DNA from: Paludibaculum sp.
Lineage (GTDB): Bacteria; Acidobacteriota; Terriglobia; Bryobacterales; Bryobacteraceae
Reading direction: 5' to 3'
Assembly: GCA_029973955.1 (NCBI GenBank)
Contig: JARKQJ010000231.1
Location: 1-64,000, forward strand
Length of the DNA stretch: 64,000 nucleotides
Part shown: piece after piece, positions 1 to 64,000 of the stretch
Layout of the letters: every line of letters starts with the position of its first letter
How positions within the stretch are numbered: the first letter of the stretch is position 1
The notes under the pieces: model-generated
Databases searched by the model: none
What the model was told of the DNA's origin: nothing
The model's input: the letters and a program-made list of their open reading frames with translations, nothing else
Made by a program: the position numbers and the translations under genes

Positions 1-643
1 CCAACACAGCTTCCACCCGCTGGATCTGGCCCGGCTCGACGTACGCCAGATACTGGTTCGGCCCCGAGCGGAACGTCGAATTATTGAACCGGATCCCATC
101 CAGCAAATTCAACACCTGATACCCCGTCAACCCACGCAGGACCGGCGATGCCTGCGCGTACGTGCTCTGGTGCAGCAGAATCCCCGGCTCGGCCGCCAGC
201 GCCTGGCCGATGGTCGGCATCGGCTGCTCGTTCAACGCCTGCTCCGTCTTCACCACGGCCACGTGCGCCGAATCTTCCACAACCTCCACGGAGCCGCGCG
301 CCGTCGGAGTAGCCGCCACCGTGATGCTGCTGTAGTTCGCCTGCGGCGATAGCCGGACCTCCGCCGTCCACCGCCCTTCCCACACCGCGAAGCCCTCCGC
401 CGTCACCCTCAGTCGCCCCGCCGCCCAGCCACCCTGCGGCGCCTCAAAGCGGCCGTCCGCCCCTGTCCGTCCTTCCCACAGAATCGCCCCACTGCCCGAT
501 CCGCCGCCCGACGTCAACACTTCCACTTTCGCCCCGGCCACCACTGAGCCCGATCCGTCCCGCACTACCCCTGCCGGCGGGTCGGCCGCCCAGCACAACA
601 CTCCAAAGACACTGATCGCGAGACTCGCCTGCGGGAAGCGCAT
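1..643 (-). CDS. TonB-dependent receptor, N-terminal part (runs off the window)
   Basis: The gene starts at the ATG at 643 and is still open at base 1, so only the first 214 codons are present. The protein starts with a signal peptide (MRFPQASLAISVFGVLCWAA), then a carboxypeptidase-regulatory-like beta-sandwich (about residues 25-105), then a plug domain. The plug shows the usual blocks IGQALAAEPGILL, VLRGLTGYQVLNLLDGIRFN and VEPGQIQRVEAVL. TonB-dependent receptors of this kind bring siderophores, cobalamin or glycans across the outer membrane. It differs from the two Oar-like receptors at 14 and 27 kb, because the plug follows the classical receptor pattern. No neighbour beyond the edge can be seen, so the ligand cannot be predicted. 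Confidence 0.82.
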   Translation of the reverse strand, partial: MRFPQASLAISVFGVLCWAADPPAGVVRDGSGSVVAGAKVEVLTSGGGSGSGAILWEGRTGADGRFEAPQGGWAAGRLRVTAEGFAVWEGRWTAEVRLSPQANYSSITVAATPTARGSVEVVEDSAHVAVVKTEQALNEQPMPTIGQALAAEPGILLHQSTYAQASPVLRGLTGYQVLNLLDGIRFNNSTFRSGPNQYLAYVEPGQIQRVEAVL

Positions 644-708
644 AAGCCCCAAGCTAGCACGAAAGATAGCGACCTACGATCAGCCCCGGCGCCCCTGGCC
701 CACTCCCC

Positions 709-1536
709 CTACTTCGCCTCCGGCGTCTCCGGCTTGTGCATCTTCAACCACTCCTGCCCTTCTTTCGTGGCAAAGAAGTCCATCCAGATATAGTGCAGCT
801 TCTTGCCCTCCGCCACCTCCGCCCCGTGCATCGATGCCGAAGGAATGTGCAGCAGCGAGAGAGGCGTCAGATTCGCGCTGTCGGCGTCCGCCAGCACCGT
901 GATGTCGTTTCCCTTCAACCCCAGGAACAACTGCTCCAGCATCGGATGCCGGTGCCTGCCTACGACATCCGGACCCGCCGTCTCCACCGTCCCCATCGCC
1001 ACCCGCATCACGTAGTTCTCCGGCAGCAGCGTCCGGCTCACCGTTTTCTTGCTCTTGATCGCCTCGCCGTACTTCGGACACTCGCTGAACTTCATCACGT
1101 GCGGCCCGGCGTTGTTGTTCGCGAACTTCTTCAGCTCCGCCCGGTCTGCCGCGCTCACGGCGTGCTTTACCCGCAGCGCCAACAACGTCGAACCCTGTGG
1201 CACCCGGATCTCCCACCCCCACCCCAGCGGCGCCCGCGCAATCGTCTCTTCCGTCACCTCAAAACTCTTCGCCCGCGTCTTCAAAGTCCCCTTGCCATCC
1301 ACAAACAGCCACACCACCTCCGCGTCCTTCTTCGCGGCTTCCTTGAACACCACCGGACCCGCCATCGTCACCACATCCGTCGTCACTTCCCGGATCGCCC
1401 CCGGCAGCACCGCCCGCACGTCCACCTTGCCCGCCGCCACCGGAGCTCCCGTCAATGAGACCACCGGAAATGTCCCGGCGCTCGCCGCCAGTCCGGCCAA
1501 CAGCGTCCACAAAACACACTTCGCAATCCGAATCAT
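709..1536 (-). CDS. Secreted cupin-like protein
   Basis: A 275-residue protein with a signal peptide (MIRIAKCVLWTLLAGLAASA). Residues 188-240 carry a cupin-type metal site: GRHRHPMLEQLFLGLKG gives His195, His197 and Glu201, and HIPSASMHGAEV gives the second motif with His237. The N-terminal 140 residues match no family I know. A GTG lies directly before the ATG, so the start could be 1539. Family knowledge supports a single-domain extracytoplasmic cupin. The substrate is unknown, and enzyme and sensor roles are both possible. It is transcribed away from the FAD oxidoreductase at 1634, with about 98 bp between them. Confidence 0.6.
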   Translation of the reverse strand: MIRIAKCVLWTLLAGLAASAGTFPVVSLTGAPVAAGKVDVRAVLPGAIREVTTDVVTMAGPVVFKEAAKKDAEVVWLFVDGKGTLKTRAKSFEVTEETIARAPLGWGWEIRVPQGSTLLALRVKHAVSAADRAELKKFANNNAGPHVMKFSECPKYGEAIKSKKTVSRTLLPENYVMRVAMGTVETAGPDVVGRHRHPMLEQLFLGLKGNDITVLADADSANLTPLSLLHIPSASMHGAEVAEGKKLHYIWMDFFATKEGQEWLKMHKPETPEAK

Positions 1537-1576
1537 CACGCGCCCATTATATGGCGCGCTTGCCGGCCCTGCTCCG

Positions 1577-1602
1577 CCTGGCCCGCCCGCCTGGCCCGCC
1601 CG
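1577..1602. repeat. Perfect 13-bp tandem repeat, two copies
   Basis: The unit CCTGGCCCGCCCG occurs twice back to back (1577-1589 and 1590-1602), in the gap between the divergent cupin and FAD-oxidoreductase genes. It probably arose by replication slippage in GC-rich DNA. No function is implied. Confidence 0.7.
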
Positions 1603-1633
1603 CCGATTTATGCTAAGTCAGCGGAGCAACATC

Positions 1634-3592
1634 ATGAATCGCAGAGCCTTTCTCACCGCCGCACCCTTTACCGGCTACTCTCTCGTCGTCGACGCCAGCC
1701 AGCTTCCTCCCCGCGACGCTCCTCTGCCGGGGATCGACGAAATCCGGCGCCAGCTTGACCGCCTCGCCCCGCCCCCCGCCCAGCGCCGCCGCTCCACCCA
1801 GGAGCCCAAACTTCCCGTCGTCGATCTCTCCGCCGATTTCATCGTCGCCGGCGCCGGACTCGCCGGCATCGCCGCCGCCATCTCCGCCGCCCGCCACGGC
1901 GCCAAAGTCATCCTCATCAACGACCGCTCCGTCCTCGGCGGCAACTCCTCCAGCGAAGTCAAAATGCACGTCTGCGGCTCCCACGCCATCCCCGGCTGGC
2001 GCGAAACCGGCCTCATGGAGGAACTCCGCATCGAGGACGCCGTCCGCAACCCCCAGCGCAGCTTCGAAATGTGGGACCTCCTCCTCTACGACAAGGTCAT
2101 CTCCGAGCCCAACATCACTCTCCTCGTCGATACCACCGTCTACGGCGCCCGCACCGCCAACGGCCGCATCGTCGAAATCCTCGCCCGTTGCGATCGCGCC
2201 GAACTCCTCTATCGCCTCCAGGGCAAGTTCTTCTGCGACGCCACCGGTGACTCCCGCCTCGGCCTCGAAGCCGGCGCCGAGATGCGCCAGGGCCGCGAGG
2301 CCCGTGCCGAGTTCAATGAATCTCTCGCACCCGAAACCCCCGACGGTGAAACCCTAGGCTCCAGCATCCTCTTTACCTCCCGCCTCCATCGCCGCCGCAT
2401 GCCCTTCCAGCCTCCGCACTGGGCCCGCAAGATCACCCGCGAACACCTCAAGTTCCGCAAAATTCAGGAGTGGGACTACGGCTACTGGTGGATCGCCTGG
2501 GGCGGCAATCACGACGTCATTCACGACCATCAGCGCATCCGCTTCGAACTCCTTTCCATCGTCATGGGCGTCTGGGATTACGTCAAGAACAGCGGAGACT
2601 GCCCTGAAAGCGACTACTGGGCCCTCGAATGGGTCGGCATCCTGCCCGGCAAGCGCGGCAGCCGCCGCCTTGTCGGAGATCACCTCCTCACCCAGCAGGA
2701 CCTTGAGCGCGGCGACATCGAAGACGGTGTCGCCATCGGCGGCTGGCCCTTCGACGACCATCCCCCCGGCGGCTTCGATCGCCACGACCTCCCTCCCAAT
2801 CGCGCCGTCCCTCTCGCCCAGCCCTACAACATCCCCCTGCGCTCTCTCTACAGCCGCAACATCCCCAATCTCTTCCTGGCCGGCCGCAACATCAGTTGCA
2901 CCCATGTCGCCTTCTCCTCCACGCGCGTCATGGCTACGCTCGGCGCCGCCGGCCAGGCAGCCGGCACCGCCGCCGCCCTGTGCGTCTCCCAGGGCATCGA
3001 CCCCCGTGCCATCGTCCGCAGTCCCCAACATCTCACCGCCCTCCAGCAGAGTCTCCTCCGCGACGACCAGACCATCGTGGCGCGCACCAACCAGGACCCT
3101 CTCGACCTCGCCCGCGAGGCCGCCGTCTCCGCCTCCGCCGAAGAGCCCACCGCTCCCGCCGCCAACGTCCTCAACGGCCGCATCCGCGACCACTACCGCG
3201 CCGGCAAGCGCACCGAAGTCCATCAATGGACCGCTCGCCTCGCCCCCGATGGCGCCTGGATCGAACTCCGCTGGCCCAAGCCCCAGCGCCTCCGCCACGT
3301 CCAGATCACCTTCGATACCGGCCTCCAGCGCCGCCTCATGCTCAGCGCCTCCGCCGCCGTCACCCAGGGCCAGATCCGCGCGCCCCAGCCCGAAACCGTC
3401 AAGGACTACACCCTCTCCATCCGCCGCCCCGGTGCCTCCGAGCCCCTCACCCTCGCCACAGTGAAGGACAACTACCAGCGCCTCCGCCGCCACACCTTCG
3501 ACCCCGTCGAAGCCGAATCCCTCCGCCTCCATATCTCCGCCACCAACGGCGACGATCACGCCCGCGTCTTTGAAATCCGCTGCTACGCCTGA
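1634..3592 (+). CDS. Tat-exported FAD-dependent oxidoreductase (FAD_oxidored family)
   Basis: A 652-residue protein. The N-terminus MNRRAFLTAAPFTG has the RRxFL core of a Tat signal. A Rossmann FAD-binding motif follows at residues 73-78 (GAGLAG), then the family block NDRSVLGGNSSSEVKMHV. Near the end of the catalytic part is IPLRSLYSRNIPNLFLAGRNIS, the FAD-binding closing segment. Residues from about 510 on look like a discoidin-type beta-sandwich. The start at 1634 is preferred because CGGAG lies 7 bases upstream; an in-frame ATG at 1610 is possible. Export by Tat fits a protein that folds with FAD before export. Two relatives are at 17864 and 20397. This copy strongly prefers C-ending codons, the others G-ending ones. 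The substrate is not known; a carbohydrate is likely from the context of the relatives. Confidence 0.82.
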   Translation: MNRRAFLTAAPFTGYSLVVDASQLPPRDAPLPGIDEIRRQLDRLAPPPAQRRRSTQEPKLPVVDLSADFIVAGAGLAGIAAAISAARHGAKVILINDRSVLGGNSSSEVKMHVCGSHAIPGWRETGLMEELRIEDAVRNPQRSFEMWDLLLYDKVISEPNITLLVDTTVYGARTANGRIVEILARCDRAELLYRLQGKFFCDATGDSRLGLEAGAEMRQGREARAEFNESLAPETPDGETLGSSILFTSRLHRRRMPFQPPHWARKITREHLKFRKIQEWDYGYWWIAWGGNHDVIHDHQRIRFELLSIVMGVWDYVKNSGDCPESDYWALEWVGILPGKRGSRRLVGDHLLTQQDLERGDIEDGVAIGGWPFDDHPPGGFDRHDLPPNRAVPLAQPYNIPLRSLYSRNIPNLFLAGRNISCTHVAFSSTRVMATLGAAGQAAGTAAALCVSQGIDPRAIVRSPQHLTALQQSLLRDDQTIVARTNQDPLDLAREAAVSASAEEPTAPAANVLNGRIRDHYRAGKRTEVHQWTARLAPDGAWIELRWPKPQRLRHVQITFDTGLQRRLMLSASAAVTQGQIRAPQPETVKDYTLSIRRPGASEPLTLATVKDNYQRLRRHTFDPVEAESLRLHISATNGDDHARVFEIRCYA

Positions 3593-3598
3593 CGCCCG

Positions 3599-4075
3599 TC
3601 ACTCCACCGGCAGCCGCACCACCACTGAGTCGTTGACGCTCGCGATCAGCGACGAAAACGACGTCACACCCGCGCTGTGCATCGCCCGGTAACGCCCACT
3701 CAGCGGCGTCACGTCCACCGCTCGCCCGGCCTTCTGAAACTCCACTCGCACATCCGCGCGGCCGTCGCCGTCCAGGTCCACCTCGTCACTCACTCTCTCC
3801 GGCAACGCCCCCGCCGGAGTCCATTGAACCTGCACGAACGGCTCCACCCTCTGTAACGGCGAACTCTGCCCCACCCGCCGGTACACCAGAATCCTGTACC
3901 CGTTTCGCGTCACGGTCTGCCCTACTTCACCACCTGAAAACGTGGGGTGAATTCGCAAGCCGAGGCCGCCGATCGCGTTTTGAAACTTACCCAGTAGAAC
4001 AAAGGGCGTGGCGATGGCCAGCAGCACCGTGAGTGCCGCGGCCGTATAGCCCAGGAGTGACTTCACTCGCTTCAT
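3599..4075 (-). CDS. Small membrane-anchored protein with a Ca-binding-like DxDGDG motif
   Basis: A 158-residue protein with one N-terminal membrane segment (about residues 8-30, GYTAAALTVLLAIATPFVLL) and a periplasmic remainder. Around residue 100 it has DEVDLDGDGRADVRVEF, which resembles the calcium-binding loop of FG-GAP/dockerin-type repeats. It is the third gene of an operon after a SafE-like protein and a polyferredoxin, with 10 bases between it and the polyferredoxin stop. No family is recognised. The position suggests an accessory subunit of a membrane redox complex, which is inference. Confidence 0.65.
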   Translation of the reverse strand: MKRVKSLLGYTAAALTVLLAIATPFVLLGKFQNAIGGLGLRIHPTFSGGEVGQTVTRNGYRILVYRRVGQSSPLQRVEPFVQVQWTPAGALPERVSDEVDLDGDGRADVRVEFQKAGRAVDVTPLSGRYRAMHSAGVTSFSSLIASVNDSVVVRLPVE

Positions 4076-4085
4076 GACACCCTCC

Positions 4086-5237
4086 TCACACCACCATCCC
4101 GAAGAGCTTCGACAGCGTATTGGCGATGATGCTCCCGCCGAACATCGCCGTAAACGCCCAGGCTGCGTAGAGCTGCAGCAGCCGCGCGCGCTCCGGCGCC
4201 GCGCCCGGCTCCGTCCCCTTCACGTGCCACACCGCCGCGTTGCGAGGGCAGACGTCCACGCACGCCCCGCACTTCATGCACGACATCATCGGCTTGCCCG
4301 CCTTCACCGCCTCGCTGTCGATGGAAAACGTCGGGCAGCTCATCTCACACAGATTGCACGGCACACACTTGCTCGTGTCCAGCCTCACGTCGATCGCGCT
4401 CGTCTTGTTGAAGATCGATTGAAACGCCCCAAATGGGCAGAGGAACGAGCACTGCGTCCGCTTCTTCGTCAGCAGCGGCAGCACCACCACCAGCCCCAGG
4501 AACAGCGCAATGAAGATCCCCGCCTGCGCCGCCGTCTCCAGCGAACGCACCGCCGGATACTCCGTCACCGCCTTGAATGGGCACAGCCATGTGCAATACA
4601 CCGGCTCCACCAGCGCCGCCGACATCAGCACGATGAACGCCAGCACCGCCCACGGCATCCAGCGCCACCGCGCGTCCACCTTCTTCAGATATGGCTTCTT
4701 TGCTACCGAGGCGAAGCCCTCCTCGATCCCTCCAAAGAAGCACCCATAGCTGCACCACCCCTTGCCCAGCACCAGCGTCGCCGCCAGCCACAGCCCCACC
4801 ATCGCCGCGATCGCGTGCGGGTTCGACGCCGTCGGCAGAATCGACCCCGGGAAGATCACCGTCTTCGTCAGCGCCGCCGGCAGGATCAGCATCGGAATGG
4901 CCAGGAAGCAGAACGGTGTGTCGCCCGAGATCATCCGCTCCATCGGAATGCTCATCGAGCCCCGCAGCGCCACCAGGTCCCAGATGAATCCGACCGGGAA
5001 CAGAAACCCGAGCGTCACGAAGAACCACTTCCGCCACCGGTTCGTCTCCATCGTTCGCATCATCAGGAAGAACAGACCCACCGTGAAGCTCAGCGTCGTC
5101 ACGGCCGCCAGCTTCGGCGCAAGTCCCGGCTGCCGCAGTACTCGAGAGAACATCAGCATGCACCACAGCAACATCGGCACGGTCAGCAGCAGCGACCGCC
5201 CGATGCCGCGTTTCGACAAAACGTTTGGCTTACCCAT
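4086..5237 (-). CDS. Membrane polyferredoxin (NapH/NosR C-terminal-like 4Fe-4S protein)
   Basis: A 383-residue polytopic protein with about six hydrophobic segments. It has three CxxxC pairs at the membrane edge (Cys162/166, Cys215/219, Cys263/267, the last two as CxxxCP). Two full 4Fe-4S ferredoxin motifs follow: C291-C294-C297-C301-P and C320-C323-C326-C330-P. This is the arrangement of NapH/NosR/RdxA-type proteins, which pass electrons between the quinone pool and a periplasmic redox partner. The gene overlaps its upstream neighbour by 8 bases, so the pair is likely translationally coupled. No nitrous oxide, nitrate or cbb3 oxidase gene is nearby, so the partner is unclear. Confidence 0.82.
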   Translation of the reverse strand: MGKPNVLSKRGIGRSLLLTVPMLLWCMLMFSRVLRQPGLAPKLAAVTTLSFTVGLFFLMMRTMETNRWRKWFFVTLGFLFPVGFIWDLVALRGSMSIPMERMISGDTPFCFLAIPMLILPAALTKTVIFPGSILPTASNPHAIAAMVGLWLAATLVLGKGWCSYGCFFGGIEEGFASVAKKPYLKKVDARWRWMPWAVLAFIVLMSAALVEPVYCTWLCPFKAVTEYPAVRSLETAAQAGIFIALFLGLVVVLPLLTKKRTQCSFLCPFGAFQSIFNKTSAIDVRLDTSKCVPCNLCEMSCPTFSIDSEAVKAGKPMMSCMKCGACVDVCPRNAAVWHVKGTEPGAAPERARLLQLYAAWAFTAMFGGSIIANTLSKLFGMVV

Positions 5238-5892
5238 GGATCAACGCACCTCCCAAGAGGATCAACGCCAGGTACAGGTAGTAGCCCGCCAGGAGAAACA
5301 GCACCAGCTTCGCCACTCGCCCCACGGCCTCAAACCGCCGCAGCAGGCTCACACCCAACGAGGGCAGAAACCAGATCGAAGTCCCAACGAAGAAACAGGC
5401 GAAGAAGAGCACCGCCCCGCCCAGCCCTGGCTCCTGCGCCGCCCGGACCCCCGCCGCCACAAACGGCGGGCACAGCGAAAGCCCGCTCAACAGTCCCAGC
5501 AACAAGGGAGCCGCCGCCCCAAACCTCTCTGAGAACCGGTGCGCCCGCTTGCCCGGGCACTCCCCCGCGCACGCTTCGCCCTTCCGCCCCAGGGCCACCC
5601 CATAGCCGGCCAGCAACGCACCCATCAACAGGTTTGCCACCCCGAACACAATCGCCTTCGGCCGCGCCTCAGCGCCCAAAGACAACCCCGCCAGCCACGC
5701 CGCGCATCCAAACGCCAGATATCCGCCCAGCCGCCCCGTGAGAAACTCAGCCAGCACCAACCCCGTCCCCCGCGCCCCCCTCCGCTCCGCCGCCAGCGCC
5801 GGCATCAGCACCGGCCCGCAGGAAGCCAGGCAAGCCGGCCCCGATGCCAGGCCCAGCGCCCACGCCTCCAGGTACAACGCCGTTGCGCCCAT
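5230..5892 (-). CDS. SafE/TauE- or DsbD-like membrane protein
   Basis: A 220-residue protein with about six membrane segments. The first loop contains ASGPACLASCGPVLMPALAAE, a Cys-x3-Cys-GP stretch typical of the SafE/DsbD-like family, and a second block LLLGLLSGLSLCPPFVAAG repeats the inverted pattern. DsbD-type members move electrons across the inner membrane through such cysteines; others are described as sulfite or metal exporters. The overlap with the polyferredoxin gene supports a joint electron-transfer role. SafE-like genes sit next to polyferredoxins in cytochrome oxidase maturation clusters of other bacteria, but no such cluster is seen here. Confidence 0.78.
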   Translation of the reverse strand: MGATALYLEAWALGLASGPACLASCGPVLMPALAAERRGARGTGLVLAEFLTGRLGGYLAFGCAAWLAGLSLGAEARPKAIVFGVANLLMGALLAGYGVALGRKGEACAGECPGKRAHRFSERFGAAAPLLLGLLSGLSLCPPFVAAGVRAAQEPGLGGAVLFFACFFVGTSIWFLPSLGVSLLRRFEAVGRVAKLVLFLLAGYYLYLALILLGGALIHG

Positions 5893-5944
5893 GCCGACCG
5901 TAGATTAGCACCGCTGGCCGGTAATCGGGGTAACAGATCCGCAA

Positions 5945-6484
5945 CTCTAGAGTTGTCGGGCCGCTTCACCGTACTGCGGTTTCCAGCTCCACGGCCCCAC
6001 GTGGTTCTCCTTGGCCCGCTGGTCTCACTGCGCGGCCATCCGCTTCACTCGCTCTGGATCGCGCGCCCGCCAGATTCACTTGCGTGCGGTCGGCCTCGAT
6101 GTCATACAGTTCCCACTGCCCTCTCGGGTACAGCGCCGCAATCTTCCACTTGCCCTCCCGCCCTGCCCGGCTGCCTTCGTGCTCCCAGAACAGCGGACCG
6201 CGCGGTACTTTGCGGCCCCGTGGCATCGGTGCCGGATCGACGCCCGCCGTCTCCGCCGGAGCCCTGGCCCCCGCCACGGAGGCCAGCGTCGGCAGCACGT
6301 CGATGAAGTGCCAGGGCTGGTGATTGAAACCGCCGGGTTTCGCCTTCAAGCCGGAGGGCCGGTGCACGATGGTCGGCGTCGAGATGCCGCCCTCGTGCGT
6401 GTAGTGCTTATACAGCCGCCACGGCGAGTTGCAGGCGTTCGCCCAGCCCGAGCCGTAGCCGTGATACGTCCCGGGTTGCCCCAT
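5945..6484 (-). pseudogene. Remnant of a sulfatase (C-terminal third, frameshifted)
   Basis: The minus strand encodes the C-terminal part of a type I sulfatase. GQPGTYHGYGSGWANACNSP, HEGGISTP, LFWEHEGSRAGREGKWK and WELYDIEADRTQVNLA align block by block with the intact sulfatase at 48035-49654. The N-terminal two thirds, with the formylglycine site, are missing upstream of 6484. After VNLA the frame breaks: the open frame runs into unrelated sequence to 5966, while another frame keeps ARDPERVKRMAAQ, then a TGA, then DQRAKENHVGPW and PQYGEAARQL, ending near 5948. At least three lesions (5' loss, frameshift, in-frame stop) point to an inactive relic. The exact ends are approximate. Confidence 0.78.
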
Positions 6485-6981
6485 GCCGTCCAGCGCCGCG
6501 CCGCCAGCCGCCTCTCAAAACCATGCCCAGGTGCGTTGACGCACACCCCTGGCACGCATCCCCCTCTCCCCTGCCGTTTCCCGCCGCGCAACGCACGGAA
6601 ACTTCATCGGTGCGCCTTCGAGCATCTTTATTTTCGGCGCCCAATCCCTTTCCCCTTCAGTAGCTTCCGGCCATCCCTCCGTCCCGCCCCGAGCCGCTTC
6701 CGTTTTCCGCCTCCCTATCCTTTCGCGCGGGAGTGGAACTATGTCCTTGGTCGAGACAAATCGCAGCGCTGACAGCCGCGCCACAGCCTCGTCCAACGGC
6801 TTTCCCCTCTCTCTGTTGCCGGAAAGAAGGGGCCGGAAATTTTCCCTAATACGGAACGAACCCAGGGGTGGACCTGTTTTCAATCAGTTAGCTTTTTGGA
6901 AAACCCAACCAAAACCCGCCCGGACTCAGCCCGAACCCAGCGCAAGCCCGAATTTCGCCCTCAACCCAAGCTCCCAAACGC
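6485..6981. other. Roughly 500-bp region with no recognisable gene
   Basis: Between the sulfatase remnant and the htrA-like terminator I find no convincing coding sequence on either strand. The open frames here have no family motifs and mixed composition. The stretch 6895-6990 is unusually rich in short CCCAA/CCCGAA-like steps. This may be decayed 5' sequence of the sulfatase locus. Confidence 0.5.
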
Positions 6982-7016
6982 AAAACGGGGAGGAAGCCAT
7001 CGGCCTCCTCCCCTTT
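6982..7016 (-). terminator. Rho-independent terminator of the htrA-like operon
   Basis: Read on the minus strand, the stem GGGGAGGAGGCC / GGCTTCCTCCCC with a short ATG-type loop is followed by GTTTT. It begins just after the stop codon at 7035 and fits the end of the M20 - EamA - HtrA operon. Confidence 0.8.
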
Positions 7017-7034
7017 CATCCAAACCAGTCGTGC

Positions 7035-8651
7035 TTACTTCGCCGGCAGCGTGCCGGACAGGTAGGTCCCTGCCCACTGCACTTCGCCCCGGCGAGGGCC
7101 GGCCACCGGTCGCATCACTTTGAATGCCACCGCGTCGCCGCCTTTCAGCTTGCCCTGGATCTTCTTCACATCTTCGAAGCTCGACACCGGCATGCGGTTG
7201 ATGCTCACGATGATGTCCTTGGCCCGGATGCCGATCTCCTCGGCGAACGAGCCGTCTTCCACCACCGTCACCTCAACCCCGCCTTGCTGCTCGAACTGGA
7301 ACTCCTTCCGCTTCTCTGCCGTCAGCGGACGAATGCCAATCCCGAACCTCGCCGAGCTCTCCGTGCCCTTCTCGTTGTCCGGATCCACCATCTCCTTCCG
7401 GCCGCGGCCGGCTGCCAGGTCGTCCTTGAAGACATCTTCGCGGTCCTCGATCGTCACCTTCTTCTCCATCTTCTGGCCGTCGCGGTCCAGCGAAACGTTC
7501 ACTGTCGTGCCCGACGGCATTTCCGAAACCTGGCTCACCAGGTCGTCGCCGTTCTTGATCGCCTTCCCGTTCAGCGCCAGAATCACGTCGTCCGACTTGA
7601 TGCCGGCCTTCTCCGCCGGACCTTCCGCTTTCACAGACTCCACAATCACGCCGTTCTTGAAGCCCAGCGCTTTCAGCGTGTTCGCCATAGAGGCCTCGTC
7701 GCGCGGGAAGCGGATCCCGATCGAGCCGCGCGACACCCTGCCGCTGCGGATGATCTGGTTGTACGACTTCACCGCCGTGTTGATGGGCAGCGCGAAACCG
7801 ATGCCCTGGTAGCCGCCCGACGACGTCGCGATCATCGTGTTGATCCCGATCACCTCGCCGTTGATATTCACCAGCGGCCCGCCTGAGTTGCCTGGGTTGA
7901 TCGCCGCGTCCGTCTGGATGAAGCGCTGGAACTGCTGCGCGATGTCGCGGCCCGTCGCCGAAACGATGCCCGCCGTCACCGACGTCTCCAGCCCGAACGG
8001 AGCGCCGATCGCCACCGCCCAGTCGCCCACCTGCACGCCATCGCTATTGGAGATCTTCAGCGGCGGCAGCGCCTTGCCCACGTCAATCTTGATGATCGCG
8101 ATGTCGATCTCCGGGTCGGACCCAATCAGCTTCGCCTTGTAGTCCGTCTTATCGCCCGTCAGCCGCACCTTGATCGAATCCGCGCCGTCCACCACGTGCA
8201 GGTTCGTCATGATGTAGCCGTTTTTGTCCAGCACAAAGCCCGAACCCGAGCCCTCCCGCTTCCGCGGCCCCGGCTGCGCGTCAAACGGCATGCCGAAGAA
8301 GCGCCGCAGTTGGTCCTGCATGCCGTCTTCATCCTCGTCCTGCTGCTGCGGCGCGCGCCGTTTCTTTGCCGCCGTCTGCGGCTTCACGGTCTGCTCCGTC
8401 GAAATGAACACCACCGACGGCTCCAGCATCTGCGCCAGCTTTGTGAAATCGTTACTCAGTTTATGCACGGGAGGAATCGTCAGCGGAGTCGCATCCGGCG
8501 CTGCCGCCTGCTCCCGCGCCGCGCTCACGCCCGTCGTCAACAGGGTGCCGAGCAGCACCCCAATGCACAGGGTCAGCACCACCAGGCCCACCGAAAGCAC
8601 CTTTTGCTTCTTCAGGCCGTTCTTCCAGATCAACAACGTTTGCCGGTTCAT
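7035..8651 (-). CDS. HtrA/DegP-family periplasmic serine protease (Do-like)
   Basis: A 538-residue protein with a membrane or signal anchor at about residues 19-44, a trypsin-like protease domain (about 75-300) and two PDZ domains (about 310-400 and 425-530). The catalytic triad is visible: His152 (TNLHVV), Asp183 (EIDIAIIKI) and Ser256 (NPGNSGGPL). A Q/D/E-rich linker (residues 88-112) lies in the region of the DegP LA loop. This family degrades or refolds damaged envelope proteins. The gene is last in a leftward operon, 33 bases after the EamA stop, and is followed by a clear terminator. Confidence 0.93.
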   Translation of the reverse strand: MNRQTLLIWKNGLKKQKVLSVGLVVLTLCIGVLLGTLLTTGVSAAREQAAAPDATPLTIPPVHKLSNDFTKLAQMLEPSVVFISTEQTVKPQTAAKKRRAPQQQDEDEDGMQDQLRRFFGMPFDAQPGPRKREGSGSGFVLDKNGYIMTNLHVVDGADSIKVRLTGDKTDYKAKLIGSDPEIDIAIIKIDVGKALPPLKISNSDGVQVGDWAVAIGAPFGLETSVTAGIVSATGRDIAQQFQRFIQTDAAINPGNSGGPLVNINGEVIGINTMIATSSGGYQGIGFALPINTAVKSYNQIIRSGRVSRGSIGIRFPRDEASMANTLKALGFKNGVIVESVKAEGPAEKAGIKSDDVILALNGKAIKNGDDLVSQVSEMPSGTTVNVSLDRDGQKMEKKVTIEDREDVFKDDLAAGRGRKEMVDPDNEKGTESSARFGIGIRPLTAEKRKEFQFEQQGGVEVTVVEDGSFAEEIGIRAKDIIVSINRMPVSSFEDVKKIQGKLKGGDAVAFKVMRPVAGPRRGEVQWAGTYLSGTLPAK

Positions 8652-8684
8652 CTTCTCTATTCCTTCTTCAGTACTCAGGAATCC

Positions 8685-9584
8685 TCATTCCACTGGATGC
8701 AGGCTCGGCTGTGCCGGTTTCAGTTCAGCCAGCACGATGCCTGCCAAAATCAGCGCTGCCCCAGCCAGGGAGCCAACGTTCCAGTCTTCACCAATCAGAG
8801 CCCAGGCGACAAGTCCCGCGAACACGGGCTCCAGTGCCAGAATCAATACTGCCTTCGTCGCCGACGTGTGCTTTTGTGCCCAGGTGTACAGGGCGAACGA
8901 CAGCGCTGTCGCCAGCACCGCCGTCGTGATCAGCGCTATCCAAAGAGCGCTCGTCCATACCACCCGCGGCGTTTCCACACTGCCAACTGCCAGGCCGCTC
9001 ATCGCGGCCACGCCGGCTACCTGGTACAGACTCAGCCTCTCGTAGTCCATCTTCCGCGAATACCGTTCCACCGCCAGCAGGTGCGCCGCGAAGGCCACCG
9101 CGCAGCCGGCCGTCATCGCATCACCCACATTCCAATGAGCATCCAGCCCGCCGGACGTCATCAGGGCCGTGCCGGCTGTCGCCAGCGCCGCGCCCGCCAG
9201 TTCCATCCACCGGGGCCTGCTTCTTTTGACGAGCGAACCCAGCAAAGGTACCAAAACAATGTACAAACCCGTCAGGAACGCCGATTTCGACGCCGTCGTG
9301 ATCCGCAATCCCGCCGTCTGCAGGGCGTATCCCAGAAACAGCAGCACCGCGCAGACCAGTCCGCCCTTCCACTCCATCGCCCGCGCTCTCCCCAGTTGCT
9401 TCCGCAGCACTGCCGCCATCAGGACCGCCGCGATGCCAAATCGCAGGCCCAGGAACAAAAACGTCGATACGTCCGCCAGCGCCTCCTTCACCACCACGAA
9501 TGTGGTGCCCCAAATGCACGCCACCGCCACCAAAGCCAGTTCCGCCCGGCCCCGGCCCGCACCGCTCTCACCGCTACCGCTCAT
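8685..9584 (-). CDS. EamA/DMT-family transporter
   Basis: A 299-residue, ten-helix protein made of two EamA repeats. Typical motifs are ACIWGTTFVVVKEAL near the start of repeat 1, FLTGLYIVLVPLLGSL at its end, and KAVLILALEPVFAGLVAWAL in repeat 2. The drug/metabolite transporter family exports amino acids or metabolites, or takes up sugars; specificity cannot be read from sequence. The gene starts 9 bases after the stop of the M20 peptidase, so the two are co-transcribed. A peptidase followed by an amino-acid-type exporter is a reasonable pairing, but that is inference. Confidence 0.85.
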   Translation of the reverse strand: MSGSGESGAGRGRAELALVAVACIWGTTFVVVKEALADVSTFLFLGLRFGIAAVLMAAVLRKQLGRARAMEWKGGLVCAVLLFLGYALQTAGLRITTASKSAFLTGLYIVLVPLLGSLVKRSRPRWMELAGAALATAGTALMTSGGLDAHWNVGDAMTAGCAVAFAAHLLAVERYSRKMDYERLSLYQVAGVAAMSGLAVGSVETPRVVWTSALWIALITTAVLATALSFALYTWAQKHTSATKAVLILALEPVFAGLVAWALIGEDWNVGSLAGAALILAGIVLAELKPAQPSLHPVE

Positions 9585-9593
9585 CCCGAACCG

Positions 9594-10880
9594 CTACTCC
9601 AGACCGCCGTTCACCTCTGCCAGCAGCAGGGCCGTCACCAGCAGGATGCGCCGCAACCCCACATCCCGGCCTTCCGGCGAATACCACTCGCCCGGCGTGT
9701 GCGCTCCGCCACCCTGCCCGCCCGCGCCGATCGAAACCGACTGCAGCCCCATCGACAGGGGGATATTCGCATCCGTCGACGCGCAGTCCAGCACGCTCCG
9801 GATTCCCATCTCCGCATCCACCGCCCGCAAATAACCCAACAGCGGCGCTGTCTCCGCCAGGCGCCCGCCCGGCCGCGAGCCGATCTCCTTCATCCGGAAC
9901 GTCACCCGGCCCAATCGCGCCCGCTCGTTCTCCACCAGCAGCGCACGCTCCATTGTCTGGCCCAACGATGCCACCAGTTCTTCCAGATCCGACGCGCTCT
10001 CCGCTCGCAGGTCCACTTTGACCCGCGCCGAGGCCGGAATCGCGTTCACCGTCGTTCCGCCTTCCACCACGCCAAAATTCCAAGAGCTCGGCCTCTGCCG
10101 GGCCTGTTCCTCGGCGCGCGCATCGCAGAACATCGTGATCGCGCGAGCCAGCGCATGGATCGCGTTCGCCGCGCCATGGTCGGACCACGAATGCCCGCCC
10201 GGCCCGTTCACAGTTACTTCGAACCGGCGGCATGCCAGCGCCAGCGCGGTCACGTGCGTCGTGTCCGGACCGTCCAGCACCAGCACCGTGTGCAGCCGTC
10301 CCGTGAGGGCCGAGTTCTGGCACAGATACCGCATCCCGCTCAGGTTGCCTTCGCCTTCTTCGCCCACGTTGGCCACCAGCACCAGCCGCGCAACGTCGAT
10401 GCCCGAGCCCGGGGCCAGAACCCGGGCCAGCGCCAGCAGCGCCGCCAGCCCCGCGCCGTTGTCCGCCACCCCCGGCCCGCAGAACTTCTCTTTGCCCTCC
10501 ACCTTGATGTCGCCTGCCGTCCGCGGCGACAAAACTGTGTCCAAATGCGCCGTCAGCGCGATCAGTGGACCGCTCTTGGCAGCCCCGGGCGCCTGCGCCA
10601 CAACGTTGCCAGCCCGGTCGATGGCCGCTTCCCAGCCGAGGCTGCGAAACTGTGCCGCCATCCACTCCGCCCGCGGCTGCTCCTGGAACGTCGGCGCCGC
10701 AATCCGGCACACCGCCAGATGCTGCTCGTCGATCCAGCGCCGCTCGCGCGCGAAGAAGCGCAACGCTTCCGCCAGCTTCCCGCCCGAGGCCAGCTTGGCC
10801 ACGGACTCGACGCCGGCAGGCAGCAGCGCCGCCGGCAGAGTGGCGTCACGCTTGCGCGCAGATTGCAAAGGCCCCAGCAT
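9594..10880 (-). CDS. M20/M28-like zinc aminopeptidase or deacylase
   Basis: A 428-residue cytoplasmic metallohydrolase of the peptidase T / M20 type. Metal ligands and catalytic residues are visible in order: LTAHLDTV (His, Asp), GVADNGAGLAALL (bridging Asp), ANVGEEGEGN (Glu-Glu), LDGPDTTHVT (Asp), and a C-terminal GGGAHTPGEWY (His). A small dimerisation insert (about residues 215-320, with GPGGHSWSDHGAANAIHALA) separates the two halves, as in the family. It probably removes N-terminal residues or acyl groups from small peptides. It is first in the three-gene operon with EamA and HtrA-like genes, and divergent from motA. Confidence 0.87.
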   Translation of the reverse strand: MLGPLQSARKRDATLPAALLPAGVESVAKLASGGKLAEALRFFARERRWIDEQHLAVCRIAAPTFQEQPRAEWMAAQFRSLGWEAAIDRAGNVVAQAPGAAKSGPLIALTAHLDTVLSPRTAGDIKVEGKEKFCGPGVADNGAGLAALLALARVLAPGSGIDVARLVLVANVGEEGEGNLSGMRYLCQNSALTGRLHTVLVLDGPDTTHVTALALACRRFEVTVNGPGGHSWSDHGAANAIHALARAITMFCDARAEEQARQRPSSWNFGVVEGGTTVNAIPASARVKVDLRAESASDLEELVASLGQTMERALLVENERARLGRVTFRMKEIGSRPGGRLAETAPLLGYLRAVDAEMGIRSVLDCASTDANIPLSMGLQSVSIGAGGQGGGAHTPGEWYSPEGRDVGLRRILLVTALLLAEVNGGLE

Positions 10881-10980
10881 CTTCTACAGTTTAGCGCGAC
10901 ATCCTCGCGAACCCCTCATACTCCTCCCGCTTTCGACGATACGCATATCGAAGTACCCACCAGCGGGGAAAATCAACCGC

Positions 10981-11856
10981 ATGTTTGTCATCATCGGCTT
11001 CGTTATCGTCCTCGGCGCGATTATCGGTGGCTATCTGCTGGAGCATGGCAATCTCCAAGTGCTCTTTCAGCCCGCCGAACTCGTCATTATCGGAGGCGCC
11101 GCCTTCGGCACCATCTTCATCGGCAATCCCATGCACACCATCACCGCGATGTTCAAGTCGCTGCTGGGTGCACTCAAAGGCTCCCCCTACAACAGGGCTT
11201 TCTACCTCGAGCAGTTGAAACTGCTCAACGACATCTTCATCTACGCCCGCAAGAACGGCATGGCCAAGCTGGAAGCCGACCTCGATGAGCCCAATAAGAG
11301 CCCGGTCTTCCAGAAGTACCCGAAGTTCCTCGCAGATCATCACGCCCTGCACTTCTTCTGCGATACCGTCCGCATGGCCATCTCCGGTGGCGTCGGCCAC
11401 ATGGAACTGGATCAGCTCATGGAACTCGATCTCGAGATCCAGCACCACGAGGGCGCCGAACCTGCTTCCGCCTTGACGACGGTGGCGGACGCTCTGCCAG
11501 GCCTTGGCATTGTCGCCGCGGTGCTGGGCGTGGTGATTACCATGGGCGCCCTGGGCGGGCCGCCCGAAGAGATCGGCCACAAGGTGGCCGCGGCCCTCGT
11601 CGGGACCTTTCTCGGCATCCTGCTCTGCTACGGCTTTCTCGGCCCCCTGGCCACCAACATCAGCAAGCTGAACGAGGCTCACGGGCAGTACATGAACATG
11701 CTGCGCCAGGCCATCCTCGCCTTCATCAAGGGCACCGCGCCCTCGCTGGCCGTCGAGTTTGCCCGCCGCGCTATCCCGCCCCACCTCCGGCCCAGCTTCA
11801 AGGAGACCGAAGCGGCCATTAAGGGTGGCGCCCCCGCAGCGGCCCAGGCCGCCTGA
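10981..11856 (+). CDS. motA: Flagellar motor stator protein MotA
   Basis: A 291-residue inner-membrane protein with the MotA/TolQ/ExbB proton-channel domain. The N-terminus MFVIIGFVIVLGAIIGGYLLEHG and NPMHTITAMFKSLLGALKG match MotA. The conserved third and fourth helices include LPGLGIVAAVLGVVITMGAL and LVGTFLGILLCYGFLGPLA. With MotB it forms the ion-driven stator ring that turns the flagellum. A much longer open frame extends upstream, but this ATG has a purine-rich GGGGAAAA 6-13 bases upstream and gives the standard family length. MotB follows after 24 bases. No other flagellar gene is in the window. Confidence 0.95.
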   Translation: MFVIIGFVIVLGAIIGGYLLEHGNLQVLFQPAELVIIGGAAFGTIFIGNPMHTITAMFKSLLGALKGSPYNRAFYLEQLKLLNDIFIYARKNGMAKLEADLDEPNKSPVFQKYPKFLADHHALHFFCDTVRMAISGGVGHMELDQLMELDLEIQHHEGAEPASALTTVADALPGLGIVAAVLGVVITMGALGGPPEEIGHKVAAALVGTFLGILLCYGFLGPLATNISKLNEAHGQYMNMLRQAILAFIKGTAPSLAVEFARRAIPPHLRPSFKETEAAIKGGAPAAAQAA

Positions 11857-11880
11857 CGGGCCGCCTCAGAGGACAACACC

Positions 11881-12681
11881 ATGGGATCACCAGCAACCCC
11901 GGCACCCATCATCATCATCCGCAGAAAGAAAGGCGGCCACGGCGGCCATCACGGCGGGGCTTGGAAGGTCGCCTACGCCGACTTCGTCACCGCCATGATG
12001 GCGCTGTTCATCGTGCTCTGGCTCCTTTCCAGCGACGAAAAGGTCAAGAAGGCCGTCGGCGGCTACTTCCAGGACCCCACCGGCACCGGCAAGCTCACCG
12101 GTACCACCATGGCCGGCTCCGGCGAGGGGATCCAGCTCAGCCAGGACAACATGAGCAAACTCAAGGAACAACTCGACCAGGCGATGCACGAGATGCCCAA
12201 GTTCGACGAATTGAAGCAGAACGTGGAGATGCTCATTACCAGCGAGGGGCTGCGCATCGAACTGCTGGAAAAGGAAGGTGGGCTCTTCTTCGAAAGCGGA
12301 AACTCCAAGCCTTCCATCAAGGGCAACGAGTTGATCCACATGCTCGGAAATCAGCTCAAGTCCCTGCCCAACAAGCTCTTGATTGAAGGCCACACGGACG
12401 CCAAGCCGTATGCTTCCGACAACGGCTATACCAACTGGGAACTCTCCGCCGATCGCGCCAACTCCGCCCGCCGGATCCTGCAGGACGCCGGCGTCCCGCC
12501 CAGGCAGATCGCACAGATCCGTGGCTTCGCCGACCAGCACCTGAGAACGCCCAAGGAGCCAGAGAATCCCTCCAACCGGCGCGTCTCGGTCCTGGTGCAG
12601 TACATGCAAACGCCGCCGCCCAAAGACGGCTCACCGAAGCAGGAGAAACCGGGCGGCCAGGCTCCGCCCAAAGGCCACTAA
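11881..12681 (+). CDS. motB: Flagellar motor stator protein MotB
   Basis: A 266-residue protein with a short His/Gly-rich cytoplasmic tail, a single membrane helix with the proton-binding Asp34 (AYADFVTAMMALFIVLWL), and a plug segment. A C-terminal OmpA-like peptidoglycan-binding domain (about residues 130-245) shows LLIEGHTDAKP, TNWELSADRANSARRIL and NRRVSVLV. It anchors the stator to the cell wall. A proline-rich tail follows. The stop codon overlaps by three bases the stop of the convergent ferredoxin gene. Confidence 0.95.
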   Translation: MGSPATPAPIIIIRRKKGGHGGHHGGAWKVAYADFVTAMMALFIVLWLLSSDEKVKKAVGGYFQDPTGTGKLTGTTMAGSGEGIQLSQDNMSKLKEQLDQAMHEMPKFDELKQNVEMLITSEGLRIELLEKEGGLFFESGNSKPSIKGNELIHMLGNQLKSLPNKLLIEGHTDAKPYASDNGYTNWELSADRANSARRILQDAGVPPRQIAQIRGFADQHLRTPKEPENPSNRRVSVLVQYMQTPPPKDGSPKQEKPGGQAPPKGH

Positions 12682-12962
12682 CTCAGGCCGAGGCGGCGCA
12701 GCTCGATGCGCAGGCGTTGGGCAGTGACGGCGCCCAAAACCTGGCCGTCTTCGACGACTGCCGGGGCGAGTTCGCAGTGCCCCAGGCAATCCGAAGCGCC
12801 GATGCGCAGATCCTGCCCCGTGTGGCAGCGCACATTCTCCAGATCGTCCAGAAGACCTTCGGCGCCCTTGTGCAGGCACTCTTCGCCTCGGCACACAACG
12901 AAGACATGCCGGCGGCATCCTTTGGCCGGCTCCGCAATCGACTTCAATCTCGCAGTTGCCAT
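12678..12962 (-). CDS. Thioredoxin-like [2Fe-2S] ferredoxin
   Basis: A 94-residue protein with the thioredoxin-fold ferredoxin pattern: Cys24 and Cys29 in VFVVCRGEECLHKG, then about 30 residues later Cys59-x3-Cys63 in ASDCLGHCELAP. These are the usual cluster ligands of the NuoE/Shethna-type family. It lies 21 bases after the AhbD-like gene on the same strand, so it may supply electrons to that radical SAM enzyme; this is inferred from position only. It is convergent with motB, and the two stop codons overlap. Confidence 0.8.
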   Translation of the reverse strand: MATARLKSIAEPAKGCRRHVFVVCRGEECLHKGAEGLLDDLENVRCHTGQDLRIGASDCLGHCELAPAVVEDGQVLGAVTAQRLRIELRRLGLS

Positions 12963-12983
12963 CGCCAGTTCCTCGACTTTTGC

Positions 12984-14114
12984 TTAGTGCTGCATCACCT
13001 TCGGCTCATAGATGCAGAACGGCTCTTCATCGTGATAGTTGCCGGTCACGCCGAATGCTCTCGCGCGGCATCCCAGACAGACGCGCTTGAACTCACAGTA
13101 TCCACACTTGCCCTCGATGTTGTCCAGATTGCGCAGGTCCTCAAACAACTGGGACTGCTCCCACACCGTGCTGAACTGCTGTTGCCGCAGGTCGCCGGCT
13201 TCCAGCGGCAGGTATCCGCAGGGCTGCACCTTGCCCAGGTGCGAGATGAAGCAGACTCCGCTGCCGGCCAGGCAGCCGCGGGTCATCTGATTGAGGTCGG
13301 TCGGGTGTCCGCCGGGGTGGCCGTTGCGGGCGTGGTTCGGATGCGGCATCAGCGCCGGCACTTCCTCGCCCATCCGCCGCGATTCGGCGCGGCGCTGGCG
13401 GGCGATGCGGTAGTACTGCGGCGCGCAAGTGGCCTTCATTTCCATGCCGGAATCAAGACTGCGGTCGTAGAACCAGTTGAGGATCCGCTCGGCTTCGGCG
13501 CCGTCCACGGATTGGTCCTCGGCGATGGTCAGCCCGCAACCCACCGGAACCAGAAGGAAGAGATGGAAGGCATCCACCTTGAGTTGCTTGGCGAGTTCGA
13601 GCATCTCAGGCAGTTGGTGGACGTTGTGTTTGGAGACGGTCGTATTGATTTGGGTGGAAACACCCACCTCCTGCAGGCAGCGAATGCCGCGGAGGGCAGC
13701 CTCAAAGGCGCCGTCATGACCGCGGAAGACGTCGTGGGTGTGCCGGTCGGCACCGTCCAAGCTAATGGAAACACGGACGATTCCGGATTCCTTCACGCGT
13801 TCAGCCATCGCCTCGTCCACCAGTGTGCCGTTGGTTGCCAGCGCCACACGGATACCCCGGCTCACCGCCCGCTGCGCGATCTGGAAGACATCCCGGCGCC
13901 AAAGCGGCTCGCCACCGCTCAAAACGAGGATCATTGGGGCATATGCCCCAAGTTGATCAACAATTTCGAGGCATTCTTCCGTGTTCAAGTCCTCCGGGCT
14001 CATCAGCTCCGTGGCACTGGCCCGGCAGTGGATGCACCTGAGATTGCAACCAGTTGTCAGTTCCCAGAAGACCAACCGGGGGGCCGTCACGCTCGTCTGC
14101 GCGGCTGAGTTCAT
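12984..14114 (-). CDS. ahbD: Radical SAM heme b synthase-like protein (AhbD/NirJ family)
   Basis: A 376-residue protein. The radical SAM cluster motif is CNLRCIHC (Cys23, 27, 30), with LVLSGGEPLWRRDV as the SAM-binding GGE block. The C-terminal SPASM-type region has TRGCLAGSGVCFISHLGKVQ and KCGYCEFKRVCLGCRARAF, which agree closely with AhbD, the enzyme that converts iron-coproporphyrin III to heme b in the siroheme route. MEMKATCAPQYYRIARQR is another AhbD-like block. NirJ is the close alternative. The open frame extends upstream to 14342, but MNSAAQ at 14114 places the motif at the usual distance from the N-terminus. No other ahb gene is nearby. Confidence 0.78.
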   Translation of the reverse strand: MNSAAQTSVTAPRLVFWELTTGCNLRCIHCRASATELMSPEDLNTEECLEIVDQLGAYAPMILVLSGGEPLWRRDVFQIAQRAVSRGIRVALATNGTLVDEAMAERVKESGIVRVSISLDGADRHTHDVFRGHDGAFEAALRGIRCLQEVGVSTQINTTVSKHNVHQLPEMLELAKQLKVDAFHLFLLVPVGCGLTIAEDQSVDGAEAERILNWFYDRSLDSGMEMKATCAPQYYRIARQRRAESRRMGEEVPALMPHPNHARNGHPGGHPTDLNQMTRGCLAGSGVCFISHLGKVQPCGYLPLEAGDLRQQQFSTVWEQSQLFEDLRNLDNIEGKCGYCEFKRVCLGCRARAFGVTGNYHDEEPFCIYEPKVMQH

Positions 14115-14253
14115 ACTTTCTTGTATGCAATTGCCCGGCCAACCTGACGGAGTGAAATCCCTTCGCCAATAGTCCATTTGGATGACGACGGGGAGCGCCA
14201 GCCTATGACAACGTAATTCAGGCTCGCTAATTCCAGACTCAGAGGTCTGCTCC

Positions 14254-17200
14254 ATGATGAAGTTTGTTTGGACGCTCGCTCTCGCCGCCATGCTGCCGCT
14301 GGCCGGCCAACAAAGCACAGGCACAATTACCGGCACCGTCACCGATGCTCAGGACGCAGTAGTCGTCGGGGCGCAGGTGGAGGTGGCCAACCTGGACACC
14401 GGCGCGGTATTCCGGACCAAATCGAACGAACAGGGCTACTACACAGCGCCCGGGATGACGGTGGGGCGGTATGAAGTACGCGCCACGATGGCGGGGTTCA
14501 AGAAGTATGTCCGGTCGGGCATCGTTCTGCAGGTGAACCAGAACGCGCTGGTGAACATCGCGCTGCAGGTGGGCCAGTTGGTGGAATCGGTCGAGGTTTC
14601 CGCCGAGGCGGCGTTGGTGGACACGGGCAGTGCCACACTGGGCCAGGTGGTGGAGAACCGCCGCGTACAGGAACTGCCGCTGAACGGCCGCAGCGCTCTG
14701 GCGCTGACGATGATGACGGCGGGGGTGATGTCGAACTCGGGTTCGACGCAATCCGGATTTGGCGACCGGGGTATCGGTCTGTCTTCGATCAGCATCAATG
14801 GCGGCCCGAACTCGATGAACGCGCAGATGCTGGACGGCAACAACAACACGCTGGTCTACATCGGCGAAGCGGGTGTGCCCCCGGCGGTGGATGCGGTGGA
14901 GGAGTTCAAGGTGCAGAGCGGCACGATGTCGTCGGAGTTCGGCTTCACGGCCGGCGGCAGCATCAACCTGGTAACCAAGTCCGGCACGAATCAGTTCCAC
15001 GGCACGGCCTACGAGTTCCTGCGGAACGACGTGCTGGACGCGCGGAACACCTATGCGGCCAAGAAGCTGCCACTACGGTACAACCAGTATGGCGGCTCGC
15101 TGGGCGGACCGATCATCAAGAACAAGACATTTGGTTTCTTCAACTGGGAGCAGTACCTGCTGCGCAAGAGCACACCGCGCATCTCGACGGTGCCCCTGTC
15201 GACATGGCGCGGGGGCAACTTCAGCGACTACCGCAACGCCAACGGCGTGCTGATCCCGATCTACGATCCGGCGACGATCCGGCCCAATCCTGGCGGCAGC
15301 GGGCAAGTGCGCGATCAGTTCCCGAACAACATCGTTCCGCAGACGCGGTTCGATCCCGTGTCGGTGAAGATCATGAACTTCTGGCCGGCTCCCAATGCGG
15401 CGCCGACCAACGCATACACGCAGAGCAACAACTTCGTGGACTCCGCGATCAGCCGTGTGGACTGGACCCAGGTTCACGCCAAGGTGGACCATCGCTTCAA
15501 CGATGCGAACTCGATGTTCGTACGGTACACGCACGCCGAGCACAATCCGAGCGGCAACTCGATCTTCCTGGATCCGACGGTGGGGCAGGACCGGGTGGAC
15601 GACCAGACGAACCGCAACGCGGTGGTGTCGGACACGCATGTGTTCTCGCCGACGCTGATCAACAACCTGCGCGTCGGCATCAGCCGGCAGTCGTTTATCT
15701 TCCAGGCGATCAATGCCGGGAAGAACTGGCCGAGCCGGCTAGGCTTTGCACCGATCGTGCCGGACGACCAGATGCCGGACATCAGCTTCGGGTACGGCAA
15801 CATCGGCGGCCAGGCGAACGGCACGCGCGCGTCGATGAGCTGGGACATTCAGGACATGGTGACGAAGATTGCCGGCAACCACACGTTGAAGGCGGGCTTC
15901 AACCTGCGGATGATGCAGGGTGGGAACAAGCAGGGCAGCGGACTTTCCGGCATCTTTCGTTTCAGCGGGCTGACGCAGAATCCGCAGTCCACGGCCGGCA
16001 CAGGGGCGGACATTGCAGGCTTCCTGCTGGGCACGGTCAGCAGTGTAAGCATCGATTCGATCCTGGGCAACATGTTCGAAGGCAACTCGTACAGCTTCTT
16101 CGTGCAGGACGACTGGAAGATCAACCGGAAGCTGACGCTGAACCTTGGGATGCGCTACGACTACCAGCCGAAGGCGACGGAAAGGCACAACGGGATCATC
16201 AACTTCGATCCGAATGGGATCGATCCAAAGTCGGGCCTGAAAGGCACAACCGTCTTTGCCGGCGTGGACGGCCAGCCGAGAGAGTGGATGGGCTCGGACA
16301 AGAACGACTTCGGGCCTCGCTTCGGGTTTGCCTATGATGTATTCGGTTCTGGAAACACGGTGTTGCGCGGCGGCTACGGGATCTTCTATCCGCAGGTGGC
16401 ATACCGCGACTTCTTCGGCAACACGCAGTTGTTCTCGACGACGAACACGAGTTATGCCGCGCCGGGGCCGGGGCAGCCGATCGTGCAGTTGCAGGCAGGA
16501 TTTCCGTACGCTCCTCTGAAGTCGCCGGGCGCATCGGCGGGACCGGGGGCGCTGCTGGGCCAGGCGGCGAGCATGACGGAAAACGATCCCACTACGCCGC
16601 TAACGCAGCAGTGGAACTTCTCGATTCAGCACCAGATCAAAAGATGGATGGTGGATGCCACCTATGCGGGCAACAAGGGCAATCATTTCATCGCGAGCAA
16701 CTACAACCTGAACCAGGTGAGCCCGGAGACGCGCTTCGCGCTGAAGCAGAGTCTGAACGACGCGGTGCCGAATCCATACGCCGGAAAGGTACCGGGCGGG
16801 TTAGGGGCGGCGACGATCAGCCGGGAGCGCTCACTGATGCTCTACCCCTATTACACCAGTGTGAGTGTATATAGTCCGCGCAACGGCAACTACGTCTCGC
16901 ATCAGTTACAACTGAATGTCCGGCGCAGCTTTGCGAGCGGCTTCCTGGTGCACTTCGCATACACCAAGGGCAAGATCATCAGCGACAGCCTGAACACGCC
17001 GGTGAACTGGAACCTGGAAGCCGGGAACGACATTGGTTACCAGGACGGCCTCTACAACCGGAAGGAGAACAAGGCGATCGATCCGAACGACATAGCGCAG
17101 CGCGCGGTGGTCAGCTTGGTGTATGAGCTTCCGTTCGGCGCCGGCCAACGGTTCAACCCCGACAACGGGGCCCTGCGGCTGGTGGTAGGCGGCTGGCAGA

Positions 17201-17640
17201 TTTCGACGATCGGCCAGATGCAGAGCGGGCAGCCGCTGAGGATCCGCGGCGCCTCGAACCAGATGGCAGACCGGCCGAATTCGACAGGGAAGAGCGCGAA
17301 GATCGACAATCCCACCGCGCAGCGCTGGTTCGACACCACGGTGTTCATCAACCCAGTGGACTTCACGTTCGGCAACGTAGGCCGGACGCTGCCGGATGTG
17401 CGGGCTCCCGGCACGTTCAACTGGGATCTCTCGGCGATCAAGAACACGAGGATCACGGAGCGGGTGAACCTCCAGTTCCGGGCGGAGGCGTTCAACTTCC
17501 TGAACTCAGTGAACCTCAGCGCGCCAAGCACGAGTTTCAGCCCAGGTCCGGGAGGCACGAACGTGAGCGCGACCTTTGGCACGATCACCTCCGCGCGAGA
17601 TGCGAGGAGCATCCAACTCGGGATGAAGCTGCTCTTCTAG
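14254..17640 (+). CDS. Oar-like TonB-dependent receptor with carboxypeptidase-regulatory domain
   Basis: A 1,128-residue outer-membrane protein. A signal peptide (MMKFVWTLALAAMLPLAG) is followed by a CarboxypepD_reg domain (GTITGTVTDAQDAVVVGAQV, about residues 22-105), a plug (RVQELPLNGRSALALTMMTAG and MLDGNNNTLVYIG), and a long beta-barrel that ends in an aromatic residue (IQLGMKLLF). This is the Acidobacteriota type of Oar-like receptor, thought to import large ligands such as oligosaccharides. It lies directly upstream of the FAD-oxidoreductase/GH16/GH31 operon on the same strand, 223 bases away, which suggests it is the uptake component. It is divergent from the AhbD-like gene (139 bp between). 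Confidence 0.9.
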   Translation: MMKFVWTLALAAMLPLAGQQSTGTITGTVTDAQDAVVVGAQVEVANLDTGAVFRTKSNEQGYYTAPGMTVGRYEVRATMAGFKKYVRSGIVLQVNQNALVNIALQVGQLVESVEVSAEAALVDTGSATLGQVVENRRVQELPLNGRSALALTMMTAGVMSNSGSTQSGFGDRGIGLSSISINGGPNSMNAQMLDGNNNTLVYIGEAGVPPAVDAVEEFKVQSGTMSSEFGFTAGGSINLVTKSGTNQFHGTAYEFLRNDVLDARNTYAAKKLPLRYNQYGGSLGGPIIKNKTFGFFNWEQYLLRKSTPRISTVPLSTWRGGNFSDYRNANGVLIPIYDPATIRPNPGGSGQVRDQFPNNIVPQTRFDPVSVKIMNFWPAPNAAPTNAYTQSNNFVDSAISRVDWTQVHAKVDHRFNDANSMFVRYTHAEHNPSGNSIFLDPTVGQDRVDDQTNRNAVVSDTHVFSPTLINNLRVGISRQSFIFQAINAGKNWPSRLGFAPIVPDDQMPDISFGYGNIGGQANGTRASMSWDIQDMVTKIAGNHTLKAGFNLRMMQGGNKQGSGLSGIFRFSGLTQNPQSTAGTGADIAGFLLGTVSSVSIDSILGNMFEGNSYSFFVQDDWKINRKLTLNLGMRYDYQPKATERHNGIINFDPNGIDPKSGLKGTTVFAGVDGQPREWMGSDKNDFGPRFGFAYDVFGSGNTVLRGGYGIFYPQVAYRDFFGNTQLFSTTNTSYAAPGPGQPIVQLQAGFPYAPLKSPGASAGPGALLGQAASMTENDPTTPLTQQWNFSIQHQIKRWMVDATYAGNKGNHFIASNYNLNQVSPETRFALKQSLNDAVPNPYAGKVPGGLGAATISRERSLMLYPYYTSVSVYSPRNGNYVSHQLQLNVRRSFASGFLVHFAYTKGKIISDSLNTPVNWNLEAGNDIGYQDGLYNRKENKAIDPNDIAQRAVVSLVYELPFGAGQRFNPDNGALRLVVGGWQISTIGQMQSGQPLRIRGASNQMADRPNSTGKSAKIDNPTAQRWFDTTVFINPVDFTFGNVGRTLPDVRAPGTFNWDLSAIKNTRITERVNLQFRAEAFNFLNSVNLSAPSTSFSPGPGGTNVSATFGTITSARDARSIQLGMKLLF

Positions 17641-17670
17641 AAGACTGAGCCCGGCAGGGCCACCGGAATG

Positions 17671-17698
17671 GCGGGGCGCTGTGGAGACGGCGCCCCGC
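17671..17698 (+). terminator. GC-rich hairpin after the receptor gene
   Basis: A perfect 9-bp stem GCGGGGCGC / GCGCCCCGC with a 10-base loop, 31 bases after the stop codon. There is no U-tract after it, so it may act as an RNA 3'-end stabiliser or an attenuator between the receptor and the operon rather than a true terminator. Confidence 0.45.
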
Positions 17699-17863
17699 AG
17701 CCACATGGGGGCTCTATCTTTGGTATGCCGGTAATGACTCGATTTGGAAGTGTGAGGTCGGGCTGGCCTGGCGGATGGCGCGGGAGCCGGTGCCGACGGA
17801 GTTCCGGACCAAGCGGTAGGACGGAGTGGTGGAGGAGTTCGAGAGATTGGTGGAGTTACCGAG

Positions 17864-19663
17864 ATGAATTGCAGTGTTGCTGTAATGGTGTTGCTGGCGG
17901 CGCCGGTATCGGCGCAATCGCTGCTGGTGGAGGCGGAGGCGTTCCGGTACGCGGGGGGCTGGGTGACAGACCAGCAGTCGATGGAACAGGTGGGATCGGC
18001 GTACCTGCTGGCGCACGGGATGGGCGTGCCGGTGGCGGATGCGAAGACGGAAGTGACGGTGCCGGCGGCGGGAGAGTACCGGGTGTGGGTGCGGACGCGG
18101 GATTGGGTAGCGCCGTGGAACGGGAAGGGCGCGCCGGGCCGGTTTCAGGTGATGGTAAATGGCAAGGCTTTGGGGGTTGCGTTCGGGACAAGCGGGGCAG
18201 CCTGGCACTGGCAGGATGGCGGAACCGTGGATTTGGCGGCCGGCAAGGCCGAGCTGACGCTGCACGACTTGACGGGCTTCGATGGTCGGTGCGATGCGGT
18301 ACTGCTGACCAAGGACCAGAGCCTGCGCCCGCCCGATGGCGGTGAGGCGCTGGCGAAGCTGCGGCGCGCGTTGCTGAAGGCCCCGGCGCAGGCCAAGAAC
18401 GCAGGCGAATACGACCTGGTGGTGGTGGGCGGCGGCATGGCGGGCACGGCGGCGGCGGTGTCGGCGGCGCGCTACGGGTTGAAAGTGGCTTTGATTCAAG
18501 ACCGGCCGGTGCTGGGCGGGAACAACTCTTCGGAGGTGCGAGTGCACTTGGGCGGGAACATCAACCTGCCTCCGTATCCGGCGCTGGGCGCGGTGGTGGA
18601 CGAACTGGACCCGAAGCGCGAGAAGGGCAATGCGCAGCCGGCGGCGAACTATGACGATGAGAAGAAGCTGGCGGTGGTGAAGGGCGAACGGAACATCAGT
18701 TTATTCCTGAGCACACGGGCGACGCGGGTGGAAAAGAGCGGGACGAGGATTGCGGCGGTGATTGCCACGGATCTGGCGACAGGCGCGGAGCTGAGATACA
18801 CGGCGCCGTTGTTCGTGGACTGCACGGGAGACGGGACGATCGGGGCGCTGGCGGGGGCCGATTTCCGGTATGGGAGGGAGAGCCGGGCGGAGACGGGCGA
18901 ATCGATGGCGCCGGAGGTGCCGGACCAGTTGGTGATGGGCACATCGGTGATGTGGTACACGGAAGACGCGGGCAAGGCGGTGTCATTCCCGGAGACGCCC
19001 TGGGCGATTCAGTTCAACGATGCGACGTCACAACATGCGACGCGCGGCGACTGGAATTGGGAGACGGGGCAGAACCGGAACCAGGTGAGCGACTTAGAGA
19101 CGATTCGGGACCACGGACTGCGGGCGGTGTACGGCAACTGGTCGTTCCAGAAAAACCGCGCGAAGGACAAGGAGAAATACGCGAATCTGCGGCTGTCGTG
19201 GGTGGCGTATGTGGGGGGCAAGCGCGAGTCGCGGCGGCTGTTGGGCGACGTGATTCTGACGCAGATGGATGTGGAGCAGCAGAGGTTGTTTCCGGATGCG
19301 GCGGTGACGGCGACGTGGTCGATTGACCTGCACGTGCCTGATCCGAAGAACGCGGCGCAGTTCCAGGGCGAGGAGTTCCGGACGGTGGCGACGTTCGGAA
19401 AGAAAGCGCCTTACGCGATTCCGTACCGGTGCCTGTATTCGCGGAACGTGCCGAACCTGTTCATGGCGGGGCGCAACATCAGCGTGACGCACGTGGCGCT
19501 GGGGACGGTGCGGGTGATGCGGACCACGGGCATGATGGGCGAGGTAGTAGGCATGGCCGCCGCCGTGGCGCGCAAGCACGACGCGACGCCCCGCGCCGTT
19601 TACGAAAACCATCTGGACGAACTGAAGGCCATGCTTTCGCGTGGCGCTGGAAAGGACCGGTAA
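17864..19663 (+). CDS. Secreted FAD-dependent oxidoreductase with N-terminal carbohydrate-binding-like domain
   Basis: A 599-residue protein. A signal peptide (MNCSVAVMVLLAAPVSAQ) is followed by a beta-sandwich module (about residues 20-150: VEAEAFRYAGGWV, VPAAGEYRVWVRTRDWV, LTLHDLTGFDGRCDAVLL) that resembles CBM6/CBM35-type domains. The catalytic part begins with GGGMAG at 189-194, then QDRPVLGGNNSSEVRVHLG, and ends with YRCLYSRNVPNLFMAGRNIS. It is the first gene of the glycan operon. A sugar-binding module on an FAD enzyme of this family supports a polysaccharide or oligosaccharide as substrate. The reaction is unknown; oxidation of a sugar hydroxyl is the most natural guess. Confidence 0.8.
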   Translation: MNCSVAVMVLLAAPVSAQSLLVEAEAFRYAGGWVTDQQSMEQVGSAYLLAHGMGVPVADAKTEVTVPAAGEYRVWVRTRDWVAPWNGKGAPGRFQVMVNGKALGVAFGTSGAAWHWQDGGTVDLAAGKAELTLHDLTGFDGRCDAVLLTKDQSLRPPDGGEALAKLRRALLKAPAQAKNAGEYDLVVVGGGMAGTAAAVSAARYGLKVALIQDRPVLGGNNSSEVRVHLGGNINLPPYPALGAVVDELDPKREKGNAQPAANYDDEKKLAVVKGERNISLFLSTRATRVEKSGTRIAAVIATDLATGAELRYTAPLFVDCTGDGTIGALAGADFRYGRESRAETGESMAPEVPDQLVMGTSVMWYTEDAGKAVSFPETPWAIQFNDATSQHATRGDWNWETGQNRNQVSDLETIRDHGLRAVYGNWSFQKNRAKDKEKYANLRLSWVAYVGGKRESRRLLGDVILTQMDVEQQRLFPDAAVTATWSIDLHVPDPKNAAQFQGEEFRTVATFGKKAPYAIPYRCLYSRNVPNLFMAGRNISVTHVALGTVRVMRTTGMMGEVVGMAAAVARKHDATPRAVYENHLDELKAMLSRGAGKDR

Positions 19664-19668
19664 TCCCC

Positions 19669-20394
19669 ATGAAGCTCCTGCTCTCCCTTCTCGCCTGTTG
19701 GACGGCATTCGCCGCCCCGCCCGGCGGCTACAAGTTGAAGTGGGCGGATGAATTCGACAAGCCGAAGCTGGACCCGGCGAAGTGGGTCTACCGCACGGAC
19801 TCCAAGCACTGGAGCACGCAGAAGCCGGAGAACGTGGTGATTGAGAAAGGCAGCCTGGTCTTGCTGCTGAAGAAGGAGGCGTCCGGCGACAAACAGTACA
19901 CGGGTGCGGGCGTCATCAGCAAGCCGGTATTCCGATTCGGCTACTACGAGACGCGCTTCCGCATTCTGGCGGGCAAGGGCTGGCACTCATCGTTCTGGAT
20001 GATGGGGCACGACGGATCCGGCGGGACGGGCACGAAGAACACGGCGCTGGAGCTGGATGTGATTGAGAACGACTCGATCGACCTGAACTCCTACGGCGTG
20101 AACCTGCACAAGTGGCCGGATCCGCACGTGAGCTACGGCCACAAGAACGTAAAGGCCGCGAACCTGGGCGAGTTTCACGTATTCGGTTGCGAGTATACGG
20201 CGGAGAGCGTGAAGTATTTCCTGGACGGCCAACTGGTGCAGACCATTGACGTATCGAAGCTGCCGCACAGCGACCTGAGCATCTGGCTGACGTCGATCGC
20301 ATCGTATTTGGGCAAGACGGATGCGGTGGACGAGACGAAGCTGCCGGGGCGGGTTGAGTACGACTACGTCCGTTTCTACGAGAGAGGCAGGTAA
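19669..20394 (+). CDS. GH16-family glycoside hydrolase (first copy)
   Basis: A 241-residue secreted protein (signal peptide MKLLLSLLACWTAFAAP). The fold markers are GYKLKWADEFD near the N-terminus and GYYETRFRILAGKGWHSSFW. The active site is ALELDVIEND with Glu128, Asp130 and Glu133, the ExDxxE motif of GH16 (nucleophile, assisting Asp, acid/base). GH16 enzymes cleave beta-1,3/1,4-glucans, laminarin, agar, carrageenan or porphyran backbones. It starts 5 bases after the FAD-oxidoreductase stop and ends 2 bases before the next gene. The paralogue at 22667 has the same residues at the same positions. Confidence 0.88.
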   Translation: MKLLLSLLACWTAFAAPPGGYKLKWADEFDKPKLDPAKWVYRTDSKHWSTQKPENVVIEKGSLVLLLKKEASGDKQYTGAGVISKPVFRFGYYETRFRILAGKGWHSSFWMMGHDGSGGTGTKNTALELDVIENDSIDLNSYGVNLHKWPDPHVSYGHKNVKAANLGEFHVFGCEYTAESVKYFLDGQLVQTIDVSKLPHSDLSIWLTSIASYLGKTDAVDETKLPGRVEYDYVRFYERGR

Positions 20395-20396
20395 CC

Positions 20397-22670
20397 ATGA
20401 TCCGTGACACCGGCAGCAGCGGCATCCGCAAAGAGGTCTCTGTGGAGTGCAAGGCCGACCTGGCCGTGGCGGGCGGCGGGTTGGCAGGAGTGTGCGCCGC
20501 GATTACGGCGGCGCGGGCGGGCATGGATGTGGTGCTGATCCAGGACCGGCCGGTGCTGGGCGGGAACGCATCGAGCGAAGTGCGGCTATGGGTGCTGGGC
20601 GCGACATCGCACATGGGGAACAACAACCGGTGGGCGCGCGAGGGCGGCGTCATCGACGAGATTCTGGTGGAGAACATGCACCGGAATCCGGAAGGGAATG
20701 CGTTGCTGGTGGACGTGTTGCTGCTGGAGAAGGTGACGGCGGAGCCGCGGATTACGCTACTGCTGAACACGGCAGTGCATGAGGTGGAGAAGTCGGGGCC
20801 GGAGACGATCTCGGCGGTGCGGGCGTGGTGCAGCCAGAACAGCACGGCGTACACGGTGCGGGCTCCGCTGTTTGTGGACGCGTCGGGTGACGGGGTGGTG
20901 GGGTTCCTGGCCGGAGCGGCGTTCCGGATGGGGGCGGAGTCGAAGGAAGAGTTTGGAGAAGGCTTCGCTCCGGAGAAGGAGTATGGGGAGCTGTTGGGCC
21001 ATTCGATGTACTTCTACTCGAAGGACACGGGGCGGCCGGTGCAGTATACGGCGCCGGAGTTTGCGCTGAAGGACATCAGCGTGATTCCGCGGTACCGGGA
21101 CATCAAGGCCTCGGATTCGGGGTGCCGCTTCTGGTGGTTCGAGTACGGCGGGCGGCTGGACACCGTGCACGACACGGAGAAGATCAAGTGGGAGCTATGG
21201 CGCGTCATCTACGGCGCGTGGGATTACATCAAGAATTCGGGGCGGTTTCCAGAGGCGGAGACGATGACCCTGGAGTGGGTGGGGACGATTCCGGGCAAGC
21301 GCGAGTCGCGGCGGTTTGAAGGGGATTACATTCTCACGCAGAGCGATCTGGTGGAGCAGCGGCGTCATGCGGATGCGGTGGGCGTAGGCGGCTGGGCGAT
21401 GGATCTGCATCCGGCCGATGGGGTGTACAGCGCGCTATCGAGCTGCACGCAGTGGCATTCGAAGGGGACGTATCAGATCCCGTACCGCTGCCTGTATTCG
21501 CGCAACATAACGAACCTGTTTCTCGCCGGAAGGATCATCAGCGTATCGCACGTGGCGTTCGGGTCGACTCGTGTGATGGCGACGTGCGCGCACACGGCGC
21601 AGGCGGTGGGGATGGCGGCGGCGCTGTGCCGGAAACACGGGGTGCGGCCGGCCGCGGTTCCGATGAAGGAGTTGCAGAGGGAACTGCTGAAGGCGGGGCA
21701 GTCCATACCGGGGGTGCGGCTGGAGGACGCGGAGGACCTGGCGGGGCAGGCGGAGATCACGGCATCGAGCGCGTTTGTACTGGAAGAGTTCGCACCTTCG
21801 GGTGAGACGATCGCGCTGGACGCCTCGCGGGCGATGCTGCTGCCGGTGGGGGCCGGGCCTGTGCCGGTAGTGCGATTTCTGGCGGATGTGGAAGAAGCGA
21901 CCAGGCTGGATGTGGAGATTCGAAGGTCTGCCAGGGCCGGCGGCTTCACGCCGGATGAGACGCTGTTCCGGGACACGCTGACGCTGAAGCCGGGGAAGGC
22001 GCAACCGGTGGAGATCCTGGCCCCGCTGGCGTTGGAGGAGCCGGCATACCTCTTCTTCACCTTGCTGCGGAATCCGGCGGTGCGGGTGCATCTGAGCGAT
22101 GCCCGGGTGAGCGGGGTGCTTTCGGTTTCGCAGGTGATGAATGCGGCGGTGGCGAAAGGCGCGCGGCAGGAGCCGCCGGAGGGAACGGGGATCGACTCGT
22201 TCGAGTTCTGGCTGCCTGCGCGACGGCCGGGCGGGAAGAACTTCGCGCTGCAGTGCAAGCCTGGGATTCGGGCGTTCGAGCCGGAGAGTGTGGCGAATGG
22301 GTTGGCGCGGCCGGTTTCAGCGCCGAATGCGTGGGTGGCGGCATTGGACGACTCCTCACCGCGGTTGGCGCTGAGGTGGGGTGCGGCGCAGGAGATCCAC
22401 CGGATCGACCTGGTGTTCGATACGGACTACGACCACCCGATGGAGTCTGTGCTGTGGGGGCATCCGGAACGGGACATGCCGTTCTGCGTGCGGGACTACC
22501 GGGTGCTGGACGATAGCGGGCGTGTGCTGGCGGAGGTTCGGGGGAACCACCAGACGCGGAACCGTGTGGTGCTGGAGACGGCAGTGAAGACCGCTGCCGT
22601 GCATCTGGAAGTGCTGGCGACGCACGGCGCGCCGGCCGCTCTGTTCGAAGTGAGGTGCTACTCGAAATGA
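20397..22670 (+). CDS. FAD-dependent oxidoreductase with C-terminal beta-sandwich domains
   Basis: A 757-residue protein without an obvious signal peptide. FAD motif GGGLAG at residues 26-31, family block QDRPVLGGNASSEVRLWVLG, an internal TLEWVGTIPGKRESRRFEGDY, and the closing segment YRCLYSRNITNLFLAGRIIS. The last 300 residues form one or two beta-rich domains, ending with a discoidin-like module similar to that of the protein at 1634. It is the third gene of the operon. The start 20397 is 2 bases after the previous stop. In contrast with its relatives at 1634 and 17864 it appears cytoplasmic, so the operon may oxidise the substrate on both sides of the membrane; that is inference. Confidence 0.82.
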   Translation: MIRDTGSSGIRKEVSVECKADLAVAGGGLAGVCAAITAARAGMDVVLIQDRPVLGGNASSEVRLWVLGATSHMGNNNRWAREGGVIDEILVENMHRNPEGNALLVDVLLLEKVTAEPRITLLLNTAVHEVEKSGPETISAVRAWCSQNSTAYTVRAPLFVDASGDGVVGFLAGAAFRMGAESKEEFGEGFAPEKEYGELLGHSMYFYSKDTGRPVQYTAPEFALKDISVIPRYRDIKASDSGCRFWWFEYGGRLDTVHDTEKIKWELWRVIYGAWDYIKNSGRFPEAETMTLEWVGTIPGKRESRRFEGDYILTQSDLVEQRRHADAVGVGGWAMDLHPADGVYSALSSCTQWHSKGTYQIPYRCLYSRNITNLFLAGRIISVSHVAFGSTRVMATCAHTAQAVGMAAALCRKHGVRPAAVPMKELQRELLKAGQSIPGVRLEDAEDLAGQAEITASSAFVLEEFAPSGETIALDASRAMLLPVGAGPVPVVRFLADVEEATRLDVEIRRSARAGGFTPDETLFRDTLTLKPGKAQPVEILAPLALEEPAYLFFTLLRNPAVRVHLSDARVSGVLSVSQVMNAAVAKGARQEPPEGTGIDSFEFWLPARRPGGKNFALQCKPGIRAFEPESVANGLARPVSAPNAWVAALDDSSPRLALRWGAAQEIHRIDLVFDTDYDHPMESVLWGHPERDMPFCVRDYRVLDDSGRVLAEVRGNHQTRNRVVLETAVKTAAVHLEVLATHGAPAALFEVRCYSK

Positions 22671-23422
22671 AACTCCTGACGATGGTTCTGGTGTCGCTGC
22701 CCCTGTTGGCCGAGCCGCCGGCGGGGTACAGGCTGAAATGGGTGGATGAGTTCAATGGGAGCGCGGTGGATCAGCAGCGCTGGATATACCGGACCGATGT
22801 AAAGATGGAGAGTTCTCAGCGGGCGGAGAACGTGACAGTGGAGAACGGGTACCTGGTGATTCAACTGAAGAAAGAACAGCACCAGGGCAAGGCGTATACG
22901 GGCGGCGGGGTGATCAGCCGCGAGAAGCAGCGGTATGGGTACTACGAGGCGCGGGTGAAGATGCACGGCGGATCGGGGTGGCACCAATCGGTTTGGGCGA
23001 TGTTTGCGGGGGATGGGACGACAACGTATCCGCAGCAGATGCGGACGGAGATCGACGGGATGGAGTTCGACTCGGATGTGACCTGGAAGGGGCACATGGG
23101 GTTGATCAAGTGGGAGGGTCCGGGAAAGAACACGTCGTTGAGCTGCACGCCGGGGGTGTACCGGGGACCGCTGGGATTCGACGCGTCGACGAGTTTTCAC
23201 GATTACGGGTTCGAGTGGACGCCGAAGGATGTTCGGTTTTACCTGGACGGCGATCTGCGGTGCGTGCTGCCGTATCCGCCCACGGATGGGGAGCACGACC
23301 TGATCCAGTTCTGGCTGACGGCGATCGCCTATGAGAAGCTCTCCGGGCCGATCGACGACCGGAAGCTGCCGGGGAAGATGCTAGTGGACCGGGCGGCGTT
23401 TTACGTGAAAGAGGAGAAGTGA
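22667..23422 (+). CDS. GH16-family glycoside hydrolase (second copy)
   Basis: A 251-residue secreted protein (signal peptide MKLLTMVLVSLPLLAE). GYRLKWVDEFN, GYYEARVKMHGGSGWHQSVW and the active site RTEIDGMEFD (Glu128, Asp130, Glu133) define GH16. The catalytic residues have exactly the same numbers as in the copy at 19669, so the two are paralogues. This copy has extra loops after the active site (YRGPLGFDASTSFHDYGFEW), which may change the subsite. The ATG overlaps the previous stop codon as ATGA, a sign of translational coupling. Confidence 0.88.
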   Translation: MKLLTMVLVSLPLLAEPPAGYRLKWVDEFNGSAVDQQRWIYRTDVKMESSQRAENVTVENGYLVIQLKKEQHQGKAYTGGGVISREKQRYGYYEARVKMHGGSGWHQSVWAMFAGDGTTTYPQQMRTEIDGMEFDSDVTWKGHMGLIKWEGPGKNTSLSCTPGVYRGPLGFDASTSFHDYGFEWTPKDVRFYLDGDLRCVLPYPPTDGEHDLIQFWLTAIAYEKLSGPIDDRKLPGKMLVDRAAFYVKEEK

Positions 23423-23423
23423 G

Positions 23424-25583
23424 ATGCACTGGGCGGCGCTGGTTCTGGCTGGGTTGACGGTGGCTTCGGCGGAGGAGCCGGTGGTGATAACGGCTGGGCG
23501 GACGCGGCTGACGATGGGCGGAGAGCCGCTGACTGTGCAACTGGAAAGCGACGGGGCGACGGTGGCCGGAGCCCATGCGGCGGGCGGGCTGCTGATTGGG
23601 GATCCGGAGAGCCTGGAGACGGTGCGGATCGAGTCGGTTGGCTATAACCGGCAGGGGCACCGGGTGTTGGCGGTACGGACGGCGTCGGGCAAGCGGGCCA
23701 GGGTGACGGTGGCGCTGACGCCGCACCAGGCGGATGTGACGGTGCTGCCGGAGGAGCCGATGGCGGTGCTGCTCAGGTTAGCCCCGATGGCTCCGGGGTT
23801 TGGGTTGGGCGACCACGCGGTGACGAAGCGGGCTTCGTTCGATACGGACATCACGGGATACCGGGAGGACCGGTTTCTGTCGGGCACGGGGCTGACGCGG
23901 CTGATTTCGAACTTCGCGTATTACCCGAAACAGAAGTTTGCGTTTCTGGTTTGGGAGCCGGGGATGAAGATGGTGCGGAGCACGGCGGAGGAGTGCGCAC
24001 AGGGGTCGAGGAAGGCGGAGGGCGAGGTGCGGTTTTCGCTGTTCACGGGTTCGGCGAAGGAGATCTACGCGCAGTTTCTGGAGTCGCGAAACCTTTACGG
24101 CTATGAGGTGATGAAGCCGAAGTACGAGTTCTTTGGAGTGGGTTGGGAGGCGTTTGGGGCGCTGGCGTGGGATACGAACTACAAGACCGTGGCGGAGAAT
24201 GTGGGCGAGTACCGGAGGCGGGGTTATCCGCTGAGTTGGATGGTGGTGGGGTCGGGATTCTGGCCGCGGGCCGACAAACGGTTCCATGAGACGACGAGTT
24301 TCGGGATGTACGACAACAACCTGTACCCGGACCCGAAGGCGTTCATCGCGCAGTTTCACGCGCTGGGGATGAAGTACTTCCAGGGGCTGAGGACGACGTT
24401 CATCGTGGACGGGCCCTACAGCGAGGAGGGGGTGCGGAACGGCTATTTCGTGGAAGAGGACGGGAAAGCAAAGGTGTTCCAGTTCGGCTGGCCGAAGAGT
24501 CCGTGCTACTTCCTGGACTGGCGGAAGCCGGAGGCGGTGGAGTGGTTCCGGCGGTTGACGCGGAAGTGGGTGGAGTACGGGGTGGACGGGTTCAAGGAAG
24601 ACGTTTTCGGGTATGAGAAGTACACGCTGGGGGACGACAAACTGGATCCGGTGAACGCGGCGCTGATGCGGGAGGGGCTGTATGTGATGGGGCGGAACGC
24701 ATACCTGGCTTCGCCGGCGGACCTGCACCGGTTGAACGACTTCAACTACAACCAGCAGCAGGATCGCGGGCCGGTGAACGCGCTGGCGTACGCCTATTCG
24801 GGCTTTCCGCTGGTGTATCCGGACATCGTGGGCGGGACGTTTGGGGAGGGTCACTTCGATCTGAAGGTGACGCCGAAGATGCGCGCGTACATGAAGCGGA
24901 ACGCGATGTGGGCGGCGGTGCATCCGTCGATGTCGATGGGGCAGGGGCCGTGGACGTTTGGGGATCCGGAGGTGGAAGAGGTACTGCTGAAGGCGGCGCA
25001 GGTCCACGACCGGCTGCAGCCGTATTTCTACAGCCAGGCTGTGCGGTTCTCGCTGGACGGGTATCCGCATCCGATGACGCCGCTGCCAGTGGCGTATCCG
25101 GGCGATGCGCAGGTGTACGGGCGGGAGAACGAGCGGGTGCGTGGGTATGAGTGGCTGATCGGGGACGCGCTGCTGGCGGCGCCGTTGTATGGGAACGACT
25201 ATGAGACGGCACAGACGCGAGATGTGTATCTGCCGGCGGGGCCGTGGATGGAGTACGACACGGGTGTGCGGCACGAGGGGCCGCTGATGTTGAAGAACTA
25301 TGCCATGCCGGTGGCGAAGACCCCGCTGTTTGTGGGTGGAACGGGGGTTGTGGTGGAGAAGAAGGGGAGCGGGTTGGTGGCGCGGGTGTATCCGGTGGCG
25401 AAGGAAGCGCAGGTCGAGTTCATCCATCCCGATGGGCTGAGCCGGAGCGTGATCCGGGTGAAGGTGGGGGACTGGAAGGCGGCGGAGGTGCGTGGGGCGA
25501 AAGCGGGGAAGGTGGAGGCGTCGTGGCAGCGGCACGCGCTGGAGTTTGGGATTGTGGCGGGGGAGAACTATGAGGTCCGCTGA
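23424..25583 (+). CDS. GH31-family glycoside hydrolase
   Basis: A 719-residue secreted protein (signal peptide MHWAALVLAGLTVASAE). The N-terminal beta-sandwich (about residues 20-225) has FGLGDHAVTKRASF, and the TIM barrel follows. The nucleophile is Asp393 in YGVDGFKEDVFGYE. AYSGFPLVYPDIVGG, about residues 455-470, is the second active-site block of the family. C-terminal beta domains (MTPLPVAYPGDAQVYG, VYLPAGPWMEYDTG) complete the fold. GH31 enzymes remove alpha-linked glucose, xylose, galactose or sulfoquinovose residues. The gene follows GH16 with one spare base. Together the enzymes suggest a beta-linked backbone with alpha-linked side groups. Confidence 0.88.
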   Translation: MHWAALVLAGLTVASAEEPVVITAGRTRLTMGGEPLTVQLESDGATVAGAHAAGGLLIGDPESLETVRIESVGYNRQGHRVLAVRTASGKRARVTVALTPHQADVTVLPEEPMAVLLRLAPMAPGFGLGDHAVTKRASFDTDITGYREDRFLSGTGLTRLISNFAYYPKQKFAFLVWEPGMKMVRSTAEECAQGSRKAEGEVRFSLFTGSAKEIYAQFLESRNLYGYEVMKPKYEFFGVGWEAFGALAWDTNYKTVAENVGEYRRRGYPLSWMVVGSGFWPRADKRFHETTSFGMYDNNLYPDPKAFIAQFHALGMKYFQGLRTTFIVDGPYSEEGVRNGYFVEEDGKAKVFQFGWPKSPCYFLDWRKPEAVEWFRRLTRKWVEYGVDGFKEDVFGYEKYTLGDDKLDPVNAALMREGLYVMGRNAYLASPADLHRLNDFNYNQQQDRGPVNALAYAYSGFPLVYPDIVGGTFGEGHFDLKVTPKMRAYMKRNAMWAAVHPSMSMGQGPWTFGDPEVEEVLLKAAQVHDRLQPYFYSQAVRFSLDGYPHPMTPLPVAYPGDAQVYGRENERVRGYEWLIGDALLAAPLYGNDYETAQTRDVYLPAGPWMEYDTGVRHEGPLMLKNYAMPVAKTPLFVGGTGVVVEKKGSGLVARVYPVAKEAQVEFIHPDGLSRSVIRVKVGDWKAAEVRGAKAGKVEASWQRHALEFGIVAGENYEVR

Positions 25584-26835
25584 CGCGCTGCGCCCGCCGG
25601 GGAGTTCCCGATTCCGGTGGGTGATTGTGGCGCTGCTGTTCGTCTCGACGGTGATCAACTACCTGGACCGGCAGAACCTGTCGATTCTGGCGCGGACCAT
25701 TCAGGACGATCTGCACATCGACGATATGCAGTACAGCTACGTGGTGCAGGCGTTTCTGCTGGCGTACACGGTGACGTATGTCTTCGCGGGCCGGATCACA
25801 GACCGGTTGGGCACGCGGCTTTCCATGGCGTGCTTTGTCATCTGGTGGTCGATCGCGGACATGTGCACGTCGATGAGCCGGGGATTGCTGTCGCTGGGGT
25901 TCTTCCGGTTTCTGTTGGGGATTGGCGAGCCGGGGAACTACACGGCGGCGCCGAAGGCGGTGTCGGAGTGGTTTCCGCCGAAGGAGCGGGGGTTGGTGAT
26001 TGGGATCTATACGGCTGGAGCGACGCTTGGGGCGACCATCGCACCGCCGCTGATCGCGTTTCTGGCGGCGCACTTTCACTGGCGGGCGGTGTTCCTGGTG
26101 ACGGGGTCGTTGGGTTTGATTTGGGTGATTCCGTGGCTGGCGGTCTATCGGAAGCCGGAGGAGCATCCGCGGGTGTCGGCGGAGGAGTTGTCGTACATTC
26201 AGGCCGGGAGCGCTCCGGCGGAGGAAGCGGAGCATCCGCACCCCTGGCGGGCAGTGTTGAGCCGCAAGGAGACGTGGCTATTGATGATGGGCCGGATGCT
26301 GACGGATCCGGTGTGGTACTTCTACCTGTTCTGGTTCCCGAAGTATCTGACGGACGCGCGGCACCTGACGATTGTGGAGGTGGGACAGATCGCGTGGCTG
26401 GTGTACCTGGCGGCGGACATCGGGTGCATTTTCGGGGGGTGGTTGTCGGGATGGTTCATCCGGAGGGGCGTGGTGCCGGCGCAATCGAGGCTGTATGTGA
26501 TGGCGATTGCGGCGGTGCTGCTGCCGTTGAGTCCGCTGATCTCACGGGCGCCGACTCCGCTGATGGCAGTGGGGATTGCATCGATTGCGGCTTTTTCTCA
26601 CCTGGCGTGGCAGATTTCACTCAGCACCATCATTGTGGATGTGTTCCCCAAACCTTTGCTGGGGACGGTGTTTGGACTGGTGGCGGCGGGGTCGGGGCTG
26701 GGTGGAATGCTGTCGGCGAATCTGATTGGAAGGGCGATCACTTACTGGTCGTACACGCCGGTTTTCGTGGTGATGGGGTTCCTCCATCCGTTCTCCTACC
26801 TGATGCTGCAACTGGTTCGGCCGAGGAAGCAGTAG
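25570..26835 (+). CDS. MFS transporter of the anion:cation symporter type
   Basis: A 421-residue, 12-helix protein. The start at 25570 overlaps the end of the GH31 gene by 14 bases. STVINYLDRQNLSILARTIQ and GRITDRLGTRLSM (loop 2-3 motif) are typical of the ACS family, which includes hexuronate and galactonate importers (ExuT, DgoT). The second half has VDVFPKPLLGTVFGLVAAGSGLGG. It is the last gene of the glycan operon and probably imports the final product. A preference for acidic sugars is suggested by the ACS-type sequence and is compatible with sugar oxidation by the FAD enzymes. Confidence 0.87.
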   Translation: MRSADALRPPGSSRFRWVIVALLFVSTVINYLDRQNLSILARTIQDDLHIDDMQYSYVVQAFLLAYTVTYVFAGRITDRLGTRLSMACFVIWWSIADMCTSMSRGLLSLGFFRFLLGIGEPGNYTAAPKAVSEWFPPKERGLVIGIYTAGATLGATIAPPLIAFLAAHFHWRAVFLVTGSLGLIWVIPWLAVYRKPEEHPRVSAEELSYIQAGSAPAEEAEHPHPWRAVLSRKETWLLMMGRMLTDPVWYFYLFWFPKYLTDARHLTIVEVGQIAWLVYLAADIGCIFGGWLSGWFIRRGVVPAQSRLYVMAIAAVLLPLSPLISRAPTPLMAVGIASIAAFSHLAWQISLSTIIVDVFPKPLLGTVFGLVAAGSGLGGMLSANLIGRAITYWSYTPVFVVMGFLHPFSYLMLQLVRPRKQ

Positions 26836-26890
26836 GGTAGACGGCGGCAAACAGGACAATCACCCCTGGAAAACTCGATAGTCTTGCCCC

Positions 26891-26919
26891 TTGAACCCCG
26901 CCGCGAGGTTTGCTAAGGT
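26891..26919 (+). promoter_or_regulatory. Sigma70-like promoter of the second Oar-like receptor
   Basis: TTGAAC (26891-26896), a 17-base spacer and TAAGGT (26914-26919). Transcription would start near 26926, which favours the ATG at 26947 over the ATG at 26926 and leaves a short leader with AAGGGG. Confidence 0.5.
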
Positions 26920-26946
26920 TCCTTCATGAAGGGGTCTCCAAAGACT

Positions 26947-29900
26947 ATGAACAAAACTAAAGTGGTTCTCACGGTTTTGACCTGTGCCTTCGTGATGGCG
27001 CTGTCGCTTCCTGGGCAGACCATTACGGGCACAATCACGGGTACCGTCACGGATCCATCTGGCGCTGTTGTTCCCAACGTCAAGATTGCTGCGACGAACA
27101 CGGCAACCAATATCACGACCGACTCGACGAGCAACGAAGCAGGCGTGTACAACCTGCTGTTCCTGCCGATTGGCGAGTACACGCTGACTGCATCGGTGTC
27201 GGGCTTTAAGAAGTCGTCGATGGGGCCGTTCCGGCTGGAAGGCTCGCAGGTAGCTCGTGTCGATGTGAAGCTCGAGGTTGGCGACACGACGCAAACTGTC
27301 GAAGTACAGGGCGTGGCGCCGGTGCTGCAGACGGAAACGACGCAGACAGGCGAAGCGATCAACACGGCGCAATTGACGTCGCTGCCGCTGAAGGGACGCA
27401 ACTTTGTCTCGCTGACGTTGCTGGTGCCTGGCGCGGTATCGCCGAACCCGGCCGGCATGACGGGCCGGTTTGGCTCTCGGCCGTATGTGAACGGCAACCG
27501 CGAGCAGACGAACAACTTCATGCTGGACGGCGTGGACGTGAACGATTCGATCGATAACCGCGTTGGTTATTCGCCGAACGTGGACGCGCTGGAAGAGGTG
27601 AAGGTGCTGACGGGCAACGCGGCGGCCGACTACGGCAACGCTGGCGGCGCGGCGGTGATGATGTCGTTGAAGAGCGGCACGAACCAGTTCCATGGGAACG
27701 TTTTCGAGTTCCTGCAGAACGACAAGCTGAACGCGAACGGGTTCTTCCGCAACCGCAACCTCTCGACGGCGAAGCGGACGGGGTTCAAGCGGAATATCTT
27801 CGGCGGCACGCTGGGCGGGCCGATCAAGAAGGACAAGCTGTTCTTCTTCGTGGACTACGAAGGGACGGAGAGCCGGAGCAGCGGTCCGGCAACGGCGAGC
27901 GTGGCTCCGTCGGCGTGGCGAAACGGGGACCTGAGCGCGTTCCCGAATATCATCACCGATCCGACGACGGGCCAGCCGTTCCCGGGCAAGCAGATTCCGG
28001 TTGCTCGGATTGTGAACCCGGTGGCGAAGAAGCTGTTCTCGTCGCCCGACCTGTATCCGCTGCCGAACCAGCCGGGCACGGGCGCGCTGCTGGTGAGCGG
28101 CAACTATGGCGCCAGCTCGGCGAGCGCAATTAAGAACCACCAGGGGGACGCCAAGATTGACTGGCGCTTCTCGGACAAAGACAGCATTTCCGGCCGGTTT
28201 TCGATGGGCGACTACCAGAGCGTTGGCAGCGCGTCCCCGCTGGCGATCCAGATGCAGAGCGGCCAGCTTGGTCCGACGAAGTCCGGCGTGATCAACTGGA
28301 ACCGGGCGTTTTCGCCGACGGTGGTGAACGAAGCGCGCGTTGCGTATTCGCGCATCATCATCAAGGACGCGACCATTGACTGGTCAGGGAAGTTGGGCGC
28401 CGACGGCAACGCGGCGTTCGGCATTCCGGGCGGGCAGCCGATTCCGGGGTTGAGCAGCGTGACGATCGGCGGCGGTCTGACGAGCGCCGGATCGGGCGCG
28501 TCGATCAGTAACACGGCCGACAACAAGTTCATCTACTACGACAACCTGACGTGGCAGAAGGGCCGCCATCTGTTGAAGATGGGTGCACAGTTGACGCGGT
28601 ATCAGCAGAACCGGTACTACGCGGGCAACAATGGCGCGCTGGGCATCTTTACGTACACGGCCACCTACACCGGCCTGGACTATTCGGACTTCCTGCTGGA
28701 TCAGCTTTCCAGCAAGGGCCGTGGTTCGGCGACGGGTACGTGGGGCCACCGTTCGTGGCGCACGGCGATCTTCGCGCAGGACGACTGGAAGGTCTCCTCG
28801 ACCTTCACGGTGAACCTGGGGCTGCGCTGGGAGTACATGGAACCGCTGTATGAAGTGGCGGACCGGCAGGTAAACATCGACACCTACACGGGCAAGCTGA
28901 TCTACGCGGGCCAGAACGGCAACAACCGGGCGACCTATAACGGCTACTGGAAGCAGTTCATGCCGCGCATCGGATTCGCCTGGACGCCGGCGGCGCTGAA
29001 GAACAAGATGGTGGTGCGCGCGGGCTATGCCTACATGAGCTTCATGGAAGGCACGGGCGCGAATCTGCGCACGACGCTGAATCCTCCGTTCTTCCTGGAA
29101 ACAAACTTCACCTACGACGCTCGCACGCCGGGCACGATTACGAAGGGCTTCTCGGACGTGGTGACCAGCGACATCCGGCTGGACATGCCCCGTCCGCCGG
29201 CCGCGGGCAACAACCCGCAATTGCAGGGCCGTGCGTGGGACCAGAACCTGCGGCCGCAGACGACGTCGCAGATGAACTTCTCGCTGGAGTACCAGTTCGA
29301 CAAGTTCACCTCGCTGACAGCTGCTTACGTGGGCCAGAAGGGCACGCACCTGGTGGCGCCGCACGAAGCGAATCAGGCAGTGGCCGGGACGGGTCCGTTC
29401 TCGACCTGGACGAACATCAACCTGCGCCGCCCGCTGATCAACGTGCTGCCGAACGTCAACAACATTGCGCTGACGGAAGGCTCGGCGACGATGGACTTCC
29501 ACTCCATGCAGTTGACCGGCCGGCGCCGGCTTTCCGGCGGGCTGGAGTTCCTGCTGAGCTATACGTATGGCAAGACTCTGACCGACAACCTGGGCTACTA
29601 CGGCAGCAGCGGCGTGTCGGCCGAGGGCGCGTACTGGCAGAATGCGTATGACCGCCGCGGCAACCGCGGTCCGGCGTTCTTCGACGCAAGGCACAACTTC
29701 ACGATCGGCGGCCTGTATGACCTGCCGGTGGGGAAGGGCAAGAAGTTCGGCAACGACATGAACGGGATTGCGCAGGCGATTCTGGGTGGTTGGAACATCA
29801 ACTACTTCCTGAACCGCCACACGGGCTTCCCCGTGACGATCATGGCGACTGACCGGACGGGCCAGGCGGCCAGAGGCAACGTCCGCGCGAACCGCTACGG

Positions 29901-30291
29901 ACCGCTGGTTGTTGACCAGTCCCTGGTGAACGTGGACAACTTCTGGGGTCTGCCGACCGACACGGCGGCGCGGACGGCGTACTTCTGCGCGGCCGGCGTG
30001 ATGAATGGAACCTGCCCGTACGGCCAGCCGGCGGACGGTTTCTTCGGCACTTCCGGGATCGGCACGGAGCGCGCGCCGACTTACTTCACGATGGACTTTT
30101 CCGTCGGGAAGAAGTTCAACATCACCGAGCGGCAGTACCTCGACTTCCGGGCTGAATTCTTCAACGGTCTGAATCACGTGAGCTGGGGCGCCCCGGGCCG
30201 CAGCATCGCCGCGCCGGCAAGCTTCGGCGCGATCGGGGGCCAGATTCAGGATCCGCGGAACATTCAGTTCGGCCTGAAGTACCACTTCTAA
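26947..30291 (+). CDS. Oar-like TonB-dependent receptor with carboxypeptidase-regulatory domain
   Basis: A 1,114-residue outer-membrane protein from this start (1,121 if the ATG at 26926 is used). Signal peptide MNKTKVVLTVLTCAFVMALS, CarboxypepD_reg domain (GTITGTVTDPSGAVVPNVKI), plug (LTSLPLKGRNFVSLTLLVPG and NNFMLDGVDVNDSIDNRVG), and a barrel that ends in FGLKYHF. It shares domain order and the GTITGTVTD stretch with the receptor at 14254 but is clearly diverged in the barrel. It has its own promoter and is followed by a terminator, so it is monocistronic. It may import a product of the preceding operon; the direct evidence is proximity. Confidence 0.9.
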   Translation: MNKTKVVLTVLTCAFVMALSLPGQTITGTITGTVTDPSGAVVPNVKIAATNTATNITTDSTSNEAGVYNLLFLPIGEYTLTASVSGFKKSSMGPFRLEGSQVARVDVKLEVGDTTQTVEVQGVAPVLQTETTQTGEAINTAQLTSLPLKGRNFVSLTLLVPGAVSPNPAGMTGRFGSRPYVNGNREQTNNFMLDGVDVNDSIDNRVGYSPNVDALEEVKVLTGNAAADYGNAGGAAVMMSLKSGTNQFHGNVFEFLQNDKLNANGFFRNRNLSTAKRTGFKRNIFGGTLGGPIKKDKLFFFVDYEGTESRSSGPATASVAPSAWRNGDLSAFPNIITDPTTGQPFPGKQIPVARIVNPVAKKLFSSPDLYPLPNQPGTGALLVSGNYGASSASAIKNHQGDAKIDWRFSDKDSISGRFSMGDYQSVGSASPLAIQMQSGQLGPTKSGVINWNRAFSPTVVNEARVAYSRIIIKDATIDWSGKLGADGNAAFGIPGGQPIPGLSSVTIGGGLTSAGSGASISNTADNKFIYYDNLTWQKGRHLLKMGAQLTRYQQNRYYAGNNGALGIFTYTATYTGLDYSDFLLDQLSSKGRGSATGTWGHRSWRTAIFAQDDWKVSSTFTVNLGLRWEYMEPLYEVADRQVNIDTYTGKLIYAGQNGNNRATYNGYWKQFMPRIGFAWTPAALKNKMVVRAGYAYMSFMEGTGANLRTTLNPPFFLETNFTYDARTPGTITKGFSDVVTSDIRLDMPRPPAAGNNPQLQGRAWDQNLRPQTTSQMNFSLEYQFDKFTSLTAAYVGQKGTHLVAPHEANQAVAGTGPFSTWTNINLRRPLINVLPNVNNIALTEGSATMDFHSMQLTGRRRLSGGLEFLLSYTYGKTLTDNLGYYGSSGVSAEGAYWQNAYDRRGNRGPAFFDARHNFTIGGLYDLPVGKGKKFGNDMNGIAQAILGGWNINYFLNRHTGFPVTIMATDRTGQAARGNVRANRYGPLVVDQSLVNVDNFWGLPTDTAARTAYFCAAGVMNGTCPYGQPADGFFGTSGIGTERAPTYFTMDFSVGKKFNITERQYLDFRAEFFNGLNHVSWGAPGRSIAAPASFGAIGGQIQDPRNIQFGLKYHF

Positions 30292-30314
30292 GAAGCGGCC
30301 AATCTGAAGTAAAA

Positions 30315-30343
30315 ACGGGGCACGCCCAAACGGCGTGCCCCGT
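30315..30343 (+). terminator. Hairpin terminator after the receptor gene
   Basis: ACGGGGCACGCC and GGCGTGCCCCGT pair perfectly over 12 bp around a CAAAC loop, 24 bases after the stop. Only a weak U-run follows. Confidence 0.65.
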
Positions 30344-30382
30344 AACGTATTCATGGTATTCTTCGTCTCAACACCAACCATC

Positions 30383-30772
30383 ATGAGGATGCAAACACTG
30401 TTTCTATCTCTCGCGCTTTGCGCGGTGCCTGCCGTATTCGCCGCGGACGAGCCCTCTCCGCAGCACGTGAAGTGGATGAAGGACACAGAGGATCTTCAGC
30501 ATAAGATCCGTGACGGCCAGGATGTGGCTGCGAACGCCAAGAGCCTGGCGGCGCTGTATAAGGAGATTGAGGGCTACTGGGGCAAGAAGTCCGAGGTGGG
30601 CGCCAAGACCACGAAGGATATTCAAGTGGCGGCGCTGGCGCTCGCGACGGCGGCCGCGGGGAACGATGCGGCCGGGGTGGCCTCGAACCGGAAGCTGATC
30701 GGCGGGTCCTGCCGGGCGTGCCATGACCAGCACCGCGAGAAGGTATCCGAGAACGTTTACAGGATCAAGTAG
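30383..30772 (+). CDS. Small secreted c-type cytochrome (cytochrome c'-like)
   Basis: A 129-residue protein with a signal peptide (MRMQTLFLSLALCAVPAVFA), a predicted helical body and a single heme-attachment site CRACH (Cys110, Cys113, His114) close to the C-terminus. A C-terminal CxxCH in a helical protein of this length fits the class II (cytochrome c') fold. Such proteins bind NO or act as small electron carriers. It stands alone between two hairpin terminators. A second ATG two codons downstream is also possible. Confidence 0.78.
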   Translation: MRMQTLFLSLALCAVPAVFAADEPSPQHVKWMKDTEDLQHKIRDGQDVAANAKSLAALYKEIEGYWGKKSEVGAKTTKDIQVAALALATAAAGNDAAGVASNRKLIGGSCRACHDQHREKVSENVYRIK

Positions 30773-30785
30773 CCGAGTCTAAATT

Positions 30786-30840
30786 GGAGAATCCCCCGCC
30801 TGGCGCGCCCATGGGCCGCCGGGCGGGGGATTCTCCTTTT
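30786..30840 (+). terminator. Strong Rho-independent terminator after the cytochrome gene
   Basis: GGAGAATCCCCCGCC pairs with GGCGGGGGATTCTCC (15 bp), followed by TTTT. The loop can form a smaller hairpin. It begins 13 bases after the stop codon. Confidence 0.88.
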
Positions 30841-30895
30841 GGGGGGGGCGCTTCTGCGGGGCTTTCAAGTGGCGTATGCTGGCTCAAAGGCCTCT

Positions 30896-32035
30896 ATGAG
30901 TACGCAATCCTTCACTCCAGACAGCCGGCGCGGCTTTGTACGCACGACCGCGGCCGGGCTCTCGATCCTTTCTCCCTCCATTGCCCTCGGGTCGCAGGCC
31001 AATTCGGCCCTGACGGTCGGGGTGGTTGGCATTGGGAATCGCGGGAGTTACGTCTCCGGCATCTTCGCGAAGAACGAGTATGCGCGGATCGCGGCGATCT
31101 GCGACATCTACGACGACCGGATTGAAGCCGGGAAGGCGATGTACTCCGGCGCGAAGGTGTTCCGGGACATTAAGGAACTGCTGGCCTCGGACGTGGACGC
31201 GGTGTATATCGCAACGCCGGCGGTGCTGCACCCGGAGCACTTCGAACTGGCGGTGAAGGCGCGGAAGCACATCTTCATGGAGAAGCCGGCAGCGGCGAAC
31301 GCGCAAGGCTGCCTGCGGGTACTGAAAGCCGCGAAGATGGCGGATCCGACAAAGCGGATCACGATGGACTTCCAGCAGCGTTATGGGAAGGATTACCGGA
31401 AAGCGTATAACCTGATCAAGTCCGGCGAACTGGGCGAGATCAAGCTGGTGCGTGGGGCGTGGATCGGGAACGGCCCGCCGATTAAGAAGGGGGTTCCGGC
31501 GTCGGAAGAGAAGATCCGCAACTGGTACTTCTACCGCGAGATGTCGGGGGACATGATCATCGAGCAGGACTGCCACAATATCGACGTTGTGAACTGGTTT
31601 ACGGGGACGCATCCGACGTGGGCGGCGGCCTGCGGATCGCGGATGGTCCGGACGGACATTGGTGATATTTTCGACAACCTGGCGGTGAGCTACAAGTTCG
31701 CTTCCGGACTGAACTTCTCGTATGCGGCGGCGCAGTTTGGCCGGCAAGTGGGGTGGGCGGACATTGGGGAGACGTTCGTATGCGAGAAGGGGACGGTCCA
31801 CACGTCGCGGACGGGGGTGAAGATCCACCGTGGCGGCGTGAAAGAGGTGGAGGAGTGGCCGACGAAGTACGACATCACGCAGGATGCGGTGAATGAGTTC
31901 ATCGAGGGCGCGCGGACGGGGAAGATCGAGAATGCCGCGTTCCACGCCGTGGATTCCACGCTGACGGGGTATATGGCGCTGCAAGCGGCGATCAAGGGGC
32001 AGCCGGTGACCTGGGAACAGGTACTGAAGATGTAG
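30896..32035 (+). CDS. Tat-exported Gfo/Idh/MocA-family oxidoreductase
   Basis: A 379-residue NAD(P)-dependent sugar oxidoreductase. The N-terminus has a twin-arginine signal (DSRRGFVRTTAAGLSI). A Rossmann domain follows with VGVVGIGNRGSYVSG, and the family motif MEKPAAAN (EKP, about residue 128). C-terminally, MIIEQDCHNIDVVNWF contains the Asp/His active-site block. The start at 30896 is preceded by AAAGG six bases upstream and removes a poor N-terminal extension. Export with a bound cofactor is common for this family in Acidobacteriota and Planctomycetota. It probably acts on a sugar or glycoside in the periplasm and may connect with the glycan operon upstream. Confidence 0.87.
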   Translation: MSTQSFTPDSRRGFVRTTAAGLSILSPSIALGSQANSALTVGVVGIGNRGSYVSGIFAKNEYARIAAICDIYDDRIEAGKAMYSGAKVFRDIKELLASDVDAVYIATPAVLHPEHFELAVKARKHIFMEKPAAANAQGCLRVLKAAKMADPTKRITMDFQQRYGKDYRKAYNLIKSGELGEIKLVRGAWIGNGPPIKKGVPASEEKIRNWYFYREMSGDMIIEQDCHNIDVVNWFTGTHPTWAAACGSRMVRTDIGDIFDNLAVSYKFASGLNFSYAAAQFGRQVGWADIGETFVCEKGTVHTSRTGVKIHRGGVKEVEEWPTKYDITQDAVNEFIEGARTGKIENAAFHAVDSTLTGYMALQAAIKGQPVTWEQVLKM

Positions 32036-32060
32036 GTGGAGGCGATCCGGAAGACTCCAG

Positions 32061-32104
32061 CGGGGAAGTTGGCACCCCTCCTCGGGTACCAACTTCCCCG
32101 TTTC
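32061..32104 (+). terminator. Rho-independent terminator after the Gfo/Idh gene
   Basis: CGGGGAAGTTGG pairs with CCAACTTCCCCG (12 bp) around a 16-base loop and is followed by TTTC. It is 25 bases after the stop codon. Confidence 0.8.
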
Positions 32105-32258
32105 ATTTCCTCCGATTCAATGGACTGAGAACTTGTTGCGCAAGGATGATTCTATGGCACTTTTCGCATTCAGTCGTCAGACAATTGCTGCCTGTCGTCG
32201 CTGTCGTACCTAGATTTTGGGGTTCCTCACAGGGCTGTAACCGTGTTAAAAGAGAGCA

Positions 32259-33554
32259 ATGGACCCGAATAGCAAGGTCCTACAGTCCTGGAAAGAGATA
32301 GGCGCCTATCTCCAAGTGACCGCCAGGTCGGTGCAGCGGTGGGAGAAGACGTCCGGGCTGCCGGTGCACCGGCAGGGCAACGGCCACAATGCGCGAATTT
32401 TCGCCTATGCGGAGGAGTTGGACGCCTGGCTGGCGGCAGGGGGACTGGATGGGGCGGGCATCGAGCCGGAGCCGGGCAAGCGGGGGCACTGGCTGGTGGT
32501 GGCGGGCGGAGTGGTGTTGGTTGCATTGGCGGGGTGGGCCGCCTACCGGGCTGGGGTATTGCCTTGGGGGCGAGTGCCTGTGGCCTGGACGACGGAAGGG
32601 GCAAAGCTGACGATTCTGGACGCGAAGGAGCGGGTGTGCTGGGAGAAGCGATTTCATCCGTTTCAGGCGCTGGTCAGTCCGGAGGAGAACAGCCTGGTGA
32701 GAATCGATGACATTGACGGGGACGGGCAGGTGGAGGTGCTGTTCAACTTCAATCCGCAGGATCGGACTTCGCCACGGGGCAGGCTGTTCTGCTACGACGC
32801 GCGGGGGAATTTGAAGTGGCAGTACGCCTACGGCAAGGCAACGCAGTTCGGCACGCGGTCGTTTTCTGACGACTACTTCGGGCAGATTGTGATGCCGGTG
32901 AGCATGCCGGATGGAGCCCGTTATGTGGTGACTGCGGCGAATCACGTGCTTTGGTATCCGTCGCAGGTTTCGCTCTTGGACGCGCGGACAGGGCGGCTGG
33001 TGGAAGAGTACTGGCATCCGGGCGCGATTCAGATGGCTGTCTTGCAGGACGTCGATAAGGACAAAAAGCCGGAGTTCGTCTTTGCGGCGATCAACAACCC
33101 AGGGGAGGGGCCGGGCCACAGCGCGCTGGGAGTATTGAAGCTGCCCTTCTCGAAGGTTCCGAAGCCGAAGCCAGAGGAGGACGGCGAACTGCCGCCGCTG
33201 ACAGGCGGCGGCGAGTATGCGTATCTACTCTTTCCGCATCCGGATGTGTGCCGGGCGCGAGGGACCCTGCCGCTGCCGCTCTTTCTCAGGGTGGAGGCGA
33301 ACCGGCAGTTTCTGTTAGGGACGCCGTTGCCGGAATACGGCGGCCTGATCTACACGTTGGGATTCAACCTGGAGGTATTGAGTTTCTACCTCTCCTCCAA
33401 TTTCGAGCCGCTGCATGCCCGATTGATGCACGAAGGACTGATCCGGCACGAGTTGACCGAGGCGGAGGAAAGGGAACTACGGAATCCGCTGCGGTTGCGG
33501 GCAGCACCGGACGGTAACAGCGCTGCATTGAAGAAGTGCTGGAGATTTCAATAG
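32259..33554 (+). CDS. Membrane-anchored HTH regulator with an extracytoplasmic FG-GAP-like domain
   Basis: A 431-residue protein with three parts. Residues 8-60 form a MerR/excisionase-like HTH (SWKEIGAYLQVTARSVQRWE) with a short helix pair after it. Residues 77-101 are a single membrane helix (GHWLVVAGGVVLVALAG). The rest lies outside the membrane and carries two calcium-loop-like motifs of the FG-GAP/VCBS type, DIDGDGQVEV (151-160) and DVDKDKKPEF (264-273). The layout is that of a one-component transmembrane regulator, like ToxR/CadC in principle but with a different sensor. The targets are unknown; the neighbouring glycan genes are candidates. The 150-base upstream gap has no clear promoter. 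Confidence 0.72.
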   Translation: MDPNSKVLQSWKEIGAYLQVTARSVQRWEKTSGLPVHRQGNGHNARIFAYAEELDAWLAAGGLDGAGIEPEPGKRGHWLVVAGGVVLVALAGWAAYRAGVLPWGRVPVAWTTEGAKLTILDAKERVCWEKRFHPFQALVSPEENSLVRIDDIDGDGQVEVLFNFNPQDRTSPRGRLFCYDARGNLKWQYAYGKATQFGTRSFSDDYFGQIVMPVSMPDGARYVVTAANHVLWYPSQVSLLDARTGRLVEEYWHPGAIQMAVLQDVDKDKKPEFVFAAINNPGEGPGHSALGVLKLPFSKVPKPKPEEDGELPPLTGGGEYAYLLFPHPDVCRARGTLPLPLFLRVEANRQFLLGTPLPEYGGLIYTLGFNLEVLSFYLSSNFEPLHARLMHEGLIRHELTEAEERELRNPLRLRAAPDGNSAALKKCWRFQ

Positions 33555-33557
33555 AGG

Positions 33558-34448
33558 TCAGACGGCTGGGTCGCGCAGCAGGTCGAGGAAGACCTGGGCG
33601 GCGCGGGGGAAGACCTTCTTGCGGCGGTGGATGATGCCGAGGGGGCGGAGCAGTTCATAGCCCATGGGGATGGCGCAGAGCCGTCCTTCGGAGACCTCCG
33701 CGCGGAGCATGGGCAGGGGAAGGATGGAGACGGCGGGTTCGAGGCGGAGAGCTTCCTTCATGCTTTGGATGTTGTCGAACTGCATGAGGACGCGGACGCG
33801 GACGCCATGGTCGCGGAGGAAGCGGTCGATTTCGCGGCTGATGGGCAGGTCCTCGTCGAAGCCGATGAAGGAGGCGTCCTGGAGGTCCTGGACCTCGACG
33901 CGGCTGTGCGAGGCCAGCGGATGCTGGGGGTTGCAGGCGACGACCATGGGCTCGTGGCGCCACGGGAGGGCGGCGACTTCGCGCGTCGCTTCGGGGTAAC
34001 TCACCAGGCCGATGTCGACGCGCTCATCGGCGACTGCCTGGTAGACCTTCTCCGGGCGAAGGTAATTGACCTCGAGCTGGGCGGCGGGCAGACGCCGGTA
34101 AAACTCGGATTCGAGGCGGGTCATCTCGCTGAGACCGACGGAGTAGATGGCGGCGACCCGGACGATGCCGCCGGCACCGTCCTTCAAGGCGTCCATCTGG
34201 GCCTGAAAATCGCGCTGGCGGCGCAGGACGTCCCGCGCAAAATCGTACATCAGATGGCCGGCGGGCATGACTTCCAGCGGACGGCGGGAGCGGTCGAGCA
34301 ACTGCACCCCCAAGGACTTCTCCAACTCCTGGACGGCCTGGCTGGCTGCGGATTGGGTGACGCCGTGCTGACTCGCGCCTTTGCTGATGCTCCGGGCCTG
34401 CACAATGTCCTTGAACAACTGCAACTGCGAGAGATCCACGCGAGACAT
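33558..34448 (-). CDS. LysR-family transcriptional regulator, likely of gltBD
   Basis: A 296-residue protein with an N-terminal winged HTH (residues 5-64: LQLFKDIVQARSISKGASQH, TQSAASQAVQELEKSLGVQL) and a periplasmic-binding-like effector domain (residues 90-290). It is divergent from gltB with 108 bp between, the same arrangement as gltC-gltAB in Bacillus. An inverted repeat just upstream of the gltB -35 box is a suitable operator. The role as gltBD regulator is inferred from this context. The effector is unknown; 2-oxoglutarate and glutamate are the known GltC ligands. Confidence 0.85.
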   Translation of the reverse strand: MSRVDLSQLQLFKDIVQARSISKGASQHGVTQSAASQAVQELEKSLGVQLLDRSRRPLEVMPAGHLMYDFARDVLRRQRDFQAQMDALKDGAGGIVRVAAIYSVGLSEMTRLESEFYRRLPAAQLEVNYLRPEKVYQAVADERVDIGLVSYPEATREVAALPWRHEPMVVACNPQHPLASHSRVEVQDLQDASFIGFDEDLPISREIDRFLRDHGVRVRVLMQFDNIQSMKEALRLEPAVSILPLPMLRAEVSEGRLCAIPMGYELLRPLGIIHRRKKVFPRAAQVFLDLLRDPAV

Positions 34449-34467
34449 CTTATCATAAGCTACTCTG

Positions 34468-34491
34468 ATGAATCAAGATGCACAAATTCAT
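34468..34491. promoter_or_regulatory. Inverted-repeat operator in the LysR-gltB intergenic region
   Basis: ATGAAT (34468-34473), 12 bases, ATTCAT (34486-34491). The repeat ends two bases before the -35 box of the gltB promoter. Its place and size are as expected for a LysR-type activator site that also controls the divergent regulator gene. Confidence 0.6.
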
Positions 34492-34492
34492 T

Positions 34493-34521
34493 TTGACTGA
34501 TGGAGGATCTGCGCTTATACT
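34493..34521 (+). promoter_or_regulatory. Sigma70 promoter of gltB
   Basis: TTGACT (34493-34498), a 17-base spacer and TATACT (34516-34521), both near consensus. Transcription would begin near 34528, about 30 bases before the gltB ATG. Confidence 0.78.
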
Positions 34522-34556
34522 AGGAGAACTCTCCGAAGAGACAGGACCAGGTACCC

Positions 34557-37500
34557 ATGCAGCCAGACGAACTCTATCCCTATATACACGAGTCCCATCC
34601 GAACGGACTGCCCGCCCCCGCCGGACTGTACCATCCGAGCAATGAGCACGACGCATGCGGCATTGGGTTTGTAGTGAACATCGAAGGGAAGCGATCACAC
34701 GACATTATTCAGAAGGGCATTCAGATTCTGTTGAATCTGACGCATCGCGGCGCGTGCGGCTGCGATCCGGAGACGGGGGACGGAGCGGGCGTGCTGATCC
34801 AGATCCCGCACGAGTTCTACGTGAGGGAGATGGCGCGGCTGGGTTTTGCGCTGCCGAATCCGGGGGAGTACGGCTCCGGCCTGGTGTTTCTACCGGTGGA
34901 GAAGCCGCAGCGGTTGCTGTGCGAAGGGATCATCGAGCGGATCATCCGGGAAGAGGGGCTGGAACTGATCGGCTGGCGTGACATGCCGGTGGACATCGAA
35001 GCCATTGGCCGGGTGGCGCGGGCGTCGCAACCATATATAGAGCAGGTGTTCGTGAAGCGCGGGGCGTCGATGGACCAGGACACCCTGGAGCGGAAGCTGT
35101 ATGTGGTGCGGAAGCGGGCGGAGCGGGAGATCGCCTCGTCGGCGGAGATCGAAGAGCACGACAAGAGCTTCTTCTTTATCCCGTCGTTGTCGTCGCGCAC
35201 GATCGTTTACAAGGGGCTGCTGCTGGCTCCGCAGATCCAGAAGTTCTTTGGGGACCTGGCGGACGAGGACAGCAGGAGTGCGCTGTGCATGGTGCACCAG
35301 CGGTTCTCGACCAATACGTTCCCGACCTGGCAGTTGGCGCATCCGTTCCGGTACATCTGCCACAACGGCGAGATCAACACGGTGCGGGGCAACGCTGCGT
35401 GGATGGCGGCGCGGCAACCGATCTTGGAGTCGCCGCTGTTTGGGCAGGACATCCGGAAGCTGATGCCGGTGATACAACCGCATGGTTCGGACTCGGCGAA
35501 TCTGGACAACGTGGTGGAGCTTCTGACGCTGGCGGGGCGCTCGCTGCCGCACGTGATGGCGATGCTGATTCCGGAGGCGTGGGACGCGGATGCGACGATG
35601 CACCCGGACAAGCGCGCCTTCTATGAGTACCATGCATCGCTGATGGAGCCGTGGGACGGCCCGGCGGCAGTGGCGTTCACAGACGGCCGCATGATTGGAG
35701 CGACACTGGACCGCAACGGATTGCGGCCGGCGCGCTACATGGTGACGAAAGACGGGCTGCTGATCATGAGTTCGGAGACCGGCGTTCTGCCGGTGGTGCC
35801 GGAAAACGTGTCGTACAAGGGCCGGCTGCAGCCCGGCAAGATGCTGCTGGTGGACACGGTGGAAGGCCGCATCGTTCCGGACGAAGAGATCAAACGCTCA
35901 CTGTGGGAGCGGCAGCCGTACGGCAAGTGGATCGAAGACCAGCAGATCAAGCTGAAGACGCTGCCGGAGCCGTCCCGAGTACATCAGGCCGACCATGAGA
36001 CGGTGCTGCTGCGGCAGCGGTGCTTCGGGTATACGGAAGAAGAGCTGACCCGGATCCTGCTGCCGATGGCGGAGCACGGGCAGGAGGCGATCGGCTCCAT
36101 GGGCACAGACACGCCGCTGGCGTGTCTTTCGGACAAGCCGCAGACGCTGTTCAACTACTTCAAGCAGCTCTTCGCGCAGGTGACGAACCCGCCGATCGAC
36201 CCGATTCGGGAAGAGCTGGTGATGTCGCTGACGTCGTACCTGGGCACGGAGCGGAACATCCTGGCGGAGACGCCGCAGCACGCGCACACGTTGAAGCTGG
36301 AGCAGCCGATTCTGACGAACCGGGACCTGGAGAAGCTGCGGCGCGTGTCGATGGGAGATTTCCTGGCGACGACGATGCCGATGCTGTACCGCGTGGACGG
36401 CGGGCCGCAGGAGCTGGAACGGGCGCTCTCGGGCCTGTGCAAGCGGGCTTCGCTGGCGATCAAGCAGGGCTACACGGTGCTGATCCTGTCGGACCGGGGC
36501 ATTGACGAAGAGTTGGCGCCGATTCCGTCGCTGCTGGCGCTGTCGGCGGTGCACAACCATCTGGTGAGGGAAGGGACGCGCACGCAGGTGTGTCTGATTC
36601 TGGAATCGGGCGAGCCGCGTGAGGTGATGCACTTCTGCCTGCTGATCGGCTACGGTGCTTCGGCGGTGAATCCATATCTGGCGATCGAGACGCTGGAGAA
36701 CCTGGACCAGCGGGGGCTGCTGCCGAAGGGGCTGACGTTCGACACCGCGTTGAAGAACTTCAAGAAGTCGATCGATAAAGGGCTCTTGAAAGTCTTCTCG
36801 AAGATGGGCATTTCGACGCTACAGTCGTATCGGGGCGCGCAGGTGTTCGAGGCGATCGGGCTGTCGAGGGCGCTGGTGGATAAGTACTTCACGGGCACGG
36901 CGTCGCGGATCGAAGGCATCGGGCTGTCGGTGATCGCGGAGGAAGTCAGGCGCAAGCACGCGTTTGCGTTCACGCCCGTGGCGGACTCCGACACGGAGCT
37001 GGACATCGGCGGCGCGTACCACTACCGGGCGCGCGGCGAGTATCACCTGATCAACCCACTCACGGTTGCCAAGCTGCAGCATGCGGTGCGGGGCAAGAGC
37101 TACGCCAATTACCAGGAGTACGCGGACCACATCAACAAGCAGAGCCGGCAGCTCTGCACGCTGCGCGGGCTGATGGAGTTCCGGTGGGCCGCGGAGCCGC
37201 TGCCGATTGAGGAAGTGGAGCCGGCTTCGGAGATCGTGAAGCGCTTCGCGACGGGCGCGATGAGCTTCGGATCGATCTCGAAGGAGGCGCACGAGACTCT
37301 GGCGATCGCGATGAACAGGATGGGCGCGCGGTCGAATACGGGCGAAGGCGGCGAGGACGAGGAACGGTTTGTGCCGGCGGCGAACGGCGATTCGCGGCGG
37401 AGTGCGGTGAAGCAGGTGGCGTCGGGGCGCTTTGGCGTGACGACGAACTACCTCGTGAACGCCGATGAGCTGCAGATCAAAGTCGCGCAGGGCGCCAAGC

Positions 37501-39173
37501 CGGGCGAAGGCGGGCAGTTGCCGGGGCACAAGGTGGATGAGGTGATTGCGAGGGTGAGGCACTCGACGCCAGGCGTCGGGCTGATTTCGCCGCCGCCGCA
37601 CCATGACATCTACTCGATTGAAGACCTGGCGCAGTTGATCTACGACCTGAAGAACGTCAATCCTTCGGCACGCATCTCGGTGAAGCTGGTGGCGGAGGTA
37701 GGCGTGGGCACGGTGGCGGCGGGCGTGGCGAAGGCGCATGCCGACGTGGTGCTGATTTCGGGTGACAACGGCGGTACGGGCGCGTCGCCGCTGACGTCGA
37801 TCAAGCACGCGGGTTCGCCGTGGGAGTTGGGCCTGGCCGAGACGCAGCAGGTGCTGGTGATGAACGACCTGCGGTCGCGGATCCAGGTGCAGACGGACGG
37901 CAAGCTACAGACCGGCCGGGACGTGGCCATCGCGGCGCTGTTGGGCGCCGAAGAGTTCGGTTTCTCGACGATGCCGCTGATCGCGATGGGCTGCATCATG
38001 ATGCGGAAGTGCCACCTGAATACCTGTCCGGTAGGCATTGCGACGCAGGATCCGGAGCTGCGGAAGAAGTTCAGCGGCTCTCCGGAGGACGTGATCAACT
38101 TCTTCTTCTTCGTGGCGGAGGAGTTGCGGCAGATCATGGCGAAGCTCGGGTTCCGCAAGGTGGAAGAGATGGTGGGCCGCGTGGACAAGCTGGAGATGCG
38201 GCTGGCGATCGACCACTGGAAGGCGCGGGGCATCGATCTGTCGTCGATCCTCTACAATCCGCCGGCTCCGTCGCGCGTGGCGCGGCGCTGCACGACGAAG
38301 CAGGATCACGGCATCGAGCAGGCGCTGGACTTCAAGCTGATCGACTACGCGCAGGAGGCGATTGAAGACGGCCAGCCGGTGTCGTTCAAGCTGGAGATCA
38401 GGAACGTGCACCGGACGGTGGGCGCGATGCTCTCCGGGGCGATTGCGAAGAAGTACGGCTCGAAGGGGCTGCCGGACGATACGATCTCGATTCAGTTCAC
38501 GGGGTCGGCCGGACAGTCGTTCGGGGCGTTTCTGGCGCCGGGCGTTTCGCTGAGTCTGGAGGGCGATGCCAACGACTATGTGGGCAAGGGCCTTTCGGGC
38601 GGCAAGATTGTGGTGTACCCGCCGAAGGCGTCGAGCTTTGTGCCGGAGGACAACATCCTCATCGGCAACGTTGTGCTGTACGGCGCCACGTCGGGCATCG
38701 CGTTCTTCAACGGAATGGCCGGGGAGCGTTTTGCGGTGCGCAACTCCGGCGCGACGGCGGTCGTGGAAGGCGTGGGCGACCACGGCTGCGAGTACATGAC
38801 GAAGGGGCTCGTCGTGGTGCTGGGCAAGACAGGCAAGAACTTCGCGGCCGGCATGTCGGGCGGTATCGCCTACGTGCTGGATGAGACGGGAGAGTTCCGG
38901 AGCCGGCTGTGCAATACGACCAGCGTAGACCTGGATCCGTTTACGGATCCGAAGGACGTGGACCTGGTGCGGGCGTTGATCGAACAGCACCTGGCGGCCA
39001 CGGGTTCGCCGCGCGCGGCCTGGATTCTGAAGAACTGGTACGTGATGCTGCCGCACTTTGTGAAGGTGTTCCCGCACGAATTCAAGCGGGTTGCCGGAGT
39101 GCCGCGGTCGGCGGATATGCCGAGGATCACGCTGACCCGTCCGGTGGTGACGGAGGAGGTGTTCCGTGGTTAG
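34557..39173 (+). CDS. gltB: Glutamate synthase large subunit
   Basis: A 1,538-residue enzyme with the class II glutamine amidotransferase domain first; the catalytic Cys34 is in [12 protein letters not shown] central linking domain, the FMN-binding synthase barrel (about residues 830-1200, [41 protein letters not shown]) and the C-terminal GXGXG helix ([10 protein letters not shown] onward) follow. The [3Fe-4S] ligands are in [15 protein letters not shown]. It makes two glutamates from glutamine and 2-oxoglutarate. The N-terminal 33 residues before Cys34 would be a propeptide that is removed. Its partner gltD follows 50 bases after the stop. Confidence 0.96.
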
Positions 39174-39223
39174 GCGAGAGTTGTGCAAAGTTGGCACGAA
39201 AAACAGATCCTGGGAGGCTCCTC

Positions 39224-40630
39224 GTGGGTAAAGTCACCGGTTTCATGGAATTTCAGCGCGAAACGATTGGCCGGCGTCCGGTGGCGGAGCGCGTCAACGA
39301 CTGGTTTGAGGTCTATCAGCCGCTGGCGGAAGAGCGCGTCACGCCGCAGGGCGCGCGGTGCATGGACTGCGGGATCCCTTTCTGCCACACAGGATGTCCG
39401 CTGAACAACCTGATTCCGGACTGGAACGATCTGGTCTACCGGGGCCGCTGGCAGACCGCGATTCGCGACCTGCACGCGACGAACAATTTCCCGGAGTTCA
39501 CCTCGCGCATCTGCCCGGCTCCGTGCGAGGCGGCGTGCGTACTGGGGATCAATGAGCCGCCTGTGGCGATCAAGACGATCGAGCGCTCGATCATCGACCA
39601 TGCCTGGTCAGAGGGCTGGATCCGGCCGGAGCCTCCGGCAGAGCGTTCGGGGAAGAAGGTGGCGGTGGTCGGCTCGGGGCCGGCCGGGCTGGCAGCGGCG
39701 CAGCAACTGGCGCGCATGGGCCATTTGGTGACGGTATTTGAGAAGGCGGACCGGGTGGGCGGACTGCTGCGCTACGGCATCCCGGACTTCAAGATGGAGA
39801 AGCACCACATCGACCGGCGCATGGAGCAGATGGAAGCCGAGGGTGTGACGTTCCGCACGAACGCGCATGTTGGGGTGAACGTCCCGGTGACAGAGCTGCG
39901 CAAAGAGTTCCATGCGATCCTGCTGGCCGGCGGTGCGGAACAGCCGCGCGACCTGCCGGCGCCGGGGCGGCACTTGAAAGGCATCTACTTCGCGATGGAG
40001 TACCTGCCGCAGAACAACAAGCGCAACGCGGGCGATACGATTCCCGAAGAGCTTTGGATTTCGGCGGCGGGCAAGAAGGTGATCATTATTGGAGGCGGCG
40101 ACACTGGGGCGGATTGCCTGGGGACGTCGCACCGGCACAAAGCGGCGTCGATCCGGCAATTCGAGATCATGCCGCAGCCTCCGGCGGAACGGGCGGGTTC
40201 GACGCCCTGGCCGCTGTGGCCGCTGATGCTGCGCACGGAGACGTCGCACGAAGAGGGCGGCGAGCGCCACTGGGGCATTCTGACGACCGAGTTCATCGGG
40301 GACGCCCAAGGCAATCTGAAGGGCCTGAAGACCGTGAAAGTGAGTGCGCCGCCGAAGTTCGAGCCGATTGCGGGGACGGAGGAGACGTTTGAAGCGGACC
40401 TGGTGTTCCTGGCGATGGGATTCACGGGTCCGGTGAAGAACGGGATGATCGAACAACTGGGCGTGGATCTGGACCAGCGCGGAAACGTGAAGTCGGACGA
40501 GAACTACATGTCGTCGCTGCCGGGTGTGTTCGCGGCGGGAGACATGCGCCGCGGACAGTCGCTGGTGGTTTGGGCGATTGCCGAAGGCCGGAAGGCGGCT
40601 ACGGCGATCCACAACTACCTGAAGCAGTAA
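39224..40630 (+). CDS. gltD: Glutamate synthase small subunit
   Basis: A 468-residue NAD(P)H-dependent FAD protein. The GTG at 39224 is chosen because GGGAGG lies 6 bases upstream and the product begins [14 protein letters not shown], the usual N-terminus of GltD; a longer frame without support runs upstream. The two low-potential [4Fe-4S] ligand sets are in [18 protein letters not shown] and [14 protein letters not shown]. The FAD motif is [19 protein letters not shown], and the NAD(P)H motif is [18 protein letters not shown]. It passes electrons to GltB. Confidence 0.96.
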
Positions 40631-40662
40631 GCGCGGCGGCACGAACCGCCGGCGGATTCGAG

Positions 40663-40697
40663 AGGGTGCAGCGCGCGGAGCGTTGCACCCTTTCTGT

Positions 40698-40698
<1 letters not shown>
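40663..40698 (+). terminator. Rho-independent terminator after gltD
   Basis: AGGGTGCA and TGCACCCT pair with an inner CGC/GCG extension, followed by TTCTGTTT. It begins 32 bases after the gltD stop and touches the stop of the convergent gene. Confidence 0.8.
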
Positions 40699-43034
<2,336 letters not shown>

Positions 43035-43130
43035 TGCGATGAGAACTGCCGGAGCACCGGCGCGCGGATTGGCGCCGCTCACATAGTTAGTTGGTTTGGA
43101 TCGGCTGAGCTCTCATGGGAAAGGGCGGCC

Positions 43131-44492
43131 TCAGAGCGATTCGATCAGTTGCCGGAGTTGGGTGCCGCGCGCGGTCCAGCGGGATTCGGCGGCCTGGCGG
43201 CGGCGGGCCTGCTCGAGGGCGGGATCGTCTTCCGCGAGCGCGGCCTGCAGTGAGGCGAGGAAGGACTGGGGGCTGCCGGCGCAATAGGAGAGCGGGCGAT
43301 GGTCGGGATGATCGGGTTCCCAGGTAGTGATGACCGGGAGGCCGAAGTGGAAGTACTCGTAGATCTTGATCGGATCGGTGTAGTGGATCAGGCCGCTGCG
43401 GCGGAAAGGGATGACGGCGGCGCGCAAACTGCTTAAAAAATCAGGGAGTTGGGCGTGCGGCATCTCACCGGTGAATTCGACATTTTCGAGACCGCTGAAG
43501 CGATCCCGGAGTGAGGGCGGCGCGGCGCCCGCCAGGCGGAAGCGAACGCCGGGCAGGGCCTGCGCCGCGCCGGCGAGGAGATCGGCGTCGAACCAATCTT
43601 CACAGGCGCCGACGTAGCCGACGATGGGATCCGCCGGACGCGGGCCAAAGCTTTCGGGCCAGTTGGGGGCACCGTTTCTGATGAGGGCGGATCTGGTGCC
43701 GGGCGCGGAGAGGTGGGGTTCAAACTGGTCGCGCAGGCGCTGGGAGGAGAAGATGACTGCATCGGCGGCAGCCATCGAGGAGGTCTCGGCCTGGGCGATT
43801 TCGGGCGCCATGTTGCTGAAGCCGGGGAGCCAGTCGTGGCAGTCGTAGATATACCGGAGCGGCATCAGGTGGCGCAGTTTCTCCGCACTGGCAGACCAGG
43901 TGGGGAGGCTGACGACGGCCACCGCGCGGGAAGAGCCGGCACGAGTGAGGGCGGCGTGCACGGCAGCGGCGACTTCGTTCGATTCGTCCTGCTCCAGCAG
44001 CCGGTGGTGAAAGACGGGCTCGCTGGGCAATGCCGCATGGATCTCAAAGACTCCTCGCTGCAAGCGGGCCAGGCGGTGATGGCGCCCGCCGGCGGGCAGT
44101 TCCTCGTATTGGCGGCCAAGGTTCGGATTGACGAGGAAGCAGCGGAATCCCTGGCCGGCGAAGGCTTGGGCGAGTTGCTGTGTGCGCTGGGTGCGGACGT
44201 GCCAGTCCGTCATCGGAAAGAACACCAGATCGGGCTTGCCGGGCTCCTGTTCTTCGAGGCGAATCCTGTGTTCGCCTCCCAGTTCCTCAAAGGGATAGTG
44301 CCAGCAATGTTCGAAGGCAAGCGGGCGCGCGCCTTCCACGAGGCGGAAATAGATCAGGCGCAAGTAGTAGGGCCGCAGCCACTCCATCACGCGGCTGCCG
44401 ACAGTCTGCCCTTTGCTTTCTCCCATAGTTGGCCAGAGTCCGTCCGGCCGATCGGACCGGATAGAGAGGACATCCCCATGATCATACGTCAT
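43131..44492 (-). CDS. GT-B-type glycosyltransferase (group 1-like)
   Basis: A roughly 453-residue protein from the MTYDHG start; the upstream part of the open frame overlaps the divergent gene and is not used. The N-terminal half has a Rossmann-like domain with DLVFFPMTDWHVRTQRTQQL. The C-terminal half has VGYVGACEDWFDADLLAGAA and IHYTDPIKIYEYFHFGLPVI, the donor-binding segment of group 1 glycosyltransferases. It would transfer a sugar from a nucleotide donor onto a cell-surface glycan. It is divergent from an rfbD-like gene, which supplies dTDP-rhamnose, so rhamnosyl transfer is plausible. Confidence 0.8.
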   Translation of the reverse strand: MTYDHGDVLSIRSDRPDGLWPTMGESKGQTVGSRVMEWLRPYYLRLIYFRLVEGARPLAFEHCWHYPFEELGGEHRIRLEEQEPGKPDLVFFPMTDWHVRTQRTQQLAQAFAGQGFRCFLVNPNLGRQYEELPAGGRHHRLARLQRGVFEIHAALPSEPVFHHRLLEQDESNEVAAAVHAALTRAGSSRAVAVVSLPTWSASAEKLRHLMPLRYIYDCHDWLPGFSNMAPEIAQAETSSMAAADAVIFSSQRLRDQFEPHLSAPGTRSALIRNGAPNWPESFGPRPADPIVGYVGACEDWFDADLLAGAAQALPGVRFRLAGAAPPSLRDRFSGLENVEFTGEMPHAQLPDFLSSLRAAVIPFRRSGLIHYTDPIKIYEYFHFGLPVITTWEPDHPDHRPLSYCAGSPQSFLASLQAALAEDDPALEQARRRQAAESRWTARGTQLRQLIESL

Positions 44493-44553
44493 CGGTTCGC
44501 CGGAGCATCCCCGGGGAGGGGGCGCGGCGTGCGATGCTGGCTCAGAGGTATCC

Positions 44554-45423
44554 GTGCCACGCGTTCTTCTCACTGGCCATCTTGGCCAACTCGCCACCGA
44601 TTTTAAGTCCTTTCTCCCGTCGTCCGAACTCGTGCTGACTGAGCTGGAGGACCTCGACCTGTCCCACCGCGATGAGGTGCTGTCTTTCGTCTCATCCGTT
44701 CAGCCCGAACTGATTGTGAACTGCGCGGCCTACAACCGTGTAGACGAAGCTGAGAGCCGGCCGGAAGCAGCTTTCGCGGCAAATGCCTTCGGGCCGCGCA
44801 ATCTGGCGCTGGCGGCAGAGGCGGTGGGCGCCACGCTGGTCCACTTCTCAACCGACTACGTCTTCGACGGCCCCCAGCGGCGGCCCTATGTAGAGGGGGA
44901 TCTGCCATGTCCTCGTTCTGTCTATGGGGCGTCGAAGGTGGCCGGAGAGTTGTTGGTACGGGCTTCGTGTTCAAAATTCTTCATTTTCCGGGTGTGCGGA
45001 CTCTACGGCTATGCCGGGAGCCGGGACAAGGGCTCCAACTTTGTCGAGACGATGCTTGGGTTGGGGGGGCAGGGCAAGGCGCTGAAGGTGGTGGACGACC
45101 AATTCCTGACGCCGACGCCCACGTTGGACATCGTGGAGGCGGTGCTGCCGGTGATCGAGTCGAAGAAGTACGGTTTGTACCACTTGACGTCGGAAGGGGC
45201 GTGCAGTTGGTATGAGTTTGCGCGGGCGATCTTTGAGGAGGCAGGGTTGGAAGTTGAGCTAAATCCAGTGTCTTCAGGGTATTACAAGACGGCGGCGCCG
45301 CGGCCGGCGTACTCTGTGCTGGAGAACGGGGCGTTGAAAGCGGGTGGATTTCCGGATCTGCCGCACTGGCGGGAGGGGTTGCGGCGGTACGTGCGGGGCC
45401 GTGCTGAGCACGGACGAGGCTAA
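44554..45423 (+). CDS. rfbD: dTDP-4-dehydrorhamnose reductase-like protein
   Basis: A 289-residue short-chain dehydrogenase of the RmlD family, starting at GTG 44554. The NADPH motif is LTGHLGQLA, the active-site pair is YGASKVAGE (Tyr-x3-Lys, about residues 126-130), and FSTDYVFDG is a highly typical block. It reduces dTDP-4-keto-L-rhamnose to dTDP-L-rhamnose. The other rml genes are not in the window. The gene ends with a clear terminator. A related sugar-nucleotide reductase cannot be excluded. Confidence 0.85.
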   Translation: MPRVLLTGHLGQLATDFKSFLPSSELVLTELEDLDLSHRDEVLSFVSSVQPELIVNCAAYNRVDEAESRPEAAFAANAFGPRNLALAAEAVGATLVHFSTDYVFDGPQRRPYVEGDLPCPRSVYGASKVAGELLVRASCSKFFIFRVCGLYGYAGSRDKGSNFVETMLGLGGQGKALKVVDDQFLTPTPTLDIVEAVLPVIESKKYGLYHLTSEGACSWYEFARAIFEEAGLEVELNPVSSGYYKTAAPRPAYSVLENGALKAGGFPDLPHWREGLRRYVRGRAEHGRG

Positions 45424-45552
45424 AAAAAATCAGAAAAATGTTCCAGCCTCTTCCCAAACGAGTGAAAGCTTGCTATATTTAAAGCTCCACCACCCGCCAG
45501 GAGCGGGAGGGACTTTCCCCCATCCGCCCCCCTCCCGCTCCCCCAAGAAAAC

Positions 45553-45575
45553 GGCCCCGGAAACGGGGCCTTTTT
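45553..45575 (+). terminator. Rho-independent terminator after the rfbD-like gene
   Basis: GGCCCCG / CGGGGCC stem with a GAAA tetraloop followed by TTTTT. The T-run and loop are classical. It is about 130 bases after the stop codon. Confidence 0.85.
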
Positions 45576-45602
45576 CGTTGTGGCGAAGACATAGGGATTC
45601 CC

Positions 45603-45629
45603 TTGACACCTGCCTATCAGTGGTATGCT
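45603..45629 (+). promoter_or_regulatory. Promoter of the peptidoglycan-binding / ald operon
   Basis: TTGACA (45603-45608), a 15-base spacer and TATGCT (45624-45629). The GTG start codon of the first gene is at 45637, only seven bases after the -10 box, so the transcript may be leaderless. Confidence 0.55.
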
Positions 45630-45636
45630 GTGAATC

Positions 45637-46125
45637 GTGAAGCTGCTCCGCCTGCTGTTCGTTCCTTTAGTGCTGCTTCTGGTTTATAGTCCCGCGCTTC
45701 GTTCCTCGTCCGCGCAATCCTCACAGAAGAAGGCCACTTCCAGCGGCAAGACAGCCGCCAAGGGGGGCACGTCGAAGACTGCGCCCAAGAACTCGGCATC
45801 CCGCAAGGGTACGGCGAAGTCCTCAAAGTCGAAAGCCGCCGCAAGCCGGGCGCCGCAGACCCAGCGGCAGCCCGACGAGCAGAGGATCCGGGAGATCCAG
45901 TCGGCGCTGACGGCCAAAGGGTATCCAGTGGAGACCAATGGCGTATGGGGTCCAGAGTCCGTGGAAGCGCTGAAGAAGTTCCAGGAAGACCAGAACATCA
46001 ACAATCTCAGCGGCAAAGGCAAGCTCGACTCGTTGACACTGATCGCCCTAGGCCTGGGTCCGCAGCGCGAAGGCGCGCCTGAATCCGCCCAACCCCCAGC
46101 GGCGACGGAAGGAAAACAACAATGA
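45637..46125 (+). CDS. Exported peptidoglycan-binding protein
   Basis: A 162-residue protein with an N-terminal signal or anchor ([18 protein letters not shown]), a Lys/Ser/Ala-rich low-complexity linker (residues 29-75) and a PG_binding_1 domain (residues 82-140: [29 protein letters not shown]). It starts at a GTG just after the -10 box. The stop overlaps the ald ATG (ATGA). It probably binds the cell wall. Why it is coupled to alanine dehydrogenase is unclear; both relate to D/L-alanine and wall metabolism. Confidence 0.8.
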
Positions 46126-47234
46126 TTATCGGCGTACCACGCGAAGTCAAAGACCACGAATCCAGGGTCGCACTCGTACCCCACGGCGTAACCGCGCTGG
46201 TGGAGGCGGGCCATCAAGTTGTTGTGCAAACCCGTGCCGGGAGCCTGAGTTCCATCACGGACGAAGAGTATCTGGAAGCGGGCGCGCGCGTCGTGCCGAC
46301 GGCGGCCGACGTATGGAGTGCGGCCGACATCATCGCCAAGGTGAAGGAGCCGCAAGCATCGGAATACGGTTTCTTCCGGGATGGGCTGACGCTGTTCACC
46401 TATCTGCACCTGGCGCCGCTGCCGGAGTTGACGCAGAAGTTGATGGAAACGAAGGTGACGGGGATCGCGTACGAGACGATCCAGGAGAAGGACGGATCGC
46501 TACCGCTGCTGACGCCGATGAGCGAGGTGGCGGGCCGGATGGCGGTGCAGGTGGGTGCGCAGTATCTGGAAGCGCCGAACGGCGGTCGGGGTGTGTTGCT
46601 GGGCGGGATTCCGGGTGTGGCGCCCGCGAACGTGGTGGTGTTGGGCGGCGGCATCGTGGGTCACAACGCGGCCAAGATGGCGCACGGGTTGGGGGCGAAT
46701 GTCACGATTATCGACAAGAACCTGAACCGGTTGCGCGAGTTGGACGACATCTACAACGGCGGTGTGATCACGCTGTCGTCGAACGACTGGACGCTGCGCG
46801 AGTCTTTGAAGCAGGCGGACCTGGTGATTGGCGCGGTGCTGATTCCGGGCGCGTCGGCGCCGAAGGTGGTGCGGCGGGACATGATTCCGCTGATGAAGCG
46901 CGGTTCGGTGATCGTGGACGTGGCGATCGACCAGGGCGGCTGCTGCGAGACGTCGCACGCGACGACGCACACGGATCCGATTTACTACGTGGACAACGTG
47001 CTGCACTACTGCGTGTCGAACATGCCGGCCGCGGTGCCGCACACGTCGACCTACGGGTTGAACAACGCGACGTTCCCCTTCCTGATGCAGTTGGCGAACA
47101 AAGGGCCGCACGCCGCCATCGCGGCCAATCCGGCGCTGGCGCTGGGCGTGAACACGTACAAGGGCAAGTGCACCTATCCGGCGGTGGCTGCTTCGCAGAA
47201 TATTGAGTGCACGGAACTCTCCACTTTACTCTAA
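46122..47234 (+). CDS. ald: Alanine dehydrogenase
   Basis: A 370-residue enzyme. [20 protein letters not shown] is the canonical N-terminus, Lys75 (IAKVKEPQ) and His96 (TYLHLAPL) are the catalytic residues of the family, and [20 protein letters not shown] is the NAD-binding motif. It interconverts L-alanine and pyruvate plus ammonia with NAD. It is the middle gene of a three-gene operon: ATGA overlap upstream and a one-base overlap (TAATG) downstream. Confidence 0.96.
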
Positions 47235-48031
47235 TGTCTGAATCCAACTTTCCGGTGCTGGCCCGTCTTCGCGCGGGCCAGCCTGTTTTCGGCGCCACCA
47301 TCACGACGCCCTCGGTGGAAGCGGCGGCGCAACTGGCATCGCTGGGCTTCCACTTCATCTGGGTGGAGATGGAGCACTCGCCCGTGACGCTGGAGACGCT
47401 GCGGCTGATCACACTGGCGGCCAAGGGGCGGCCGGCGCAGGTGTTCGCGCGAGTCCCGGTGAACGATTTGTGGACGGCGAAGCGCGTGCTGGACCAGGGA
47501 GTGAGCGGGGTGATCTTTCCGTTCACGACGACGCCGGAGCTGGCGGCGCGGGCGGCGGCGGCGACGCACTATCCACCCGTGGGCAAGCGCGGCTGCGGGG
47601 CGGGCGCGGCGACCCGGACCTGGCCCGAGGCGGGGAACTACTACGACTCGGCGGATGCGAGTGTCCTGACGGTGTGCGTGGTGGAAGAGGCGGCGGCGGT
47701 GGAGCGGATTGACGAGATTGCAGCGACGCCGGGCGTGGACGTGATCTTCATCGGGTCGTGGGATCTGTCGTTCTCGATGGGCTTCCGCGGGCGGCAGGAC
47801 GAACCGGAGCTGCTGCGGGCGATTGAGAAGATCCGGGATGCCGCGTTACGCCACAAGAAGTTTCTAGGGCGTCCGGCGGCCACTCCGGAACTGGTGCGGG
47901 CGTACATGGAGCAGGGCTTCCTGTTCTTCCAATGCCCGACGGAAGTGGATCTGATGGCGCGCGGGGCGCAGGCGATGCTGGAGCCGCTGGGGATCCAGGG
48001 CGTGCCGCGGGACGAACGGTCGTTCGACTAG
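47234..48031 (+). CDS. HpcH/HpaI-family aldolase
   Basis: A 265-residue TIM-barrel protein. The N-terminal FPVLARLRAGQPVFGATITT and WVEMEHSP (metal-binding Glu region) match class II 2-keto-3-deoxy-acid aldolases. FIGSWDLSFSMGFRG is the usual FIGPxDLSxSMG loop with the Gly-Pro replaced by Gly-Ser-Trp, which may alter the active-site rim. The reaction is likely cleavage to pyruvate plus an aldehyde. Coupling to ald fits: the pyruvate produced can be aminated to alanine. Confidence 0.87.
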   Translation: MSESNFPVLARLRAGQPVFGATITTPSVEAAAQLASLGFHFIWVEMEHSPVTLETLRLITLAAKGRPAQVFARVPVNDLWTAKRVLDQGVSGVIFPFTTTPELAARAAAATHYPPVGKRGCGAGAATRTWPEAGNYYDSADASVLTVCVVEEAAAVERIDEIAATPGVDVIFIGSWDLSFSMGFRGRQDEPELLRAIEKIRDAALRHKKFLGRPAATPELVRAYMEQGFLFFQCPTEVDLMARGAQAMLEPLGIQGVPRDERSFD

Positions 48032-48034
48032 CCG

Positions 48035-49654
48035 CTAGAGACGGGGCGCTTTCTGGACGACATCCCAGGGTTCGACGTTGGCGCGTCGAGCCCAGGCTTC
48101 CCATAGAGACTTAAGCTCGGCGGCTTTGGCCGGCTGGGCGGCGGCGAGGTTGCGGGTTTCGGTGCGGTCGGCCTCGAGGTCGAAAAGTTCCCAGTCGCCG
48201 GGGTGTTTGCAGACGAGCTTCCACTTGCCGGCGCGGACAGCTTTGTTGCCTTCGTGCTCCCAATAGAGTTCGCGATCCACAGGCCTGGCGCCGCGGGCGG
48301 CGGGGAGGAGCGTGCGGCCTTCGAGCGGCTGGACGGGTTCACTGCCGCGTAGTTTCGGGTAGGCGGCTCCGGCGGCATCGAGACAGGTCGCCATGATGTC
48401 CATGAGCTGGCCGGGTTGGTGGGAGAGGCTGCCGGTCTTCTTGAGTTCCTTCGGCCAGCGGGCGATGAGAGGAGTGGCGATGCCGCCTTCGTGCACCCAG
48501 TGCTTGAACCGCCGGAAGGGGGTGTTGGAGGCATTGGCCCAGGACAGGCCGTAGCTCTGATAGGTGTCCGGGCCGCCAGGCATGAGTTCGGGGCGGTTGC
48601 CGGGGAAGACGGGGCGGCCGTCGGGCGTGGACTTGGGAATATGGAGCGCCGCGGCCTTGGGTCCGAGTTCTTCGGCGCAGCCGCCGTTGTCGGCCAGGAA
48701 CAGGACCAGGGTGGTGTCGCCGGCGCCGGTCTCCGTGAGTTTCGAGAGGATCCGGCCCACATTCCGGTCCATGACGTCGATCTGGGCGGCGTAGACTTCC
48801 ATGCGGCGCTGCTGCCAATCGCGGTGAGCGGCATCCGGCCAAGCCGGGGATTGAGTGTCGCGCGGAGAGAGCGGCCAGCGGGGATCGACGATGCCAAGCT
48901 TCTTCATGCGCGTGTGGCGTTCCAGGCGCAGGGCGTCCCAGCCTTCTTTGTAACGGCCGCGGTATCTGGCGGCGTCCGCCTCGCGGGCATGGAGGGGCCA
49001 GTGGGGCGAGGTGAAGGCGACGTAGAGAAAGAAGGGATCGGGCTGTTTGGAGAGCGAGTCGATGTGGTTGACTGCATTCTCGCCGATGGCGTCGGTGAGG
49101 TAGTAGTCGCCGTCGGGGCGGGGGATGGATTCGTGATCGCGGACGAGGGTGACGGGATCATAGTAGCTGGAGCCGCCGTGGATGATGCCGTAGTAGTGAT
49201 CGAAACCGCGCTGTAGGGGCCAGTTATGTTTGGACTCATTGACGGGGGTAACGTGCCACTTGCCGGACATGGCGATGCGGTAGCCGGCGGTCTTGAGGGC
49301 TTCGGCGATGGTGACGCAACGGGGATTGAGATCGCCGCGGTAGCCGGGGAGTTGGCGTCCGGTGTCCACCATGTGGCCGACGCCGGCCTGGTGGGGATGG
49401 AGTCCGGTGAGGAGCGAGGCGCGGGTGGGGCAGCAGCGGGCGGTGTTGTAGAACTGGGTGAAGCGGACACCCTGGCGGGCCATGGAGTCGAGATTCGGGG
49501 TGGCGATCTCGCTGCCGTAACAGCCGAGGTCGCTGAAGCCCATGTCGTCGGCGAGCATGAGGATGATATTGGGGCGCTTGCGTTCCGGGGCAGCGAACGC
49601 AGAGGCCAGGGAGGTGGTGAAGTCCCGGCGCGTGAGGGTTGGCTGAGGCAACAT
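48035..49654 (-). CDS. Type I sulfatase, Tat-exported
   Basis: A 539-residue sulfatase. The signal has twin arginines (LTRRDFTTSLASAFA). The formylglycine site is Cys74 in ARCCPTRASLLTG (CxPxR). Metal-binding residues appear in LMLADDMGFSDLGCYG and LFLADNGG. ALKTAGYRIAMSGKWH and FFLYVAFTSPHWPLHA are family blocks. It removes sulfate esters from a sugar or lipid. A TTG lies one codon upstream. The anaerobic maturase (anSME) or SUMF1-like enzyme it needs is not in this window. A decayed relative is at 5945-6484. Confidence 0.93.
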   Translation of the reverse strand: MLPQPTLTRRDFTTSLASAFAAPERKRPNIILMLADDMGFSDLGCYGSEIATPNLDSMARQGVRFTQFYNTARCCPTRASLLTGLHPHQAGVGHMVDTGRQLPGYRGDLNPRCVTIAEALKTAGYRIAMSGKWHVTPVNESKHNWPLQRGFDHYYGIIHGGSSYYDPVTLVRDHESIPRPDGDYYLTDAIGENAVNHIDSLSKQPDPFFLYVAFTSPHWPLHAREADAARYRGRYKEGWDALRLERHTRMKKLGIVDPRWPLSPRDTQSPAWPDAAHRDWQQRRMEVYAAQIDVMDRNVGRILSKLTETGAGDTTLVLFLADNGGCAEELGPKAAALHIPKSTPDGRPVFPGNRPELMPGGPDTYQSYGLSWANASNTPFRRFKHWVHEGGIATPLIARWPKELKKTGSLSHQPGQLMDIMATCLDAAGAAYPKLRGSEPVQPLEGRTLLPAARGARPVDRELYWEHEGNKAVRAGKWKLVCKHPGDWELFDLEADRTETRNLAAAQPAKAAELKSLWEAWARRANVEPWDVVQKAPRL

Positions 49655-49723
49655 CAACCGCTACGCTATCGTGAGCGATCCGCGGGCGCAACGCGGCTCA
49701 TCTCCAATGCCACCGCGCGCCGG

Positions 49724-50641
49724 TTAGTTCTTTGCCGGCATTGGCGAGGGGAGGTCTTCGCGCTGGCAGGCGCGGGCGCCGACGCGGATGGTCTTCGGCG
49801 GGAGGATGGGTGTGGCGCTGCCGTCGAAAAACGCCTGACGGAGAGAGATCTCGTAGTCGCCTTCGGGGATTCCATCGAAGACGAAGCGGCCGTGGTCATC
49901 CGTGTCCATGACCCGCTCGAAGCTGCCGGCGGAGAGGTGTACGAAGTAGATGGGGTCGAAGTCGGGGTACGTTGGGTCCTTGGCGGGCGGCGGGGACTTT
50001 GGGGGAGTGGCTGTGCCGAAGATGCGGCCGGCGCGGTCGCCGTGCAGTTCGAGGCTGAGAAGGTATGGAAGCAGTTCCTTCGCCTCGGTGATGGAGCGCG
50101 TGGCGCTGCATGGTCCGGAAGACAGAGAGCCGTCGGGATCCGGGTTCGCGAATACGATATAAGTCTCGCCGGGGACGAACGAGGGGTTGGCGAGGCCGAA
50201 GTCGGTACGGACCACGACCTGCTCGCCGGTTGAGGCGCCCTGGTACCCCCGCAGCACCAGAAAAGTGGTGCGCTGGCCCCTGTCTCGCGCGGCAGTGAGT
50301 GCGGCTTCGAGTTCCTCCTGGTCCTTGGCGGCGGCGATTGCGCCTTCATCGGTACCGGCGAGGATCTCGGCATAGAGGGCGCGCAAGCGCTGGAATTGGT
50401 CTGGGGTGAGCGGCGGGGCTTCTTCGTCGCTGGAGGTGGGAATGATCTGCTTGATGCGCTCGGCGACAGATCCGAAACGGGTGGGTGGCGGGCTCATGGA
50501 TTCGGCCACTCCCACAAAGACCACAGAATTGCCCCGGAGGCGTTCGCAGACATCGGCCACCGGAGGGCACTGATTGGCAGAGGCAACGTGCGGCAGCCCG
50601 GCAGCCAGGCAAAGGAAGGACATCCACTTTTGCAGGCGCAT
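49724..50641 (-). CDS. Secreted protein of unknown function with a carboxypeptidase-regulatory-like C-terminus
   Basis: A 305-residue protein with a signal peptide (MRLQKWMSFLCLAAGLPHVASA). Cys-rich N-terminus NQCPPVADVCERLRGNSVVFVG and SSGPCSATRSITEA resemble the tissue-inhibitor-of-metalloproteinase-like (OB-fold) pattern, in which a Cys just after the signal peptide is paired with later cysteines. The C-terminal 90 residues (GRFVFDGIPEGDYEISLRQ) form a carboxypeptidase-regulatory-like sandwich. It follows 69 bases upstream of the sulfatase on the same strand. No function is assigned. Confidence 0.65.
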   Translation of the reverse strand: MRLQKWMSFLCLAAGLPHVASANQCPPVADVCERLRGNSVVFVGVAESMSPPPTRFGSVAERIKQIIPTSSDEEAPPLTPDQFQRLRALYAEILAGTDEGAIAAAKDQEELEAALTAARDRGQRTTFLVLRGYQGASTGEQVVVRTDFGLANPSFVPGETYIVFANPDPDGSLSSGPCSATRSITEAKELLPYLLSLELHGDRAGRIFGTATPPKSPPPAKDPTYPDFDPIYFVHLSAGSFERVMDTDDHGRFVFDGIPEGDYEISLRQAFFDGSATPILPPKTIRVGARACQREDLPSPMPAKN

Positions 50642-50692
50642 CACTCGCTAAGCTATCGTGAGAGTTCTCCCGAATTCAACCTTTGGTGCAAC

Positions 50693-51847
50693 ATGGCTCA
50701 GATTCACCCCCTTCGCGCTTTGCGCTATACGTCTCAGGCTGGCGATATGGGCCAGTTGGCGACGCTGCCTTACGACGTGATTCCGGCGGCCTTGGAAGAG
50801 GAGTACAAGGCGCGGAGCCCTTACAACTTCGCGCACCTGATTCTGCCACGAGGCGACTATGATGGCGCGGCGGCGAAGCTGCGGAACTGGAAGAGTGTGG
50901 GCGTGCTGGCGACGGACCAGGAAGACGCGGTGTTCGTGTACGAGCAGGTGTTCGCGGCGCCGGGGTCGGGCGAGGTGTTGACACGGCGGGGCTTCATCGC
51001 GCTAGGCGATACGGAAGACTACGGCACGACGGTGTTCCGGCACGAACGTACGATGAGCGGGCCGAAGGAAGACCGCTTCCGGCTACTTCAGGCGACGCGG
51101 GTCCAGTTCGATTCGATCTTCATGCTGTTTCCGGACCCGGCGGGCGACGTGGACGCGATGCTGGATGCGGTGTGCGCCGGGGCGCCGGGGCTGGAGTACC
51201 GCGACCACGAGGGCACGCGGCACAAACTGTGGCGCGTGGCCGATGCGGCGTGGATCGGCGCGCTGCAAGCCAAAATGGCGGAGCGCAAGCTGCTGATCGC
51301 CGACGGGCACCACCGCTATGAGACGGCGCTGCGCATGGGGCAGCCGCGCACGCTGATGACCTTCGTGAGCCTGCAATCCAAGGGGCTGCGGTGCTTTGCG
51401 ACGCACCGCATCGTGCATTCGTTGAAAGAGTTCCAGCCGGAGGCGTTCCTGGCGAAGCTGCCGAACGTGGGGATGGGGGTGGATCCGCTGGTGTCGCCGG
51501 CGGGGTACGTGCGGTTCGGAGTGGCGATGGAGAACGGCGAGTATCATGCGGACGTGCCGGCGCCGGAGGGCGCGTTGAACGTGGCGGTGTTGCAGGAGCG
51601 GGTGCTCACGCCGCTGTTGGGGATCACGCCGGAGGTGGTGACGGCGGGGACGAACCTGGCGTATAAGAGGTCGCTCGAAGAGGCACTGGAGGAGGTTCGG
51701 AGCGGACGCGGGCAGATCGCGTTTCTGCTGGAGGACCTCGCGATCGACGGCATGGCGAAGGTGTCGTTCGCGGGTGAAGTTCTGCCTCAGAAGTCCACGT
51801 ATTTTTACCCTAAACTCGGGTCGGGTCTCATCATGCTAGAACTGTAG
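50693..51847 (+). CDS. DUF1015 family protein
   Basis: A 384-residue protein with the DUF1015 pattern throughout: IHPLRALRYTSQAGDMGQLA and LPYDVI at the start, RDHEGTRHKLWRV, and the highly conserved LLIADGHHRYETALRM. Members of this family have been proposed to act with serine or phosphohydroxy-acid metabolism, but no reaction is established. It is the first of three closely spaced genes (2 bases to the CBM9-like gene). Confidence 0.88.
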   Translation: MAQIHPLRALRYTSQAGDMGQLATLPYDVIPAALEEEYKARSPYNFAHLILPRGDYDGAAAKLRNWKSVGVLATDQEDAVFVYEQVFAAPGSGEVLTRRGFIALGDTEDYGTTVFRHERTMSGPKEDRFRLLQATRVQFDSIFMLFPDPAGDVDAMLDAVCAGAPGLEYRDHEGTRHKLWRVADAAWIGALQAKMAERKLLIADGHHRYETALRMGQPRTLMTFVSLQSKGLRCFATHRIVHSLKEFQPEAFLAKLPNVGMGVDPLVSPAGYVRFGVAMENGEYHADVPAPEGALNVAVLQERVLTPLLGITPEVVTAGTNLAYKRSLEEALEEVRSGRGQIAFLLEDLAIDGMAKVSFAGEVLPQKSTYFYPKLGSGLIMLEL

Positions 51848-51849
51848 GC

Positions 51850-52638
51850 GTGACTGACGCCTACACCTGTTATCGCAGCGGCTCGCCGGCGGATTGGACC
51901 CGCGCGCCGCGCTCTCCGCGTTTCGTAGACATGGTGAGTGGAGAGCCCTGCTTTTTCGACACCAGCGCGGCGGCGCTGTGGGACGACCATGCGCTGCACA
52001 TCAAGTTCTGGAATGAGGAGCCGTTCGTGGAGGCGCACCTGACGGAGCGCGATTCGCTGGTGTTCCTGGAGAACGACGTGGAGGTCTTCATTGACGGCGG
52101 AGACTGCTACTACGAGTTCGAAGTGAACGCGCGGAACACGGTGTACGAGGTGTTCTTCATCTGGCAGGATGCGTTTGAGAAGTATGCCGCCGAGCCCGAG
52201 TTCGACGTGCTGAAGCGGAAGGGCCTGACGTTCGGCGGCGACTACGACCGCGCGGGGGAGACGTTCTGGCGGGGCACGCATCCGCGCGGGCTGCGCTGGG
52301 CGTTTCTCGATTGGGATTTCCCTGGGATGACATCTTCAGTGGAGGTGGATGGATACCTGAACGACCGGACGCGGGTGTCGCGCGGTTGGACGGCAACAGT
52401 GTCGCTGCCGTGGGCGGGGATGAAGCACCTGGCGAACGGGCGCAGCCTGCCGCCGAAGGAAGGCGACGAGTGGCGGATCTTCTTCGGACGCTTTGAGAAG
52501 CTGATGACGGCGGGCGTGGAGATGAGTCCGCATCCGGCCTGGTGCTGGACGAAGCACGGCGTCTACGACACGCACCGGCCGGAGTGCTGGACTCGCGTGG
52601 TGTTTTCGAATCGCACGGTGGAGAGTTTGCGGAAGTAG
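51850..52638 (+). CDS. CBM9-like carbohydrate-binding protein
   Basis: A 262-residue protein without a signal peptide, starting at GTG. It shows the CBM9-like pattern: ALWDDHALHIKFWNEEPFVEA, LVFLENDVEVFIDGGDCYYEFEVNARN, and GWTATVSLPWAGM. The family binds reducing ends of xylan or related chains. The protein may be a free-standing module or a cytoplasmic sugar-binding protein. Ten bases separate it from a GH115-like gene, which also acts on xylan, so both point to the same type of substrate. Confidence 0.8.
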   Translation: MTDAYTCYRSGSPADWTRAPRSPRFVDMVSGEPCFFDTSAAALWDDHALHIKFWNEEPFVEAHLTERDSLVFLENDVEVFIDGGDCYYEFEVNARNTVYEVFFIWQDAFEKYAAEPEFDVLKRKGLTFGGDYDRAGETFWRGTHPRGLRWAFLDWDFPGMTSSVEVDGYLNDRTRVSRGWTATVSLPWAGMKHLANGRSLPPKEGDEWRIFFGRFEKLMTAGVEMSPHPAWCWTKHGVYDTHRPECWTRVVFSNRTVESLRK

Positions 52639-52647
52639 GAGTTGAAA

Positions 52648-54672
52648 ATGCGCTTGGCGTGCCTGCTGGCAATGTGCGGCGTGTTGTCCGCGCAGGAGAT
52701 GATGCTGAACCGGACGACGGCGATCGTGCTGGATCAGCGCGAGCCGGGGGCGGTACGCCGCGCGGCGCAGGATCTGGCGGCGGATTGGGAGAAGGTTTTC
52801 GGGGCGAAACCGCGCATGGTGGGCACGGTGGCGGAGGTCCAGGGGCCGGCGGTAATCGTGTCGTGCCAGTACAACCTGCCGCAGGGTGTGGCGCGGCCGG
52901 CGGCGGCGGAAGCGTTTCGGATCACGGCAGCGAAGCCGGGCGTGGCGCTGGCCGGGGCCGACATGCGGGGGACGATCTACGCGATCTACGAGTTCTCACG
53001 GCGCTACCTGGGCGTGGACCCGTTCCACTATTGGACCGATCACGCGCCGGCGAAGAAGACGGCGCTGCGGCTGGCAGCGTCGACAAATCTGCAGGTTCCG
53101 CCGCCGGTCTTCCGGTATCGCGGCTGGTTCATCAATGACGAGGACCTGCTGACGGGCTGGACGCCGGCCACGCCGGGCGGGACAGGGATCGCGCTGGAGA
53201 CCTGGGATCACATCTTTGAAGCGCTGCTGCGGCTGCGGGGCAACATGGTGGTGCCGGGCACGTTCATCTTTTCGGACGAGCCGCAGGTGCGTGCGGCGGC
53301 CGAGCGCGGGCTCATCATCACGCAGCATCACATTGAAGTGCTGGGGACGAACACCTGGCGCTGGCCTACTGACCAGCCGTACTCTTTCGCGCAGCAGCCG
53401 CAGTTGCTGATCAATGCGTGGCGGAACTCCGTGCAAGGGTATCTGCCGCAGCAGGAGGTGATCTGGACGGTAGGCTACCGCGGGCGGCACGACCGGGCGT
53501 TCTGGGAAGACGACAAGAGCATTGCGCCCACGGATGAGGCGCGGGCGCAGGCGATCCGCGCGGCGATCGACAAGCAGATGGAACTGGTGCGGGCGGCACG
53601 GAAGTCGCCGTACTTTCTGATGAACGCGTGGATGGAGTCCGTGCCGTTTATCCGGAAGGGGCTGCTGAAGCTGCCGGAGGGCGTGACGCTGGTGTGGCCG
53701 GACAACGGGCACGGCGTGATCCGGGATGAAGGGACCATCGCGAAGGGGCAGGGCGTTTACTATCACACGGCGATGCACAACTCGCTGGCGAACCAGTTGA
53801 CGGAGATGGTGCCGCTGGAGCGGATCGAGCGGGAGTTGGGGCGTGCGGCGCGCGTGGGAGCGACGGAGTACCTGCTGGTGAATGTCAGCGACGTACGGCC
53901 GTATCCCATGACGACGCGGGCCGTGATGGAGATCGGGGTGCGCGGCACGGATTGGAAGGCCGACGAGTACCTGGCGCGCTGGTGCAGGGAGGAGTTCGGA
54001 GAGAAGGCGGCAGAGGTGCTGCCGGATTACTATCAGGCTTACTTTTCGGCTCCGGGGCGGTATGGGAAGGCGGAGCACCAGACGCTGGCCGATAATGCCT
54101 ATCACAACTTCGCGCGGATGCTGCTGGCAGGGCTGATGGAAGGCGACACGAAGCTGGCGGAGGCGTTGAAGCGGCGGCCGAACTGGGTTCCGTATCTGGA
54201 TCTGGAGAATGCGGAGCGGTATACCAGCGAGGCGGCGGCGCGCTGGGCCGTGGCGGAGGATCTGGCCAGGAAGGCAGCGCCGCTGGTGCCTGCATCGCGG
54301 CGGCAGTTCTTTCAATCGCATGTGCAGACGCAGCTCGACATCCACCTGCATTCCAACGCGGCGCTACGGCTGACGGCGGAGGCCTGGGGGGACCGGGCCC
54401 ACGCGGCGGAGAAGCTGGCACTGGCCGTAGAGGAGTTGAAGAAAGTGGTGGCTTCCATGAGGGCCTCCGAGTATGGACAGTGGGCCGGATTCTACAAGGA
54501 TGACCGGTTTGTGGATGTGAAGAAGACGCTGGCGATGGCGGAGGCGGCGCTGGCGAAGGCGCAGGGCAAGCCGATGCCGGCGGGGGTGTCCTCGGCTCCG
54601 TACGTGGTGGACCCATACTTCTGGCTGAAGGAGTATCAGGACAAGCGCTGGGTGGACGTCTCCGCGCACTGA
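52648..54672 (+). CDS. GH115-like glycoside hydrolase
   Basis: A 674-residue secreted protein (signal MRLACLLAMCGVLSAQ). The N-terminal domain with AAQDLAADWEKVFG and MRGTIYAIYEFSRRYLGVDP is typical of glycoside hydrolases with an alpha-glucuronidase-type N-terminal domain. FRYRGWFINDEDLLTGW, TLVWPDNGHGVIRD, VYYHTAMHNS and YLLVNVSDVRPYP are GH115-type blocks. GH115 enzymes remove 4-O-methyl-glucuronic acid from xylan side chains. It forms an operon with the CBM9-like gene and the DUF1015 gene. It is shorter at the C-terminus than many GH115 proteins, so the call is family-level. Confidence 0.78.
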   Translation: MRLACLLAMCGVLSAQEMMLNRTTAIVLDQREPGAVRRAAQDLAADWEKVFGAKPRMVGTVAEVQGPAVIVSCQYNLPQGVARPAAAEAFRITAAKPGVALAGADMRGTIYAIYEFSRRYLGVDPFHYWTDHAPAKKTALRLAASTNLQVPPPVFRYRGWFINDEDLLTGWTPATPGGTGIALETWDHIFEALLRLRGNMVVPGTFIFSDEPQVRAAAERGLIITQHHIEVLGTNTWRWPTDQPYSFAQQPQLLINAWRNSVQGYLPQQEVIWTVGYRGRHDRAFWEDDKSIAPTDEARAQAIRAAIDKQMELVRAARKSPYFLMNAWMESVPFIRKGLLKLPEGVTLVWPDNGHGVIRDEGTIAKGQGVYYHTAMHNSLANQLTEMVPLERIERELGRAARVGATEYLLVNVSDVRPYPMTTRAVMEIGVRGTDWKADEYLARWCREEFGEKAAEVLPDYYQAYFSAPGRYGKAEHQTLADNAYHNFARMLLAGLMEGDTKLAEALKRRPNWVPYLDLENAERYTSEAAARWAVAEDLARKAAPLVPASRRQFFQSHVQTQLDIHLHSNAALRLTAEAWGDRAHAAEKLALAVEELKKVVASMRASEYGQWAGFYKDDRFVDVKKTLAMAEAALAKAQGKPMPAGVSSAPYVVDPYFWLKEYQDKRWVDVSAH

Positions 54673-54740
54673 TTCGCGATCGGCGGCTGCGGCGAAGAAC
54701 GGACTGATGAGCGAAGGCTTTGGGCCGTGGCCTCCCGGCG

Positions 54741-55280
54741 CTACTTCCTGGCCGGAGCCGGGCGGGAGCGGCGTTCTGTTTCAGGCGGGACGATGTTGTT
54801 GGCCCGCATGTAGGTGATGAGGTTGCCGTAGTGGAGGGCGATGTGGTCGAGGAGGTGGAAGGCGTAGTAGGCGGCGGGGCGCTCTGAGGTGCCGCGTTTG
54901 ATGGTCCGGGAGAGGCCCTCGTCGGTGAGGGTGGACAGAGCGGCGTCGCAGTATTCGAACGAGGCCTTGAGGGTGGGAATCACGTCCTTGCCGGCAGCCT
55001 TCTTTTCGGTGGCGCCCTGGTTGGGGTTGGCCTCGTTGTTCCTGAGCGGGGCGCAGATGGAGTAGTTGGCGTCGGCGATGTGCGCGAGCTGCTGGTGGAA
55101 GGTCATGACGCCTTCGGCGGGCTTGTAGGAGTAGACGGAGAGCGGCGCCTTTTCGGCGGCCTCCATGATGTTTTGGCGGATGGCGTCTACCTGGCCCTTG
55201 AGGGCGTTGACGGTGGTGGTCTGCGCGGAGCAGAGGGCGGCGCAGGCGAGGACGGGGAGAGTAAGTCTGGCCCAGGTCAT
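54741..55280 (-). CDS. Secreted DinB-like protein
   Basis: A 179-residue protein (183 if the ATG at 55292 is used). Signal peptide MTWARLTLPVLACAALCSA. The body is a four-helix DinB/YfiT-like domain: the histidines in TFHQQLAHIADANY and FHLLDHIALHYGNL are the metal ligands of this fold. Most DinB-like proteins are cytoplasmic thiol transferases (bacillithiol or mycothiol-dependent), so an exported version is unusual. A metal-dependent hydrolase or transferase role outside the membrane is possible. Confidence 0.78.
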   Translation of the reverse strand: MTWARLTLPVLACAALCSAQTTTVNALKGQVDAIRQNIMEAAEKAPLSVYSYKPAEGVMTFHQQLAHIADANYSICAPLRNNEANPNQGATEKKAAGKDVIPTLKASFEYCDAALSTLTDEGLSRTIKRGTSERPAAYYAFHLLDHIALHYGNLITYMRANNIVPPETERRSRPAPARK

Positions 55281-55343
55281 GGAGACCAGCATCGCACGCG
55301 GGACGGGTAAACGGAGCTACATTGGACATTTGGACTTGGATCG

Positions 55344-56957
55344 ATGAGTGCAACCGCGCAGGCAGTGATGAAGAGCTACGCTCGCGGGCCGGAATCGGCC
55401 GTGTGGAACAGGACGATCGGCGAGTTGCTGCTGGAGACGGCGGCCCGCAGCGGGACGAAGACGGCGCTGGTGTCGCGTCACCAGGGGCTGAGGTATTCCT
55501 GGCGGGAGTTGATAGCCGAGGCCAAGCGGGTGGGCGCCGGGCTGATCGCCCTGGGCATGAACCCGGGAGACCGGGTGGGCGTGTGGTCGACGAACTGCGC
55601 GGAGTGGGTTCTGCTTCAGTATGCGTGCGCGCTGACGGGCATCGTGCTGGTGAACGTAAATCCGGCGTACCGGTCGCACGAACTGCAGTATGTGCTGAAG
55701 AAGAGCCGTATCCGCTTGCTGTTTCTGCATGAACGGGACCAGCGGGCGGACTACCGGGCGATTCTGGGGCAGTCGTTGAAGGATGTGGAGTGCGAACTGG
55801 AACGGGCGCTGTACCTGGGCACCGCCGACTGGGAGGCGATGCTGCGGGCGGGGCACGGCTGGGAAGCCCCCGTTGTGATGGCCGGCGACGTGGCGAATAT
55901 TCAGTACACGTCGGGGACCACGGGCTCGCCCAAGGGCGTGCTGCTGACGCACAGGAACCTGATCAACAACGGGCGGTTCATCGCGGAGCGGCTGCGGGCC
56001 ACGGACGACGACAAGATCTGCATTCCGGTGCCGCTGTATCACTGCTTTGGCTGCGTGATCGGGACGATGGCGGCGGCGGTGTCGGGTGCGGCGATGCTAT
56101 TGCCGGCGGCGACATTCGACGCGCGGAAGACGCTGGAAGCGGTCCACGCGGAGCGGGCGACGGCGTTGTATGGCGTGCCGACGATGTTCATCGCAGAACT
56201 GGCGCTGGAGGGGTTCGGACAGTATGACCTGACGAGCCTTCGCACGGGCGTCATGGCGGGCGCGCCGTGTCCCGTGGAGGTGATGCGGAAAGTGGTGGAG
56301 GAGATGCACTGCCACCAGATCACCATCTGCTACGGGCAGACGGAGAGCTCGCCGGTGAGCACGATGTCGAGCGTGGACGACTCCATCGAACTCCGCTGCA
56401 CGACGGTGGGGCGGGCGATGCCGGCGACAGAGATCAAGATCGTCGATCCGGCCAGCGGCGAGACTCTGCCGTGCGGCCAGCAGGGCGAGTTGTGCTCCCG
56501 CGGCTACCTGGTGATGCAGGGCTACGACGCCGACGAGGAAGCCACGGCGAAGACAGTGGACGCCGAAGGGTGGCTGCACTCCGGCGATCTGGCCGTGATG
56601 CGGGAAGACGGCTGCTTCCGGATCACGGGCCGGTTGAAGGACATGATTGTGCGCGGTGGAGAGAATATCTACCCGCGCGAGATTGAAGAGTTCCTGCACG
56701 CGCACCCGAAGGTGGCCGACGTACACGTGGTGGGCATGCCGGATGCGAGGCTGGGAGAGACGGTGGTGGCCTGGGTGAAGCTGCAACCGGGGGAGACGGC
56801 GACCGAGGAGGAGCTTCGCCGGCACTGCGATGGGAGGATCGCGTACTTCAAAGTACCGGCGACCATCCGTTTTGTGGACGGGTTCCCGATGACTGTCACC
56901 GGGAAGGTGCAGAAGTTCCGGATCCGTGAGATGGAGCAGCAGTTGCGGGGGTGTTAG
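55344..56957 (+). CDS. Acyl-CoA synthetase (fatty-acid type, AMP-binding)
   Basis: A 537-residue ligase. The AMP-binding P-loop is YTSGTTGSPKG (188-198), later motifs are YGQTESSP, GWLHSGDLAVMREDG and GRLKDMIVRGGENIYP, and the C-terminal catalytic Lys is in MTVTGKVQKFRI. It activates a medium- or long-chain carboxylic acid to its CoA thioester via an acyl-AMP. The last codons overlap tail-to-tail the stop of the gene at 56954. No neighbouring beta-oxidation genes are present. Confidence 0.92.
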   Translation: MSATAQAVMKSYARGPESAVWNRTIGELLLETAARSGTKTALVSRHQGLRYSWRELIAEAKRVGAGLIALGMNPGDRVGVWSTNCAEWVLLQYACALTGIVLVNVNPAYRSHELQYVLKKSRIRLLFLHERDQRADYRAILGQSLKDVECELERALYLGTADWEAMLRAGHGWEAPVVMAGDVANIQYTSGTTGSPKGVLLTHRNLINNGRFIAERLRATDDDKICIPVPLYHCFGCVIGTMAAAVSGAAMLLPAATFDARKTLEAVHAERATALYGVPTMFIAELALEGFGQYDLTSLRTGVMAGAPCPVEVMRKVVEEMHCHQITICYGQTESSPVSTMSSVDDSIELRCTTVGRAMPATEIKIVDPASGETLPCGQQGELCSRGYLVMQGYDADEEATAKTVDAEGWLHSGDLAVMREDGCFRITGRLKDMIVRGGENIYPREIEEFLHAHPKVADVHVVGMPDARLGETVVAWVKLQPGETATEEELRRHCDGRIAYFKVPATIRFVDGFPMTVTGKVQKFRIREMEQQLRGC

Positions 56958-57997
56958 CGGAGCGCCTCGATGGCCTCGGCCAGCGGCGCGGCAGTGTCGC
57001 CCGAGACGGGCAGGATCAGAGCGAGGCGGGCGCTGGCGGCTTCCCGCAAAGGCGCGAGTACCTCTTCAGCGTGATGTTGCAGCGAGAAGGCGGGCAGCGC
57101 TCCGGCCGCGTTGACGGCGGCGCAGGCCGGGTGCAAGTGGCAGTCATGAGAAAGCAGCACGGTTTGGGGGCTGACGCCCTCCGCTTTGAGCCGCTCCAGT
57201 TGTGAAGCGAGTTCTTCTGGGGGGACTTGGCTGAGGTCGATCTCAAGATCGAAGGCGTCGCCCTGGCGGACGGCACGCAGATGACGGGCGGCATCGGCCG
57301 CCTCATCCGGATGGACGGTAAAGAGAGAGAAGAGGCGCGCGGTCTCTTCCGTGAGCGCACCGCCGAGGGTGTAGCCATCGCGGTAGCCGGCGCGGATGGC
57401 GGCCCAGACGGTCTGCCAGAAGAGAGAGGCGTCCGGAGCGATTCCGAGGGCCGCGAGATTGCGGCCTGTGGTTTTGAAGTGGGTGCGGTAGGTGCGGAAC
57501 GCCGCCGGTCCGCTGAGGGCGGGCGCGGAGAGGACGGCGCGGACACTGGGGCGCAGGCCGTGGGCGCGGGGCAGAAAGACCTTGCCGAGAGAGTGGGCAT
57601 AGGTCTCGATGGCAACGATGTCGGCGGGGCCGAACGGCACGGCGTTCACCACCGCCTCGAGGCCTCCTCCGGGGCGCACGCGGCCGATGAGCACCGGCTT
57701 GGCGAAGAACGAGGAGACCGGGGCGGTGGCCGGCGCGATGTGCAGCAGTAGAGGCTGCGAGCCGCCGAAAGCGAGCCCATCGACGGCCAGGTAGTAAGAG
57801 GAGGAGTGAACCGGATCGGTCTCCAGCGAGCCGAAGTAGGGGCGGACGGTGGTGAGTTCGAGGGCGCTGGCGCGCCCGGCCAGGCGATTGCGTGCGTCTT
57901 CGGTGAGCGGCCGCCCTTCCACCTGGTCGTGGATCAGCCCTGCGATCTGGGATGCCTCGCTGGGGCGGAGGGGCAGGTCAAAGGGTACCGGATTCAC
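56954..57997 (-). CDS. Protein of unknown function co-transcribed with galU
   Basis: A 347-residue soluble protein without signal peptide or membrane segment. It is rich in Ala/Leu/Pro and contains TTVRPYFGSLETDPVHSSSYY, LLSHDCHLHPACAAVNAA and a C-terminal helical region. The HDCHLHP stretch has His/Cys/Asp that could bind a metal. I do not recognise the family. It starts 14 bases after the galU stop on the same strand, so it is likely in the same transcript. A role in sugar-nucleotide or cell-surface metabolism is only guilt by association. Confidence 0.6.
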   Translation of the reverse strand: MNPVPFDLPLRPSEASQIAGLIHDQVEGRPLTEDARNRLAGRASALELTTVRPYFGSLETDPVHSSSYYLAVDGLAFGGSQPLLLHIAPATAPVSSFFAKPVLIGRVRPGGGLEAVVNAVPFGPADIVAIETYAHSLGKVFLPRAHGLRPSVRAVLSAPALSGPAAFRTYRTHFKTTGRNLAALGIAPDASLFWQTVWAAIRAGYRDGYTLGGALTEETARLFSLFTVHPDEAADAARHLRAVRQGDAFDLEIDLSQVPPEELASQLERLKAEGVSPQTVLLSHDCHLHPACAAVNAAGALPAFSLQHHAEEVLAPLREAASARLALILPVSGDTAAPLAEAIEALR

Positions 57998-58011
57998 GTG
58001 GTGTCACCCCC

Positions 58012-58896
58012 TCAGAATCCGAGTTTCTGCAGATAGTCGCGGAACGGCCCCCCCAGGTCTTCGCGTTTCAGAGCGAACTCGACCGTGGCTTTGAGGAAGC
58101 CCAGTTTGTCGCCGGCGTCGAAGCGCTTGCCTTCGAACTTCACGCCGTAGATGGGGCGGGAGCGCAGGAGATGGCGGAGGCCGTCTGTGAGCTGGATTTC
58201 GCCGCCGCGTCCCGGGGGCGTCGCTTCGATGGCGGAAAAGACCTCGGGGGTGAGGATGTAGCGCCCGATGATGGCTAGGTTCGAGGGTGCCTCCTCGGCC
58301 TTGGGCTTTTCGACGAGGTCGTGGATCCGGAAGACATTGGAACCGTGGCCGGCGTGTTTCACAGGCTCCGCCGCGACGACGCCATAGGCGGAGATCGCCT
58401 CCCTGGGAACCTCCATGAGGGCCACCACGGGGCAGCCGTAGAACTCATAGACGTCGCCCAGTTGCTTCAGACACGGGACCTGCGAGTCGATGACGTCATC
58501 AGAGAGCACGGCGGCGAAAGGCTCAGGGCCGACCAGATCCTTGGCGCGCAGGATGGCGTGACCCAGTCCGAGCGCTTCCTTCTGGCGGACATAGGCGACA
58601 TCGATCATCTCGCTGATCTGGCGGACCGCCTGCAGGGTCTCTGTCTTATGTTTCGATTCGAGCAGATGCTCGAGTTCGAACGAAACATCGAAGTGATCCT
58701 CGATGGAGGACTTGCCGCGGCCTGTGACAATGACGATATTGTGGATGCCGGAAGCGATGGCCTCTTCAATCGCGTACTGAATGAGGGGCTTGTCCACCAG
58801 CGGCAACATCTCCTTCGGCATTGCCTTGGTGGCCGGAAGGAACCTGGTACCCAACCCAGCGGCGGGAAACACCGCCTTGCGCACCTTTGGAGTCAT
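58012..58896 (-). CDS. galU: UTP-glucose-1-phosphate uridylyltransferase
   Basis: A 294-residue nucleotidyltransferase. AVFPAAGLGTRFLPATKAMP is the nucleotide-binding signature and KEMLPLVDKPLIQYAIEEAI follows. VVALMEVPREAISAYGVVAA and GEIQLTDGLRHLL are GalU-specific blocks. It makes UDP-glucose for glycan synthesis. The frame extends upstream to 58962, but the MTPKVRKAV start is the family N-terminus and avoids the divergent TPR gene. Confidence 0.95.
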   Translation of the reverse strand: MTPKVRKAVFPAAGLGTRFLPATKAMPKEMLPLVDKPLIQYAIEEAIASGIHNIVIVTGRGKSSIEDHFDVSFELEHLLESKHKTETLQAVRQISEMIDVAYVRQKEALGLGHAILRAKDLVGPEPFAAVLSDDVIDSQVPCLKQLGDVYEFYGCPVVALMEVPREAISAYGVVAAEPVKHAGHGSNVFRIHDLVEKPKAEEAPSNLAIIGRYILTPEVFSAIEATPPGRGGEIQLTDGLRHLLRSRPIYGVKFEGKRFDAGDKLGFLKATVEFALKREDLGGPFRDYLQKLGF

Positions 58897-58936
58897 GCAA
58901 CCTATTGTAGACAAGGGCGGCCCGAATAGAGGCACA

Positions 58937-59431
58937 ATGAGTTCGATGGCAGGCGATCCCAAGTACGAGATGGCATGGGAACTCTACCTGAGGGCGTGCC
59001 AGCTTCAGACGCAGGGCGACTACGAACTGGCAGCCGAGCTGTGCCGGCAATCTCTGCACCTCCACCCGACGGCGGAGGCGCACACGGCGCTGGCCTTCAC
59101 TTACGACCAGCAGGGGCGCGGGGAAGATGCCCTGGCGGAGTGCCGGGCGGCGATCCGGCTGGACCCGGCGCTGGGCAATCCATACAACGACATGGGCGCC
59201 TACCTGATCGAGATGGGCCGTCCGGAGGAGGCGATTCCGTGGCTGGAGCAGGCCACCACGGCGCAGCGTTACTCCTGTTACCACTACCCCTGGTACAACC
59301 TGGGGCGCGCCTATCTGGCGCAGGAGTTGTTCGGCAAGGCGCGGGAGTGTTTCCAGCACGCGCTGGACATCGAGCCGGAATACGGTCCGGCGCAGGAGGC
59401 GCTACAGCAGGTCCGGCGCCTGCTGCAATGA
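58937..59431 (+). CDS. TPR-repeat protein
   Basis: A 164-residue cytoplasmic protein with three to four tetratricopeptide repeats: QTQGDYELAAELCRQSLHLH, GRGEDALAECRAAIRLDPAL, and a third with FGKARECFQHALDIEPEYG. TPR proteins are protein-binding scaffolds. It is divergent from galU (40 bp between) and stands alone; no partner is predicted. Confidence 0.85.
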   Translation: MSSMAGDPKYEMAWELYLRACQLQTQGDYELAAELCRQSLHLHPTAEAHTALAFTYDQQGRGEDALAECRAAIRLDPALGNPYNDMGAYLIEMGRPEEAIPWLEQATTAQRYSCYHYPWYNLGRAYLAQELFGKARECFQHALDIEPEYGPAQEALQQVRRLLQ

Positions 59432-59457
59432 CCTAAACCGGCTCGAAATTACTGAAA

Positions 59458-59487
59458 TTGCAGAGTTTTTTGGGCTTGTGCTATCCT
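59458..59487 (+). promoter_or_regulatory. Sigma70-like promoter of the ferredoxin gene
   Basis: TTGCAG (59458-59463), an 18-base spacer and TATCCT (59482-59487). Start near 59494 would leave a leader of about 48 bases before the ATG at 59542. Confidence 0.5.
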
Positions 59488-59541
59488 CTGAGCAACTGGA
59501 GTCCGGCGCCTCCGTGGCCCGGCCAAGAAAGGGCTTCCAAT

Positions 59542-59802
59542 ATGGCTTACGTCATCGCTGAACCGTGCATTGGCACGAAAGATACCGCATGTGTCGACGC
59601 CTGTCCGGTCGACTGCATCCACCCCAAGAAGGACGAGCCGGCTCACGCTGAAGCGGAGCTGCTCTACATCGATCCGGTGGAGTGCATCGACTGCGGCGCG
59701 TGCGTGCCGGTGTGTCCGGTGAGCGCCATCTTCGCGCTGGACGATCTGCCCGAGAAGTGGTCGGACTTCGCGCAGAAGAACGCGGCGTTCTACGGCCGCT
59801 AG
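59542..59802 (+). CDS. Seven-iron-type ferredoxin
   Basis: An 86-residue ferredoxin. The first cluster ligands are Cys9, Cys17 and Cys21 (ACVDACPVDCIHP, with Cys25), typical for a [3Fe-4S] site; the second is a full [4Fe-4S] motif, Cys48-51-54-58 (CIDCGACVPVCP). It is a soluble electron carrier related to FdxA of Actinobacteria and Thermus. It has its own promoter, and its stop is interleaved with the stop of the convergent YdjC-like gene. Confidence 0.92.
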   Translation: MAYVIAEPCIGTKDTACVDACPVDCIHPKKDEPAHAEAELLYIDPVECIDCGACVPVCPVSAIFALDDLPEKWSDFAQKNAAFYGR

Positions 59803-60605
59803 AGCTCTCCGAACCCCGTCAACTTGATTCGCGTATCATGGACCGCGGAGAGCACCCCGGGGTCCATGAGCGCCCGCAGTTCCTCCTCGCGGCTTTGCTT
59901 CAGGCGGGTGGGCGCGCTCTGTAATTCCTCTCCGTAGCGGCCCGGATGCACCATGAATTCCGTCACGCCTTCGGGTAGATGACGGAGGAGGTGGACCACA
60001 TCTCCGGCGGTGAAGCGGCCGGTCACCTGAAATCCCCAGAAGGCATCGGTGTGCCGCAGTTGGTGGCGCCGGAGCGTCCGTTCAAAGCGCGCCGCCAGCA
60101 TCCACAGCGCCCGGCTCACCACTCGCTTGTTCCAAGGCACGCCGGAAGTGTGCGGGAGCGCCAGGTCGAACGGGCGGCGCACCCATTTCACGCCGAACTC
60201 GGCGCAGACGCGAGCCAGGGCATCCAGAACGGGAGGCAGGATGTGAGTGTGCTTGTGCGCGTCGGCATGCGTGACGGGAATGCCCGTGGCGGCGATCTTT
60301 TCCATCTGCGCGCGCAGTTCGCGATAGATGTCGAGGCGACCCAGCGCCACGGCTTTCACCAGCTCTCCGGGCGTGCGGGGCAGCGGACGGCCGTCGACCA
60401 GCGACAGACCCTGCACGAGCACGAAGTGCACGCCAATGTCGAGTGTGGGGTGCAGGCGGGCGAGTTGCACAGCGTCGTCGAAGGCGGCGCCGTTGGCCAT
60501 GAGGGTGGTGGAAGTGAGGATCCCGTGGAGGTGCGCCTGGACGATACCGGCATTCACATCGCGGGTGAAGCCGAAGTCATCGGCGTTGACCGTGAGCAGG
60601 CGCAT
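59799..60605 (-). CDS. ChbG/HpnK (YdjC-like) carbohydrate deacetylase
   Basis: A 268-residue protein of the YdjC/ChbG/HpnK family. LLTVNADDFGFTRDVNAGI contains the Asp-Asp metal site; VTHADAHKHTHILPPVLDAL and MVHPGRYG contain the His ligands. Members remove acetyl groups from N-acetylglucosamine units or act in hopanoid side-chain formation (HpnK). The start overlaps the stop of the MlaD gene by one base, so it belongs to the mlaEFD operon. In that context a lipid-linked sugar is a more likely substrate than free chitobiose. Confidence 0.87.
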   Translation of the reverse strand: MRLLTVNADDFGFTRDVNAGIVQAHLHGILTSTTLMANGAAFDDAVQLARLHPTLDIGVHFVLVQGLSLVDGRPLPRTPGELVKAVALGRLDIYRELRAQMEKIAATGIPVTHADAHKHTHILPPVLDALARVCAEFGVKWVRRPFDLALPHTSGVPWNKRVVSRALWMLAARFERTLRRHQLRHTDAFWGFQVTGRFTAGDVVHLLRHLPEGVTEFMVHPGRYGEELQSAPTRLKQSREEELRALMDPGVLSAVHDTRIKLTGFGEL

Positions 60606-61678
60606 CAGAAGAGCTTCAGTTGGATGGTGAGGAACTTCTTGGGGTTGGCGCGGAAGTCCTTCATCAGGGCGTTCATCTGCGCCGAAGTGGCGTTGATGTT
60701 GTCGTAGAGGGCCTGGTTGGTCATGAGCTGGCCGAGGGTGCCCTGGCCGGAGTTGACGCGGTCGATGGTCGCGTTGACGCGGTCGAGCGTGCCAACCATG
60801 CGCTTGTGCAGGGCTTCGTCCTTGAGGAGTTTGCCGGCGGTGCCTTTGCCGGCGTTGAGGTCGGCCAGCAGGGTGCGGAGTTCGCTGGAGGACTTGCGGA
60901 GGTCGTCGTAAAGCGCGGGGTCCTTCATGAGCTTGCCGGCGGTGCCTTCGCCTCTTTCGAGGCCGGTGGCGAGGGTGTCGAAGCGCTTGAGCGTGCGCTG
61001 GAGGTCGTTGTAGAGCGCCTCGTCGAAGATGAGGCGGCCCATGGTGCCCTTGCCTTCCTTGAGGGCGCCGGTGAGGACGGTAATGTCGGCGAGCGCGACG
61101 TTGACGCGGTTGTAGAGCTGCTCGTCGTAGATGAACTTGCCAATGCTGCCGTGGCCGGACTCGACCTGGGCGACGATCTTGTTGATGCGGGCCAGGATGG
61201 CCTGCATGGATTCAAGCAGCGGCATGGCGGACTGCACGACTTCGAGAAAGTCCTTTTCGTCCTTGGACTGGAGTGTGCCGCCGTCTTTAATGGGCTTGGC
61301 ACTGCTGCCGCGGCGGATGTTGAGAAACTTGGCGCCGAGGACGTTTTCGGCGGAGAAGCCGATGATGGAGTCTTCGGGGATGTTGGCGAGCCACTTGGAG
61401 TCGATCTCCATGGTCATGCGGATGGCCCGGTCGTTGTCCTTATCGCCGGTCAGTTCCACGCGGGTGATCTTGCCGATGAGGATGCCGTTGAGGCGGACGC
61501 CGGAGCCGTCGGTCATCGCGGCCGAATCGAGCATGTAGGTGTAGAGCGTAGCCTTTTTCTCAAAGGGATTCTCGGCGCCGGTCATGAGGAAGATGAGGAC
61601 CGCGAGCACCGACAGCGCGGCGATGGCCATGATGCCCACGCGCAACTGCGACCAGGCGACTTTGTGAGATGCGGGCAT
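60605..61678 (-). CDS. mlaD: MlaD-family MCE protein with five 34-residue repeats
   Basis: A 357-residue protein with an N-terminal membrane helix (residues 15-32) and an MCE domain (about 40-125, GSGVRLNGILIGKITRVELT). Then five repeats with an exact 34-residue period start at residues 175, 209, 243, 277 and 311: GHGSIGKFIYDEQLYNRV, GKGTMGRLIFDEALYNDL, GEGTAGKLMKDPALYDDL, GKGTAGKLLKDEALHKRM, GQGTLGQLMTNQALYDNI. MlaD-type proteins bridge the inner-membrane ABC transporter and the outer membrane in phospholipid traffic. The repeats probably form a helical tube or needle across the periplasm. Confidence 0.9.
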   Translation of the reverse strand: MPASHKVAWSQLRVGIMAIAALSVLAVLIFLMTGAENPFEKKATLYTYMLDSAAMTDGSGVRLNGILIGKITRVELTGDKDNDRAIRMTMEIDSKWLANIPEDSIIGFSAENVLGAKFLNIRRGSSAKPIKDGGTLQSKDEKDFLEVVQSAMPLLESMQAILARINKIVAQVESGHGSIGKFIYDEQLYNRVNVALADITVLTGALKEGKGTMGRLIFDEALYNDLQRTLKRFDTLATGLERGEGTAGKLMKDPALYDDLRKSSSELRTLLADLNAGKGTAGKLLKDEALHKRMVGTLDRVNATIDRVNSGQGTLGQLMTNQALYDNINATSAQMNALMKDFRANPKKFLTIQLKLF

Positions 61679-61719
61679 GACTCCTTCTCCTTAGCTTCCC
61701 ATGAATGGCGGCAGCATAT

Positions 61720-62529
61720 TCATCGGCTTGCGAACTTCGCGACGTAGGGTTCCGTGCATGTATCGAACTCTTCCGGCGAACCGAGGAAGACGATGCGTCC
61801 CTCCTTCAGGACAAGGTAGCGGGTATGGGTGGATTCCGTGGCCGGGACCAGGCGGTTGAGAGCGCGGTCGTGGCGGTAGCGGTGGAGAATTTCGCCATCC
61901 TGGTGCCGGTGCGTGGCCATGACGGTGGTGGCGCTGCGCAGGTCTCGGCCTTTGACGATGAGGGCCATGATGTTGTTGGCGGTGATCGGGTCCAGGCCGG
62001 CGGTGGGAGAGTCGTAGAGGAGCAGTTCAGGCTGCGTGGCGATGGCGCGCGCGATACCGACGCGCCGGCGCATGCCACCGGAAAGTTCGCTGGGAAATTT
62101 GTCGAGCGTGTGGCCGAGTTCGACGAAGTCGAGGGTGGTTTCGACTCGCGCGCGTGCCTGGGCAGGGGTGACGGTGAGCGGCTTCTGGTTCAGCAGTGGG
62201 TAGGAGACGTTCTCCTCGATGGTGAGCGAATCGAAGAGGCCGCCCTCCTGAAACAGAACGCCGATGCGGGCGCGCACATCAAACCACTCGTTTTCGCGGA
62301 GGTGGGTGACATCCTGGCCGAAAAGGAGGATTCGGCCGGCGGTTGGACGAAGCAGTCCGAGGCAGAGCTTGAGCAGCAGCGTCTTTCCGCTGCCGGCGGC
62401 GCCGTGAAGGACCAGCGCTTCGCCGCGGCGCAGTTCGAAGGTGATGCCGGTGAGTAACGGCTCCGTATCGAAGGCGAAAGAGACATCCTGGAATTCCAGT
62501 ACTACGGGATGGGGGCCGGTGTCGCTCAT
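61720..62529 (-). CDS. mlaF: MlaF-type ABC transporter ATPase
   Basis: A 269-residue ATPase. Walker A is GAAGSGKT (43-50), the signature is LSGGMRRRVGIARA, and Walker B is LLLYDSPTAGLD. The start at 62529 follows the permease stop by four bases and gives a conventional length. It powers lipid exchange by MlaE. The stop lies 41 bases before mlaD. Confidence 0.92.
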   Translation of the reverse strand: MSDTGPHPVVLEFQDVSFAFDTEPLLTGITFELRRGEALVLHGAAGSGKTLLLKLCLGLLRPTAGRILLFGQDVTHLRENEWFDVRARIGVLFQEGGLFDSLTIEENVSYPLLNQKPLTVTPAQARARVETTLDFVELGHTLDKFPSELSGGMRRRVGIARAIATQPELLLYDSPTAGLDPITANNIMALIVKGRDLRSATTVMATHRHQDGEILHRYRHDRALNRLVPATESTHTRYLVLKEGRIVFLGSPEEFDTCTEPYVAKFASR

Positions 62530-62533
62530 GAGA

Positions 62534-63292
62534 TCAGAGAGAGGTGAAGATCCGGCTGATGACGAAGGTGAGCACGACCACCCACACGGAGGCCACCACC
62601 ACGGCCTGCGTGGTGGAGCGGCCGACACCCTGTGTTCCTCCGGTGGTCTGCATCCCGTAGTAGCAGCCTACCAGGGAGAGGACGATGGCGAAGGTGAAAG
62701 GTTTGATGAGGCCCTGTGCGATGTCGTTGTATTCGAGCGCGCGCCAGGCACTCTGCCAGTACTGGGTGCCCTGGGTGAGTTTGAGCATTCGGCAGGCGAT
62801 GATATAGCCGCCGAAGAGGCCGAGGAAGTCGGCAATGACGGTGAGCAGAGGAAGGACGAAGGCGGTGGCGATGAGGCGCGGCTTGACGAGTTTGAGGATC
62901 GGGTCCGTGCCGAGGGCGCGCATGGCGTCGATCTGCTCGGTGACGGTCATGGAGCCGAGTTCGCTGGCCATGCCGGAGGCGTTGCGCCCGGCCACCATGA
63001 GGGCGGTGAGGACGGGTCCCATCTCACGCACCAGCGTAATGGCGACAATCATGCCCACCTGGCTGGTGGCGCCGTAGGTCTGCAACGCCCGGGACATCTG
63101 CAGTGCCATGACGGCGCCGCTGAAGAAGCCCGTGAGAATGACCACCGGCAGGCTGCCGATGCCGATGAGGTCCATCTGGATGAAGATGTCGTCCCAGTAG
63201 TAGGGCTTGCGCAGGATGCCGCGCAACGCCATCCCGGAGAGCCGGATGAAGTTCTGGAAGGTAAGAACGGGTCGCTTGAGAAGGTCCAGCAA
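62534..63292 (-). CDS. mlaE: MlaE-type lipid transport permease
   Basis: A roughly 252-residue membrane protein, starting most likely at TTG 63292; the first in-frame ATG (63232) would cut off the conserved amphipathic N-terminal segment, and longer starts enter the divergent gene. Blocks VVILTGFFSGAVMALQMSRAL, LVREMGPVLTALMVAGRNAS and ASELGSMTVTEQIDAMRALG are MlaE/YrbE signatures. It is the first gene of the operon mlaE-mlaF-mlaD-ydjC/hpnK. Confidence 0.88.
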   Translation of the reverse strand: MLDLLKRPVLTFQNFIRLSGMALRGILRKPYYWDDIFIQMDLIGIGSLPVVILTGFFSGAVMALQMSRALQTYGATSQVGMIVAITLVREMGPVLTALMVAGRNASGMASELGSMTVTEQIDAMRALGTDPILKLVKPRLIATAFVLPLLTVIADFLGLFGGYIIACRMLKLTQGTQYWQSAWRALEYNDIAQGLIKPFTFAIVLSLVGCYYGMQTTGGTQGVGRSTTQAVVVASVWVVVLTFVISRIFTSL

Positions 63293-63334
63293 TCCTGAGA
63301 GATCCTCTCGTATTTCAAAGCTACCATAGAGGGC

Positions 63335-64000
63335 ATGAAGGGCTTGACGGACATCGCCGGCATCCAGGTGGGCCACGCTTCGGACTACGAAGCGATCACG
63401 GGCTGCACGGCCATCCTCTGCGAGCGCGGCGCGGTGGCCGGCTACGATATTCGCGGCGGAGCCAGCGGCACGGAAGAGATGGACGTGATGAGTCCGTTCC
63501 ACATCACCACGCAGGTGCACGCGGTGGTGCTGGCCGGCGGGAGTGCCTTCGGGTTGGAGGCGGCCAGCGGCGTGCGGCGGTTCCTGGAGCACAAGGGAAT
63601 CGGATTCCCAACCGGCGCGGCAGTCGTGCCGATTGTGCCGTGCGCGATTCTGTACGACCTGGGGATTGGGAAGGCGAACGTGCGGCCGACGCGCGAGATG
63701 GGTGAAGCGGCGGCGGCCGCGGCGCACAATGGTCCGGTGGCGGAGGGCAATGTGGGTGCTGGAACCGGCGCCACGGTGGGCAAAGCGCTGGGGATGAGGA
63801 ACGCGATGAAGGGTGGAGTGGGGACGTTCACTGTGGAGTTGGGCGGGGGCGTGTTGGTGTCGGCGCTGGTGGCTGTGAACGCGGCTGGCGATGTGCTGGA
63901 CCCGAAAAGCGGCGCGATTGTGGCCGGCGCGCGGAAGGAGCCGGGGTCGAGGGAGTTCGCCAATTCGGGGGAGTGGATGAAGCGGCGCGGGGCGACGGGC
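63335..64000 (+). CDS. P1-family peptidase (DmpA/NylC-like), N-terminal part
   Basis: Open at the window end; 222 codons are present. MKGLTDIAGIQVGHASDYEA is the family N-terminus, and GGSAFGLEAASGVRRFLEHK and EGNVGAGTGATVGK are conserved blocks. The autoprocessing site appears as MKGGVGTFTVEL, in which the nucleophile position is Thr. DmpA uses Ser here and NylC uses Thr. These Ntn-like enzymes cleave themselves and then hydrolyse amide bonds of small peptides or oligomers. It is divergent from mlaE with 42 bases between. Confidence 0.88.
   Translation, partial: MKGLTDIAGIQVGHASDYEAITGCTAILCERGAVAGYDIRGGASGTEEMDVMSPFHITTQVHAVVLAGGSAFGLEAASGVRRFLEHKGIGFPTGAAVVPIVPCAILYDLGIGKANVRPTREMGEAAAAAAHNGPVAEGNVGAGTGATVGKALGMRNAMKGGVGTFTVELGGGVLVSALVAVNAAGDVLDPKSGAIVAGARKEPGSREFANSGEWMKRRGATG

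Follow-up and report, generated by a model that had tools for sequence, protein, structure and literature searches.

Organization of the locus

The window, i.e. the whole 64,000-nucleotide stretch that was analysed, carries a compact run of six genes flanked by two TonB genes (Table 1). Open frames and Pfam matches confirm the six genes and the order FAD1-GH16A-FAD2-GH16B-GH31-MFS given in a preliminary description of this DNA, and the tight packing claimed there is also seen, with spacings from FAD1 to MFS of +5, +2, -4, +1, and -14 bases. Since the gaps run only from -14 to +5 bases, the six genes are likely a single transcript, as predicted from their layout. TonB1 and TonB2 lie outside the interval 17864-26835 covered by the preliminary description. 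TonB1 is likely a transporter for oligosaccharide uptake, as predicted from its domains.

Table 1. Genes of the locus and its surroundings (positions in the window).
Feature	Position	Strand	Family matches and remarks
FAD0	1634-3592	+	PF12831, third gene of this family; N-terminus Tat-like by eye; outside operon
TonB1	14254-17640	+	OMP_b-brl_4, 737.7 bits; CarboxypepD_reg, 72.6; 223 bases upstream of six-gene set
FAD1	17864-19663	+	PF12831, 264.8 bits (Pfam)
GH16A	19669-20394	+	PF00722, 46.5 bits; N-terminal signal by eye; intact triad
FAD2	20397-22670	+	PF12831, 336.6 bits; no signal peptide; split CBM32-like C-terminal module
GH16B	22667-23422	+	PF00722, 60.9 bits; N-terminal signal by eye; intact triad
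GH31	23424-25583	+	two Pfam GH31 domains, 71.9 and 43.1 bits
MFS	25570-26835	+	PF07690, 206 bits; ACS/SLC17-type
TonB2	26926-30291	+	OMP_b-brl_4 with CarboxypepD_reg; 90 bases downstream of six-gene set
Gfo/Idh/MocA-type oxidoreductase	30839-32035	+	Pfam; downstream; system membership uncertain

A sister locus (L051) has TonB2 in the same order, at 81% identity, and keeps the Gfo/Idh/MocA-type oxidoreductase at 95% identity. It carries a GH43-like gene between TonB1 and FAD1, of which blastn of the 223-base TonB1-FAD1 gap in the window found no remnant. None of the ten window proteins scanned between 12984 and 32035 belongs to the SusD family, and the locus thus has no tandem SusC/SusD pair. 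FAD0 lies in an open frame at 1049-3592 with a likely start at 1634 and a PF12831 match at 1835-3055. In the scan to 44.6 kb, glutamate-synthase-type genes occupy 34.5-40.6 kb, and two frames were assigned no family.

The genome (6.5 Mb) has 10 full-length PF12831 genes and four GH16 genes, two of which are in this operon. The chance expectation is 0.03 PF12831 genes per random 20 kb of genome, and the 20 kb around each of the other two GH16 genes (L047 and L048) has no such FAD gene, as judged by homology to window genes only. Because PF12831 and GH16 genes are few genome-wide and further genera and families share the gene set, the clustering of FAD and GH16 genes exceeds chance. Gene calls at the loci compared misplace starts and in some cases the strand; counts were therefore taken from six-frame homology searches.

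Glycoside hydrolases of the operon

Both GH16 proteins score above the PF00722 gathering cut-off of 22 bits and share 39% identity. The residues of the ExDxxE triad are E/D/E in both, and are invariant in 14 aligned sequences. A kappa-carrageenase label (NF041449) was rejected, as the two proteins score 42.6 and 53.0 against a cut-off of 350. Both Pfam domains of GH31 are above cut-off, and the KED motif is found in 21 of 21 aligned homologs, the window protein included. Its best solved relatives, the α-galactosidase 8j53 (54.8 bits) and an α-glucosidase (51.8 bits), are weak matches, and the protein is probably a secreted exo-α-glycosidase. In genome G059, GH16B and GH31 are fused with no stop in between.

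The two flavoenzymes belong to separate subfamilies

The PF12831 profile covers FAD1 at 1-414 and FAD2 at 1-416 of 416 positions, both above cut-off, and the GxGxxG glycines are invariant across 32 aligned rows. We infer protein locations from the N-termini. FAD1 begins with a Sec-like hydrophobic signal, read by eye, and is probably exported; none of the 16 FAD2 N-termini inspected has a signal peptide, and FAD2 is probably cytoplasmic. These locations agree with the preliminary description, which also gave a carbohydrate-binding-like domain to FAD1. That picture needs correcting. The C-terminus of FAD2 is a split β-sandwich that matches CBM32 structures in structure comparison, the chitosan-binding modules matched being presumably CBM32. 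FAD1 has an extra N-terminal domain at about residues 20-160, whose match to the exo-β-D-glucosaminidase chain 2vzp, which we take to be CBM35, is weak (E 0.022); the FAD1 model has a mean pLDDT of 64.8, and its structure match list did not span this domain.

In the tree, FAD1 forms its own clade with a support of 100/100, and FAD2 groups with FAD0 across that branch, which places FAD1 and FAD2 in old, separate subfamilies. A duplicated FAD-GH16 pair was therefore rejected as the origin of the operon: the two flavoenzymes are not each other's closest subfamily, and FAD2 is accompanied at different loci by either GH16A or GH16B alone, by the two together, or by none of them. The FAD0 subfamily is also found near this GH16 clade elsewhere, at distances of 24 bases (L120) and 159 bases (L102). 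One protein labelled FAD2 by its best seed (L145) sits in a further branch with those of L148, L177, and L076; seed labels are therefore rough.

Within the family, FAD1 adjoins or is fused to GH16 at five of nine sites and is without GH16 at the other four, two of which are on contigs of ~7 kb. The catalytic triad of GH16 is lost in three of the four FAD1-GH16 fusions, where the fused domain may serve as a glycan-binding module. The proposed link between FAD enzymes and glycanases is hence conserved in relatives, for FAD1 up to fusion with GH16.

Structure matches of the FAD domains are to broad flavoprotein folds, at high rmsd, or to the Rossmann part, and the match lists contain no catalytic relative, an absence that excludes nothing. 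Reductases, monooxygenases, and fumarate-reductase-like enzymes are among the matches, and their substrates are diverse; this would suit flavoenzymes acting on a non-carbohydrate partner (an aglycone, a quinone, or an electron carrier) that co-occur with glycan genes only because the island as a whole serves plant or algal matter. We consider this improbable in view of the CBM32-like module in FAD2, the fusion of GH16 to FAD1, and the tie of several separate FAD subfamilies to one GH16 clade. We found neither a PF12831 protein for which a reaction on sugars has been proven nor a paper linking PF12831 to GH16. In the portion of PMC11345257 consulted, its one FAD-dependent oxidoreductase adjoins a SusC/D pair, not the GH16 gene; in that of PMC6987092, a FAD-dependent oxidoreductase is near a GH3 gene and GH16 is unmentioned.

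FAD2 is tied to the importer

We then counted the neighbours of FAD2-clade genes at 19 sites, namely the 12 rows above 800 bits minus two at contig ends (G059:C378 and G127:C548), plus nine outside the family. The count left out the shorter fragments G059:C166, in which GH16, GH31, and MFS adjoin FAD2, and G127:C364, as well as the Verrucomicrobiota loci that had been selected by GH16. The 19 sites span three families (f1, f2, and f38). Of these 19 assessable sites, 18 have a gene for an ACS-type MFS protein no more than 8 kb away, 15 have GH31, 15 a TonB1-type transporter, and eight GH16 within that distance; the FAD2 gene at G000:C281 has none of the partner genes. At the nine sites outside f1, the FAD2 and MFS matches are 28-63 bases apart, and in a second family, FAD2, MFS, GH31, and TonB occur without GH16 within the 20 kb examined in seven of eight loci. 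The steady partner of FAD2 is thus the MFS importer, not GH16. Of the adjacency in the preliminary description, the gene set is kept in relatives, but one-to-one pairing of FAD with GH16 enzymes is not. An in-frame TGA suspected in FAD2 in four genomes from another family (G460, G429, G328, and G373) proved to be a normal stop.

An ordinary polysaccharide locus with FAD genes as passengers, in which the pattern reflects shared ancestry of one operon, would fit the many loci that come from one bacterial family, several of them sharing a genome, and the transfers from phylum to phylum that the tree of FAD2 suggests. Yet the loci retain their gene content under a changing order: GH16A lies before or after FAD1, FAD2 and MFS are adjacent or ~3-4 kb apart, and GH31 is on the other strand in f2. 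Across these genomes, FAD2 is 58-85% identical, which together with the reshuffling makes the passenger explanation very unlikely.

The MFS protein matches the DgoT structure with an E value of 1.1e-50. The roles of the DgoT residues compared here are those given in PMC10149257. Equivalents of Y44, D46, R47, Y79, R126, and E133 are present in the window protein, and Y44, D46, R47, and E133 are kept in 38 of 38 MFS sequences, as in ACS/SLC17 symporters. The galactonate contacts differ: Q164, Q264, S370, and N393 are replaced by A, G, H, and A, and among the 38 sequences, S370 is found in three and the other three contacts in none. With all four contacts replaced and a TIGR00893 score of 266 bits against a cut-off of 395, a D-galactonate transporter label was rejected. 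The residues indicate an ACS/SLC17-type organic-anion symporter, presumably coupled to protons, which fits the uptake of an acidic sugar proposed earlier. Since many members of this transporter family have R47, the residue speaks for an anionic cargo but says nothing in favour of an oxidised sugar. That cargo may be a native uronate or a sulfated residue.

FAD1 is absent from most FAD2 loci and is therefore not required everywhere to make the cargo. This absence is consistent with a polysaccharide whose own uronic acid or sulfated sugar is the cargo, imported by MFS and catabolised by cytoplasmic FAD2, with no oxidation before uptake and FAD1 as an accessory. A sulfatase in the G127 operon, a GH2 protein of an f2 locus that comes closest in NCBIfam, at scores under the cut-off, to β-glucuronidase and β-galactosidase, and the weak CBM35 hint on FAD1 point in the same direction. 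An accessory role leaves the FAD1-GH16 fusion unexplained, however, and the operon genes scanned include no uronate isomerase or lyase; this native-acid cargo is possible, though we hold it doubtful.

FAD genes at related GH16 loci

At Acidobacteriota loci of this GH16 clade, a FAD gene is present in 16 of 24 by seed search and 15 of 24 by profile, whereas neither search finds one at any of 20 GH16 loci that belong to the same family but lie outside the clade. The controls are mostly high-scoring non-clade rows, not a random sample, on stretches of 5.9-20 kb. The Fisher value for 16/24 against 0/20 (2.7e-6) is descriptive only, as loci are not independent; L051/L100, L052/L074/L092, L056/L072, and L068/L071, among others, share genomes. 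The 78 named loci, one of which (L127) gave no GH16 row, have FAD genes in 29 and SDR genes (at least 200 bits) in nine, with no overlap. The corresponding Fisher value (0.02) is again descriptive, and the exclusion is confounded by phylum; two FAD loci (L056 and L058) have weak SDR matches of 68 and 80 bits. No FAD gene is present in the stretch examined at 48 of 77 clade loci, some of them on short contigs.

Genes for an enolase-family dehydratase, and mostly also for a DHDPS-family aldolase, are present at loci of the GH16 clade in Acidobacteriota, Actinomycetota, and gammaproteobacteria. Among the eight genomes covered for nine loci, an L102-type FAD gene (at least 60% identity) is found in four, an L098-type SMP-30 gene (at least 40%) in two, and both in none, numbers too few to weigh; a weaker SMP-30 gene (33-36%) is found in two FAD genomes and a weaker FAD gene (42%) in one SMP-30 genome.

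Proposed oxidative route and comparison with known systems

We lean, with some reserve, towards reading the locus as an oxidative glycan-uptake operon of the Sus kind without SusD, in which two functionally different flavoenzymes take part and an acidic saccharide is delivered. GH16A and GH16B as endo-acting and GH31 as exo-acting enzymes would cut the polysaccharide outside the cytoplasm, and TonB1, perhaps with TonB2, would carry oligosaccharides across the outer membrane. Exported FAD1 would act on the glycan recognised by GH16A, probably oxidising the glycan or its fragments. The ACS-type MFS would import an anionic saccharide together with protons, and in the cytoplasm FAD2 with its CBM32-like module would act on this saccharide and begin its catabolism. 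We infer the action of the flavoenzymes on sugars, the order of the steps, and oxidation as the source of the acid; no uronate or aldonate catabolic gene is present among the window genes scanned.

The conserved links between flavoenzymes, glycanases, and importer, some of them fusions, point to an unexplored oxidative use of polysaccharides. As a tentative extension, PF12831 might include a new group of carbohydrate-active flavoenzymes by which Acidobacteriota, Verrucomicrobiota, and some marine bacteria degrade glycans oxidatively, with exported FAD1 steered by GH16 (in some species by a fused, dead GH16) and cytoplasmic FAD2 coupled to an acid-sugar symporter. Such a flavoenzyme would replace the dehydrogenase and SMP-30 lactonase step of relatives with the same GH16. 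With one flavoenzyme fused to a GH16 clade and another tied to one transporter, the locus offers a testable hypothesis. PF12831 has 10 full-length copies in this genome, and we found no known reaction for the family; solving that of FAD1 or FAD2 would explain what some members of this large family do, and could uncover a flavin-based path by which polysaccharide carbon is used in soils and lakes.

The locus resembles Sus-type PULs of Bacteroidota in TonB-dependent uptake, signal-bearing endo- and exo-glycosidases, an inner-membrane importer, and tight packing, and differs in having two PF12831 flavoenzymes as members. In Colwellia echini, whose carrageenan/furcellaran locus is described in PMC6952198, the GH16 protein of L098 is 35% identical to GH16B, and its gene has sulfatase, dehydratase, aldolase, SDR, and SMP-30 genes as neighbours; the 20.8 kb stretch has no FAD gene. 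We do not equate the L098 protein with any enzyme numbered in that paper.

The 3-keto-glycoside pathway of Bacteroides (BT2156-2160) oxidises glycosides during breakdown via Gfo/Idh enzymes. The window operon would share glycoside oxidation as a part of breakdown, but its enzymes are flavoproteins, and the Gfo/Idh protein of the window scores 53 against an NCBIfam cut-off of 750.

Association of flavoenzyme genes with one GH16 clade

The GH16 alignment was scanned against the named genomes, and relatives of GH16A and GH16B (the GH16 clade) occur in at least 78 loci from Acidobacteriota, Verrucomicrobiota, Lentisphaerota, Kiritimatiellota, Actinomycetota, Planctomycetota, Bacteroidota, and gammaproteobacteria. 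Among the 78 loci from the best 80 of 81 stretches, the clade GH16 row was recovered in 77, and 29 carry a PF12831-type FAD gene, which in 14 of them lies within 400 bases of the clade GH16 on the same strand. The FAD gene is present at 16 of the 24 Acidobacteriota clade loci by seed search and at 15 by profile, one of the 24 (L071) being truncated at a contig end. In contrast, neither search found it at 20 same-family GH16 loci outside the clade (0/20). Hence, judged by sequence, the association is specific to this clade rather than to GH16 at large. A Brucella flavoproteome study reportedly mentions PF12831 (FAD_oxidored). In the literature searched, no paper connects GH16 loci with PF12831 or with FAD-dependent oxidoreductases, and passages of PMC11345257 and PMC6987092 make no such link.

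FAD1–GH16 fusion proteins

The 150 same-family genomes contain nine FAD1-clade genes. Five of these have a GH16 as close neighbour, at 9 or 34 bases, or as fusion partner. GH16 was not found in the stretches of the other four, two of which are on contigs of ~7 kb. No others passed the same threshold in a phylum sample of 297 genomes, the window genome among them. Additional cases of the link are the loci L051 and L071, and the L122 fusion. The GH16 catalytic triad is intact in L122 and lost in the other three of the four natural fusions, reading E-G-D (genome G127), E-G-E (G028), and E-R-Q (G100). In the tree, the three fusions without the triad group together (100/99) with L122 as their neighbour (88/78), a branching that suits a single fusion event followed by triad decay. 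Such a triad-less GH16, retained by a flavoenzyme, is most readily interpreted as a putative glycan-binding module, which would tie FAD1 to the glycan of GH16.

Features of the window and of related loci
Feature	Location	Strand	Remark
FAD0, third PF12831 gene	window 1634-3592	+	Tat-like start MNRRAFL
Radical SAM protein	window 12984-14342	-	similar to AhbD heme b synthase, at 437.5 bits against a cut-off of 500
TonB1, TonB-dependent transporter	window 14254-17640	+	upstream of six-gene set
TonB2, TonB-dependent transporter	window 26926-30291	+	downstream of six-gene set
FAD1–GH16 fusion	L034:7974-10475
FAD1–GH16 fusion	L046:9980-12400
FAD1–GH16 fusion	L140:8360-10783
FAD1–GH16 fusion	L122:8162-10741
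GH16B–GH31 single ORF	L055:803-3649		G059:C166
FAD gene beside GH16	L102:6257-8101		Catenovulum

Flavoenzyme subfamilies

FAD1 forms a single clade (100/100) set apart from FAD2 and FAD0, and shares ~41% identity with FAD2 across 400 residues; FAD1 and FAD2 are thus predicted to be different enzymes. FAD0-like genes also neighbour this GH16 clade elsewhere, other phyla included, at 24 bases in L120 and 159 bases in L102, and a FAD gene of yet another branch adjoins it in L076. Counterparts of the L102 gene in Pontiella and Pelagicoccus are 65-70% identical, which suggests movement between phyla. An Acidobacteriota FAD2 (L136, G113:C196) is placed among Verrucomicrobiota sequences.

Operon layout and recurrence

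Re-derived frames and Pfam domains bear out the six ORFs of the preliminary description, with their domain content and spacing. As the intergenic distances are only +5, +2, -4, +1, and -14 bases, a single transcript is likely. A sister locus from a groundwater MAG (L051) has the same gene order, its six operon proteins and TonB1/TonB2 (n=8) being 81-95% identical to those of the window. It differs in having a GH43-like gene inserted after TonB1, ahead of FAD1.

The window genome has 10 full-length PF12831 and four GH16 genes, and GH16B relatives occur in 21 of the 150 same-family genomes. Gene content is largely conserved across same-family loci, while order and accessory genes differ: TonB1-GH16A-FAD2-GH16B-GH31-MFS (G100), TonB1-x-FAD2-GH16B-sulfatase-GH31-MFS (G127), TonB-FAD2-GH16B-GH31-MFS (G109), GH16A-FAD2-GH31-MFS (G145), and FAD2-GH16B-GH31-MFS and TonB1-GH29-GH16A-FAD1-FAD2-GH43-like-MFS (first and second loci of G147). 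One genome encodes GH16B and GH31 in a single 966-residue ORF without intervening stop. A Reg_prop-type histidine kinase is close to the locus in seven relatives (L035, L043, L053, L072, L083, L135, L137); none was seen beside the window's own operon.

Importer and proposed pathway

The top match of MFS among solved structures is the D-galactonate transporter DgoT (E 1.1e-50). Equivalents of DgoT Y44, D46, R47, and E133 are conserved in 38/38 MFS sequences; those of Q164, Q264, and N393 occur in 0/38 and that of S370 in 3/38. The roles of D46, R47, and E133 are taken from PMC10149257. Since the former set is kept and the latter mostly replaced, the expected cargo is an organic anion taken up with protons, not D-galactonate. 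R47 is common throughout this transporter family, which limits what can be said of the cargo.

All parts of the locus belong, by their sequences, to known families, and as a whole it would operate like a polysaccharide utilization locus. GH16 and GH31, with intact motifs, would cut the glycan, and the TonB transporters, by family, would mediate outer-membrane uptake. FAD1 may act on the GH16 glycan, given fusion and adjacency, and MFS, from its conserved residues, would import the anion with protons. FAD2, which co-occurs, lacks a signal, and has a CBM32-like module, may act on the imported saccharide. A galactan-like polysaccharide is a weak guess from weak GH31 relatives including alpha-galactosidase, GH16 relatives in red-algal polysaccharide degraders, and the CBM32-like module.

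Sugar-acid genes at clade loci

Enolase-family dehydratases, in most cases with DHDPS-family aldolases, occur at clade loci of Acidobacteriota (L057, L058, L108, L120), Actinomycetota (L060-L066), and gammaproteobacteria (L090, L098, L111). The best NCBIfam model for the four dehydratases scored is galactonate dehydratase, each under cut-off. An SDR of at least 200 bits is found in most of these Actinomycetota loci and in the three gammaproteobacterial ones, and some of these loci also have an SMP-30-type gene. Across the best 80 of 81 stretches, the SDR occurs at 9/78 loci, and together with the FAD gene at 0/78. Catenovulum L102 has transporter and IclR genes as in Colwellia L098, but a FAD gene instead. 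The pattern suggests that a flavoenzyme can substitute for the dehydrogenase/lactonase step, though it is confounded by phylum and no such dehydratase or aldolase was present among the window genes scanned.
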